Source of the DNA: Phylloscopus collybita
Taxonomy: Eukaryota; Chordata; Aves; Passeriformes; Phylloscopidae
DNA: 64,000 nucleotides
NCBI GenBank assembly: GCA_027886175.1
Contig: JAJNNQ010000142.1
Span: forward strand, 1,618,501 to 1,682,500
Direction of reading: 5' to 3'
In this document: positions 1 through 64,000 of the stretch, piece after piece
Layout of the letters: every line of letters starts with the position of its first letter
Position numbering within the stretch: the first letter of the stretch is position 1
Notes under the pieces: generated by a model
What the model was told of the DNA's origin: nothing
The model's database searches: none
Seen by the model: only the letters and a program-made list of their open reading frames with translations
Translations under genes and position numbers: made by a program

Positions 1-364
1 GACCTTGACCGCCATTCAACTCATCAGGAACCTGAAGGACAGCAGCTCTTAGGATGACCACCCTCCTTGACTGGCCGTTACGAGGCAGCTGCGTGTGAGC
101 TGAAACACTCTGGGCCCAAATTCAAGCCTCCTGAAGCTTCCCAGAAAGGAGCTCCAAGGGTTTGGTTCGGGTCATTTACGGCGGCACTGACACCACCCTG
201 TTCCAGCCCTGATGTGCACAGGTGCCGAACCCTTGGTACAGCTGCTGAAGCCCTTGGTTTCTGTGCTTCTCAAAGTGGAAGAGCAGCAATTGTGCCTTTA
301 GTCATTCCCCAAGGGAAACAAACGCCGGGTGACAGAGAGACAGAATTCCTTTGCCTGCACTCAC

Positions 365-1489
365 CGTGAACTTCATAAGCCATGTAGGTGGTGAGTCCAC
401 TGCACATGGAGAAGACGTCTGCTCCGTAAGACCTGAGGTTGTTGACCAATCCATTGGCAACAAAGGTGATCTTCTTGGTAGGTCTTCCAAGACCGATCTG
501 GTTCTAAGCATCAAAGAACAGAATTCAGCAAGCTCAGTGCTGGCATCTGGCTCCTGCTAGGCGTATTCCCTAGGGGAAAGGCTGTGGAATAGGGAGACGC
601 TCTCTTGCACTCCACAGGAAAAGGGAGTCTGGCAAAGGAGCAGCTGCAATGCCAAGTTCTGAGCTGGCCAGTTCAGTTTAGCACTGAATAGTCTGCGTAG
701 GACTTGGAGATCTTGGCGTGCCAAGAGAATGGAGGCCCTTGAAGGGCTCCTCAGAGCAAGGCTTGGCCCAGCAAGCTGCAGAGATCAAAGTTCTCAAACA
801 ATGTGGAGCTGGGGGAAGGAATGCTGCAGCCCTTTTCTTCTTTCAGCAAAGCATTCCTATAAAAAACTCCCAAGCCCCACCAATGCTGAGAGAAAGACAA
901 TCCTGCCACTTGTGACAACCCGATCCTGCCCCGAAGGAAAAAGCGCATGAAGAAATGGGCCAATGATCTCCAGGGTCACAACGCTGCTACTCCTTGGGAA
1001 TCTTACCCTGCTCTCCTCTGCCAGCCGGGCCAGATTATTGAAGCTGGGCATCTCGCTTCTGTTCATGATGGAAATGTAGCAGGTGTTCTGTTGCGTGACT
1101 TTGGTTGCAATGACGCCCTGTAAAACAGAGGTGTTGAGCACTCGCACTTCATTCTTTCACACCTTGGGATTGGAGAAAACCCTTTGTTAAAACAGGAACG
1201 AATTCCGAGATCTCCTGCCCCAAATCGTGCACTCAACACGGTCAGAAAAAGGAGACAAGCCCCATCTCTGGGCCAGCTCTGCCCGGAGTCAGTCTCCTGA
1301 CGTGCCGTGTGAACAAGCCCCCTCCGTGCCACTCACCGTGTTGTAGTTCCAGATGGTTTTCCAGGACCCACTGACGCTCGTTTTCTCAATGACTGCCACG
1401 TGCCATTGCCTGTTGATGGTCACGACTTGGGACTGGCCACCAATGATGACTTGCGTGCTGTTGACGATGCCGCCAGGAATCTGCTGAGA
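365..1489 (-). CDS. Gene A BRICHOS module 4 (partial; last exon off the left edge)
   Basis: Exons 1489-1337, 1117-1007 and 503-365 repeat module 2 at another 1,867-base step. The exon 503-365 ends with phase-1 donor G|GTGAGT, so a C-terminal exon is expected roughly 50-130 bases to the left of the window. Whether that exon stops, or continues into more modules, cannot be seen here. Confidence 0.72.
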
Positions 1490-4400
1490 CTAAAACGCCA
1501 AGGGAAAGAAGATGTTTCAGCTTTGAAGGGAGACAGTGATGTCCCCAAAGCTTCTGAAAACTCCCTGCTCAGATAGAAGAAGTGCTGTTCCCCAGGAAGA
1601 GCCAGCACTGCCCTCTGTCTTTTCCAGAGGACCCGGAACCATGGCAAGAAGGGCATCAGGGTTGGCTTTGGACAGCGCCTCTGAAGCCCCTCCCTCCCTT
1701 TTGGTTCAAGAAAGGTAAGGGCTGAGGTTTTCTTACTTGTCCATTGCCACTGCAGTACTTCAGATCCACGGCTCTCAGGACATTGAGGGTAATGCAGGAT
1801 CCCAGGTTCACTTGGAGTCCTTGGAAAGCAAGCAAGAAGGAAACAAACCCAATGAGCTTATGCCTAAGACCTTGACCGCCATTCAACTCATCAGGAACCT
1901 GAAGGACAGCAGCTCTTAGGATGACCACCCTCCTTGACTGGCCGTTACGAGGCAGCTGCGTGTGAGCTGAAACACTCTGGGCCCAAATTCAAGCCTCCTG
2001 AAGCTTCCCAGAAAGGAGCTCCAAGGGTTTGGTTCGGGTCATTTACGGCGGCACTGACACCACCCTGTTCCAGCCCTGATGTGCACAGGTGCCGAACCCT
2101 TGGTACAGCTGCTGAAGCCCTTGGTTTCTGTGCTTCTCAAAGTGGAAGAGCAGCAATTGTGCCTTTAGTCATTCCCCAAGGGAAACAAACGCCGGGTGAC
2201 AGAGAGACAGAATTCCTTTGCCTGCACTCACCGTGAACTTCATAAGCCATGTAGGTGGTGAGTCCACTGCACATGGAGAAGACGTCTGCTCCGTAAGACC
2301 TGAGGTTGTTGACCAATCCATTGGCAACAAAGGTGATCTTCTTGGTAGGTCTTCCAAGACCGATCTGGTTCTAAGCATCAAAGAACAGAATTCAGCAAGC
2401 TCAGTGCTGGCATCTGGCTCCTGCTAGGCGTATTCCCTAGGGGAAAGGCTGTGGAATAGGGAGACGCTCTCTTGCACTCCACAGGAAAAGGGAGTCTGGC
2501 AAAGGAGCAGCTGCAATGCCAAGTTCTGAGCTGGCCAGTTCAGTTTAGCACTGAATAGTCTGCGTAGGACTTGGAGATCTTGGCGTGCCAAGAGAATGGA
2601 GGCCCTTGAAGGGCTCCTCAGAGCAAGGCTTGGCCCAGCAAGCTGCAGAGATCAAAGTTCTCAAACAATGTGGAGCTGGGGGAAGGAATGCTGCAGCCCT
2701 TTTCTTCTTTCAGCAAAGCATTCCTATAAAAAACTCCCAAGCCCCACCAATGCTGAGAGAAAGACAATCCTGCCACTTGTGACAACCCGATCCTGCCCCG
2801 AAGGAAAAAGCGCATGAAGAAATGGGCCAATGATCTCCAGGGTCACAACGCTGCTACTCCTTGGGAATCTTACCCTGCTCTCCTCTGCCAGCCGGGCCAG
2901 ATTATTGAAGCTGGGCATCTCGCTTCTGTTCATGATGGAAATGTAGCAGGTGTTCTGTTGCGTGACTTTGGTTGCAATGACGCCCTGTAAAACAGAGGTG
3001 TTGAGCACTCGCACTTCATTCTTTCACACCTTGGGATTGGAGAAAACCCTTTGTTAAAACAGGAACGAATTCCGAGATCTCCTGCCCCAAATCGTGCACT
3101 CAACACGGTCAGAAAAAGGAGACAAGCCCCATCTCTGGGCCAGCTCTGCCCGGAGTCAGTCTCCTGACGTGCCGTGTGAACAAGCCCCCTCCGTGCCACT
3201 CACCGTGTTGTAGTTCCAGATGGTTTTCCAGGACCCACTGACGCTCGTTTTCTCAATGACTGCCACGTGCCATTGCCTGTTGATGGTCACGACTTGGGAC
3301 TGGCCACCAATGATGACTTGCGTGCTGTTGACGATGCCACCAGGAATCTGCTGAGACTAAAACGCCAAGGGAAAGAAGATGTTTCAGCTTTGAAGGGAGA
3401 CAGTGATGTCCCCAAAGCTTCTGAAAACTCCCTGCTCAGATAGAAGAAGTGCTGTTCCCCAGGAAGAGCCAGCACTGCCCTCTGTCTTTTCCAGAGGACC
3501 CGGAACCATGGCAAGAAGGGCATCAGGGTTGGCTTTGGACAGCGCCTCTGAAGCCCCTCCCTCCCTTTTGGTTCAAGAAAGGTAAGGGCTGAGGTTTTCT
3601 TACTTGTCCATTGCCACTGCAGTACTTCAGATCCACGGCTCTCAGGACATTGAGGGTAATGCAGGATCCCAGGTTCACTTGGAGTCCTTGGAAAGCAAGC
3701 AAGAAGGAAACAAACCCAATGAGCTTATGCCTAAGACCTTGACCGCCATTCAACTCATCAGGAACCTGAAGGACAGCAGCTCTTAGGATGACCACCCTCC
3801 TTGACTGGCCGTTACGAGGCAGCTGCGTGTGAGCTGAAACACTCTGGGCCCAAATTCAAGCCTCCTGAAGCTTCCCAGAAAGGAGCTCCAAGGGTTTGGT
3901 TCGGGTCATTTACGGCGGCACTGACACCACCCTGTTCCAGCCCTGATGTGCACAGGTGCCGAACCCTTGGTACAGCTGCTGAAGCCCTTGGTTTCTGTGC
4001 TTCTCAAAGTGGAAGAGCAGCAATTGTGCCTTTAGTCATTCCCCAAGGGAAACAAACGCCGGGTGACAGAGAGACAGAATTCCTTTGCCTGCACTCACCG
4101 TGAACTTCATAAGCCATGTAGGTGGTGAGTCCACTGCACATGGAGAAGACGTCTGCTCCGTAAGACCTGAGGTTGTTGACCAATCCATTGGCAACAAAGG
4201 TGATCTTCTTGGTAGGTCTTCCAAGACCGATCTGGTTCTAAGCATCAAAGAACAGAATTCAGCAAGCTCAGTGCTGGCATCTGGCTCCTGCTAGGCGTAT
4301 TCCCTAGGGGAAAGGCTGTGGAATAGGGAGACGCTCTCTTGCACTCCACAGGAAAAGGGAGTCTGGCAAAGGAGCAGCTGCAATGCCAAGTTCTGAGCTG

Positions 4401-7400
4401 GCCAGTTCAGTTTAGCACTGAATAGTCTGCGTAGGACTTGGAGATCTTGGCGTGCCAAGAGAATGGAGGCCCTTGAAGGGCTCCTCAGAGCAAGGCTTGG
4501 CCCAGCAAGCTGCAGAGATCAAAGTTCTCAAACAATGTGGAGCTGGGGGAAGGAATGCTGCAGCCCTTTTCTTCTTTCAGCAAAGCATTCCTATAAAAAA
4601 CTCCCAAGCCCCACCAATGCTGAGAGAAAGACAATCCTGCCACTTGTGACAACCCGATCCTGCCCCGAAGGAAAAAGCGCATGAAGAAATGGGCCAATGA
4701 TCTCCAGGGTCACAACGCTGCTACTCCTTGGGAATCTTACCCTGCTCTCCTCTGCCAGCCGGGCCAGATTATTGAAGCTGGGCATCTCGCTTCTGTTCAT
4801 GATGGAAATGTAGCAGGTGTTCTGTTGCGTGACTTTGGTTGCAATGACGCCCTGTAAAACAGAGGTGTTGAGCACTCGCACTTCATTCTTTCACACCTTG
4901 GGATTGGAGAAAACCCTTTGTTAAAACAGGAACGAATTCCGAGATCTCCTGCCCTAAATCGTGCACTCAACACGGTCAGAAAAAGGAGACAAGCCCCATC
5001 TCTGGGCCAGCTCTGCCCGGAGTCAGTCTCCTGACGTGCCGTGTGAACAAGCCCCCTCCGTGCCACTCACCGTGTTGTAGTTCCAGATGGTTTTCCAGGA
5101 CCCACTGACGCTCGTTTTCTCAATGACTGCCACGTGCCATTGCCTGTTGATGGTCACGACTTGGGACTGGCCACCAATGATGACTTGCGTGCTGTTGACG
5201 ATGCCGCCAGGAATCTGCTGAGACTAAAACGCCAAGGGAAAGAAGATGTTTCAGCTTTGAAGGGAGACAGTGATGTCCCCAAAGCTTCTGAAAACTCCCT
5301 GCTCAGATAGAAGAAGTGCTGTTCCCCAGGAAGAGCCAGCACTGCCCTCTGTCTTTTCCAGAGGACCTCGAACCATGGCTGTGGTTTTGGGCAAAAGGCC
5401 GTGGGAATTCTTTTCATGGATTCAGTGAATCGTTGCTGCATCTGATCAGCTGTCATCTGCTGCCTTTAGAGGCTGATGAGTGCAAGAGGACTGGCCACCG
5501 TTAGTCCGTGCTCAAGGTCCTGGACAGAAGACTGTGCTCACTCCTTGCTCTTTTGGCGCATCTGCACCCTCAAGCAGGAAGCTCTCAAAAGAGGAGATGC
5601 CAGGCAAGAAGGGCATCAGGGTTGGCCTTGGACAGCGCCTCTGAAGGCCCTCCCTTCCTTTTGGTTCAAGAAAGGTAAGGGCTAAGGTGTTCTCACCGGG
5701 AAAGTCGTACTGGCATTGCCACTGCAGTAGTTCAGATCCACAGCTCTCAGGACATTGAGGGTAATGCATGATCCCAGATTCACCTGGGGTCCTTGCAATG
5801 CTGGGAAAGAAAAGACATACCCCCCATGAGGCAATCTCCGAGAGTTTTGGCTGCCTTTCTATAGGAGGGTGCTGGGCTTCCTCAGAACCAGCCAGGTACT
5901 GAAGAATTGCTGCACTAGGAATGTTTGAGGTGTGTGGGAGACCCATTCTCTTGGAGTCCCCAAAGAGCTCCGTCTCTGTCGCTCCGCAGGGAATGCTCAC
6001 AAAGACATGCTCTTGAACACCCTTTGGGATTTCCTGTGCAGAAATTGAGGGTCTGTTGCACTGGCTCCTGTGAGTCCCAATGGCTGGCCTATACATGGAG
6101 AGGCTGCTGCCAGTTCATGGGCCCAGTCACATAGTCTGTGACTTTCCAAAGGAATCCTGCCAAGTGTAGGTCATTGAAGCTTTCAGGAATGGGATTGTTG
6201 CCCCAGGGAAAAACCTAGAGGGATCAAAGCCACTTGGCTTAGTGTTGTGAAGCACAAGAGTTTGTTGGCTACTGTCAATATTTGGGGCCTGTGTCAACGT
6301 TTTAGCTAGCTCTCACCTGAAGGACACTGGTTCTTAGGATGACCCTTCTTCTTGACTGGCCATTACAGAAGAGCTTTTTGCAGGCTAAAAACTGGGCTGA
6401 AACATAAGCCCTGTTACACATCCCAGAAAAGAGGTGTGAAAGTTTGGTTTGTACCATTTATACGGGCTGTGACACTACCCTGCTCCTATCCTGATCTGTG
6501 GCGGTGTGAACAATTTGTGCAACTGCTGAAGCTCTTGGTTTCTGTGCCTCTCAAAATAGAAGAGCAGCACTTGTGCCTTAGCCATGCCCCAAGAGACAAG
6601 AAGGCCAGGTCAGTAACACCCAGGATTCCCAAGGCTTGCACTCACTGTGAAATTCATAAGCCAGGTAAGTGGTGAGTCCGCTGCACATAGCAGTGATGTC
6701 TCCTCCGTAGGAGTTGAGGTTGTTGACCAATCCATTGGTGGTGACAAAGGTGATCTTCTTGGTAGGACTTCCAAGGCTGTTCTGGTTCTAAACAACAAGC
6801 AACAGTATTCAGCAAGCTCAGTGATGGTAAGATGATTTGTGCTTTAGGTATTCTTAGCTGTGGGAGGATGACTCAGGGCTGGGTATTTGAGCCCAAACTG
6901 CCTTTAGGGACACCTTTCAATCTCCTGGGGGCCTGTGGGACCACTAGCAAGCCCTGAAGACAGCAGGAAAGGCAGAGCTTGTTCTAAGAGAATCAAGGTG
7001 CAGGGAGCCTGAGGGGATGTGGCAGTGCAAGGAAAGTGCAGGAGAGGAGAAGAGCAGCGCGGCCACTCTGTGGAGCCAGTGCTCCTTCCAAAGAATTTGC
7101 TCAGTCACTGCCCTCGCCCCTCAGAGGCTCTCAGGCTAGCAGAGAAGTCTTCTCCTGATTTCTTTCCACCTTACAGGTCTTCCTGCTATTTAAATTTTTG
7201 GGGTTTTTACAGACTTCATTCTCAGATTTCAAGAGAAGCTTGTGTTTTGCAAAGGTGAATATGCTGAATGCTGAGATCACTTTCATAATGTCTGTGCTAA
7301 TGTGAACAGCTGAATTAAAGGAACGTGGTGCATAATTTTCTTCAAAATGTTTAAAAGCTTACTTAAAGATTTTTTTCTGTAATACTTCAATATTTGCCCT

Positions 7401-9306
7401 TCCTTAATTAGACCTTCTGAAAAAAAAAATTTTAGACTTTGAGAATGAGAAATTTTGAAACATATTTAGCAAGAAATCTAAATTGTAGATACTAAGACAG
7501 TAAAAAAAAGTGTTAATGATATAATAATTTAAATAATTGTAAAAATAATCTAACTAATCTGGGACTTGGACTCAACATGATGAAGTTGCACTAAAGGAAT
7601 CTGAATAAGGATATTGTAGTTTTTGAATGTTTACAAATAATGTAACTGAAAAATATTACCAAAAATATCACCACTAAAATATCTTTTTATTTACCCATTG
7701 GTTTAGAAGGTTTAGAAAATAGTAGTGTCTCAGACAAAAAAAATTAATATCAAGTGCTGCAAAATATTCAAAGCTACTGCTAATTTTGAATCTTACCGTG
7801 TTCTGTGAAGCCAGTTGGGCCACATTTTCAAAACTGGGCATCTCATTTCTGTTCATGACAGAAATGTAGCAAATTCTCTCTTGCATCAATTTGGTTGCAA
7901 TGATACCCTGTAAGAAAAAGTTATTGACTGACTTCCAATTCAGTTTTTCAACCCTTGGGATTGGAGAAAACACTTTGTTAAAACAGGAATGAATGCCAAA
8001 GTTTGCTACCCCAAAATCATGCACTGAACGCAGTCAGAAAAAGGGAACATGCCCCTCCCTGGGCCAGCCCAACCAGGAGCCAGTGTCCATGGAAGCTTTG
8101 GGAATAAGCACCTTCCATGCCACTCACCGTGTTGTAGTTCCAGATAGTTTTCCATGAGAAGCGGTCGCTCCTTTGTTCAATAACCACCACACGTGTTTGA
8201 CTACTGAGAGTCAGATTTTGTAAAACACCACCAACAGAGACCTGGCAGTTGTTATCTGTTTGCTGAGACTGAAAAGCCAAGGGAAAGAAGATGTTTAGTC
8301 TTTGAAGTGGGGCAGTGATGTATCCACAGTTTTAAAAAAATCACTGCTACATTGGAAGTGCTGCTGATTTTTACTCCAAGGATGACTTGCTGGTTTTCAA
8401 TTTTTTGCTCAATTAAAAATTGAGACAGTTTTAGATTTTCAAACTAGTCAGTGATCTCCTAAATTTTTTATTAAAATCTTTGCTAGACTAGAATAAGTTT
8501 TACCCCATAGAGAGTGTCAGAGTTTCATCCATCAGAGAAGATTTCAATTTGTTTCCTCCAAAGGGGTGGTAAAAGAAAAACGAGATCTCGTGAAGCGGGG
8601 GACATAGAAAAAGCAGCCATTCATGCGGAAATTGTTCACTTGTACTCACATAATCAGCAAGGGCTGGAGTCAGGACAAGTCCAAGAAGGACTGCTGTCAA
8701 AATCTGAAATGAAAATCAAATACAAAAGTGTAACTGCAGCTCTGGCTGACAAACCTGGTCATGAGAATCCTCCTTCCCTTTTCCTAATCTGATGGTTAAG
8801 GGTCCTTCTTGGATGCTTTTTTGCGTTCCTCCTGGGATTGCATCAGTGCCCCGAATTTACCCAGGGTGCTGCAAAGCAGACACATTTCACACTTGCTATT
8901 TCAAGAGCTGAATCTCAAGTTGTTTCTCAGACCTGTGCAGGCACACACAGGTATTTGACAAGAGTGAGGAGAAAGCTTTTCCATTGCTTCTGCTCTGGCA
9001 TTACAGGGAAGGGCTTGATCCACTAGTGCAGTGCTCCAGTTGTGCAAAAGCACTGATAGTAATGGACATGGATTAGGCTTCCTGTTTTCTGAATAATCTA
9101 CAGCCAAGCCGTGCAAAAATCCTTACCTCCTCAGCACCTCTGAGGAACAGGGGCTGAGTTGCTCATTCTGGAGGAGCAAAATGTTCCCAGAGAAAGCCTC
9201 AGTGCTCCAGAGAGACAGAAGCCTTTCTGAGGGATAAAGGAATGGGTTTGAATCAAAATTTCAGTTTATAAGGAAGAAAATCATGCATACTTACAGGGAG
9301 ATTCAT
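365..9306 (-). CDS. Gene A: secreted multi-BRICHOS gastrokine-like gene (3' end beyond the window)
   Basis: Spliced gene read right to left. Coding exons that I can delimit by GT/AG sites and an unbroken frame are: 9306-9295, 8703-8650, then 8268-8128, 7907-7797, 6787-6646, 5791-5697 (module 1), 5223-5071, 4851-4741, 4237-4099, 3686-3604 (module 2), 3356-3204, 2984-2874, 2370-2232, 1819-1737 (module 3), 1489-1337, 1117-1007, 503-365 (module 4, incomplete). Junction phases are 0-0-1-0 within each module, so each module is a whole number of codons (163, 162, 162). About 640 residues are visible. Gastrokines are stomach-secreted BRICHOS proteins normally with one such domain. The family call rests on motifs matching gastrokine-1/2: IWxY before a Cys exon, TCYIS, MCSGLTTYMAYE, and a final exon with two Cys. 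Joining of modules into one transcript is inferred from splice sites, not shown; separate or alternative transcripts remain possible. Confidence 0.72.
1737..3356 (-). CDS. Gene A BRICHOS module 3 (array copy)
   Basis: Exons 3356-3204, 2984-2874, 2370-2232 and 1819-1737, each displaced by exactly 1,867 bases from module 2. The encoded residues appear identical to module 2; the one exonic base change I saw (position 3339) is synonymous in a Gly codon. All splice sites are retained. The near-identity means the duplication is very recent or is being homogenised. Confidence 0.74.
3604..5223 (-). CDS. Gene A BRICHOS module 2 (array copy)
   Basis: Exons 5223-5071 (51 codons), 4851-4741 (37), 4237-4099 (46 plus 1 base) and 3686-3604 (2 bases plus 27 codons), 162 codons in all. 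The linker exon begins SQQIPGGIVNST and contains IIGGQSQVVTINRQW, a beta-strand-like stretch in front of the BRICHOS core. The Cys exon contains NTCYISIMNRSEMPSF; the next has GRPTKKITFVANG and MCSGLTTYMAYEVH. The last exon reads LGSCITLN, LKYCSGNGQ and meets donor GTAAGA directly after the CAA codon, so it splices onward in frame. There is one potential N-glycosylation site (NST). No stop or frameshift was seen. Confidence 0.75.
5697..8268 (-). CDS. Gene A BRICHOS module 1 (four exons)
   Basis: Exons: 8268-8128 (47 codons; Gln/Asn-rich start, ends SWKTIWNYNT), 7907-7797 (37 codons; starts GIIATK, contains ICYIS and NRNEMPSF), 6787-6646 (47 codons plus 1 base; PTKKITFV, MCSGLTTYLAYEFH), 5791-5697 (2 bases plus 31 codons; NLGSCITL and LNYCSGNA). 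The four cysteines match the gastrokine pattern: one pair within the BRICHOS fold and a second pair in the C-terminal exon. The last exon does not stop but ends ACTTTCCCG followed by donor GTGAGA in phase 0. This module is more diverged than the array modules and lies next to the promoter, so it is probably the founder. The exon 3 start could instead be 6 bases further in (tandem AG acceptor). Confidence 0.78.
8650..9306 (-). CDS. Gene A signal-peptide exons 1 and 2
   Basis: Exon 1 coding part is 9306-9295 (ATG AAT CTC CCT, then donor GTAAGT). Exon 2 is 8703-8650, with acceptor TTTCAG and donor GTGAGT, both phase 0. Together they give a 22-residue leader: MNLP, then a run of hydrophobic residues (ILTAVLLGLVLTPALA), then DY. 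This is a standard secretory signal peptide with likely cleavage after ALA. Human gastrokines also split their leader at this point and begin the mature chain soon after an ALA-type cleavage site. This is the only signal-peptide exon pair found for any gastrokine module in the window. Confidence 0.8.
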
Positions 9307-9361
9307 CCTGACTGCAGAGCTGATGCTCCTGCAGGTAGAAAGAGCAGTGTGAACCCTCCAC

Positions 9362-9369
9362 CTTTTATA
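9362..9369 (-). promoter_or_regulatory. TATA box of gene A
   Basis: On the minus strand the bases at 9369-9362 read TATAAAAG, about 56 bases upstream of the start codon at 9306. Transcription would therefore begin near 9335, leaving a short leader of about 30 bases. A TATA promoter fits a tissue-restricted, strongly expressed secretory gene. The start site itself is inferred. Confidence 0.6.
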
Positions 9370-9645
9370 TGTTTTGAGAATTAGGTGTGGAAGGATTGAG
9401 TGTTGCAATAAAATTATTTTGTGATTTGTATCCCTGCTGCATTTCACTGAAAATTATTTCCTGTTTTAACCACTTGATAAATATGGGGATTGTACTTCTG
9501 TAAATTTTGACCTAATAATTATCAGATAAAGCTCCATTTCTAGTAAAAAATTAAATTTGCTTTTAGTATTTTTCTGACATGTACTAATTATTTCTGAAAC
9601 TTCACATCCAACTTACAATCAGAGATAACCTTGACTTTGGGCAAA

Positions 9646-9646
<1 letters not shown>

Positions 9647-9688
<42 letters not shown>
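9647..9688. repeat. Poly(A) run
   Basis: An uninterrupted run of about 42 A bases, upstream of the gene A promoter. It could be the tail of a retroposed sequence, but nothing recognisable lies to its left. Confidence 0.9.
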
Positions 9689-9691
<3 letters not shown>

Positions 9692-9821
9692 TTCAATTAG
9701 TCTGAATAAATAAAAGACTTTGCACTTTACAAAATGCACCTTATGTTCTTTGTAACCATAGCCACCCACCAAAATACATGCCCCAAGTACAACATGGCCA
9801 CTGAAAACTGTTTTACAAGAA

Positions 9822-10809
9822 TCACAGAGGACCTAGAAGGATACAGTCAAAGTCCTGGGCCTGCACAAGAACAATCTCCAGAAGTCCCACCCTGTACCTG
9901 AGAGCATTGTGTAAACACTCCTTGAGCTCCATCAGGCTTGGTCCTGTGACTGCTTTTCTGGGGAGCCTGTTCCAGCTCAACCTTTCTCTAACATCCAATC
10001 TCCCCTGACATAGCTTCAGGTTGTTGTCTTGGGTCCTGTCACTGGTCATCAAGACAAGAGATCAGTGTCTGCCCTTTGTCTTTCCCTCACAAAAAAGTCT
10101 TAACTGCAATGAGGTCTCCCCTCAGTTTCCTCCAGCTGAACACACCAAGTGCCTTTAGCTGCTCCTCACAAAGCTATCCCTCAAGGCCCTTCACCATCTT
10201 CACTGCCCTCCTTTGGAGGTTCTCTCATAACTTCATATCTTTCTAATATTGCAGTGATCAGTACTGCACAAAATATTCAAGGTGAGGCTGCCCCAGTGCA
10301 GAGCAGAGCAGGACAATCCCATCCCTTGACCAGCTGGCGATGCTGTGCCTGATGTCCCCCACAACATGGATGTTCCTCCTGGCTGCCAGGGCAGTGCTGA
10401 TTCATTCAAATTTCCAGGACACCCAGGCCTCCTGCTGTGGCAATGCTTTCCAGCATCTCATTCTTCATTCTGCATTTATATCCAGGGTTACCCTATCCCA
10501 GGTGCAGAATTCAGCACTTTCTCTTGTTGAACTTCAGATGGTTGGTGATGGCCCACCCTTCTAATTTGCTGAGGTCCCTCTGCAAGGCCTCCCTGAATTC
10601 AAGGGAGTCAACTGCTCCTCCCCATTTTGTATCATCTGCAAACTTGCTTTGCATCTCCCTTCCAGTCCTGCACCTAAGTAATTTATTAAGGTCTTGAAAA
10701 GCACGGGTCCAAGGATAGAGCCCTGTGGAACCCCACTAGTGACCAGTGCCAGCATGATGTCACCCCATTCACTATAGAACTTTGTGCCTGACCAGTGAGC
10801 CAGTTGCAC
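9822..10809 (-). repeat. CR1 LINE fragment, minus strand
   Basis: The left end reads GAATCACAGAGGACCTAGAAGG, the reverse complement of a CR1 3' end. On the minus strand at 10,809-10,640 the reverse-transcriptase motif [14 protein letters not shown] is readable, followed by decayed sequence. Order and strand agree with one 5'-truncated CR1 element. Confidence 0.8.
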
Positions 10810-11069
10810 ACCTACTGCATGATGTGTTTATCCAACTGTGGGCTGGACCTTTTGCCACTGATACATTTGAAAAAGAAAATTTTATTGTGCTCCACAGTTC
10901 TGGCCAGCTTTAACTCCAGTTAAAGCTGAAACGTTGCATGTATACGTAGGTAAGTCTGTGGAGGTCCCTTTGTTATTAGGTAGCAACAGTTTATTTTCTA
11001 TGGTGATGTAAATACTTATTGACACAGATAGTACTTAAGAGGGAGGTTTTGAATACTTGTTTTTATGTC

Positions 11070-11455
11070 ATAGAATATTGGGAGCTTCTGAGTGGGAAGG
11101 GACCCACAAGGATCATCCAGTCCAATCCCTGGCCCTGCACAGACACCTCAACAATCCCACCCCATGCCTGGGAGCATTGTCCAAACCCTCCTGGAGCTCT
11201 GGCAGCTTTGAGGCCGTGCCCATTCCTTGTGGAGCCTGTTCAACGCCTGACCACCCTCAGGGACCACCCTGATATTCAACTCTCCCCTGACACAGCTCCA
11301 GCCATTCCCTCGGGTCCTGGCACTGGTCACAGAGAGCAGAGATCGGAGCTGCTTCTCCACCGCCCTTTGGGAGGATGTTGAGAGTTCAATCTCTTCTCAG
11401 TCTCCTCCAGCTGAACACGCCAAATACCCTCAGTTTTCCTCTCATGGCATCTCCT
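11070..11455 (-). repeat. CR1 LINE 3' fragment
   Basis: It starts ATAGAATATTGGGAGCTTCTG, GGAAGGGACCCACAAGGATCATCCAG and continues with CR1 3'-UTR-like text (CAACCCTCCTGGAGCTC, CTCAGTCTCCTCCAGCTGAACACG). It is inserted in the same orientation as the element to its left. Confidence 0.8.
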
Positions 11456-11689
11456 TGAGACTGTCTTCATAGACCAATGCCAAGTTTTCAGTTTCATTCT
11501 GTGAGCAACCTGGGTCTATGGCATGGAAACCACTTTTCAGCTGCAATTCAGCAGCTTGTTTTAAAAGGCAGTATGGCTCCGTGTAGGGGCTTATACATAA
11601 AAATAAGTCCTAAAGTTCTTGCACGTGTAATAAGAACCTAAATTCTAGTTTCACTTTTTGAATCTGCAAGCCCAAAGAGGCCTTTCTGA

Positions 11690-12062
11690 TACATCCCGAT
11701 ACGCGAAACGGGCTTTACATTCCTGGTTGCTTTACGAGCAGCAGCGCTGGTGAGGATTTGTGAGGGGCGGACCGCGCTCTCCCTCCCACACTGCTGCCCG
11801 AAGAGGAATACTGAGAAAGCCCCTGCGCTGCCCGCCCTTTGCTGAAGGAATAAACGATTGTGCTTTTGCTGCGGTGCAGGACGGCTTGCAAGGGCCAGAG
11901 GAAGCGGAGCTGAGACGGCGCCAAGCCAGAAACGGGAAAGGGCGGAAAAGCCCCGTGAAGCTGAGGGGGAGGGGAGGAACACGGGCAGGCGGAAATGGGG
12001 CGGGAAAGCCCTGCTGAGACGACGGTGCCTCAGCGGATCCGGCGGACCGGCACGGGCACATT
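11690..12062. promoter_or_regulatory. GC- and CpG-rich island, no gene assigned
   Basis: This stretch is CpG-rich in an otherwise AT-rich area, with GGGCGG-type boxes near 11,765, 11,940 and 12,000 and CGGCGCC at 11,917. It may be a CpG-island promoter or an LTR; I found no convincing exon beside it. Confidence 0.35.
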
Positions 12063-12433
12063 TATGTCGTTGCAGCTTGATTCATTTACAAGCTTGAGGT
12101 AATTTTTACCCCCAAGACCAGTATTGGGCCTGCTGATGGTGTCTTCAATCAGAATATCTATTTTGTGTAAAAAAACCCAAAAACCCAGAAATCAGGTTCT
12201 TTCAAAATCTCCAATTTATTTTAAAATACATGAGGGAATTCAAACACATTTATTAGACTGTGTGATGGCATTTTAACTATATTCAAGTCATTCTTGAACT
12301 TTTTTTTGTTCACAGTTTTTCAAGTGTTTAACTTTATATTCTGTCTACTACAGAAAAGCAGACTTAAGACTGGAATCCTGTCACTTTGTTACTCTAACGT
12401 GGAATGCTTATGGGTTGTGCTCACAACTTACAT

Positions 12434-12826
12434 TTAAAGGAAGCTCAGGCCTTGCTCTTGTTGAGATCTTTTCTGGCAAGGCAAGCAACTCCAGTCTTCT
12501 GCACTGTTAAGAATATTTCTAGACCTGTATACTTGAATGGACATTTTGAGAGTTGGTGTTGATGCCTCCTGAGGTTAACTGGAGTTTTTGCTGTCATGTC
12601 CTTATTTAGAAAGCTCCTTTTTAGTCTCGTTCTCTTCTTGATCAATCAAAACCTGAACCAATTTAAATTTGACTGGTGAACATTCTGAAATGGAATGACG
12701 TCCTAATTGGAGCAAGAAACCTTCCAGGGTGTCATATTGCAAGCACATTCCCTGGGTCTAGAAAGAGCAAGTGCTTTGCTTCATTGGTTCAGTGCTAGTT
12801 CCACGTCTTGTGCAAACGTTTTAAAT
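12434..12826 (-). pseudogene. Processed-pseudogene-like stretch, parent not recognised
   Basis: One minus-strand frame gives a coherent protein-like sequence over about 130 codons, broken by three stops (TAG near the QSTCSF motif, TAA after KKELSK, TAG after SKNSS). It contains blocks such as LEGFLLQLGRHSISECSPVK, FKLVQVLIDQEENETKK and DWSCLPCQKRSQQEQG, then a stop at 12436-12434. There is no intron in the stretch. Downstream on the same strand is an AT-rich tail with AATAAA near 12,213 and a T-rich run near 12,170. This looks like the 3' end of a retrocopied mRNA. I do not recognise the parent gene. Confidence 0.4.
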
Positions 12827-12899
12827 GTTACTGTAGGACACATGGAAAATTAATTTATTTTAATGAAATAAAAAGAGGAGATATTAAGCATTACAATGT

Positions 12900-14370
12900 G
12901 TAATGTGTTTTAATAAAATCACTGTGTTTGTGATGTTAAAGCAGTTTTGTGAGCAGCTGGACCTTGATGACAGTGTTTTGCTCTCCTGTCAGAGCTCTGG
13001 CTTTAAGTGGGACACTATTGCAGCAGGCATTGTCCCTTGCCAGGAGCAGCTGTGCCCTGCTATTCCCTGCCGGGAGAACAGGGAGGCTCAGGTTGAAGCG
13101 GGCAGCAGCTACCCCGGTTTGCCGGCGAGACTGCCGGGCTCCTGGTATTGCACGATGACCGCGGAGCTGCGAGATCGGCACCTCAGACTGCTCAGGTCAC
13201 ATCCCGGCTGCCTGGGGCCCTGTTGGAATCATCATCTGGGACAGGACTCACGGCCCCCAGGGAGACATTCCCAGTGCCTCCCAACAGGATCAGGGAGGAG
13301 GACTGTGCCTGTGGGATCTCTGGATGGAAAACAATGCACTGTCAAGTTGGAAAAGGAGAGGAGAGTCTCTCCAGAAACCCCAGGCAAGTCAGACAGGAAC
13401 TGTTGTTTAAATGCTGCAGCCCTACAGTTGCTTTCCTTTAGAAGTGTTAAAAAATTCTTGGGTGCAGTTTTGCTTTGGTTTTCACATCAGTTGACCCTTA
13501 GAGTTCCCAAAGGCTTTTCCTGAAGAGAACAGGATGCATCCTTTCCTTAGAGTAACCCTGTCCCTGAGTGGGTGAAGTGCCTCTAAGAGTTAACTCCTTT
13601 CAAAGAGCAAGGAAAGCGCTCCTGAGTGAGGAGGGAAGGTGAAGATGTGGTGTTTTCCAGACAGAGTGAGTTGCTGAAGTTTTTGATGAAGAAAGTAGGC
13701 TCAAGCTTTTTGTTTTACTTTTAGCCTAACTAGTTTCTAGTTTCTAACTAGAAACTGTAAATTTCCAATTTACAGTTGGTTAGAGTATGCTACTTTTCTT
13801 CCTGTCTTAAACCTTTATGAAACGTTCTTAAATAGCATCTGTGTTCAACTCCAGACTGCATTTAATACACTTCATAATTTTGTTATTTCCACCTTGATTT
13901 CTGGGTTGATTGGAATAATAGTGCATCTGTCTATTTGCAATTGGCCATATGGCATGGCAATGCTTATTTCTAAAATAAAACATTGCAATTCTTAGTATAT
14001 TGGTAAGATGTTAAAATAAAAATAACTTAGTTATGCTGATCTTTATAAATCTAGACTTCAGTTTACCTGATTTTAAATGGTTAATGTAGAAGATACAGCA
14101 AAGTAATAGGCAGTTAATTTATCTTAACTTCCAAGTGTGAAATATCTTGGTCTAAGAAGTTTGAGCCTGATAAGAACTTTGATTCTGAAAGAAAAAGAAA
14201 AACTGATTAGATTTACACTGAGAAAATAATAGAACATTGTAGTGGAAATTTTTCCAACTTTGTGTTGGAAATGTACCAGGAAAAGTCACTTAAAAACTGA
14301 GCTGCATCATTCTAGATGTATACAGCGAGCACTTGTTTATTTTGGAGCACAAAGGCTGTCAGTAGCAGAC
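12900..14370. other. Intergenic stretch with no recognised gene
   Basis: A GC-richer patch (13,000-13,400) contains an open frame of about 200 codons on the plus strand starting at 12,903, but its composition and lack of known motifs give no reason to call it a gene. The rest is AT-rich sequence. Confidence 0.5.
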
Positions 14371-14374
14371 TCAC

Positions 14375-14870
14375 CAGGAGCTGGGTAAGCGAGGTAGGAG
14401 GGAATTCCTCTCACAGGGCTTGGATGCCTTTCCCAAATGGGCTCAATCTTTGCAGTCTGTTCCTGGAGATAATGAATTGATTCTCTCTGGGCAGCAATTG
14501 GTAAGGCCCAGGTCTCTGAGCATCAAAGAAACAAAGCCAGAAAACAGCATTTAGGAAAACCAGCAGTGGAGTTCAAAATCTGTACACACTTCTTTGGTAT
14601 GGGGTAAGAGGTTATTCCTGGGCAGTGCATCTTTTGAAGGAATTTTTAGAGTGACTCAGTCCTGCTGAGAAGGTTCTCTTCAGTTCTCTGCATGTGTAGG
14701 AACAAGCACTTTTCACTGACAATCAATTGACCACTTTTCTACCACTTTCAACCACCATCCTACCTTGTGTCCTGGAGCAGTGTAGGAAAGTGTTTGCCAA
14801 GCCAAAACCTCTTGCTGGTTGTAGCAATGATGCAAGTGTTCCTTGAAAACACCTTGGTTGCAACATAGCC
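14375..14870 (-). pseudogene. Two decayed exons of another gastrokine relative
   Basis: Minus-strand exon 14870-14764 starts GYVATKVFSRNTC after an AG acceptor and ends at a GT donor; it resembles the BRICHOS Cys exon (GIIATKVxxxNTC) but is 107 bases instead of 111. Exon 14515-14375 has acceptor CTCAG and donor G|GTGAGT and encodes a gastrokine-1-like end (LSPFGKGIQAL, then RGIPSYLAY). One base is missing where Cys is expected between these pieces, leaving TGA in frame; its length is 141 instead of 142. The match to the RGIPTYMAE region of mammalian GKN1 is clear. No partner exons were found, so a decayed orphan gene is likely; a sequence error is less likely because two exons are affected. 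Confidence 0.6.
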
Positions 14871-15239
14871 CTATTAAAATTAAACAAAAACCCCTTTCTG
14901 TTGCAAACAATATACAGAGAAAGAGAAGGGCATTGCTAGAGAGAGGCACTGGTTAAAAGGAAGGCTTCCTACAGTGCAAATAGTCACAGGGAAAGAAAAA
15001 TATTGGTCCTTTCAATTATATTGTTTGGGTAAATGTGTCATGGAGGTTGACAAGAGACTTTGGTAAAAGGTAAATTGCCTCCTCCAGTAATGCCACGTGT
15101 ATGATGTGTTCTCCTGCTTAGGGCACGTGAAGGAATTTACTGCTGAAAAGCTAACGCAGCACACACAGTGCACCAGAAACAGTCCCAAGGCTGAAGGAGC
15201 ATGTTTTTAAGTATCTCGTCTGATATCTGGTGACATTTT

Positions 15240-15680
15240 ACAGAAGCAAAGAATCAAGCAGGTTGGAAAACTCCTTTGAGACCTATGACCTAACACCTCC
15301 TTGTCACCAGACCATGGCAGTGAGTGCCACATCTGGTCTTTTCTTAAACCCCTCCAGGGACAGTGACTCCACCACCTCCCTGGGTAGCCCATTCCAAAGC
15401 CCAGTCACACTTTCTGTGAGGAAATTCTTCATAATGTCCAGCCTACACTTCCTTTTGTACTAAGATCTCTTGTTCTATTGCAAGTTGCCTGGGAGCAGAG
15501 ATGGATGCCCATATGGCTGCACTCTCAGGGAAGTTGTAGGGAGTGCTAAGGTCTCCCCTGAGCCTCCTCTTCTCCAGGCTAAACACCCCCAGCTCCCTCC
15601 ACATAGGGCTTGTGTTCCAGACCCTCCACCAACCTTGTTGCCCTTCTCTGGACACACCCTAGCATCTCAACATCCTTCCC
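15240..15680 (-). repeat. CR1 LINE 3' fragment
   Basis: The sequence shows the CR1 3' block: GGTTGGAAAACTCC, CTCCAGGGACAGTGACTCCACC, TCTCCCCTGAGCCTCCTCTTCTCCAGGCTAAAC, and CCTTGTTGCCCTTCTCTGGACAC. It lies just upstream of the decayed gastrokine exons. Confidence 0.82.
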
Positions 15681-15689
15681 TTTTATGGG

Positions 15690-18600
15690 AAAGTGATAGG
15701 TATACTTATGTAGGGAACTTCATTTGGATGGTAATCCAGGCCAGCTCTGCTGCTAATTGATGTGTACTCATGCTTTTTATATATAATATGCCAAAGTTAG
15801 ATCTGAAAATGGGTTTACCTTATTGGCAGGTGCCCTGTGTTCACAGAAGCATGACGAGTTTCCTGGGGAAGTGCTCTGATAAGAGGAGGCTTTCATACCT
15901 GCTTGATTGAATTTAATGCATACAGGGAAGTGAGGGAAAACTGGTTATGGTAAGTTCAATGTATTTAACAGTCACTTTTAAATGGAAAACAATGATAGGA
16001 AGCAGAGCACAGATTTCCAGTAAAGTTGTAGTTGCTGTATTGCACTAAGTAGTTTTGTTATATTTGCACTGGGTGTTTTGGGTTATCTATATATAGATCC
16101 ACACAAAATGTTTTATAGCACTACCTTTCCCAGAAATCCCTGCACACCCCTCACTTGACACCACCTGTGTCTCACCTCCCCCTGGGTCAGTCCCCATTGG
16201 CCGGTTGACCCCTCACCTCCCCCCTCCCCCTCCCAAAGGACACAAAACCATTCTGGAGCCACGTGCTCGGCCTCTTACTCTCTTCAGGCTCCAAGGTGTA
16301 GGTTCTGCATTAAACTGTGGGACTGTTCCTGAGATTAAGAGTGCCTTTTGTCTTCGTCCTCGCCTCAGTTTCCCCTCTGAGGATTCAGTGCTAGACTGGC
16401 AGGACACTCAGGGGTGTGGGAACTGAGACAGTAGTGATGCTTTGTATCAGTGTGGCAAAGGACTCAACCTGAAGTTGTACCTCTAACCAAAAACCAAGGG
16501 GGTGGTAATCTTGCTATGTTAAAAATGTTTAGTCCCTAGAGATCATGAGGATGGTTCTAAATCATAGGAATTGCTGAGTTCTTTTGCTGACCTTCCTTTC
16601 TGAGCTCATTCAGGATCTGCTTTCTGCTTGTCAGCATGGCCTGAATCTTCACAGAGCCTCTTCAGGAGAGCAGAACCTGATTATGGACTAAGGGCTGATT
16701 TGAGAAAGGGACCAGAAACTAGAGGTGGCAAAATGCGTGTGAGGGAGGAGCAGTGATATGGGGCATTTTATGTCCCCTGTTATTTAGGAAGTAGATTTTA
16801 ATCTTTCTCTGAATTTGATATACAGATCCATGGCCCAGGAGCCTGTGGTAATTTGGATTTACTTTTTTGCTGTGTCTGTTCCAGGTTCCAGAAGCAGCAC
16901 TCCCAGAGGAGCTCAATTCCCAACTCCCTGAGTGCTTTGTATTTGACAACAGTTCTGCCAGTCCTTGTGTGCTGATTGTTCCCTTGGCTGCAATTCTGGA
17001 TGGGTTTGCACACTAAAGCTTCCTCTGCATTGCCAGACTGGCATGATGGGGACTTGGTGTCACTCTGATCTGATGCCTCTGAACACTTCTCCTCTGCCAT
17101 CCATTGCCAAGGATCATTGTTGCAGTTGGTCCTGGAAGAGCCAGGGGATCTTACTTTCTTTGGGAAGGGGAGGCCCAATTGTCACTTGTGCTGCTCAGGG
17201 CCACATTCTGTCCTTCTGCTCCTGCCTGGGGCCTTGCTGGGGCTCTATGAGTGCCAAGGAGATGCAGCAGTCTTCCAGCGCTGTGAGTGGAATGCTCGGC
17301 TTTTCATCTGTTTCACATCCATTCATACTTTGCTCGAGGTGTGAAATATGGTGAATGAAAGTGATAAACTACCAAGGGGAAAGATTTATAGGTCTTCTAA
17401 TCAGACTGATTTGTGGATGCCAAATGGAGACAGGTTATGTCCTTAGCCTCCAAGATACCAAATACACATCCAAGTCTTTGTATGTTAGAAAATCCTCTTT
17501 TAGCCTCTGTAAATTCCATAAATTGAGCCCTCCTGAAGAAAGGCGAAAGAAACCGAGCTGTACAATCCTCCTCCCTCCAGTGTCATTAGCAATGAGTTGG
17601 AAAGCAGTTTTGTCCCTGGCTTCCACCAATCCAAACCAACTTGGCCATTCAGAAATGCATCACTCTTGGAGCCCTGACCATCCGCATCTTCCATTAGCTT
17701 CTGAGCACTTGAGCAGTTTGTGTGGCAGACACACACCTCAGACATGTGCCATTAAGCACAGCTCATTTGATCTAGTGACAGCAGTAGAATAGCCAGAAAA
17801 AGGGACAGGAAATGGGGCATGTCTGCATAAGACTCTTTTTTCTTTCCAGTACAGGTTTGTCTCTGTGTCCTTTTTAAAGCTCTGCTCGAGGCATTCTGTT
17901 TTCATAGTAAATTTTTGTCCCACTGTGCAGCAACCTCCCAAGAATAAGAAACATTCCAGAATTCACCCTTTCCTCAAATTACTGTTTCATTCTGTGCACA
18001 CACATTCTCATGTGTTTTTTCTGCTCCTTGTAGTCTAGCAATAGAAAAGCTGAAGAAATTGTTTCTGGTTTCATCCTTGAAGCTGGAGCTTGAGGGTTTT
18101 CTTTTAACTATGGAATGTGATTCATTCTGTCCTTGAGCCACAGTTTTCTAGACTATATCACGCTGCCTTTGTCTAGAGCATGGCATGCCCACCTGAATGC
18201 AAACGGGAGCATGGAGAATTATGTTGGTTTTTAGAGGTGTTGCTTCACTCTTTACCTTTTCTCCCACTACCTGCTGACTCCCTGATAAAGTAAGTATTTA
18301 TAAAAAGTACCTGGAGAGAAACCCCATGAGTCAGCATGAGAGTTTATTGTGTCATATAATCTCAGCATAACTTGACTGAATCCTCCTTTACATGTTTAAA
18401 TTTCTGATTGTTAGTCAGACTTGAACTGAAATGCTGCAATTTTACTTTTCACTTGATGCTCAAGGTTCTCTTCTTTACCTGGTTTTTAGTGGACAGTGTC
18501 AAATAATGGGTCAAATTCTGGCAATTTAATAAGTTATTCTGTAGCTTTATGATGTTTCATCAGGGTAACATAGAATGTATTTAAAAATATTTGGCCTTGT

Positions 18601-19050
18601 GAAAAACCAGAGAAATTTAGTTTTGTGTGAAAATAAGCATTGCTGTGCCTTATTAACACCATGTTAATTGTTCTGTAATTCCACAGAGACTCCCCTTCCC
18701 CACAGCAAATTCATTGCTGTGCACTTCTTTCCTTCTGCCTTTTGTGCCCCCTGAATCAAGATTTTTGATGTGAGGCATCTTTCCCCAAACAGAGAAGGAA
18801 GGTCCTAACTGTGAATGCCTTTTTTGTACCATGCACACCCTGGGGCTTGCCTAGCTCTCTGGCTGTGCCTTGTGCTGAGAGCTGGCAATAAAAAGAGCAC
18901 TTGAAGAGCTCAGATGGGTCAGAAGGGAGACAATAAAAATGTTTCCATGGAAGTTTCAAAGATGATTGAAGGGCAGAGTAATGAGAAACAAGCCAGAGGT
19001 CATCTATGCAAAAGGTTTCTAATTGAAAGCTCTAGTCAACAAATGATCTG
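15690..19050. other. Intergenic stretch between gene B and the decayed gastrokine exons
   Basis: No gene was recognised. A block at about 16,050-16,430, with a CACGTG box and ATTAAA followed by a GT-rich stretch, resembles a solo LTR, but no ends or target duplication could be fixed. Homology to gastrokine introns begins near 19,060. Confidence 0.45.
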
Positions 19051-19175
19051 TTTCAGCATCTGAACCATCAAAAACAAAACTCTTGAAAGAAGAGATATCA
19101 GGGAAGAAAGGCATCAGGGTTGGCTTTGGGCAGCAGCTCTGAAGGCTGGATCTCAGTTCAAGAAGGGTTTAGTTT

Positions 19176-21816
19176 TCAGATCTGCCCATTGCCCCTGCAG
19201 TACTTCAGCTCCACAAGTCTCAAGACATTAAGTGCAATGCATGATTGTTGATTGTATTGGGGTCCTTTAAAAAAAACAAACAAAATAAAATACAATTAGT
19301 TTGTAGGGAAGATATTCTTAGGTAATTGATGAGAGCTCATTTTTGTTGCTTGACGTGAACTAGGTTGTTCATAATTGCTGTATAGGAAATCAATTAATAG
19401 ACAAAGAATCTCTGAAGTCATGAAACAACACTGGGTCTATAATACAGAAATGAGAAAACAATGGTATTTAGGGCTACCCTTTCTCTTACTGTGGGCATTG
19501 CAGAGGATATCAATATGTAAAATACTATGCAATAACTTAAGCCACCTTAAACTTCACAGAAAGTGAAGTTTAAGTAGTAATGATATTGATCAGGTCAATC
19601 ATGGAGGCTGTGCCTCAGCCTTGTTTCAGTCCTGATGTGCACAGGTGCCGAACCCTTGGTACAGCTGCTGAAGCCCTTGGTTTCTGTGCTTCTCAAAGTG
19701 GAAGAGCAGCAATTGTGCCTTTAGTCATTCCCCAAGGGAAACAAACGCCGGGTGACAGAGAGACAGAATTCCTTTGCCTGCACTCACCGTGAACTTCATA
19801 AGCCATGTAGGTGGTGAGTCCACTGCACATGGAGAAGACGTCTGCTCCGTAAGACCTGAGGTTGTTGACCAATCCATTGGCAACAAAGGTGATCTTCTTG
19901 GTAGGTCTTCCAAGACTGATCTGGTTCTAAACAGAAAATACCAGCGTTCAGCAAGCTCAGTTTCAGAAGCTGCTTCCCTTCTAGGCCTATTCCTAGCTCT
20001 AGAATGATGATTCAGGGCTGGGTGTTTGAATCCAAACTGCCTTTAGGGACAACTTTCAATCCCTTAGGGGACTGTGGGAGCACTGGCAAGCCTTGAAGGC
20101 AGCAGAAAAGGCAGAGCTTGTTCCAAGGGCGTCAAAGTGCAGGGATCCTGAGGGGAAGTGGCAGTGCAAGGAGAGTGCTGAAGACGCAAGAGGAGAATGG
20201 CCGCTCTGTGGATCCAGAGCGCCTTCCAAAGCATTTGCTCAGTCACTGCCCCCACAGAGCTGGGGGAGGGAACGCTGCAGCCTCTTTCTTCTTTTGGCAA
20301 AGCATTCCTACAACAAATTCCCAATATGCATTCCTGTTGAGAGACTGGAAACCTTGGCACTTGAGACAACTAGAGACAACCTGATCCTATCCAGAAAGAA
20401 AATGCACATGAAGAAATGGCCTGATGATCTCCAGAGTATGGGCAGGGTTGGCAGTGATGGCTGTGATTGTTACATATATAGGCTTTCAAAATAATGGACT
20501 TTGATAAAGGGTATCTGAAAGCCAACTGCACAACACTTCCTTCCCACTGGCAAGCAAGGTGTTGAGATTTTCTTCAGGAGGATGCACCTTAGGACTAGCA
20601 AGCCACAATCTATAGCTAAAGCTGAATGTTTTTGCTTATGCCCTTAGTGATAACACTCTACAGGGTTTTTTTCTGCCCCTTAGGTTTTCTTGCTTTTTAA
20701 AGCCTTGATTTTTTTAAGGACTCAGTTCTGAGTCTGCAGTGTAAGTCAGTGCCTGCCAAAGGTAAGTATCCTAAATGCTGAAACCATTTTTAAAATGTCC
20801 GTGTTAATTTAGTGGGCGGAGCTCATGCTAACATGGTCATTATTTTTCAACATTTTGAGAGATGATTTATAATTTTTCAGCTTAATGGGATATTTGTTCT
20901 AAATTAAATACACCTCAACCAAAGACATTAATTTCCTTACCATGCAAGGTATGGAAGATTATAAAGGGTACCGTACCACAGATCTACACTCTTGGATCAT
21001 AACAGGGTATTAAAAGGAGGTCAGTATAAAAACTCATGGCAAACAATGTAAAAATTACCCAGGATATCTACAACATTATTCAAAAATGAGAAACCTTCAC
21101 CTTAAAGAGCTTATTATTATTTATGAAGCTTTTAAAATTCATAATAAATTGAACTACATAATTAATAGTGTGATACAAATCACTTCTAAACACCTAATTG
21201 TTTAAAAGGCTTTGAAAATAGCAGTCTTTGACATCTGTTTATTTTTAAATACTAAGCAACATTCAAAGTGATTCCTCCTTTAAATTCTTACCCTTCTCTC
21301 TGCAGCCACTTTGACAACTGCAGCAAAGGTGGGCATCTCACTCCTGTTCATGGTGGAAATGTAGCACGTTCTCTCTTGCATCACTTTTGTTGCAATGACA
21401 CCCTGTAAAATAAAACTAATGAGCACTCACAATTCCATTTTTTCTAACTGTTAACATTGGACTAAAATTTGGATTGAAACAATAACAAATGCTGAGAATT
21501 TCTACCTCATATTTTTAGTGGGGGACTCCAAAATTTAGGATAAAGAAAATAATTGCTGTCCTTGGGCCACCTGTATGATGAGCCAGTCTCCTTGGATGTT
21601 TTTTCAACAAGCCTCCTCCATGCCACTCACCGTACTGTAGTTCCAGATGGTTTTCCAGGACAAACAGTTGCTTTTTTGTTCAATGATTGCCTTTTGTGTT
21701 TGACTATTGATGCTTATGCTTTGTGAGATGCCAGAGATAGAGATTTGAGAGTTCCCACCAGAGATGGAGATTTGGGAATCTCCACCAGTGATGATTTGTT
21801 GGTTGTTATCTGTCTG
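19176..21816 (-). CDS. Gene B terminal BRICHOS module with stop codon
   Basis: Exons 21816-21631 (62 codons), 21402-21292 (37), 19926-19788 (46 plus 1) and 19264-19176. The linker exon has repeated GGxSQISIS units before the core (CLSWKTIWNYST). The Cys exon reads RTCYIST and MNRSEMPTF. The last exon has motifs SCIALNVL and LKYCRGNGQI followed by TGA at 19178-19176. Where other modules have donor GTGAGA or GTAAGA, this copy reads ATCTGA, so a lost splice donor turned an internal exon into the final one. Only the single acceptor (TCGCAG) is available for the linker exon. Confidence 0.68.
19629..19935. repeat. Segment near-identical to the gene A array (exon 5 and flank)
   Basis: About 300 bases from CTGATGTGCACAGG to just past the exon acceptor are the same as 205-505 of the array, apart from one base near 19,916. 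The rest of gene B is much more diverged from the array. The sharp edges suggest gene conversion, or a recent copy event, between genes A and B. Confidence 0.75.
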
Positions 21817-22290
21817 CTGCGATAAGAAAACCACATGAAATATTTTCAGACTGTGCAAGTAGCTAGGTCTCATATGACATATTTACAAAAAATCCGTGCA
21901 AGAAAAGAATAAGTGCTCTGATCCAGGGAGAGATGGCAGTGGAGGTGTATTTTCAAATTAGGAAGAGATATTTAAAATAAAAGCAACAAAAAAGACTGTG
22001 GCAGTGAGCAGAGGCTGTAATAATTTTTTTTATTCAGTACATTTGGGCATCTGATAGCTGTCATCTGGTGCCTTTAGAGGTTAATGCATGCAAGAGAGCT
22101 GGCCACAGTAATCCATGCGCAAAGTCCTGGACAGAAACCTCTGATCACTTATTGCTCTTTTAAAGAATCTGCATCCTCAAGTAGGAACCCCTCAAAAGAG
22201 GAGATGCCAGGCAAGAAGGTTGGTTTTGGGCAGCAGTGAGTGACCCCTCTCATTTTGTTCAAGAAATGTAAGGGCTAAGTGTTTTCTCAC

Positions 22291-25051
22291 CTGTCCATTG
22301 CCATTCCAATTGCCATTGCCATTCCAATTGCCATTCCAATTGCCATTGCCATTCCAATTGCCATTCCAACTGCTATTGCAGTACTTCAGCTCCATAACTC
22401 TCATGACATCAAGGGTAGTGCATGATCCCAGATTCACCTAGGGTCCTTGGAATGCTGGGAAAGAAGACATAACCCCATGAGCTAATGCCTAAGGCCTTGG
22501 CTGCCTTTCTACAGGAGGGTGCTGGTGTTGCTCAGAGTCAACCAGGTTCTAAAGAATTGCTGCTCTGGGAATGTTTGAGCTGTGAGAGACAGATTCTGCT
22601 GGAATCCCCAAAGAGCTCCAGCTCTGTGGCTCTGCAGGGAATGCTCACAAAGACATGCTCTTGAACACCCTTTGGGATTTCCCGTGCAGAAATCAGGGCT
22701 CTGTTTCACTGGCTCCTGTGAGTCCCAATGGCTGGCCTATACATGGTGAGGCTGCTGCCAGTTCATGGGCCCAGTTGCATGGGCTGCGACTTTTGAAGGA
22801 ATCCTACCAAGTGTGGGTCATTAAAGCCCCAGAGAATGGGATTGTTGCTTGTTGGAAAAACCTATAGGGATCAAAGCCCCTTGGCTTAGTGTTGTGAAGC
22901 ACAAGGGTTTGGTGGCTGCCTGGGTCAACTTGTCAGCAACCTCTGACATGAAGGACAGTTGTTCTTAGGCTGACCATTTCTCTGTGCCTGGGTGTTGCAG
23001 GGTAGTTCAGTTCTGGCTGAAACACTCTGTGCCCAAATTGAAGCTCCATTAAGCATTCCTGAGAGGAGCTGTGATGGTTTCCCTGGGGTCATTTATGGGG
23101 GTTGTTACACCACCCTGCTCCAATCCTGATCTGTGGAGGTGCGAACAATTTGTGCAGTTGGTGAAGCCCTTGGTGTCTGTGTGTCTGAAAATGGAAAAGC
23201 AGCAATTGTGCTTTAGTCATGCCCCAAGAGACAGAAAGGCCAGGTCAGTAACACTCAGAATTTCCAATGCTTGCACTCACTGTGAACTTCATAAGCCATG
23301 TAGGTGGTGAGTCCACTGCACATAGCAGTGATGTCTGCTCCGCAGAAGTAGAGGTTGTTGACCAATCCATTGGTGACAAAGGTGATCTTCTTGGTAGGTC
23401 TTCCAAAACCGATCAAGTTCTGAAAAACAAGCAACAGCATTCCGCAAGCTCAGTGTCATGAGCTGGTGCATGTTAAGGCTATTCATAGCTCTGGAATGAG
23501 GACTCAGGGCTGGGTGTTTGACTCCAAACTGCCTTTGGAGACAACTTTCATTGCTCTGGGGGCCTGTGAGACCACTAGGGGATTGAAGGCAGAAGAAAAG
23601 GCAGAGCTTGTTCCAAGGGAGTCAAAGTGCAGGGATCCTAAGGGGAAGTGGCAGTGCAAGGAACGTGCTGAAGAGGAGAAGAGCAGTGTGGCCTCTCTGT
23701 GGATCCAGAGCTCCTACCAAAGCGTTTGCTCAGTCACTGCCCTCGCCCCTCAGAGGCACATGGCTGGAAGGCCGGCAGGAGAAGTCTCTTCCTGCAGCCC
23801 GTTCTAACCTGGAACCAGAGGGCAGCAGCAAGCCTGGGCAGGTACATTTGCTCTTGGACTATTTGCAGGTGGTGCTTCGGGCCCCTCTGTGAGAGCTCTG
23901 GGTTCTCTAGTGGGACAGGTCACAAGGGCTCCCATGGGCTTTGTTTCAAATGAGTTGCCATTCTGTTTTCCTCCTGGAATGCATTGTTGCCTTGCCCAAG
24001 CCCCTGGCTGCTTTCCTGCTGTTTCCTCCTGCGCTTGGGTCTTCCCTCTGCTCTCCAGCTCCTTCTTCAGCTAGGACCACAGGCCTACAGGTGGGGCTCA
24101 TCCCATGAATGTGGGGGAAAGGCTGTGGAATAGGGAGACACTTTCTGATGCTGCAAAGGAAAAGGGACTCTGGCCAAAAGCAGCTGCAATGCCATGTTCT
24201 GAGCTGACCAATGCAGTTTGGTACTAGTAAATGTGTGAAGGACTTTGACATCTTGGCATGTCAATAGGATTAAGGTTCTTGAAGGGCTCTTCAGGGCAAG
24301 GCTTTGCCCAGCAAGCTGCAGAGCTCAGCATTCTCAGAGAAAGCAGAGCTGGGGGAGGGAGTGCTGCAGCCCCTTTCTTCTTTTGGCAAAGCATTCCTAC
24401 AACAAATTCCCAATCTGCATTACTATTGAGAGGAAGGAAACCCTGCCACTAGAGAAAACCTGATCCTATCCAGAAAGAAAAAGCACATGAAGAAATGGCC
24501 CAATGAAGTCCAGGGCGAGAAACCTGCTACTCCTTGGGAATCTTACCCTGCTCTCCTGTGCCAGCCGGGCCAGATTATCAAAGTGGGGCATCTCGTTTCT
24601 GTTTATGATGGAAATGTAGCAGGTATTCTGTTGTGCAACTTTGGTTGCAATGATGCCCTGTGAAATAAAAGTATTCAGCACTCACAGTTCAGTTTTTTTT
24701 CAACTGTTAACACTGGGATAAAGCTGGGATTCAAACCATAACTGTTGCTGAGAGTTTCTGCCCCACATTGTGGGCTCCAGATGTTCAGAATAAGGAAGCA
24801 ATCTCTGTCTTTGGGCCAGCTGTAGGAGGAGCAGTCTCCATGTTTTTTGGGGAAGCCCGCTCCGTGCCACTCACCGTGTTGTAGTTCCAGATGATTTTCC
24901 AGGACCTGCTGATGCTCGTTTGCTCAATGATTGCCACGTGCCATTGCCTGTTGATGGTCACAATTTGGGACTGGCCACCAATGATGACTTGCATGTTGTT
25001 GAAGATGCTGCCTCGCGCATTGTTGAGGATGATGCCTGGAATCTGCTGAGA
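22291..25051 (-). CDS. Gene B module B2 with TAG and long WNGN linker
   Basis: Exons 25051-24875 (59 codons, an expanded linker with ARGS and NNMQ), 24657-24547, 23419-23281 and 22445-22291. The first three are open and typical. In the last exon the second full codon is TAG (22440-22438) in place of CAG; the frame is otherwise open through GSCTTL and LKYC to a run of WNGN units ending at donor GTGAGA. An alternative acceptor just after the TAG would shift the frame and soon stop. As it stands, translation reaching this exon would end before the last cysteine pair. Confidence 0.62.
22293..22376 (-). repeat. Coding minisatellite for WNGN linker
   Basis: Inside the last exon of module B2, units of 6 and 12 bases (plus-strand CCATTG and CCATTCCAATTG) repeat about ten times. 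On the minus strand, in frame, they encode Trp-Asn-Gly-Asn and Asn-Gly repeats. A shorter version lies in the module B3 exon (about 25,527-25,580). The units keep the reading frame, so length changes alter only linker length. Confidence 0.85.
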
Positions 25052-25520
25052 CTAAAACACCAAGGGAAAGAAGATGTTTCCCCTTTGAAGGGAGATAGTG
25101 ATGTCCCCAAAGCTTCTGAAAAATCCCTGCTACAATGGCAGAAGTGCTGCTCCCCAGGAAGTGCCAGCACTGCCCTCTGTCTTTTCCAGAGGACCCGGCA
25201 CCATGGCTGTGTTCTTGGGATAAGGCCATAGGAATTCTTTTCATGGATTCAGTAAATCATTGCCGCATCTGATCAGCTGTCATCTGCTGCCTTTAGAGGT
25301 TGATGCTTGTAAGAGGACTGGCCACATTAAATCCTTGCTCAATGTCCTTGATGGAAACCTCTGATCACCCATTACTTGGTTTCAGCATTTGCACCCTCAA
25401 GCAGGAATCCCTCAGAAGAGGAGATGCAAGGCAAGAAAAGCATGAGGGTTAGCTTTATGCCACAGCTCTGGAGCCCCCCCCATTTTCTTTCAAGAAAGGT
25501 AAGGGCTACGGTTTTCTCAC

Positions 25521-28028
25521 CAGGAAACTGCCATTGCCATTCCGGTTGCCATTCCAATTGCCATTGTTGCCATTCCAACTGCAGTACTTTAGCTCCACAA
25601 CTCTCAGGACATCGAGGGTAATGCATGATCCCAGATTGACCTGGGGTCCTTGGAATGCTGGGAAAGAAAAGACATAACCCCATGAGCTAATGCCCAAGAC
25701 TTTTGGCTCTTTCTACAGGAGGGTGCTGGTGCTCCTCAGAACCGGCCAGGTTCTGAAGAATTGCTGCACTGGGAATCTTTGAGCTGTGTGGGAGACCCAT
25801 TGTCTTGGAGTCCCCAAAGAGTTCTGGCTCTGTGGCTCAGCAGGGAATGCTCACAAAGAGAAGCTCTTGAACACCCTTTGGGATTTCCCATGCAGAAATG
25901 AAGGCTCTGTTGCACTGGCTCCTGTGAGTCCCAATGGCTGGCCTATACACGGAGAGGCTGCTGCCAGTTCATGGGCCCAGTCACATGGTCTGCAACTTTT
26001 GAAGGAATCCTACCAAGTGTGGGTCATTAAAGCCCCGGGGAATGGGATTGTTACTCCTTGAAAAAACCTATAGGGATCAAAGCCCCTTGGCTTAGTGTTG
26101 TGAAGCACAAGGGTTTGGTGGCTGCCTGGGTCAATTCATCAGCAATCTGTGACCTAAAATACTCTTCTTCATGGACCAAAACTTCTTTTTTACTCTAGAT
26201 ATTACAGGGGAGCACAGTGTGAGCCAAAACGGTCTGGGCCTGAATTGAAGCCCATTAAGCATCCTTGAGAGAGGCAGTAAGGGTAAGGGTTTGGTTTGTG
26301 TCATTTTTGGGGGCAGTGATACCACCCTGTTCCAGTCTTGACCTGCGGAGCTGCCAAACATTTTTGCAACTGCTCTAAGCCCTTGGTGTCTGTATGTCTC
26401 AAAATGGAAAAGCAGCAATTGTGCCTTGGCCATGCCCCAAGTAACAAGAAGGTCAGGTCAGAAACGCTGAGAATTCCCAAGGCTTGCACTCACTGTGAAC
26501 TTCATAAGCCGTGTAGGTGGTGAGTCCGCTGCACATAGCAGTGATGTCTGCTCCGTAGGAGTTGAGGTTGTTGACCAATCCATTGGTGACAAAGGTGATC
26601 TTCTTGGTAGGACTTGCAAGACCAATCAAGTTCTAAATATCAAAAACCAGTATTCAATAAATTTAGTTTCAGGAGCAGGTTCCTTCTCAGCCTGTTCCTA
26701 GCTGTGGGAGGATGACTCAGGCTTGGGTTTTTGAGTCCCAACTGCCTTCAGGGACACCTTTTAATTATCTGGGGACCTGTGGGACCACTGGAAAGCCTTG
26801 AAGGCAACTACAAAGGCATAGGTCTTTCAAAAGGAGTCAAGGTGCAGGGAACTTGAGGGGAAATTGTCGCAGTCAATGTATGCGGTAGTAGTCGACATGG
26901 ACACTGCACTCACACTCAAGGTGCTTCTTTAGAATCATCAGAAGGCTTCAAGTATCAGTATCTTGATATTCAAAAAGTCTCCCACACCTTTCCTCTGTAT
27001 CTCCTCAGAGCAGCTCCACACAGCTCTGGCTCCTCTTCAGCTCTGGCTGTCCTTCTGTTCTGGCTCTCTTCTTCCTGACCCTGGCACAGCTGCCTAACCC
27101 TGTCTGTCCTATGTACAGTATCTTACCTTTTCTGGCCCTTGCACGACCTCCTATCCCTAGGTCTTCACAGCAAGCAAACTCCAACTCCTGCTAGTTAACT
27201 CACTCTTTTATCAGTCCCATGGCTGTGAGGGCAAGGCTGTTTCTACTCTAGGATAATTAACACAGGTGTAACATATCAGGAGGGAGACTGCCTTCAGCAG
27301 CATCTCCTTTGTCTCCCCACAGGAAATGGCAGCAGAAGAAAAGCACTGAAAGGCTCCACAAAGAACAGGTTTGCCCAGCAGGCTGCAGAGCTCAGAGAGC
27401 TCTCATCCATAGAGAGAGTGTGGGAGGGAGTAACCCTGCCACTTGGGACAAGCTAATCCTGTCAAGAGGGAAAATGCACATGAAGAACTGGCCCAATGAA
27501 TTTAAGGGCAAAAAACCTGCTACTCCTTGGGAATCTTACCCTGCTCTCCTGTGCCAGCTTGGCCAGATTATCAAAGTGGGGCATCTCGTTTCTGTTCACG
27601 ATGGAAATGTAGCAGGTGTTCTGTTGTGTGACTTTGGTTGCAATGATGCCCTGTGAAATAAAAGTATTCAGCACTCACCATTCAGTTTTTTCCAACCGTT
27701 AACATTGGGAGGGATAAAGCTGGGATGGAAACCATAACAAATGATGAGAGTTCTTGCCCCATGTCATGGACTCCAGACATTCAGACTAAGGAAACAGTCT
27801 CTGCCCCTGGGCCAGCTGTACGAGAGGCCAGTCTCCTTGGATGTGTTTTGAAGAAGCCACCTCTGTGCCACTCACCGTGTTGTAGTTCCAGATGGTTTTC
27901 CAGGACCCACTGAGGCTCATTTGCTCAATGATTGCCGCGCGCCATTGCCTGTTGATGGTCACAATTTGGGACTGGCCACCAATGATGACTTGTGTGTTGT
28001 TGAAGAGGATGTCTGGAATCTGCTGAGA
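25521..28028 (-). CDS. Gene B module B3, intact BRICHOS module
   Basis: Exons 28028-27876 (51 codons), 27650-27540 (37), 26632-26494 (46 plus 1 base) and 25648-25521 (2 bases plus 42 codons) keep all splice sites, phases and the four cysteines. Motifs are IIGGQSQIVTINRQW, NTCYISIVNRNEMPHF, PTKKITFVTNG, MCSGLTTYTAYEVH and GSCITLDVLRVVELKYC. The final exon ends in an Asn/Gly/Trp-rich linker (WNGN-type units) before donor GTGAGA. Nothing in this module alone suggests decay. Confidence 0.66.
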
Positions 28029-28509
28029 CTAAAACGCCAAGGGAAAGAAGACATGTCATGTTTTAAGGGAGACAGTGATGTCCTCAAATGTTCCCCAAAA
28101 ATTCCTGCTACATTGGGAAAAGTGCTGCCCACCCAGGAAGTACAGCACTAACCTCACTCTTTTCCAAAGGACCCAGAATCAGGGCTGTGGCATTGGGCAG
28201 AGGCCGGAGGAATTCTTTTAATGGATTCAATGAATCATTGCTGCATCAGACAGCTTTCATCTGCTGCCTTTAGAGGTTGATGTGTGCAAGAGCGCTCACC
28301 ATAGCAAAGCCATGTTCACAGTCTGGGATGGAAACCTCTGATCACCCATTGCTCTGTTTCAGCATTTGCACCCTCAAGCAGGCTCAAACACCCTAAAACC
28401 TCATAAAAGAGGAGATATCAGGCAAGAAAGACATCAGGGTTGCCTTTAGACAACAGCTCTGGTGACCCCCCTTTTGGCAGAAGGAAGGTAAAGGTTAAGA
28501 TTTTCTCAC

Positions 28510-29558
28510 TGGGAAATTGGTACTGCCATTTCCATGGCAGTACTTCAGCTCCACAACTCTCAGGAAATCAAGGGTAATGCATGATCCCAGATTCACCTAG
28601 GGTCCTTGGAATGCTGGGAAAGAAAAGACAAAACCTCATGAACTAATATTTAAGGCTTTGGCTGCCTTTCTACAGGAGGGTGCTGGTGTTGCTCAGAGTC
28701 AACCAGGTTCTAAAGAATTGCTGCTCTGGGAATGTTTGAGGTGTGTGGGAGACCCATTCTCTTAGAGTCCCCAAAGAGCTCCGTCTCTGTCACTCCGCAG
28801 GGAATGCTCACAAAGACATGCTCTTGAACACCCTTTGGGATTTCCCGTGCAGAAATCGGGGCTCTGTTTCACTGGCTCCTGTGAGTCCTAATGGCTGGCC
28901 TATACATGGAGAGGCTGCTGCCAGTTCATGGGCCCAGTCGCATGGACTGCGACTTTCTGAAGGAATCCTACCAAGTGTGGGTCATTAAAGCCCCAGAGAA
29001 TGGGATTGTTGCTTGTTGGAAAAACCTAGAGGGATCAAAGCCACTTGGCTTAGTGTTGTGAAGCACAAGGGTTTGGTGGCTGCCTGGGTCAATTCATCAA
29101 CAATTTCTGACCTGAAGGACAGCAGTTCTTAGACCGACCCTTCTTCTTGACTGGGCGTTACAGAAGAGTGCGGTGTGTGCCAAAACAGTCTATACCTGAA
29201 GTGAAGCCCCATGAAGGGAACTGTAAGGGTTCTGTTTGGGTCATTTATGGGGGCTGTGACACCACCCTGTTCCAATCCTGATCTGCGGAGGTGCGAACAT
29301 TTTGTGCAACTCCTCTGAAGCCCTTGGTTTCTGTCTGACTAGAGGTGGAAGGGCATCAATTGTGCCTTGGCCATGCCCCAAGAGACAAGAAGGCCAAGTC
29401 AGTAACACTCAGAATTCCCAAAGCTTGCACTCACCGTGAACTTCATAAGGTTGTGAGTCCGCTGCACATAGCAGTGATGTCTATTCCATAAGGCCTGAGG
29501 TTGTTGACCAGGTGACAAAGGTGATCTTCTTGGTAGGTCTCCCAAGACCAGTCAGGTT
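28510..29558 (-). pseudogene. Gene B module B4: broken exon plus linker exon
   Basis: Exon 29558-29435 is 124 bases instead of 139. It lacks 7 bases near the TNGLVNN motif and 8 bases near TTYMAYE, which shifts the frame and exposes a stop in between. The following exon 28604-28510 keeps both splice sites and the motifs GSCITLD and LKYCHGNG, but its second full codon is TAG (28599-28597) where the intact copies have CAG. The preceding two exons of this module were not found upstream and are probably lost at the 30.12 kb breakpoint. Confidence 0.68.
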
Positions 29559-30151
29559 CTAAACAGAAAATACCAGCATTCAGCAAGCTCAATGGCAGGA
29601 GCCGCTTCCCTTCTAGGCCTATTCCTAGCTGTGGGAGGATGACTCAGGGCTGGATGTTTGAGTTCAAACTGTCTTTATGGACACCTTTCAATCCTCTGGA
29701 AGCCTGTGAGACCACTAGGGGATTGAAGGCAGAAGAAAAGGCAGAGCTTGTTCCAAGGGAGTCAAAGTGCAGGGAACCTGAGGGGAAGTGGCAGTGCAAG
29801 GAAAGTGCTGAAGAGGAGAAGAGCAGTGCAGCCACTCTGTGGATCCAGAGCTCCTTCCAAAGCGTTTGCTCAGTCACTGCCCTCACCCCTCAGAGGCACG
29901 TGGCTGGAAGGCCGGCAGAAGAAGTCTCTTCCTGCAGCCCGTTCTAACCTGGAACCAAAAAGGGCAGCAGCAAGCCTGAGCAGGTACATTTGCTCTTGGA
30001 CTATTTGCAGGTGGTGCTTCGGGCCCCTCTGTGAGAGCCCTGGGTTCTCTGGTGGGACAGGTCACAAGGGCTCCTATGGGCTTTGTTTCAAGTGAATTGC
30101 CACTCTGTTTCCCTCCTGGAATAACACTGTTCTCAGTGGATTCTCCCCCCA

Positions 30152-30731
30152 GTAGAAAACAAAACCACCCAACCAACCAAGCAAACAAACAAACAACAAA
30201 TTTGGAAAACCCTGACAGAGTCAGAGCTACAACCTGACACTCTGTTGGTCAGGGTGTTGGAAGCAGTCCAAAACTAAGTCCTCCTGGAGTAGCAGATGAG
30301 GTTCTGTTGAAGTAGAGATGATCCTGTAGCAAAAGGGTCCAGGGATGATGAGAAGTGGTCCAGTGATGGTGAGATGGGGTCCAGTCTTCCTCCCGGAAAT
30401 TGGGTGAAGCTGGATGCCTTGTGTTCCTACATCTCAGTTTTTTATCTAGGTAGGAATGGTTGGCTCCCCGCACTGGGTGGAGCATCTCACAATAGGATGA
30501 CGGAATGTGGATTTACTGCTTTGGGGAGAACACCTTGGGGAGTTTTATTGGCCTATTGTGAAAAGAGATAAGAAACACTGTCCCACCTGGCTTTAACAGT
30601 TGGCCCATTATCAGAAGGCATCCTCCCCCCCCTCCTCCCAGAGTTACAAGAGATAAAGAAAAAAAACATCTCCCCAGCTGCTTTCAACAGATGAAATAGA
30701 ATACACATTTTTCGTTCCATAACCCAAGACA
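30152..30731 (-). repeat. Outer (older) ERVL provirus: 3' LTR, truncated
   Basis: The segment shares the CAAACAAACAAACAA tract, the GACAGAGTCAG box and the AGAGATAAAGAAAAAACATC box with the LTR at 42,855-43,496. It ends (plus map) at ACCCAAGACA, next to a purine-rich tract just inside. About 180 bases of its outer end, including the terminal TG, are missing, so no target duplication remains. Confidence 0.75.
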
Positions 30732-32738
30732 TTATCCACCCCTTATTCTATTATCATCTGCATCCCTGAATCAATAAACTCTACTATTCAGAATGAACCC
30801 TTACACTCAGTTCTCACATAGAATTAGATTTTCATGTGGTACACAACTGGTTTTTCCATTTTTCTGCATTACCCACCCAGTGTAACCAAGTCCTTGAACA
30901 AAAACAATCCCATGGATGGGTTCACCTTTGCCTGAGGTGGGGTTAATCCAACCAGTCTTTCCTAAAACACCTCTCATGTGTACCACAGACTTTATCTCCA
31001 TCCACTGTGTGCAAGGGGGCAGACTGGGCAGGACCAGCTCGATTGATGGAGCCTCGGGTGTTGACCATCCAGGTGGCCTTTGCTAAGTTCACTTCCCAAT
31101 TCTTGAAGGTCCCTCCGCCAAGTGCCTTCAGGGTGCTCTTAAGTAGTCCGTTGCACCATTCAACTTTCCTGGCAGTTGATGAATGATAAGGGATGTGATA
31201 TACCCATTCAATGCTGTGTTCTTTAGCCCAGGTATTTATAAGGCTGTTCTTGAAATGGGTCCCATTGTCCGACTCAATTCTCTCAGGAGAGAGACGGAAA
31301 AACAGGACTCGTTTTTCCAGGCCCAGGATTGAGTTGCTCAGAACTCAGATGGTGTTCTGGGTAGTAGCATGAGGCACAGGATAGGTCTCCAGCCACCCAG
31401 TGGTGGTTTCCACCATGGTCAGCATGTAGCATTTGCCTTGGCGGGTTTGGGGCAAGCTGATATAGTCAATCTGCCAGGCATCCCCATACTTACATTTGTA
31501 CTACTGTTTACTATACTATAGGGGCTTCACCCGCTTGGCCTGCTTGATGGCAGCACACATCTCACAGTCATGGATAACCTGTGAAATACTGTCCATGGTT
31601 AGATCCACCCCTCGGTCTCGTGCCCACTTATAGGTGGCATCTCTGCCCTGATGACCTGAGGCATCATGGGCCCACTGAGCTATGAACAACTCTCCCTTGT
31701 GTTGCCAATCCAAGTCTATTTTGGACACCTCTATCCTTGCAGCTTGATCTACTTGCTCGTTGTTCTGGTGCTCCTCATTAGCCTGACTCCTGGGGACATG
31801 GGCATCCACATAATGGACTTTCACAGGTAGTTTCCCTACTCTGGTGGCGATGTCTTTCCACTCATCAGCAGCCCAGATTGGTTTTCCCCTATGCTGCCAA
31901 TTGGCCTTTTTCCACCTTTCCAGCCAGCCCCACAGAGCATTAGCTACCATCCACAAATCAGTGTAGAGGTAGAGCTTTGGCCACTTCTCTCTTTCAGCAA
32001 TGTCCAAGGCCAACTGAACAGCTTTGAGTTCAGCAAGCTGGCTTGACCCACCATCTCCTTCAGTGGCTAGTGCAACCTGTCTTGTGGGGCTCCATACGGC
32101 TGCTTTCCACTTCCGGTTCATCCCTACGATGCGACAGGAACCATCAGTGAAAAGAGTGTAGCATGTTTCCTCTGCTGGAAGATGGTTATACGGTGGAGCT
32201 TCTTCAGCCCAGGTTACTTTCTCTTGTTCCTCTTCGTCAGTGAGACTGAAGTTTTTAGCTTCCGGCCAGTTGGTGTTTATTTCTAAAATTCCAGGGCGAT
32301 TCGGGTTTCCAATACGGACTGCTGAGTGATGAGGGTGATCCATTTGCTTCATGTGGTGTCAGTGGCATGGTGGGTGGAGGGAACTTTTCCTTTAAACATC
32401 CACCCCAGCACTGGTAGTCGAGGTGCCAGGAGGAGTTGTGTTCCAGTGCCAATCACCTCTGAGGCGGTTTGAACTCCTTCGTAGGCGAAGGCCAAGATCT
32501 CCTTCTCTGTGGGAGTGTAATTGGCTTCAGACTCTCTGTAGCTTCGGCTCCAGAATCCCAGTGGCCGGCCTCGAGTCTTACCAGGCACCTTCCGCCAAAG
32601 GCTCCAGGACAGACTGTGGCTCCCAGCTGCGGAGTAGAGCTCGTTCTTCACCTCTGGTCCCGTCCTGACTTGGCAAAGGGCTGCTGCATGTGCGATTTCC
32701 TGCTTGAGCTGGGCAAAGGCGTGTTGCTGTTCTGGGCC
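30732..32738 (-). pseudogene. Outer ERVL provirus: 3' part of pol (RNase H, integrase)
   Basis: Open pieces at 32,651-32,349, 32,352-31,516 and 31,001-30,807 cover the RNase H region (FTDGSCR, LYTDLWMVANAL), the integrase zinc-binding region (HDASGHQG, CEMC) and the integrase C-terminus. They match the inner provirus pol closely but are broken by frameshifts and stops, including near 31,500. The right edge is the exact insertion point of the inner provirus. Confidence 0.82.
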
Positions 32739-33404
32739 TGTCTTGGTTTGGAAAGACAGGTATCTGCCAGGGAAACTGAGGTTCCCCTAGGATGGAGAAT
32801 ACCAACCCCTCACAACCCGACGAATTATAATTTTGTAATCAAGGGCTCTCAGGCAAAGATGTTGGGAATAGGAATAACAGTTCTTTACTAGGAGGTATTA
32901 ACAATACAAATATGATAGGAAACAAAACCACCCAACCAAACAAACAAATAAACAAATAAACAATAATTTTAGAAGAAAACCCTGACAAAGTCAGAGTTTC
33001 AATCTGACCCTGTGATTCAGGATGTTGATAACAGTCCAAACGTAAACAGTCCAAACACTTCTGAAATGGCAGACGTGATCCTGTTGGAGCAGAGATGATT
33101 CTGCGAAGAAGCCGGTTCAGGTACGGCGAGGAGGGAGACAGGATGGCCAGCACAGGAGGACGAAGATCTTGTCACCCCGCAGCGAAAGAAGCGCCGAGCA
33201 CCCAGCTCCTGCAGCAGGGCCGAACCGCCAACCCCCGGCCACCCCCCCTCCCCCCCACCCCCCACCGCCAGGGCATGAGATGTATAGAAATGCAAATGCA
33301 CCGCACAGGCTGGGGAAGGTAACAATGGCCTATCAAGGTGGGTCATCAGGCCCCAAAACAGATGTAAATAGAATATACAAAACCCGGCTCCACAACCCAG
33401 AACA
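32739..33404 (-). repeat. Inner provirus 3' LTR
   Basis: Matches the 5' LTR base for base except at about 33,134 (G versus A) and about 33,272 (A versus G). It contains a C-rich block and a CAAACAAATAAAC tract that recur in the other LTRs of this family in the window. Confidence 0.9.
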
Positions 33405-33482
33405 TTATCCACCCCTTATTCTATTACCATCTGTATCATACCTAAATTAATAAACTCCACTATACAGAATGAACCCTCACAC

Positions 33483-36400
33483 TCAGTTCTCACTTAGGAT
33501 TAGGTTTTCCTGTGGTACACAACTGGTTTTCCCATCTTTCTGCATTACCCACCAAGTGTTACCAGGTCCTTGAGCAAAAACAATCCCACGGGTGGGTTCA
33601 CCTTTGCCCAAGGTGGGGTTTACCCAAACAGTCTTTCCTAAGATACCTCTCATATGTACCACAGGGACTTTGTCTCCATCCACTGTGTGCAAAGGGGTAG
33701 ACTGGGAAGGACCAGCTCGATTAATAGACCCTCGGGTGTTGACCATCCAGGTGGCCTTTGCTAAGTTCACTTCCCAATTTTTGAAGGTCCCCCCGCCAAG
33801 TGCTTTCAGGGTGGTCTTAAGCAGTCCATTGCACCGTTCAACTTTCCCGGCAGCTGGTGCATGATAAGGGATGTGATATATCCATTCAATGCCGTGTTCC
33901 TTAGCCCAGGTGTTTATGAGGCTGTTCTTGAAATGAGTCCCGTTGTCCGACTCAATTCTCTCAGGGGTGCCATGTCTCCACAGGACTTGTTTTTCCAGGC
34001 CCAGGATGGTGTTCCGGGCGGTGGCATGAGGCACAGGATAGGTCTCCAGCCACCCAGTGGTGGCTTCCACCATGGTCAGCACGTAGCGCTTGCCTTGGCG
34101 GGTTTGGGGCAGTGTGATGTAATCAATCTGCCAGGCCTCCTCATACTTGTACTTGGACCACCGTCCACCGTACCAGAGGGGCTTCACCCGCTTGGCCTGC
34201 TTGATGGCAGCACACGTCTCACAGTCGTGGATAACCTGTGAAATACTGTTCATGGTTAGATCCACCCCTCGGTCTCGTGCCCACTTATAGGTGGCATCTC
34301 TGCCCTGATGACCTGAAGCATCATGGGCCCACTGAGCTAGGAACAACTCTCCCTTGTGTTGCCAATCCAAGTCTACCTTGGATACCTTTATCCTCGCAGC
34401 TTGATCTACTTGCTCGTTGTTCCGGTGCTCCTCATTAGCCCGACTCTTGGGGACATGGGCATCCACATGACGGACTTTCACAGGTAGTTTCCCTACCCTG
34501 ATGGCAATGTCCTTCCACTCATCAGCAGCCCAGATTGGTTTTCCCCTACGCTGCCAGTTGGCTTTTTTCCACCTTTCCAGCCAGCCCCACAGAGCATTAG
34601 CCACCATCCACGAATCAGTGTAGAGGTAGAGCTTTGGCCACTTCTCTCTTTCAGCAATGTCCAGGGCCAATTGAACAGCTTTGAGTTCAGCAAGCTGGCT
34701 TGACCCACCTTCTCCTTCAGTGGCGTGTGCAACCTGTCGTGTGGGGCTCCATACGGCTGCTTTCCACTTCCGGTTCATCCCCACGATGCGACAGGAACCA
34801 TCAGTGAAAAGAGCGTAGCGTGTTTCTTCTGCTGGCAGTTGGTTGTATGGTGGAGCTTCTTCAGCCCGGGTTACTTGTTCTTCTTCGTCAGTGAGACTGA
34901 AGTTCTCAGCTTCTGGCCAGTTGGTGATTACTTCCAAAATCCCAGGGCGATTCGGGTTACCAATACGGGCGCGCTGAGTGATGAGGGCGATCCATTTGCT
35001 CCATGTGGCATCGGTAGCATGGTGGGTGGAGGGAACCTTTCCTTTAAACATCCACCCCAGCACCGGTAGTCGGGGTGCCAGGAGGAGTTGTGTTTCAGTG
35101 CCAATCACCTCTGAGGCGGTTTGAACTCCTTCGTAGGCGGCCAAGATCTCCTTCTCTGTGGGAGTGTAATTGGCTTCAGACCCTCTGTAGCTTCGGCTCC
35201 AGAATCCCAGTGGCCGGCCTCGAGTCTCACCTGGCACCTTCTGCCACAGGCTCCAGGACAGACCATGGCTCCCGGCTGCAGAGTAGAGCACATTCTTTAC
35301 CTCTGGTCCCGTCCTGACTGGGCCAAGGGCTACTGCATGTGCGATTTCCTGCTTGATCTGGGCAAAGGCGTGTTGCTGTTCTGGGCCCCAGTGGAAATCG
35401 TTCTTCTTGCGGGTAACCAGGTAGAGAGGGCTCACAATCTGACTGTACTCAGGGATGTGCATCCTCCAAAAGCCAATGGCCCCTAGGAAAGCTTGTGTTT
35501 CCTTCTTGTTGGTCGGTGGGGACATGGCGATGATCTTATTGATGACCTCAGTGGGAATCTGACGCCGTCCATCTTGCCACTTCACTCCCAGGAACTGGAT
35601 CTCTTGGGCAGGTCCCTTGACTTTGCTCTTCTTGATGGCAAAACCGGCTTCCAGGAGAATTTGGATGATCTTCTCTCCTTTCTCAAAGACTTCCATTGCC
35701 GTGTTCCCCCACACAATGATGTCATCTATGTACTGTAGATGGTCCGGAGCCTCACCCTTTTCCAGTGCATCCTGGATCAGTCCATGGCAGATGGTGGGAC
35801 TGTGCTTCCACCCCTGGGGCAGCCGATTCCAGGTGTACTGCACACCTCTCCAGGTGAAAGCAAACTGGGGTCTGCACTCTGCTGCCACAGGAATGGAGAA
35901 GAAGGCATTGGCAATGTCGATGGTCGCGTACCACTTTGCTGCCTTGGACTCCAGCTCATACTGCAACTCCAACATGTCTGGCACAGCAGCGCTCAGTGGT
36001 GGTGTGACCTCATTCAGGCCACGGTAATCCACTGTCAGTCTCCATTCCCCACTGGGCTTACGCACAGGCCAGATGGGGCTGTTAAAAGGTGAATGAGCCT
36101 TACTGACCACCCCTTGGCTCTCCAGTTTACGAATCATCTCATGGATCGGGGTCACAGAGTCTCTGTCAGTGCGGTATTGCCGACGGTGCACTGTTGCTGT
36201 GGCAATTGGTACCTGTTGTTCTTCAACTCTTAGCAGTCCCACAGCAGAAGGGTCATCTGAGAGACCAGGCAAGGTATTCAGTTGTTTGATCTCTTCCGTC
36301 TCTACAGCAGCTACTCCAAAAGCCCAATGATATCCTTTTGGGTCTTTGAAATATCCATTTCTGAGATAGTCTATGCCGAGGATGCACGGGGCCTCTGGGC

Positions 36401-36665
36401 CAGTCACAATGAGGTGTTTCTGCCACCCATTCCCAGTTAAACTCACTTCGGCTTCCACTACAGTCAGCTGCTGGGACCCTCCTGTCACCCCAGAAATAGA
36501 AATGGGTTCTGTTCCTACATACCCTGATGGCATCAGGGTACATTGGGCACCAGTGTCAACCAAAGCCGTGTATTTTTGTGGGTCAGATGTGCCAGGCCAT
36601 CGGATCCACACAGTCCAATAGATCCGATTATCCCTTTCCTCTACCTGGCTAGAGGCAGGGCCCCT
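33483..36665 (-). CDS. pol: Inner provirus Pol: protease, reverse transcriptase, RNase H, integrase
   Basis: One open frame of about 1,060 codons. In order: aspartic protease (LVDTGAQCTLMP), reverse transcriptase (LPQGW; YIDDIIVWG carrying the catalytic Asp pair), RNase H (FTDGSCR; LYTDSWMV), integrase with an HHCC zinc-binding region (HDASGHQG, CETC) and the D,D,E core (IDYITL, SDNGTHF, VERCNG). It follows gag in the same frame after a single TAG at 36,668-36,666, so it was presumably made by stop-codon readthrough; there is no ATG near its start. No stop or frameshift was seen, unlike the older copy. Whether it is still expressed is unknown. Confidence 0.87.
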   Translation of the reverse strand, partial: RGPASSQVEERDNRIYWTVWIRWPGTSDPQKYTALVDTGAQCTLMPSGYVGTEPISISGVTGGSQQLTVVEAEVSLTGNGWQKHLIVTGPEAPCILGIDYLRNGYFKDPKGYHWAFGVAAVETEEIKQLNTLPGLSDDPSAVGLLRVEEQQVPIATATVHRRQYRTDRDSVTPIHEMIRKLESQGVVSKAHSPFNSPIWPVRKPSGEWRLTVDYRGLNEVTPPLSAAVPDMLELQYELESKAAKWYATIDIANAFFSIPVAAECRPQFAFTWRGVQYTWNRLPQGWKHSPTICHGLIQDALEKGEAPDHLQYIDDIIVWGNTAMEVFEKGEKIIQILLEAGFAIKKSKVKGPAQEIQFLGVKWQDGRRQIPTEVINKIIAMSPPTNKKETQAFLGAIGFWRMHIPEYSQIVSPLYLVTRKKNDFHWGPEQQHAFAQIKQEIAHAVALGPVRTGPEVKNVLYSAAGSHGLSWSLWQKVPGETRGRPLGFWSRSYRGSEANYTPTEKEILAAYEGVQTASEVIGTETQLLLAPRLPVLGWMFKGKVPSTHHATDATWSKWIALITQRARIGNPNRPGILEVITNWPEAENFSLTDEEEQVTRAEEAPPYNQLPAEETRYALFTDGSCRIVGMNRKWKAAVWSPTRQVAHATEGEGGSSQLAELKAVQLALDIAEREKWPKLYLYTDSWMVANALWGWLERWKKANWQRRGKPIWAADEWKDIAIRVGKLPVKVRHVDAHVPKSRANEEHRNNEQVDQAARIKVSKVDLDWQHKGELFLAQWAHDASGHQGRDATYKWARDRGVDLTMNSISQVIHDCETCAAIKQAKRVKPLWYGGRWSKYKYEEAWQIDYITLPQTRQGKRYVLTMVEATTGWLETYPVPHATARNTILGLEKQVLWRHGTPERIESDNGTHFKNSLINTWAKEHGIEWIYHIPYHAPAAGKVERCNGLLKTTLKALGGGTFKNWEVNLAKATWMVNTRGSINRAGPSQSTPLHTVDGDKVPVVHMRGILGKTVWVNPTLGKGEPTRGIVFAQGPGNTWWVMQKDGKTSCVPQENLILSEN

Positions 36666-36668
36666 CTA

Positions 36669-38426
36669 GCACTGGTTATCCCCTTCCTGAGCATACATAC
36701 TAGAGGTTCCTTCAAGGGGATTCAACACAGCATTGGCAGCTTGGTTATAGGAGGCTGAGGCTACTTTCATTTTCGTAGATCCCCCTTGGTGATTGTTCCT
36801 CTCCTTGAGCTCACGCACCCGTGCTGCCAGGACAGAAGTGGGTTTCCCATCCCACATTCCCATGTCTTCCCCATGGTCACGCAGATAAAACCACAGGTCA
36901 GCTCTTGGGGTGTACCCTCTCTCTCGAGCTGGGGGTCATTGGGCTCTAACTCTGGGGCCTGTGACTCGCACTTCTGCCACATTGGAACTGTTTGTCCTCA
37001 TCTCCTCCCTCACCCCCCTTATCTCTTCTTTGAGTTCTTTAACCACGGCAGAGATATGAGCCTGCATCGGGCCATTGATCATACTTTCATAGTTCCTAAG
37101 CTTATTGGCAACAGACCCCACTGTCTCTTGATTGTCCTCCGCATTAATTGTTGCAATAAAGGTGGTGTACTGAGATGGCCCTAGATTTGCCAGATTCCAC
37201 AACATCTGCCCTGTGCATTTAACCTTGTCAGGGTCATTATCATGCTGTCCACTCCTCCCAAAAAGTACCTCCAGCACCGCCACTTCCCTCAGCTGTTGGA
37301 TCCCTTCCTCCAGAGTTTTCCAGCGCATTCTATGGTGGTGCTCCTGCATTCTTTCTTTGTGGATAAATCTCTCTCTCACACTCATTAAAAGCCGCTCCCA
37401 AAGGGAAAGGGGTCCTGGCTCTCTTACAAATACCTGATTTATACCTGAGTCCTGGGTCAAGGGTCCCAAATTCCTTGCCTCACCCCTGTCCAATTGCACA
37501 CCAGTACCCATGAGGTCCCAAACCCGAAGTAGCCAGGCTGTGTAAGCCTCACGCCCCCGCCGTACAATATCTTTTTGCAGATTACGGAGACTTTCATACG
37601 ACAGGGACTCGGTGATGATCTGAACATGTGATTCCCCTGCAGGTTGTGAGGGCCCTCCTTTCTTATTGTCTGGGTTTGCTGTTTTCACCTTAGATTTCTT
37701 TGTTTCCATAGGGGCAACTGCCGCTGGCTGTGACTGCCCCTGTGGTTCAGCTGGGACCTGAGCAGTTGTAATCTCTGTGGGTTTCATTGCTGCACCATCA
37801 GACTCTCTTTTGTCAGGGCAGGGGAAGGATTTCCCACTAGCTGGGGAAATGTACTCCCTCAGCATCTGGCCCATCTTCTCCTGCATCTCCTTCATCAGAG
37901 CCCCCACCCAAACCGGGTGGTTTATCTCTGAGGCAGGCTGTGGGGCAGGAGCGGACTCTTGGGCTGCATTCTTATTCTCTGGGGTACTTATTAAGGTGCT
38001 TACCCAGGCCAATTTCCCTTTATCTCTGAATGCCAAACAGAACAGGCATACCAGCAACACCAGCCACTGTATGATATCATTAGCACTCAGAGATTTCAAC
38101 CCTTCAAAAACTGGTGGGGTGGACCCAAAAAACTGTGTGAAGGGCTGGGAGAAAATTTCCCCCGGTGCCATTTCCTTACAATAGGTACCATTGTTAAAGT
38201 AACCCCAGAAGCACAGAGTTAGCCTATGATAGCTATGAATCCATGTGCTTGCTTTCCAGAGGAAGTTAAAAATCCATGAATTTCTCACCTTATTAATCCA
38301 CAAAATAAACTGAATGCCAGCCACAGTAGCCTTAGTCATAGGACCCATATTTACATAAGGAGTAGCAAATGGCAGAAATACAGCCACCACCACGTGCCAC
38401 CTAAACCAGGGAAAGGTAGACCACAT
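36669..38426 (-). pseudogene. gag: Inner provirus Gag, one internal TGA
   Basis: The frame from the ATG at 38,426 runs through a hydrophobic N-terminal region, a Pro/Gln-rich middle and a conserved C-terminal block (LEVLFGRSGQ, WNLANLGPSQYTT). It meets TGA at 36,938-36,936, continues in the same frame with coding-like sequence (TPRADLWFYLRDHGED), and ends at TAG 36,668-36,666. The older copy has an Arg codon (AGA) where this one has TGA, so the TGA looks like a private nonsense mutation. The TAG is in both copies and is probably the natural gag stop. Confidence 0.72.
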
Positions 38427-38516
38427 TATTCTGGCCAGTGGGCTTTTATCTAATATGCAAGAACTGTTATTCCTCTCTCTCAATGCCCTCGTGCCCCACC
38501 CTTGGGCGCCAAAATC

Positions 38517-39182
38517 TGTCTTGGTTTGGAAAGACAGGTATCTGCCAGGGAAACTGAGGTTCCCCTAGGATGGAGAATACCAACCCCTCACAACCCGACG
38601 AATTATAATTTTGTAATCAAGGGCTCTCAGGCAAAGATGTTGGGAATAGGAATAACAGTTCTTTACTAGGAGGTATTAACAATACAAATATGATAGGAAA
38701 CAAAACCACCCAACCAAACAAACAAATAAACAAATAAACAATAATTTTAGAAGAAAACCCTGACAAAGTCAGAGTTTCAATCTGACCCTGTGATTCAGGA
38801 TGTTGATAACAGTCCAAACGTAAACAGTCCAAACACTTCTGAAATGGCAGACGTGATCCTGTTGGAGCAGAGATGATTCTGCGAAGAAGCCGGTTCAGGT
38901 ACAGCGAGGAGGGAGACAGGATGGCCAGCACAGGAGGACGAAGATCTTGTCACCCCGCAGCGAAAGAAGCGCCGAGCACCCAGCTCCTGCAGCAGGGCCG
39001 AACCGCCAACCCCCGGCCACCCCCCCTCCCCCCCACCCCCCACCGCCGGGGCATGAGATGTATAGAAATGCAAATGCACCGCACAGGCTGGGGAAGGTAA
39101 CAATGGCCTATCAAGGTGGGTCATCAGGCCCCAAAACAGATGTAAATAGAATATACAAAACCCGGCTCCACAACCCAGAACA
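38517..39182 (-). repeat. Inner provirus 5' LTR
   Basis: Its inner end is followed on the minus strand by GATTTTGGCGCCCAAG, giving the primer-binding-site-like sequence. Its outer end abuts GGGCC, the second copy of the target duplication. Confidence 0.9.
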
Positions 39183-42100
39183 GGGCCCCAGTGGAAATCG
39201 TTCTTCTTGCAAGTAACCAGGTAGAGAGGGCTCACAATCTGACTGTACTCAGGGATGTGCATTTTCCAAAAACCTATGGCGCCTAGGAAAGCTTGCGTTT
39301 CCTTCTTGCTGGTTGGTGGAGACATCACGGTGATCTTACTGATGACCTCAGCGGGGATCTGATGCTGTCCATCTTGCCACTTCACTCCCAGGAAATGGAT
39401 CTCAGGCAGGTCTCTTGATTTTGCTCTTCTTTATTCCAGCTGGTGCTGGGGACTGCAGCTTGGGACCCAGGAGGCTCAAGCCACCCCAAAAAGGTATCTT
39501 GTTAGAGACAGCTTTCTGGGAGGTCAGAGCAGCTCCCTCAGCTGGTAGAGAGCATCTCAGTGGGGGGGGCAGAGCAGTGATTTTTCAGCTCTTGTGATTT
39601 CAGCTCAAGTGATTCCTCAGCTCCTGCCTCGTGAGATCTGCTTCTCTGTAGCCGGCCCGGGAAAGAGAGAGAGAGGGTCCTATTTCGTGATTCTGCATGA
39701 AGTGACTTTATTGCCAAGTACCAGCGAAGGGGGCCAGGGATGGGTACCCTAAAGACTAGGGGGACTCAGGGGGTTTTTATGGGGAACTAAGGTGGGAAAG
39801 GAAAGGGTACAAAGTCAATCATTTACAACAGATCTACATAAAAATCTCCTGGAGGATTGTGGGTTCTTCGGTGGTTGCCGTGACTGAGAGCTTGTTTCCT
39901 TATCTTTGGGCTCTGCAGGGAGATTGTGCAATTCTTCTCAGGCCTCCTTCCAAGGCAGGGCCACCGGGGCATTACCCACCCCCACACTTCTCAATGGCAA
40001 AACCGGCTTCCAGGAGAATCTGATGATCTCCTCTCCTTTCTTAAAGACTTCCATTGCTGTGTTCCCCCACACAATGATGTCATCAATGTATTGTACATGA
40101 TCCGGAGCTTCACCCTTTTCCAGTGCAGCCTGGATCAGTCCATGGCAGATGGGGCTGTGCTTCTACCCCTGGGGCAGTCAGTTCCAGGTGTAATGTATGC
40201 CCCTCCAAGTGAAAGCAAACTGGGGCCTGCACTCTGCTGCCAAAGGAATGGAGAAGAAGGCATTGGCAATATCGATGGTCGCGTACCACTTTGCTGCCAT
40301 GGACTCCAGCTCGTACTGCAGCTCCAACATGTCTGGCATGGCAGCATGTGGTGGTGTGACTTCATTCAGGCCACGGTAGTCCACTATCAGTCTCCATTCT
40401 CCACTGGGCTTATGCACTGACCATATAGGGCTATTGAAAAGTGAATGAGCCTTCCTGACCACCCCTTGGCTCTCCAGTTTACGAATCATCTCATGGATTG
40501 GAGTCACAGAGTCTCTGTCAGTGCAGTATTGCTGACAGTATACTGTTGCTGTGGCGATTGGTACCTGTTGTTCTTCAACTCTTAGCAGTCCCACAGCAGA
40601 AGGGTCGTCTGAGAGACCAGGGAAGGTATTCAGTTGTCTGATGTCTTCCATCTCTACAGCAGCTACTCCAAAAGCCCAACAATATCCTTTTGGGTCTTTG
40701 AAATATCTATTTCTGAGATGGTCTATGCCGAGGATGCAGGGGGCCTCTGGGCCAGTCACAATGGGGTGTTTCTGCCACCCATTCACAGTTAAACTCACTT
40801 CAGTTTCCACTACAGTCAGCTGCTGGGACCCTCCTGTCACCCCAGAAATAGAAATGGGTTCTGCTCCTACATACCCTGCTGGCATCAGGGTACATTGGGA
40901 GCCAGCGTCAACCAAAGTTGTATATCTTTGTGGGTCAGATGTGCCAGGCCATTGGATCCACACAGTCTAATAGATCCAATTGTCCCTTTCCTCTATCTGG
41001 CTAGAGGCAGGGCCCCTCTAGCACTGGTTATTCTTTCCTTGAGCATACATACTAGAGGTTCCAGCATCCTGACTTCTGGCAGCTTGGTCATGGGAAGTTG
41101 AGGCTACTTTCATTTTAGTGGAACACCCTTGGTGAGTGTTCCTCTCCTTAAGCTCATGCATCCGTGCTGCCAGGACAGAAGTGGGTTTCCCATCCCACGC
41201 TCCCATGTCTTCCCCATGGTCACACAGATAAAACCACAGCTCTTAGGGTATACCCACTCTCTCTAGCTGGGGGTCTTTGTGCTCTAACTCTGGGGCCTGT
41301 GACTCACCACACTGGAATAGCTCATCCTCATCTCCTCCCTCACCTCCCTTATCTCCTCTTAGAGCTCTTTAACTATGTCAGAGATATGAGCCTGCATCGG
41401 GCCATTGATTATACTCCCATAATTCCTAAGTTTGTTGGCAACACACCCCACTGTTTCTCGATTGTCTTCAGCATTAATTGTTGCAATGATGGTAGTGTAC
41501 TGAGATGGCCCTAGATTTGCCAGATTCCAGAACATCTGCCCTGTGCATCTAACCTTGCCAGGGTCATTATCATGCTGTCCGCTCCTCCCAAAAAGTACCT
41601 CTAATACTGCCACTTCTCTCAGTTGCTGTATTCTTTCCTCCAGAGTTTTCCACCGCATTCTATGGTGGTGCTCCTGCATTCTTTCTCTGTGGACAAATCT
41701 CTCTCTCACGCTCATTAAAAGCCACTCCCAAAGGGAAAGGGGCCCTGACTCCCTTACAAATACCCGATTTATACCCCAGTCCTGTGTCAAGGGTCCCAAA
41801 TTCCTTGCCTCACCACTATCTAGTTGCACACCAGTACCCATCAGGTCCCAGACCCGAAGTAGCCAGGCTGTGTAAGCCTCGTGTCCCCATCGTACAGTAT
41901 CTTTCTGCAGATTACCTAGACTTTCATATGACAGGGACTCAGTGATGATCTCAACTTGTGATTCCCCTGCAGGTTCTGAGGACCCTCCTTTCTTATCCTT
42001 ATTATCTGGGTTCGATGATTTCACCTTAGACTTCTTTGTTTCCACAGGAGCAACTGCTGCTGTCCCTGTGGTTCAGCTGGAACCTGGACCGTTGTCATGT

Positions 42101-42854
42101 CTGTGGGTTCCACTGCTGCACCATCAGACTCTCCCTTTTTGGGGCAGGGGGAGGGCTTTCCACCAGCTGGGGAAATGTACTCCTTCAGCATCTGGCCCAT
42201 CTCCTGTATCTCCTTCACCAGAACCCCCACCCAATTCAGGTGGTTCATTTCTGAGGCAGGCTGTAGGGCAAGGTTAGGCTCTGGGGCAGCATCCTTATTC
42301 TCTGGGGTAGGTATCAGGGTGTTTACCCAGGTCAATCTCCCCTTATCCTTGAATGCTAAATAGAGTAGGCCTATAAGCAACACCAGCCACTGTATGACAT
42401 CATTAGCATCCAGAGAAGATTTGAACCTTTTAAAAGCTGGTGGGACCCAAAGAGCTGGGTGAAGGGTTGGGAAAAAATTTCCCCTGGTGTCATTTCCTCA
42501 CAGTATGTACCATTGTTAAAGTAACCCCAAAACCACACAATTAGTGTGTGATACCTTGGAATCCATGTGCCTGCCTTCCAGAAGAAGTTAAAGATCCATG
42601 GATTCCTCATCTTATTAACCATAAAACAAACTGGATTAACAGTCACAGTAGCCTTAGTTATAGGGCCCATGTTTAGGTAAGGGCCTGCAAATGGGAGAAG
42701 TACAGCCACAACCACATGCCACCCAAACCAGGATAAGACCACATGATTCTACTTAAGCAGGTTTCTATATCCAGTACACAAGAACTTAAGTCACTCAAGA
42801 ACAGTTACTCCTTTTTCTCTCAATGCCCTTGTGCCCTACTTGGGCGCCAAACCC
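39183..42854 (-). pseudogene. Outer ERVL provirus: gag and 5' part of pol
   Basis: The pol piece 40,963-40,178 contains protease and the start of reverse transcriptase; 39,385 onward carries more reverse transcriptase. Gag pieces lie at 42,742-42,371, 42,383-42,021 and 42,045-41,359. Frames are broken several times relative to the inner provirus. A primer-binding-site-like TGGCGCCCAAG is at 42,850-42,840. A foreign block of about 560 bases splits reverse transcriptase at 39,430-39,995. Confidence 0.82.
39430..39995 (-). repeat. Solo-LTR-like insertion inside the outer provirus
   Basis: Compared with the inner copy, the older pol is interrupted between GCTCTTCTT and TGGCAAAACC. The inserted block has AATAAA on the minus strand (near 39,710), a (GA)n run and a TGTGGGGG-type end, all LTR-like. 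Its exact ends and target duplication are uncertain. Confidence 0.6.
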
Positions 42855-43496
42855 TGTTTTGGTTTGGAAAGAAAGGTATCTGCCAGGAAAAGCTGCAGTT
42901 TCCCTTGGAATGGAGAATGTAAACCCCTCATCCCCTCCAATTATTATAATTTTGCAATTCAGGGCATTCAGGCAAAGATTTGGGAACAGGAATAAGAGTT
43001 CTTTACTAGGTATATTCACAATACAAATGTACTAGTACAAAATAAACTCAAGCAAACAAACAAAAATCCTAGAAACCCTGATAGAGTCAGAAACACAACC
43101 TGACACCTTGTTGGTCAGGCTGTTGGAAGCAGTCCACAATAAGTCCTCCTGGAGTGGCAGATGTTGGGGTAGAGATGATCCTGTAGAAAATGGTCCAGTG
43201 ATGGTGAGAAGGGTCTGGTCTTCCTCCAGGAATCCACTGGAACCAGATCCCTCATGTTTCTACATCTCAGTTTTATCATGTCATTGGTGAGCCTTCATGG
43301 CCCATTAGCAGAAGACATCCCCCAGAGGGAGGACAGGTGGTGAAAGAGATAAGAAACACTGCCCCATCTGGTTTTAACAGCTGGCCCATTATCAGAAAGT
43401 ATCAGCCCCCCCCCCCCCCGGACTTACAAGAGATAAAGAAAAACATCTCCCCAACTGCTTTTAACAAATGAAACAGAAAACATATTTTTGGTTACA
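42855..43496 (-). repeat. Outer ERVL provirus: 5' LTR
   Basis: Starts TGTTTTGG and ends GGTTACA on the plus map, about 642 bases. It carries the same boxes as the inner LTRs but is clearly diverged, and has a poly(C) run near 43,407-43,420. The primer-binding-site-like sequence follows at its inner side. Confidence 0.8.
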
Positions 43497-43969
43497 TTAC
43501 CCCAGAAACCCATGCATGGTTTTGGGGGGTTCCAGGCCCCTCCTGCTCATTCTGGGGATCCCATCCCTCCTTTCCCTTAATTCAGGCACCTTCTGGCAGC
43601 TTTTTCCTGCAAAGAATCCATGAGTTTGGGGATTTTTGGGGGGCAGTTTTGGAGAGGGACATCTCTGTCTGTCTTTCCCCTCCCTCTTGTGGCCTCTCAG
43701 CTGCCCCCAACACCCTGGGGCTGCTGGGATTTCCCTCCTGCGGACAAGGACGTTAATTCCCTTCCAGGAGCCCAATGCCTGGCTGGGGCTCCAGGTCAGG
43801 GGCTCCTTGAGCAGCTGCTCCAGAACCTCCGCCAAGGTCTCCCAGCGCTGCCAGAGCCGCTCGGCCTGGGGTCCCCAAAGCCCTCAGCAAGCCCCAAGTC
43901 TCTCCCAGGAACCCTCAACTCCCTCACACCCAGCATCTCCCACAGCCCCTGCAAGTTCCCCCCCTGGCA

Positions 43970-44190
43970 CAGGCCATGGCCATGTCCCCACATGTCACTG
44001 GCCATGTCTCACCATGGCCTCACCCATGACTGACTCCCCACCATGTTTCCATCCCTGTCATTGTCCCCCACATCTCCATCTGAGCCCATGTCCCCCGGTG
44101 TCCCCATGAATGGCCACAGCCCCCTCCATGACCCCCATGTCACTCTCCATGTCTGTATCCTCCCATGTCCTCACCCATGTCTTAGTTCAA
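43970..44190. repeat. CCATG-rich low-complexity block
   Basis: Repeats of the type CCCCCATGTC and CACCATG recur here, and a related block lies at 48,236-48,355. The two share long stretches, so they come from a dispersed repeat or a duplication. Confidence 0.55.
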
Positions 44191-44432
44191 TGTCCTTATT
44201 TTTACCCCAGTGTCGGATTTTTTTAAAGGGATGAAGAGAAACGAAAAGCAAATCAAGGCCAAAAGAAAAGGATTTTTGTGTCCATGCCAGCTGCGGATCC
44301 ATGTGCTTGGGTGGGAGGGAAGAACCTTTCTTGGAGAGGTTTCCACCCCACTGTCTCCAAAATCTTGATCTTGGCCCCAGTTCATCACCATCTGACTGCA
44401 GAAGATGCCCTCAAGCAATAGGAAATTAAAAT

Positions 44433-44510
44433 CGTGGAATCCCTGAGGTTGGAAAAGACCTCCAACACCATCCAGTATCCCTTGATGCCACCAGAAGATA
44501 GGATTGAACA
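44433..44510 (-). repeat. Short CR1 3' end
   Basis: The text ATCGTGGAATCCCTGAGGTTGGAAAAGACCTCCAACACCATCCAG is the usual reverse-complement CR1 terminus; similarity fades after about 80 bases. Confidence 0.55.
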
Positions 44511-44799
44511 CAAAAGGTTTTCTGGGGTTGAAAGTCAACAAATCCACTCTCCCCAAGGAATTGCCAATGTCTGTCTGTGTCCCGATGGATGTTCCTGCCC
44601 CTGCATTCATCCAGGTGCCCACAGGGAGCCAGGAAGATGTGGAACCCTCCCAGCCAGGTGTCTTCCCAACACGGATCACCAGGACCACAGATCACCAGGG
44701 CTCTGCCCAACGGGGCTCACTGGGGATCATCCAATGCTGATCCTCCCATGGGGGATGGAGCTGGAGCAGCACATGAAGCTCTTCCTGCTCTCAGGGCAC

Positions 44800-45660
44800 T
44801 CCCAGGGCTTCCCTTAGTGGCACCTCTGCTGGTGTTTGGTCAAGTGAGGCTCCTGGAGAAGCCCTTCCCACACTGGGGACACTTGTGGGGCTCTCCACAG
44901 TGTGGATGCGCCAGTGGACAGTGAGGGCAGAGTTGTGCTTGAAGCCCTTCCCACAGTCACGACAGCGGAAGGGCCTCTCCTCTATGCGAATCCGCTGATG
45001 GACGAGGAGAGTGGAGCTGGTCTGAAACCTCTTCCCACACTTGTGACACTCGTAGGGCTTCTCCCCAGTGTGGATGCACTGGTGGTATTTCAGGTGGGAG
45101 CTCCATCCAAAGCTCTTCCCACATTCCAAGCAGGTGTAGAGCCCTTCCTCAGTGTGGATCACCTGGTGCTGGATCAGGACTGAGCTTACGCTGAAGCTCT
45201 TTGCACATTCCCCACACTTGTAGGGCTTTTCCCCAGTGTGGATCCTCTGGTGTTGTGTCAGGGAGCCCTTCTGGCTGAAGCTCATCCCACATTCCCCACA
45301 CTCGTAGGGCTGTTCCCCACTGTAGATCTTCTTGTGCTGGATCAGGCTGGAGCTGTGGCTGAAGCTCTTCCCACATACCCCACACTCATAGGGCCGTTCC
45401 CCAGTGTGGATCACCTGGTGCTTGATCAGACTGCCCTTGTTGCTGAAGTTCTTCCCACATTCCAAGCACATGGAATGTGGGAAGAACTCTCCCACTCCAT
45501 CACGTTTCTCCTCCAGGTCTGAGCTCCAGCTGGATCTCCGGCTGCCCTCCTGGCACAGGGGGGGGGTCTTTCCTCCTCACAGCTCCCTGGGCTGGGTTCG
45601 CAGCCCCACCTCCTGTGGGATCTCTGGGGCTTTTCCTCCTCCTCCATCCGGACACTCCTT
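44800..45660 (-). pseudogene. C2H2 zinc-finger gene, frame-damaged
   Basis: From 45,495 to about 44,900 on the minus strand there are seven C2H2 fingers with TGEKPY-type linkers. The first finger is CLECGKNF and the seventh is FRCRDCGKGF. An eighth finger (CPQCGKGF) is out of frame because a base is missing near its linker, and its end carries TGA. Upstream, 45,650-45,500 encodes the songbird-type lead (EEEEKPQRSHRRWGC, CEEERP) but joins the fingers only after a frame change. No KRAB or SCAN domain was seen. Two or more frame breaks suggest a pseudogene; a functional shorter form starting at the fingers cannot be excluded. Confidence 0.68.
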
Positions 45661-46037
45661 GGGAATTAAAAATCCTGGTTTGTGGAAAAAACAAGAGGAG
45701 AGCGCCTTAGGCTGGGGGTTCCTCCTTGCCCAAGCTCCTCTCAGAAAATCATTGGGCCCAGCCTTGGCACTCCCCCCCCCACCTCCCCAGATTCCCCTCA
45801 CAGGGGGGCGCTGGGGCCCAGGGGGAGCACAGGTGGGGTGCAGGTGGAGAGCGCCAGGAGTTGCGGGTCTGCCTGGCAGCTGGTGAGTCATCAGCACTGT
45901 GCACTTTGATTGGCTGAGCGCTGCCCAAGGGGTGGGGCTGCAGCAAGGGGGGACACCCTGCTCCAGGGGGGATGTCCCGAAAACGGGGGACCCCCAGGGA
46001 AGGAAGAAGAGGAAAGTGTCTTTACAAACAGATGCTG

Positions 46038-46490
46038 GGAATCTGCTTGGAGATAGGGCCAGGCACTTGGACAGAAGGAAGGGACAGAAGAAGCCATTAG
46101 TTCCAGAAAATGTTAGTAACTGACAACACAGACTGCTGCTCAGCCAAGGTCCTGCTAAATTCATGAACTTGGAGAAGAAGAACAAAGACTTAACAGAGCT
46201 GTGAATATCCCCACCTAGACAGAAGTGGGGTGCATATTAAGGGGGCTATGTGGTAGGTGCATTGGGAAGTCTGTACCTCTCAAGTACTTCAGCCAATGGG
46301 GAAAGGGAGATGGAGATGATGCCAGGAAAATTAGGATGAAAAGGAGGCTGCATCTTCCAACAACTGGAGAGAGACCCCACGGGAAATGTTCCATGGCCTC
46401 TCCCTTTTTTTATGAATGAAAAGACTTTTACAGGACGCCTCTGCCTTCTTTGTGGACACAAACCTCTGGTGATGTGAATTTTTCCACACA
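46038..46490 (+). repeat. ERV1 (gamma-type) 5' LTR
   Basis: About 450 bases that match 50,928-51,375 over the whole length (ATCTGCTTGGAGATAGGGCC at the start, TTTTCCACACA at the end). It is followed at once by TCTGGGGCTCATCCAGAATT, close to the tRNA-Pro primer-binding site of gammaretroviruses. Confidence 0.7.
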
Positions 46491-49400
46491 CTCTGGGGCT
46501 CATCCAGAATTCCTTCCACCGCCTGGGGCAGCGGGCAGTGAGTGGAGCTGAAGGTGCCTCACCCAGTTTGGGTGATCGGCTCCTGTAAGGGACGGTCCCC
46601 AAGTTCCTCATCTGCCTCACGATCATCGCCAAGGACTGAAGACCCCAAAAAGGGGACTGGGACTAAAACCTGCCCCCCAATGCAGCAGTTTTGGCCTGGC
46701 TAAGGTGGGAAGACTTCCAGCCATTGTCCACAGGTGCGCTCGTTGGACCGATACATCCCCCTAGGAACCGGCTTGGACAATAGGACTTCACGGTAGACTG
46801 GTCTTAGGCCGGCCTGTCCTGTGCTTGCCCTGTACCTGTACCTGTTCCTGAGGTGGTTATTTGCTCTAAGCGCTGGAGTGCTGCACCTGATGCACCTGAT
46901 GCTGAGCTCACCTTCTGGCCAACTGCCTGTCGCTTCAGAAAGGACTATAAGAGATACCTCAAGATCGCCCGAATTCTGAGATCTCCCCACGGAAGAAGAC
47001 GGATCTATTGGTCAGCGTGCACCATGAGGATATCGTCTCTCCGTCGGTAGCTATACCCCTTTCTCTCTCTCTCTTTTACTTTATCCCCATCCCCTCTCTC
47101 CCTTTTCTCTCTTTTCTATCGCATACTGTGCAAAAGTGCACTTAATAAAGTGTACTGCTTTTGAGCAAATTATTATTGTCCCTTGTTATATCTTTTGCGC
47201 CTTGAGATCAAACTCGAACCATCACGATTCCCGCCTGCATTAGCGGGTCGTGACAGCTCCCTTGAGTGGCAGTGGCACTGAGGGTTGACTGGGGACCTGA
47301 GAGTGTCCAGGAGACATATGAGCAACAGGTCAGGGGGGTCTATGAAGACTCGGCAGGGAGAGAGCGCTGAAAATCTCATCAGTGAGAACAGTGGGATCTC
47401 CAGGGAGTAACCATGGCAGGGCACCCATGCAGGGTGGAAAAGGGAAAGCCAGGAAGGGGTCTGTCTTGGGTTGTGGAACCAAATATGTGTATTCTATTTT
47501 CATCTGTTAAGAGCAGTTGAGAAGATGTTTTTCTTTATCTCTTGTAACTCAAGGGGGAGAGAGGCCTGATGCCTTCTGATAATGGACCATTAGGACCTCC
47601 CCAGCCTATATTCCCCCTGCAGAGCGGTGCATCTGCATTTCCATCATCCTATTGTGAGATGCATCACATCCCCTGGCAGTGGGGGGGGGGGGGGCAGGAT
47701 CAGGCAGTTTTTCTGTCTGGATAAACTGAGACACAGAGACAGGAAAGCTGCTAGCTTTCACCCGATTTCCTGGGAGGAAGACCGGACTTCATCTCACCAA
47801 CACCAGACCCCATCTCACTATCACCGGACTCCTCCTCACCATCCCTGGACCTTTTTCTACAGGATCATCTCTGCTCCAACAAAACCACATGTGCCACTCC
47901 AGGAGGACTTACTTTTGGACTGCTTTCAACACCCTGATCCACAGGGTGTCAGGTTGTAGCTCTGACTGTCAGGGTTTTCCAAAATTGTTGTTGGTTTGTT
48001 TGCTTGTTTGGTTGGGTGGTTTTGTTTCCTATTACATTTGTATTGTTAATATTCTTAGTAAAGAACTGCTATTCCTATCCCCAAAATCTTTTCCTGAGAG
48101 CCCTTGATTGCAAAATTATAATTTGGCGGGGTGTGAGGGGTTTACATTCTCCATTCTAAGGGAAACCCCAGTTTCCCTGGCAGAAACCTGTCTTTCCAAA
48201 CCAAGACAGGGTCTCAGCAAAAGGATTGATGTTCCCAAAATATCTCACCCATGGCTGTCTCCCCACCATGTTTCCATCCCTGTCATTGTCCACCACATCT
48301 CCACCTGTGCCCATGTCCCCCTGTGCCCCCATGAATGGCCACATCCCCCTCCATGTCTATGTGTCCGACCAAGTGCTCCTTGGGAGAATGTTCAGGCAGT
48401 TTGCACATTCTCCCAGAGGTAATTAAGGACATGGACACCCAAGGGGTAATTAGCAAAGTCAAGAAGGGATTTACACAACAGGGGATGGATGGTATTGGTG
48501 TGCTGGGAAGGGAAAGGGTGGAGTGTGCAGGAATATGGTTAAGGCAAGAAGCAGCAGCAGGAATCACTGTGGTAAGAAAAAGGATGATAGAAAAGAGGAG
48601 GAAAAGAAAAATACTGAGGACTGGGATGTTCTTCAGCAGGGTGTGATGGTCAAAATTTGCCAGCTGACCCAGATCCCTTGCATCCCCGGTTTCCAGGAGA
48701 GGAAAACAAGGAGGTCAGGATTTCAGAGGGTTTCTCTGTGCTGGGAGCAGCAGGAGCGGGCGCAGAGCTGCGGCACTGGGAGCATGGGCGGGGGGGCCTG
48801 TGGGGAGCTGCGGGGCCGGGCTGGGGCTGTGGGGCAGCCGGGGCTCAGCGCCGGGCACTGCCTGACCCCAACACCCCCCAGGCAGGGCCGGCAGTGGCCC
48901 CCGGCCCCCAGGAGGCTGCGGGACGCCCCGGCTGCTGCCCGGCCCCGTGGAGCTGTGGAGCTGCCGGCTCTGCCCACCGGGGGAGCCGCCTTTGGACACT
49001 GCAGCAGGACAGGCACCGCCTCTGGGATACGGGCTGGGGAGGGCACGGGGAGCACAAGGACCAGCAGCAAGGAACAGCTGGGAAATGTGGATTATTCGTG
49101 GATGGATCGAGATTTTCTTTTAAGGACTTTGTTTGTGTCACAGGAGAAACAAATGGTTTTGCAGAAAGCTCAGCAGCTGTCAGAAGATGAGCACCCACAG
49201 GCACTCAGGAGGGCTGCAGGAGGGGCAGAAGAAGCCCCTGGAGCAGTTGGCCACAAAGGCACAGCAGGGGAAGGCAAGAATGGATGAAGAAAAGGCCAAG
49301 GTGAAGACAAAGGCCATGGCAGAGTTTCTACAGCCCCTGAGGGATCAAGCCCAGGGCCCAAGGGGGCTCCAGCACCCAGGGCACCGGCTCGGCCACAAGA

Positions 49401-50927
49401 ACCTGGCAGAGGCATTGCCCTCCTCGGCAGGGGAGAGCCGACCCAAACAGCCCCTGGGAAGGAATCAGGCTTCCATCCGCAGGGCACAAGGACACTGCAA
49501 GCACAGACAGAAGCACCCTCACCAGGAGCAAGTCCACCCCTGCATGGGCATGGATTGGGAGGGGTGGCAGATTTCCCATTACACCAGGGATCCACTGCAC
49601 TGGAGCCCTTGAGAACATTCAGGGTGGTCTGGATAGACTGGAGGCCTTTCCTCACAGACACAGGGGCCTCTCCATCCACTCTGAATCTCAGACCTAAGGG
49701 GGGAAAATGGGAAAAATGTTGAATCAGGGGATAAGTGGGAAAGATGAGCGGCTGTGTTTTATTCAACCACAATTAGCAGATGTAGCATAGGGGTTTGAAA
49801 TGCAGGAATTTTTATTTGCTCCTAATTATGACTGTAATTTTCTCAGAAGGAATTTGATGGCTAAATTGGGAATACAAATTAATATTTCAAAAGTTGATAT
49901 AGAGGCTAGTTCTCTTGCACCTTTGTGTCAAATATCTGGCAAGGCCTATGCTGATGTGAACCCAGAAGTGTGGGCAGCCCCAGGAACATATGGAAAATTA
50001 GTGAGGATATCTTACTTTGCAACAGAAGCTGGTTTAAGCTGCAAAGGGAAACAGCAAATGGAGAATGTTGTGAAAGCTTCACTAAAATAAGTGGGGGGGA
50101 ATCATCCCTCTCCACACTCCAACACGTGCTGTCACTGTCTGTGTCACACAAGGAGCATTGGACCACTGGGGTGCTTTTGCTACCATAAGTTCAGAGAAAT
50201 CAGCCAAGAATGTGATGATTTAATTAGAGAAAACAGATCAATTGATGCAGCCCTGGCTGAAGGGAGCACCCAAAAATGGGGAAAAGATGAATGGCCACTA
50301 GAACAAATCCTACAACACCAGGGACTAGCCCCCGGGAACCCTAACAAATTCATATCAGGAGCCAGAGAACCCATTGATCATTTCAATGGCATAATTAGAT
50401 TACAAGCTGTCCTTGAAATAAGAACCAACTATACAGATCTAGCTCCTGAGTCTGGCCCACCAATCACCTCAAACGAAGAACACAGCATTTCTCCATGGGA
50501 TGTGATCAGATCATCTATGAGCAGAATGAGGAGGACAGTGTGGAAAATTAAATGACTCAAGATGCTGTTGGCAAAGAGATGACAATGGAAAAGTGGTGAA
50601 ACCGATAACAAAGGAAATAAGAAAGCAGCTCATGTTCAGGGCCAAACGTGGAAAGGGTGGGAATGGGACACGGTTTCGGGGTTCCCTGGCATACCATGGC
50701 TTAAACGAATGCTCTTTCTCCTCTTCTGTGCTACAGCAACTCTCATCCTTTGACCCTGCAGGACACCTTGCTGAGTGCAGCTCATTCCGCAGCTGAGCAG
50801 GGGATGCAGGTGGCAGCCAGGCCTCCTGACCCACAAGCGGCTACAAAAGGACAGGGAATGAGGTCACTGAGAATAATCCCAAAACCAAAGAGGAACCAGA
50901 AAAAAAACAAACACCAGAGTCAACGAG
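46491..50927 (+). pseudogene. ERV1 provirus interior, mostly deleted and invaded
   Basis: Only fragments are recognisable. At 49,800-50,090 a protease/reverse-transcriptase junction can be read (NLMAKLGIQIN; ADVNPEVWAAPGTYGKLV). At about 50,165-50,555 an envelope transmembrane-like piece follows (IIRLQAVLEI), so a large internal deletion joins the two. The stretch 46,660-47,260, with AATAAA near 47,147, may be another LTR. A solo LTR occupies 47,462-48,208, and a GC-rich block lies at 48,760-49,060. No intact viral gene remains. Confidence 0.55.
47462..48208 (+). repeat. Solo LTR of the ERVL family with target duplication
   Basis: It begins TGTCTTGGGTTG and ends CCAAACCAAGACA. GGGTC stands on both sides (47,457-47,461 and 48,209-48,213), a perfect 5-base duplication. 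It carries the same boxes as the provirus LTRs at 30-43 kb but in the opposite orientation, plus a poly(G) run at about 47,681-47,694. Confidence 0.85.
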
Positions 50928-51375
50928 TGAATCTGCTTGGAGATAGGGCCAGGGACTTGGAGATAAGGAAGAAATGGGAGAAAGCATCAGTTTCAGAAAA
51001 TGTTACTCATTGACACGGACTGCTGCTCAGCCAAGATCCTGCTAAATTCCTGAGCATGGAGAAGAAACACAAAGACTGAACAGAGCCATGAATATCGGAT
51101 GTTATACAAAAGGGGGGTGCATATTAACGAGGATATGGAGGAGGCAGATCGGGAAGTCTGAACTTTCCAAGGACATTTGCCAGTGGGAAAAGGGAAAGGG
51201 AGATGCAGAAGGGAAAATTAGGATAAAAAGGAGGCTGCATACTACAACAATTGGAGAGACCTCATGGAAAATGCTGCATGGCCTCTCCCTTTGTTCATGA
51301 ATAAAGTCACTTTTACAGGACTCCTCTGTCTCCTTTGGGGACAGAAACCTCTGGCGATGGGAATTTTCCCACACA
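50928..51375 (+). repeat. ERV1 3' LTR
   Basis: Pairs with 46,038-46,490. A clear AATAAA at about 51,300 is followed by ACTTTTACAGGACTCC and the end TTTCCCACACA. A purine-rich stretch (GAACCAGAAAAAAAAC) precedes it. Confidence 0.7.
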
Positions 51376-51379
51376 GGCC

Positions 51380-52060
51380 CAGGGACAGCGCAGCCACCTC
51401 CATCCTACCCAGAGGAACTGGGACGAGCCAGTGCTGCTCCTGCCCAGGCACCTGCGGGAAGGAGACCGCAGGCAGCCACTCCCGCAGCGCCCTCAGGGCA
51501 CGGGGAACACGGCGCGGACACGGCACAACCGAGCCAGAGCCAGAGCCAGAACCCCCTGCCGCCTCCTCCGCCCGCAGCCAGCCCCGAGCCTCGGCACAAC
51601 CCAGCACAGCTCCCACCTGCGCCGGGGCTGCCTCCGAGCTCTGCTGCCGCCTCACCGGGCTCCGGCTGCTACCACCGCTCGCAGGCCCTCACAGATGCTC
51701 CACCAATGGCGCCTCTGCTGCACCAGGGCCGCCCACGGGCCGTCACCGGGGCCGTGCTTCACCCCACTCTGCCCAATCAGCGCGCAGCCAGAACCAGCAG
51801 TGACGGCACCATCAGCCAATGGCAGTGAGTGAGGGGTGGGCTCTGCACACGCACAGCCTCGCCCCGTGCTCTCAGGCCCCACCCCCAGGCTGTGTGAAGG
51901 CAAAGCCAGAGATGAGGAACAGCCCTGGGATGGGCCTGGGCCCAAGGCAGGATTGAGCTGAAAACGCAAAGTTCTCTGCAGCTCCCGGACCGCTTTGCCC
52001 AGCCCTGCATGCTGGATGCCGGGTGCCTCCGACTCAGCGGGGAGCCCTGAAGCATCCTAC
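51380..52060. promoter_or_regulatory. GC-rich island with CCAAT boxes
   Basis: CpG-rich sequence with CCAAT at about 51,703, 51,774 and 51,816, the last two close to CAGCG and CAGTGA motifs. It resembles a housekeeping or zinc-finger promoter, but I could not tie it to an exon. Confidence 0.4.
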
Positions 52061-52069
52061 CCCCTAACT

Positions 52070-53215
52070 AGGAGCATCAGTTCACCACTTTGATTTCCTG
52101 AAAAAGGGAAAACTGCCCCAAATCCCTGTTGATGAGTGGAAGAGGGGAGAGATTTCTGGCAGAAAACCCCAAAATTTCAGAGCACGCTAATGAGAAGTAA
52201 ATGAGACCCTTAAACTCAGCCTCCCCTCACGCCTCCCTCCTTCCAGCTCTACCTCCTACCCCGGCAGAGCAGGGAGACAGGGAATGGGGCCATGGTCAGT
52301 TCGTGCCCCGGGGCTTTTCCGGCTGCTCAGGGACAGGAGCTGTTCCCCTGCTGCACCCTGGGGTCCCTCCCACAGGAGAGTTCTTCAGGAACTTCTGCAA
52401 GCTCAGCCCATCCCATGGGGAACAGCCCCCCTCAAACTGCTGCAGCATGGGTCACTCTGCCACAGGCTCAGTCCTTCAAGGACAGGCTGCTCCAGCGGGG
52501 GCCCCTCTGTCCGCAGGTGTCCTCTGGGGTCACAGCCTCCTGTCAGGCATTCCCCTGCTCTGGCATGGGCTCCTTCAGGGGCTGTGGGGGGATCTCTGCA
52601 TCCCTATGGATCTCAGCATGCGGCACCTCAATCTTTGGAGGCACCACCGATTGGTTCTGCTGGACATGAAGGAAGCTTCTAGCAGCTTCTCTCAAAACCC
52701 AGCCCTGAAACCCCCTGCTACCAAAACCAGGTGCTGCAATCCCAATACAGCTCCAAAAATGGAGTCCCAGATATACAGGAGCTCAAGTTAACCCAAAATT
52801 GGGATAGAGATTTCCAGGGGTCAGGAATGCACAAAAAATGAGGCCCCAGCTGAGGGTGTTCTCTGCTTGGCTGAGTGCTGCTTGAGGGCTGGGGCTGCAC
52901 CATGCTGCTTCTCCAGCGGGGATGTCCCACAAATGGGGGATGCCCACAAGTCCCTCAGAAACCCCGGGGCCTGGCTGGCCCTGCCTGGATGCCAGGAGCC
53001 ACCAAAACCATTCTGTCCCTGACCTCTGCAACCGCACAGGGAGAGAAAATAGAAGGAAAGGCCCAGGAGTCAAAAGAAGGACCAGGAGCAATCCTGCCCT
53101 GAGCACCGGCAAAAGCAACACAGATACAGCTTGGGAATAGGGAGGGAATTTATTACCAACCAAATCACAGCAGGACAAGAAGGGAAAGAGATCTCTCCAA
53201 CACCTTTCCCACACC
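52070..53215. other. Stretch with no recognised gene
   Basis: Open frames exist on the plus strand (52,201-52,791), but they show no motifs I recognise and the composition is that of GC-rich non-coding DNA. The part at 52,850-52,950 resembles sequence at 45,900-45,980 (GGCTGAGTGCTGCTTGAGG, GGGATGTCCC), so it is probably a copied zinc-finger flank. Confidence 0.45.
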
Positions 53216-53219
53216 CAAC

Positions 53220-54225
<1,006 letters not shown>

Positions 54226-55120
54226 AGTGTGGGGAATGTGAGAAGAGCTTCAGCTGGAGATACTGCGTGATCCAGCACCAGATGATCCACACCGGGGAAC
54301 AGCCCCACGAGTGTAGGGAGTGTGGGAAGAGCTTCCAGATAAGCTCTAACCTGAAAAACCACCAGCTGATCCACACTGGGAAGAGGTCCTACAAGTGTAT
54401 TGAGTGTTGCGGCTTATTAAGCCATCATCTTGGCGGCCTGGTTTTCAGCGAGGACACGACCGCCACGGGCTGCAGCGTGGGGCTCGGGCAGAATGACTTA
54501 GCAAGACACCAACATGGCGTATTCGTCAAAATGCATTTATTATCTAAAACACAGGGTTTAAGTACCTTCTGGGTTCTGCCACGTCATAGGGGGTCTTACT
54601 AGTTTCTTAAGGGTAGTGGAAAAGTACTACTATGTGGGGGAAGGGAAGAGGGGTCTGTGACCTTGCGATAAAGGTTATCTTGGAGAGAGATGTGCCTGGC
54701 CCTGCTCCGTTACAGCTCGACCGTCTTCCGCAGGCGCAATCTGTCCCTGCCAATTCACATTCCTCTCCACAATTGAGTATGAGAAGTGGTTTCTGTCCAG
54801 CTCCAGTCTCCTCCTGCACCAGCAGATTCACACAGAGGACAGGCCCCTCCGCAGCCCCGACTTGAGGAAGTGCTTCAAACACAAATCCACCCTCGTCAGC
54901 CACTGGCATATCCACACTGGGGAGAGGCCCCATGAGTGTTCCCAGTGTGGGAAGAGATTCTCACAGAGGACTCACTTGACCCAACACCAACAGAGGCACC
55001 GGCAAGGGAAACCCTGCGAGTACCCCCAGTGCAGGAAGAGCTTTGTGCACTGCTCCAGCTCCATCCCCCACTGCAGGAGCCACGCTGGGCAGAGCCCTGG
55101 TGACCCACATTCCCTGTGAT
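54226..55120 (+). pseudogene. C2H2 zinc-finger fragment split by a solo LTR
   Basis: Plus-strand fingers: [31 protein letters not shown], then a third finger interrupted after YKCIE by an LTR (54,405-54,771). It resumes with YEKWFLSSSSLL and further fingers, the last reading CSQCGKRFSQRTHL, then a tail ending at TGA near 55,119. Without the LTR the frame joins, but the third finger has lost a Cys (CIEYEKW), and CRSPDLRKC-type changes mark decay. It is highly similar to 58,640-59,170. Confidence 0.7.
54405..54771 (-). repeat. Solo LTR with 6-base target duplication
   Basis: A 367-base element beginning TGTTGCGG and ending CTCCACA on the plus map. ATTGAG flanks it on both sides (54,399-54,404 and 54,772-54,777). 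AATAAA on the minus strand near 54,540 sets the orientation. A six-base duplication suits a class II (ERVK or alpharetrovirus-like) element. Confidence 0.85.
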
Positions 55121-55208
55121 CCATGTTGGGAAGACACCTGGCTGCTTATCCTTTTGTTTTGGCCTTAATTTTTTCCTCTTCTCCCTCTCTTTGCACTCCA
55201 GAATTCAA

Positions 55209-55929
55209 GCATGCATTGTTCCCTGAAATGAGTTGGAGGTCCATTCTGGGGAGGGGTCACTAGCAATGAGGAAGTAAAATGTCTTCCTCGTTCTGACCTT
55301 TCTACCTTTTCAACGCATACTTGACAAATGAATCCTTGGTAGAACTTAAGTTTCCTGTGTTCAGTGGGTCCTTCAAGCATGGGAAGTCTGCAACTTGTGT
55401 CCTTGAGATCTATTTACCACATTTTGTTTTTCAAGCACAGCTACATAAACATAAAGTTGACAAGCAACGAGTTACTAGATCCAGGGTAGCTTGTCTAAGA
55501 TTGAGCTTCTGGTAACTGCAAACAAACCTTATCTACTCACTTCAGCTAATTCAGCAAGTATAACCTTAACTTTCTTAAAATCCTTAATTCTTCAAAATAA
55601 ATGTCTCACCAAGACATCTCCACTGTTTGAGCCTGGTGCTCTCAAGAGATCAGACTGCCCCAAGCTTTGTCAAACAAAGCCCCTTGAGGTTCTTTCCTGG
55701 TTCTGTTTATTGACAATGCTGTAGTCGTTGTTGTTTCTTTGTCTTCAACATACATACACATACATACATTTACATACTAGTAAAGAACTGTTATTCCTAT
55801 CCCCATACCTCTGCCTGAAATGCCTTAATTGCAAAATCATAATAATTTGGAGAGAGGGGGTTTACATTCTCCATTCCAAGGGAAACTCCAGCTTTCCCTG
55901 GCAGACACCTGTCTCTCCAAACCACAACA
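55209..55929 (+). repeat. Inserted repeat ending in an ERVL-family LTR fragment
   Basis: The similarity with 59,177-59,262 breaks off at 55,209. The last 170 bases (about 55,757-55,929) match the 3' part of the LTR at 47,462-48,208 (GTAAAGAACTGTTATTCC, GGGGTTTACATTCTCC, CTGTCTCTCCAAACCACAACA). The 55,209-55,750 part is unrecognised AT-rich sequence. Confidence 0.55.
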
Positions 55930-56200
55930 CCAGGGATATGTTGTCGCAATACGACACCAAAGAATGACACTCATGCACTGACATGTCCAAGGCAAAAAAA
56001 GGAACAGTTTCTTTACAGATCTTTACATTTATAGAATTCCAACAGCAACCATGGAATGGAGGAAGAAAATTGCCCTCTCCAACCACACTGGTCAAATCAA
56101 CAGTACATCAGTTCTGCGCAGCGTGGCTCCTGTAGTGGGGGATGGAGCTGGAGCAGTGCACAAAGCTCTTCCTGCACTGGGGGCACTGGCAGGGCTTCCC

Positions 56201-57459
56201 TTACTGGTGCCTCCGTTGGTGTTGGGTCAGGGTTGAGCTCTGTGAGAATCTCTCCCCACACTGGGGACACTCATGGGGCCTCTCCCTGGTGTGGATACGC
56301 TGGTGCCTGATGAGATGGTCATTCCACCTGAAGCCCTTCCCGCAGTCACGGCAGCGGAAGGGCCTGTCCTCTGTGTGCGTCTGCTGATGTACAAGGAGGT
56401 GGGTGCTGGTCAGAAACCCCTTCCCACACTCAGAACACTTGTAGGACCTCTCCCCAGTGTGGATCAGCTCGTGATTTTTCAGACTGGAGCTTGTCTGGAA
56501 GCTCTTCCCACATTCCCCACACTTGTGGGGTCATTCCCCGGTGTGGATCATCTGGTGCTGGATCAGGCTGGAGCTACATCTGAAGCTCTTCCCACATTCC
56601 CCGCACTTGCAGGGCCTCTCCCCGGTGTGGATGTGCCGATGCCTGACAAGACTTCCATTCCACCTGAAGCCCTTCCTGCAGTTGGGGCAGTGGAAGAGCC
56701 TCTCCTCTGTGTGAATCTGCTGGTGCACGAGGAGATGGGTGCTGGTGGGAAACCTCTTCCTGCATTTATCACACTCGTAGGACCTCTCCCTGGTTTGGAT
56801 TCTCTGGTGGTTTTTCAGGTTAAAACTTGTCTGGAAGCTCTTCCCACATTCCCCACACTTGTAGGACCTCTCCCCCGTGTGCATCCTCTGGTGGACAGTC
56901 AGGACACAGTTCTTCCTGAAGCTCTTTCCACATTCCCCACACTCAAAAGGCCTCTCCCCAGTGTGGATCACCTGGTGGTTTTTCAGGTTAGAGCTTGTCT
57001 GGAAGCTCTTCCCACATTCCCCACACTCGTAGGGCCTCTCCTCAGTGTGCATCCTCTGGTGCTCAATCAGGTAGGATCTCCGGCTGAAGCTCTTCCCACA
57101 TTCCTCACACTCATAGGGTCATTCCCCAGTTTGGATCCTCTGGTGACAGATCAGGCAGGATCTCCAGCTGAAGCTCTTCCCACACTCCAAGCACTTGTGG
57201 GGCTTCTCCCCATCAAGAACCTGCTCAGGAACCACCAGCTCTGAGCTCTGGCTCCATCTCCGGCCGCCTTCCTGGCACAGGCTGGGTCTTTCCTCCTCAC
57301 ATCCTCGCGATCTGCATTTTCAGCCCCTTCTCCTGAGGGATCTCTGGGGCTTTTCCTCCCCGTTGGATTCCTGTGCCCTGGAGCCGTTCAAAACGGCCTC
57401 TTCCATGAGGCTCTGCAGCAGGGATTTGTTCTCCCTGGCCTCCATGCTCAGCTCCTTGT
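56201..57459 (-). pseudogene. C2H2 zinc-finger gene with about 12 fingers and three TGA codons
   Basis: The main exon starts after acceptor CCTCAG at 57,460. It encodes [41 protein letters not shown] and SSELVV, the standard songbird zinc-finger N-terminus, then twelve C2H2 fingers to a TAA at 56,203-56,201. The frame is kept throughout but holds three TGA codons: one after RRRG (near 57,313), one in the linker after the first finger (TGE*PYEC, near 57,120) and one after the eighth (TGE*PHKC, near 56,535). The two linker stops are where Arg is usual and fit CGA-to-TGA deamination. One finger has HQRIQ in place of a zinc His. Likely a recent pseudogene. Confidence 0.75.
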
Positions 57460-58066
57460 CTGAGGCAGGAAGGACAAGGAGAGAATGGGATTTGTCTCCA
57501 TGCCAGAGGGAAGGGGAAGGAGATCCCCCGTCTGCTCGGTCCCTGCCCTCCCCAGGCTGCTGAGAGTCCCAGGAACCTGAAAAGTTCCCCCACTCCTCTG
57601 TCTCCCCTAGCACTTACCGGTACTGGGGGTGACTGGGCTCACACTGGGAGTGCTGAGCAAACTGGAACCACATGAGGAGGGCAACTGGGTTCATCCTGGG
57701 AGCAGCCACTGCCGGCACCGGCACCCCCGAACCCCTTTCCCGGCCATCTGCTCCTCCAGCCCCAGCCAGGGCTCTGCCACCACCGGGAGACGCCAAAAAC
57801 ACCGCCCGGGGAGCTCCCGATGTCCCCCCGAGGGGCATCTGCGGCTCGGATTTGGAACTCTTCAAGCTCCAAACATCCCCCCCCGCAAAAAAACCTCCAA
57901 CCCAGGGAACCCCCCGGGATATTTGGGGCGAGCTCCCTCTCCCCGTGCACCTGCGGGATTGGGGGGCGATGTTCCCGGACGTGTTGCGAGGTCACGGAGT
58001 GCTGGAGCCGCCGTTGCTTCCTCTGCCGTTCTCATTCTGCTCAACGCTGCGGCTCCACATCTTCTC

Positions 58067-58220
58067 TTCCTTTCCTTTCCTTTCCTTTCCTTTCCTTTCC
58101 TTTCCTTTCCTTTCCTTTCCTTTCCTTTCCTTTCCTTTCCTTTCCTTTCCTTTCCTTTCCTTTCCTTCCCTTCCCTTTCCTTCCCTTCCCTTCCCTTCCC
58201 TTCCCTTCCCTTCCCTTCCC
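58067..58220. repeat. TTTCC / TTCCC pentamer microsatellite
   Basis: About 20 tandem TTTCC units followed by about 10 CTTCC/TTCCC units, a pure pyrimidine strand. It sits between the zinc-finger gene and the RAB4B-like promoter. Confidence 0.95.
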
Positions 58221-58404
58221 CTCCTCCTCCTCCGTTCCCAATACCTCACAGTTCCCGCCCTTTCCTTGACTCCGCCCCTTTCCCCTCATAGTTCCCGCCC
58301 TTTCTCTGTACCCGTCCATTTCATTCATTCCCTGCCCTTTCTTTCAAAAAGAGAGGCCACGCCTCTCTTTTTCACTGAGCCCCGCCCATGTGCTGGCGTG
58401 TTCG

Positions 58405-58486
58405 ATCTATCGCATGCGCAGTCACCCGGAAGTGGCTCTCCCGGGCGCCGCCATCTTTGCCCCGGGTCCCCCGATCCGGCTCTAGC
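58405..58486 (+). promoter_or_regulatory. RAB4B-like core promoter
   Basis: CGCATGCGCA at 58,411-58,420 matches an NRF1 site, CCCGGAAGT at about 58,426-58,433 an ETS/GABP site, and GCCGCCATCTT at 58,447-58,457 a YY1 site. The three stand within 50 bases directly upstream of the start codon at 58,487, the usual layout of a TATA-less housekeeping promoter. Confidence 0.7.
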
Positions 58487-58502
58487 ATGTCCGAGACCTA
58501 CG
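58487..58502 (+). CDS. RAB4B: RAB4B-like exon 1
   Basis: ATG TCC GAG ACC TAC G, then donor GTGGGG, gives MSETY plus one base. Vertebrate RAB4 proteins start with this short exon, and the next exon begins with AT to complete Asp and then FLFKFLV. The exon at 62,742 fits this exactly in phase. RAB4B is a small GTPase of recycling endosomes. The gene continues beyond the window, or may be a partial copy. Confidence 0.6.
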
Positions 58503-58639
58503 GTGGGGCAATGGGAGATCTATAGGGGATTTGGGGGGGGGGGGGTGTCTGTGGGGGATTTAGGGCACTCTGGGCGTCTCTAAATGGAGCTTCGGGGAGC
58601 TATAGGGGCTCTGGAAGGGTCTGGGGGTCTATAGAGGGT

Positions 58640-59175
58640 CCGGGAGGAGAGGCCCTTTCGCTGCCCTGACTGTGGGATGGGCTTCAGGTGGAATGGAAAC
58701 CTCGTCAGGCACCAGCGCATCCACACCGGGGAGAGGCCCCACGAGTGTGGGGAATGTGGGATGAACTTCCAGACAAGCTCCAGTCTGAGAAATCACGAGC
58801 TGATCCACACTGGGGAGAGGCCCTGCAAGTGTGGGAAGGCGTTTCTGACCAGCACCCACCTCCTTGTACATCAGCAGACGCACACAGAGGACAGGCCCTT
58901 CCGCTGCCGTGACTGCAGGAAGGTCTTCAGGCAGAACGAACGCCTCGCCAGGCACCAGCGTATCCACACCGGGGAGAGGCCCCATGAGTGTCCCCAGTGT
59001 GGGAAGAGATTCTCACCGAGGTTTAAACTGACCCAACACCAACGGAGGCACCGGTAAGGGAAGCCCTGCCAGTGCCCCCAGTGCAGGAAGAGCTTTGTGC
59101 GCTGCTCCAGCTCCATCCCCCACTGCAGGAGCCACGCTGCGCAGAGCCCTGGTGACCCAGATTCCCTGTGATCCA
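58640..59175 (+). pseudogene. C2H2 zinc-finger 3' fragment in the RAB4B-like intron
   Basis: Open plus-strand fingers run from [14 protein letters not shown] through [14 protein letters not shown], a shortened finger lacking its first Cys residues (PCKCGKAF), [14 protein letters not shown] and [14 protein letters not shown] to HRRHR and TAA near 59,055. The usual post-finger tail follows to 59,170. No start, leader exon or promoter is joined to it. It is a copy of the same source as 54,226-55,120. Confidence 0.7.
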
Positions 59176-60179
59176 TGTTGGGAAGACACCTGGCTGCTTA
59201 TCCTTTTGTTTTGGCCTTAATTTTTTCCTCTTCTCCCTCTCTTTGCACTCCAGAATTCAAGAGTCATTGGTCTGCTGCCTCCAAATCATTCCAATCCTAC
59301 TGAGAACAACTCAGTCATATCCCAAAAGCCTCAATCCCACCTCAAAATGGCTTGTTACCACCTCAGAAAAACTGAATCCCATGCCAAACTTACTCAATTC
59401 CAAAATCTGCCACGGTGAGAATGGGTTGGAAGGAGATTGGGAGAAGTGGGATCCCATTTTGGAGCGATGGGATTGGGATTGTATGGGGCTGGGTGGGTGG
59501 GATGTGTTTGAGAGTAAATCAAACTTTGAGAGTTCTTGATTCCTGTCCCATTCATTTTCAGTCAGTGTCAGTTCTGTTTTCAGAGTGCCACCTTCTCAGC
59601 TGATGGTGTTTGTGTCCTCCTTTCTCTCGTGCCTCTCTCTGCCTGCTCTGTCTCTCAGTGTCTCCCTGGAACTGGGGCAGCTCCCACCAATGACCCTGCC
59701 CTGATTCAATTCCCAATGCAGGAGCTACAACAAGCGTAGATGAAGTTCTGGGGGCTGGCAGTGAAATGTCCCTGTGGGATCTTGCTGCCCTTGGCTTTTG
59801 GCCCCTTCTTCAGAGCTTGGCCTTCAAGAACAGGAAGATCTTTTCCTTGCTGGGAAGTGGAATTGCAGACCCTTGGAGTGTGTGCCATGCAGGACCATCC
59901 AGACTGGGATCCTGTGGACTGGGATCACATGGCTGGGACTGGGACTGCACAGGCTGGAACCATCTGGATCAGGACCACAGAGACTGGGATCATTCAAACC
60001 AGGATCAGATGGGCCAGGATGGCTGCACTGGAGCAATGTGAACTGAATCAGTCTCACCTGGCCCAGGGCTCCTTCCCACTGCCTCCCATCTGCAAGGGTC
60101 TCTCCCAGTCCCACCCAGGGATGTGGCCAAAACGCCCTGTAATGAACGTGGTGGTTCTGGAAGGATCCTGGGTCTGATC

Positions 60180-60600
60180 CTGGTCCTGGTTCTAGCTGCG
60201 GTACCAGTCTTGGTCCCAGAGCGTTCCCGGTGTCAGTCTCGTGCCCTGTCCTGGTTTCAGTCTCAGAGCAGTTCCGCAGGGCTCCCAGTGCTGACTCCGG
60301 TCCCAGTGTTGATCTCAGTCCCTATGCAGTACCAGTCTTGGTGCTGGTTCCGGTGCCGGTCTTGGTTCTGGCCACAGTCATGGAGCAGTCCTGGAGCACT
60401 CCCCGTGCCAGTGCTGGTACTGAAGCGCTCCCAATGCCGATCCCAGTGTTGGTCTTAGTGACAGTCCTGGTGCCAGTTTCAGTCTTGGTTCCTGTCTCGG
60501 TCTTCGTCCTGGTGCCAGTTCTGGCGCTGACCTTGGTCTCAGTCGCCATCCCGGTCCTGGAGATTTTGGGCCTGTTTTCTGATTTTGACCACACTGGGCC
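60180..60600. repeat. GC-rich minisatellite, CCAGT/CTTGGT units
   Basis: Loose tandem repeats of phrases such as GGTGCCAGT, GGTCTTGGT and GGTTCTG. The same phrases return at 63,665-64,000, so this minisatellite belongs to the duplicated block. Confidence 0.8.
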
Positions 60601-61380
60601 GGCTTAGGGTGGATTTTAGGCCCCTTTGGCTGATTTTGGGCCAAATCTGGTGGGTTTTACAGTGGATTTTAGATCCCTTTGGGTGATTTTAGACCCATTT
60701 GGGTGGGGTTCAGGCTTGTTTGGCTGATTTTATGATAAACCAGGCAATTTTCGGTGAATTTTAGGTGCCTTTGAATAATTTTAGCCCCATAGTCGTGGAT
60801 CTTAAACATAAATGGGAGATTTCATGCATGGTTTTTGGTGATTTTAGGCTCGTATGGGTGCAGTTTGGGCCTCTTTGGGTAATTTTAGGTCAAACAAAGT
60901 CCTCTTATGGTGATTTTAGGTCCCTTTCTGTGGCTTTGTGACCATTTTGGGTGATATTAGGTCTTTTTGGGTGATTTTAGGCCAAATTTGGTGGCTTTTA
61001 GGGTGGACTTTACGTCCCATTGGGTGATTTTAAGCCAAACCAGGTACATTCATTGTGGATTTTACGCCCGTTTGGGAGATTTCGGTGTGATTTGAGGCCA
61101 TTTTGTGTGGGTTTTATGCCAGTTTGGGCAATTTTAGGCCCCTTCATTGGATTTTAGACCCCTTTGGATGATTTTAACTGCATTTGGCTGATTTTAGGCC
61201 AAACCATGTGGATTTAGGGTGGATTTTAGGGCCCTTTGGGTGATTTCAGGCCACTTTTTAGGGATTTTAATCTCATTTGGCTGATTTGAGGCCAAACCTG
61301 ATTGGTTTTAGGGTGAATTTTAGGCCCCTTTGGATCTTTTTAGGTCCTTTTTGGGTAGTTTTAGGCCAAACTGAGCCCTT
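60600..61380. repeat. TTTGGGTGATTTTAGG minisatellite
   Basis: About 25-30 degenerate units of 25-35 bases containing TTTGGGTGATTTTAGGCC. Non-coding. Confidence 0.85.
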
Positions 61381-61439
61381 TTAGCACCGTGCATCCCCTT
61401 GGCCACGCCCATTCCCCTCACAGTTCCCACCCTTTCTCT

Positions 61440-61626
61440 GACACTGCCTAATTTCATTCATTCCCTGCTCTTTCATTGGCCGCACCTCTCTTTTCCCTTT
61501 GACCCCGGCCTTCTACTGGCGCGTTCCCTTCAGTGCATGCACAGATTACTCGAAAGTGGCTTTCCTGGGTGCCACCATCTTTGCTCCTGGTTCCCCTAGC
61601 TGGTTCCAACGTGTCTGAGGCCTACG
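61440..61626 (+). pseudogene. Decayed second copy of the RAB4B-like promoter and exon 1
   Basis: The stretch matches 58,320-58,502: TTCATTCCCTGC, CACCTCTCTTTT, CTGGCGCGTTC, then a site reading GCATGCACAG (NRF1 CpG lost) and GCCACCATCTTTG. The exon reads GTG TCT GAG GCC TAC G before donor GTGGGG, so the start codon ATG has become GTG and Thr has become Ala. Confidence 0.7.
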
Positions 61627-61639
61627 GTGGGGCAATGGG

Positions 61640-62330
61640 GGATTGATAGGGAATCAATAGGGGATCGATAGGCGTCTGGGGGAACCCGGGGGGTCTCTTT
61701 AGGGGATTTGGTCGGGGGTCTGTAGGTGATTTGGGGAAGTCTGTAGGGGATTTAGGATGCTCTTGCGGGTCTTTAAAGGGGGCTGGGGGCGCTTTAGGGG
61801 CTCTATAGGTGTCTGGGCGTCTATAGAGGGTCTGGAGGGGTCTGTAAAGGAGGTCTGGGGGTCTCTATAGGTGATTTGGGGTGGGTCTGGGTGGCCTTTT
61901 GGGGGTGTGGGTGGGGTGGTCTATAGGGGATTTATAGGGGTCTTTGGAATCCTATTGCGGGTCCGGGCAGGTCTGGGGATGTCTCTGGGTGCCTACGGAG
62001 GATTTGGGGGGTCTGGGGGGTCTCCAAAGGCTGTCTGAGGGGGCTATAGGGGTTCTCTAGGTGATATATAGAGGGATCTATAGGGGGTCTAGGGGGGCCT
62101 GGGGGTCCCTATAGGGGATTTGTGGGGGGAGGGTGTCTGTGGGGGGTCTGTAGGGGCTCTGGGGGTCTCTATAGAAGATTCTGGGGTCTCTATGGCAGAT
62201 TTGAGGGTCGTTATGGGGGATTGGAGGGGTCGGTGGGGAGTCTATAGGGGCACTATAGGGGATCTGGGGGAGCCTATAAAGGGTCCAGGGGGACCTGGGG
62301 GGTCACAGCATCTCTGTAGGGGAATTCTGG
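61640..62330. repeat. G-rich minisatellite (CTATAGGGGATTTGGGGGTCT units)
   Basis: Many degenerate units of about 20-25 bases with runs of 3-7 G on the plus strand. The density of G runs could allow G-quadruplexes on the coding strand of the RAB4B-like intron. Confidence 0.85.
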
Positions 62331-63640
62331 GGTCCTTCAAGGGAATTTTTGGGAATTTTGGGCTCTGTATAGAGAATTCTTGGGGTCCAAATGGGGCAAT
62401 TTGGGGTTTTCTCTCGGGAAATGTTTTGAATTTTGGGGCCTCTATTGGGAATTTTGGGGAGTTCAGGGGAATTTTGGGTCCAAATGCAGGAATTTTGGGT
62501 CCAAGTGTGGGAATTTTGGCATCTCTAGAGGGGATTTTGGGAGCTTTGGAGTCCCCAGAGGAGATTTTGGGTCCAAACATTGGAATTTGGGGTTCTAGAA
62601 GGGAAGTTTTGGGAATTTTGGGCCCAAACTTGTGAACTTCGGGCTCTCTAAAGGGGATTTTGGGGGAATTTTAGGTCCAAACATAGGAAATCTTGGGAAT
62701 TTTGGGTCCAAACATGGGAATTTTGGGACTTTTTTTCCCAGATTTCCTGTTCAAGTTCTTGGTGATGGGCAGCGCCGGCACTGGCAAGTCCTTCCTGCTG
62801 CACCACTTCATGAAGAGTGTAGGAAATTGTGGAGATTTTCAGGGATTTCAGGACTTCTGGGGCATCGGGGGATTTTGGGCAAATTTTTTGGAATTTTTTT
62901 TGAATTTTGGGGGTTTTTTTGAGGTTTTTTTTTTGGATTTTAGAAGTATTTTTTAGGAAATTTTGGGTTTTTTTTTTTCATTTTTAGGGTGTTTTCTGTT
63001 GGTATTTGAGGGCTTTGGGGAATATTTTGGGAGTTTGGGGAATTCTGAGGAGTTGGAGAGTTTTTAGAGAATTTTTGGGAATTTTTGGAGATTTTGGAGG
63101 TTTTTTTATATTTCTGGGCATTTTAGGGTTTTTTTTATTTTATTTTCTGGGTGGTTTTATTTGGTGTTTGGGGGAATTCTTTTGGGAATTTATGGGAAAT
63201 TGTGGGTAGTCTGGGAAATTTGGGGAATATTATTGGAATTAGGAGGCACTTTAAAGCCTGAGGGTTTTTTGAGCCATTTTGAGTTTTTTTATTTATAATT
63301 TTGCTTTTTAATCAAATTTGGGGGAATTTTTGGGAATTCTGTGTTCCTCTGGGCTCTCCCCTATCCCACGGCATTTTGGGATATTTTCTGTCACTTTGGG
63401 CCATTTTTGGCCGCTTCTGTGGCGTTTTCTGTCCTATTGGGAAATTTGGGCAATTTTGTGTCATTTGGGGGACTTTTGAGGTGAATTTTGGTCACTTTTT
63501 GGGCCATTTTGTGTCATTTTGAGCCATGTTTTGTAATTTTGGGGCCATTTCTACTCAGTTTTCAGTAAATTTTGGGCCCTTTTGGGGCCATTTTCTGACA
63601 CTTTTCTGGCATTTTTTGTTTTCTTCGGGGCCTTTTCAGT
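62330..63640. repeat. GGAATTTTGGG minisatellite around exon 2
   Basis: Units such as GGGAATTTTGGGTCCAAA repeat on both sides of the exon at 62,742-62,818. Farther right they shift to CATTTTGGGCC types. Confidence 0.8.
62742..62818 (+). CDS. RAB4B: RAB4B-like exon 2 (P-loop exon)
   Basis: After a TTTTTTTCCCAG acceptor the exon completes Asp and reads FLFKFLVMGSAGTGKSFLLHHF. It contains the GTPase P-loop GxxGxGKS. It differs from typical RAB4 (IGSAGTGKSCLLHQFI) at several places, and its end (MKS, then GTGTAGG) does not match the expected ENKF, so the exon may be slightly shortened or decayed. No later exons are in the window. Confidence 0.65.
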
Positions 63641-63664
63641 GACTTTAGAGCCATTTTTTGCTGA

Positions 63665-64000
63665 TTTCAGTCCCAGGCTCAGCCTCGGTCTTGGAGCGGT
63701 GCTGGCCCCAGTGCCGGTACCGGTTCCAGTCTTGGTCCTGGAGTGCTCCCAGTGCCAATCTCATTCTGGGTCCCAGTCCCTGGGCAGTGCGTGTCTCGGT
63801 GCTGATTCTGGTGCCGGTCTTGGTCTCAGTCTTGATCCCAGTGCAAGTTCTGGCACCGGTTATGGTCTCGGTTGCAGCCACGGTGCCAGCGTGGAGCCGG
63901 TCTCAGTTCCAGTGTCGGTTCTGGTCCCAGTGTTGGTCTTGGTGCCGGTCTCAGATCTGGTGTCGGTCTCAGTCTTGGTTCTGATCTTGGTCTCAGTCTC
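63665..64000. repeat. Second copy of the CCAGT/CTTGGT minisatellite
   Basis: Repeats GGTCTTGGT, GGTCTCAGT and GGTGCCGGT as at 60,180-60,600 and runs off the right edge. Confidence 0.8.

Follow-up and report, generated by a model that had tools for sequence, protein, structure and literature searches.

Several BRICHOS-like modules follow each other in a gastrokine-like locus of Phylloscopus collybita, and the question is whether they are read as one protein or represent separate genes, unused copies or remains. BRICHOS domains are being investigated as natural anti-amyloid chaperones, acting as monomers, dimers or oligomers, and their invariant Asp has been examined as a switch that responds to pH. 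The window analyzed here is a stretch of 64,000 nucleotides (assembly GCA_027886175.1, contig JAJNNQ010000142.1, positions 1,618,501 to 1,682,500 of the forward strand). It contains two arrays of modules on the minus strand, here called array 1 (m1 and the units U2 to U4) and array 2 (P, Q, R and S), and the four exons of a module are called a to d (Table 1). Array 2 goes beyond a preliminary description of the locus, as does the near-identity of modules 2-4, which form 1867-bp units.

Table 1 Features of the two BRICHOS arrays (window coordinates; exons a to d in order; a slash marks a splice junction)
Feature	Position	Strand	Remarks
TATA box (TATAAA)	9364..9369	minus	about 60 bp upstream of the start codon
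Leader exon 1	9295..9306	minus	ATG, MNLP; start codon at 9306; phase-0 donor
Leader exon 2	8650..8703	minus	remainder of hydrophobic leader (ILTAVLLGLVLTPALADY); phase-0 donor
Module 1 (m1)	8268-8128, 7907-7797, 6787-6646, 5800-5697	minus	donor CCG/GTGAGA at end
Module 2 (U2)	5223-5071, 4851-4741, 4237-4099, 3686-3604	minus	donor CAA/GTAAGA at end
Module 3 (U3)	3356-3204, 2984-2874, 2370-2232, 1819-1737	minus	donor CAA/GTAAGA at end
Module 4 (U4), three exons	1489-1337, 1117-1007, 503-365	minus	exon d beyond the window
Tandem array, 1867-bp unit	1..5379	minus	copies 1-1867, 1868-3734, partial 3735-5379; open at the left edge of the window
Array 2, related BRICHOS array, partly decayed	19176..29558	minus	BLAST of the unit: about 19.1-29.9 kb
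Array 2 module P, exons c and d only	29558-29435 (c), 28613-28510 (d)	minus	c frameshifted; d with in-frame TAG, then donor
Array 2 module Q	28028-27876, 27650-27540, 26632-26494, 25657-25521	minus	open; donor CTG/GTGAGA
Array 2 module R	25051-24875, 24657-24547, 23419-23281, 22454-22291	minus	in-frame TAG in exon d; donor CAG/GTGAGA
Array 2 terminal module S	21816-21631, 21402-21292, 19926-19788, 19264-19176	minus	open; TGA stop at end

Gene structure of array 1

Joining the 17 exons of array 1 (minus strand, window positions 1-9369) gave 646 codons with zero stops. Exon d is entered in phase 1 and all other exons in phase 0. All exon positions of the preliminary description were borne out by this frame. 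The join also confirmed that the last exon of modules 1-3 ends at a phase-0 donor and not at a stop, and that one leader precedes four-exon modules with intact splice sites, all of them GT/AG. A chance open frame was ruled out by the join of leader, m1 and U2, whose right frame is free of stops while the other two contain 14 and 10. The U2 and U3 proteins are identical. In modules 2 and 3 the exon-d acceptor is CCAAG/GACTCC, and a cut one base earlier loses the frame; by reading, exon d of m1 has two in-frame acceptors, nine bases apart.

A home-made consensus count was used to score the splice sites of 12 of the 17 array-1 exons (from modules 3 and 4 only 3d and 4a) and of 13 exons of array 2. 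Compared with all such dinucleotides on the same strand of 30 kb, the scored donors of array 1 rank among the best 1.4-5.9% of GTs and its acceptors among the best 0.5-11.9% of AGs. The motif GTRAGAAA occurs five times in those 30 kb, each time at the end of the last exon of a module (P, Q, R, U2 and U3), although these copies are homologous and do not count as five independent events. Module m1, which is not among these sites, has GTGAGAAC there.

A hydrophobic leader of 22 residues, recognized by reading only, stands at the very N-terminus of the predicted chain. Sequons are found in m1 (NLT and NAS) and in U2 (NST and NRS). The preliminary description had named a poly(A) site, or a separate promoter and leader, for each module as signs against one chain. 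In array 1 no second leader appears among the best 30 matches listed for the window (the next best has E 0.25), and AATAAA, ATTAAA and TATAAA are absent from all three linkers. The only variant poly(A) signal in these linkers is AAGAAA, which is present in two of the three and overlaps the donor. A separate gene for each module was on these grounds judged unlikely for array 1; it is less clearly unlikely for array 2, where ATTAAA or AATAAA lies in two of three linkers.

Modules 2-4 fall inside a tandem unit of 1867 bp. The two complete copies differ at one of 1867 bases and the third is 99.8% identical over 1645 bases, giving a range of 99.8-99.95% among the copies. Since the unit reaches the first base of the window, the number of modules is at least four and the end of the chain lies outside. 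The linker between m1 and module 2 is 473 bp long and the U-U linkers 247 bp. Missing from the latter are some 226 bp of internal sequence that the m1-U2 linker shares with the Q-R linker of array 2, so the longer linker is likely the older form.

Stop and donor at the module ends

Exon d ends with CCCG/GTGAGAACAC in m1, GGACAA/GTAAGAAAAC in the U units, CCCA/GTGAGAAAAT in P, CCTG/GTGAGAAAAC in Q and ACAG/GTGAGAAAAC in R, and in the terminal module S with GCAG ATCTGAAAAC. Five different modules that are not terminal (m1, U, P, Q and R) thus carry a donor, and TGA occupies the same ungapped position in S. We regard this exchange of stop and donor as the best individual argument that the modules are built for read-through. 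From the same pattern, array 1 is predicted to have an S-like exon at the end that the window does not cover.

Identity of the modules and the Asp column

Their Pfam matches and their cysteines mark the modules as homologues of BRICHOS domains. The Pfam BRICHOS family (PF04089) matches the whole chain in four stretches (E 9.6e-84, 276.2 bits, cut-off 25). Scans of smaller parts covered the leader with m1 (E 3.7e-19, 69.2 bits), U2 (E 2.6e-20, 72.9 bits), Q (66.8 bits) and S (67.6 bits). Four further Pfam families were listed for the chain, of which TgMIC1 and VPS13_C lie above their whole-protein cut-offs. None of the four has a stretch passing alone and none appears in the single modules scanned; they are therefore taken as weak matches summed over the repeats. 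A single NCBIfam match reached 13.6 bits (cut-off 140), Rfam gave no match, and 120 pattern matches in prokaryote genome contigs included no relative, as expected for an animal gene. In the PDB, a single-sequence search found no match, and a profile search gave seven matches up to E 10, none of them below 0.3. Two of the seven are the proSP-C BRICHOS domain (2yad and 8ox2, E 0.66 and 0.75), weak matches over the Asp column and the first Cys that rank below two unrelated proteins among those listed.

Linker, BRICHOS and C-terminal regions, as named by Hedlund and colleagues (PMC2751770), can be recognized in each module, and there is one hydrophobic region, at the beginning of the chain. According to these authors, complete conservation across the superfamily is limited to three residues, an Asp and two cysteines (D144, C160 and C219 of ITM2A), with the ITM2A cysteines 59 residues apart and the Asp 16 residues before the first (PMC2751770). 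Both cysteines are present in the five distinct aligned modules, 58-59 residues apart. The C-terminal region has two more (Cys 143 and 157 in m1 and U2, with equivalents in Q, R and S). The residue 16 positions before the first BRICHOS cysteine is Asn in all five. Counting every copy, Asn stands at the Asp column in 7 of 7 modules with that exon (U3 and U4 equal U2 there); the relevant exon of P is absent from the window. The modules read WNYNTG or WNYSTG where proSP-C has VVYDYQQ, and the profile alignment (E 0.66-0.75) places the module Asn on the proSP-C Asp, which supports the correspondence but does not prove it. Because the invariant Asp is missing, ordinary BRICHOS activity cannot be assumed.

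A second, older array

Array 2 has no leader among the best 30 matches listed for the window. Its exons of Q and R differ by 6-9%, R carries NWNGNG-like repeats, and the protein of S ends with NGQI and a stop. A TAG is found early in exon d of both P and R. Two of its three linkers contain canonical poly(A) signals, ATTAAA at 28222 (P-Q) and AATAAA at 22034 (R-S). Downstream of the S stop the first ATTAAA lies at 645 bases and the first AATAAA at 827 bases. Given the linker signals, the frameshift and the TAGs, array 2 may not have been, or may no longer be, one read-through chain. It appears to be a relative in decay that has lost its 5' end or had it displaced.

The surroundings contain other elements. 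By reading, the sequence becomes retrovirus-like at about 30.7 kb and beyond; two pieces of 300 residues from this region were scanned, and one matches families of reverse transcriptase and of RNase H, the other nothing. There are also clusters of C2H2 fingers, and ATTCTATGA at about 11,075 is presumably a CR1-like end; both features are compatible with a bird without being proof of one.

Selection and divergence among the modules

We calculated dN/dS for the ten pairs among m1, U2, Q, R and S, seven of them with bootstraps. Between m1 and U2, dS is 0.53 and dN/dS 0.39, and dN equalled or exceeded dS in 0 of 2000 bootstraps. The same fraction of 0 (2000 replicates) was obtained for m1-S (dN/dS 0.44) and m1-Q (0.47). 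The values for U2-S (0.44, bootstrap fraction 0.0005) and U2-Q (0.53, 0.0205) follow, and those for U2-R (0.66, 0.096) and Q-R (0.67, 0.141) are not clearly below 1. The pairs given as point values are m1-R (0.67), Q-S (0.42) and R-S (0.59). The ratio is higher among the more recent copies.

The amino-acid identity of m1 and U is 68%. Over the locally aligned parts, m1 and U2 agree at 0.78-0.92 in exons and 0.77-0.95 in introns, the value of 0.95 covering 20 bases only. The exons are not uniformly more alike than the introns, and conservation of the exons is therefore not a sufficient argument by itself. In exon c, S and U2 agree at 99% over 139 bases, although their other exons are 77-84% identical over the aligned parts. 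This likeness points to a recent gene conversion between the arrays, which would make dS unusable as a simple clock.

Comparison with known BRICHOS proteins

Human GKN1 has the same six-exon plan. Gastrokines have a signal peptide where other BRICHOS proteins have a transmembrane segment, and they are without an additional N-terminal region. The predicted protein resembles the gastrokines (GKN1, GKN2 and group B) in its leader, which may be a signal peptide, and in its linker, BRICHOS domain and C-terminal region with two further cysteines, and its region lengths fall, by eye, inside the ranges tabulated in PMC2751770. It differs from them in having at least four linker-BRICHOS-C-terminal units per predicted chain instead of one, and Asn where the invariant Asp is expected. 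With this Asp missing and four domains per chain, we call the gene gastrokine-like and not an ordinary gastrokine. ProSP-C, in contrast, has the Asp and one domain and is without the C-terminal region, as far as the text of PMC2751770 describes it. The same source lays out a BRICHOS protein with four regions, from which one BRICHOS region per chain can be read as a feature of the layout and not as a stated rule, and 'two BRICHOS', 'tandem' and 'repeat' are all absent from the wording of its main text.

With other secreted proteins made of tandem domains the gene has in common a module that is symmetric in phase (0-0), a tandem array and homogenized units. Intragenic duplication of a phase-symmetric module is a well-known mode of gene growth, and no BRICHOS example of it is known to us. 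Provisionally, the poly-BRICHOS layout may be an architectural variant that is new within the gastrokine/BRICHOS family; public annotation may already contain such proteins.

Interpretation

The preliminary description had proposed a secreted chain with at least four chaperone-like BRICHOS domains in series. At the DNA level the proposal is supported by the frame, the phases, the splice sites, the four Pfam stretches, the single leader found, the array-1 linkers without AATAAA or ATTAAA and the terminal module of array 2. The word chaperone-like does not stand as an assumption, the invariant Asp being gone.

The explanation that we consider best, and probably correct as a whole, is a BRICHOS body duplicated in tandem inside a gastrokine-like gene, spliced through and encoding a secreted multivalent chaperone. 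The four-exon body would have been duplicated 3' of a single promoter and signal peptide, and the phase-0 introns bounding each module allow copies to be added without a change of frame. One pre-mRNA would be spliced straight through, and the product would be secreted, disulfide-bonded and N-glycosylated, a concatemer with four or more BRICHOS units and, past the edge of the window, a terminal module like S. It may act as a covalent multivalent form of the oligomeric gastrokine/BRICHOS chaperones in the mucus or lining of the stomach, with hydrophobic or amyloid-prone chains as possible targets; expression in the stomach is assumed here from the likeness to gastrokines. The change from Asp to Asn in every module would remove the sole invariant ionisable side chain and could give insensitivity to gastric pH. 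We weakly favor a pH-independent chaperone suited to the stomach over a structural role taken up after loss of the chaperone role. Array 2 would be an older gene of the same plan, in decay.

Splicing might instead skip most modules, joining the leader and m1 to a terminal module and giving a gastrokine with one or two domains, the units being passengers or rare isoforms. All introns at module boundaries are in phase 0, so that any number of modules could be skipped in frame, the near-identical acceptors could compete, constraint is weak among the more recent copies, and the exon-d acceptor scores 11 in the U units against 14 in m1. However, the repeated units have GT/AG at every splice site, their donors score 5-6 like those of m1, and the frames of U and Q are still open, with the U2-Q ratio given above (0.53, bootstrap 0.0205). 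We consider such skipping unlikely.

A recently amplified pseudogene whose frame has not yet decayed is very unlikely. The adjacent array 2 is decaying and the recent units are too alike for a test of selection, but array 1 has a TATA box, a leader and GT/AG sites, with no stop or frameshift in 646 codons. Moreover, the values for m1 and U2 (dS 0.53, dN/dS 0.39) indicate coding for much of their divergence, part of which may predate the array. The near-identity of the units (one difference in 1867 bases between copies 1 and 2, and 99.8% over 1645 for the third) could also arise if the assembler had multiplied a single real 1867-bp unit. Even so, m1 and U are distinct, at 68% amino-acid identity, which would still leave two or more domains. 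Array 2 has the same multi-module plan, with Q and R exons 6-9% apart and hence not assembly copies. Because five distinct non-terminal modules have the donor and terminal S has TGA, such an artefact is highly improbable.

Significance

On a more tentative level, and with considerable doubt, this relative of the gastrokines may be a covalent chaperone polymer for the acidic lining of the stomach, without the Asp pH switch in any of its domains. Its number of modules may still be changing, so that individuals or species would differ in the length of the chain through the exon-carrying 1867-bp tandem unit. The invariant Asp of BRICHOS domains is thought to control the switch between monomers, dimers and oligomers. 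If the proposed structure is true, a natural chain of linked BRICHOS units, all with Asn, would be a ready-made experiment on the oligomer state and the Asp switch. Such a chain would further illustrate how a gene for a secreted protein with one domain may become a repeat protein, with a splice donor replacing the stop codon.

Sequences outside the BRICHOS arrays

Retrovirus-like sequence seems to be present as several copies, partial or decayed (Table). One of these apparent copies holds an uninterrupted frame of 1060 codons, and the scanned piece of this frame matches reverse transcriptase and RNase H. C2H2 zinc-finger clusters were identified with Pfam on both strands, and further frames resembling such clusters were seen by eye only. 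There is also a TTCCT microsatellite of 30 copies, and degenerate repeats of short length abound in the last 4 kb, where GC skew and AT skew are both strong.

Table. Features located in the window
Feature	Position	Strand
Array 2, second BRICHOS array	19176-29558	minus
Region of module S close to array 1	19590-19993	minus
Exon d of R, with Asn-Trp-Gly repeats	22291-22454	minus
Exon d of Q, with Asn-Trp-Gly repeats	25521-25657	minus
Module 1-2 linker stretch	5380-5602	
Retrovirus-like sequence	30700-42750	
1060-codon frame	36665-33483	minus
C2H2 zinc-finger clusters (Pfam)	44791-45576, 56531-57118, 58635-59057	both
Zinc-finger-like frames (by eye)	54201-55119	
TTCCT microsatellite	58067-58217	
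Degenerate repeats	60-64 kb	

The second array and its relation to the first

Array 2 (modules P, Q, R and S) is older than array 1, the predicted chain of one leader and at least four modules, and is partly decayed. Module P is frameshifted and exon d, the last exon of a module, carries an in-frame TAG in both P and R, while the terminal module, S, has an open frame with a stop at its end. In Q and R, exon d has a low-complexity tail of in-frame, NWNGNG-like repeats, which is absent from the array-1 modules within the window. A stretch of about 226 bp is shared by the module 1-2 linker of array 1 and the Q-R linker, but is missing from the linkers between the modules of successive 1867-bp units in array 1. 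Exon c of module S, together with intron sequence beside it, shares 92% identity with the array-1 unit. Because the remainder of S is less similar to that unit, the two arrays have probably undergone recent gene conversion at this region.
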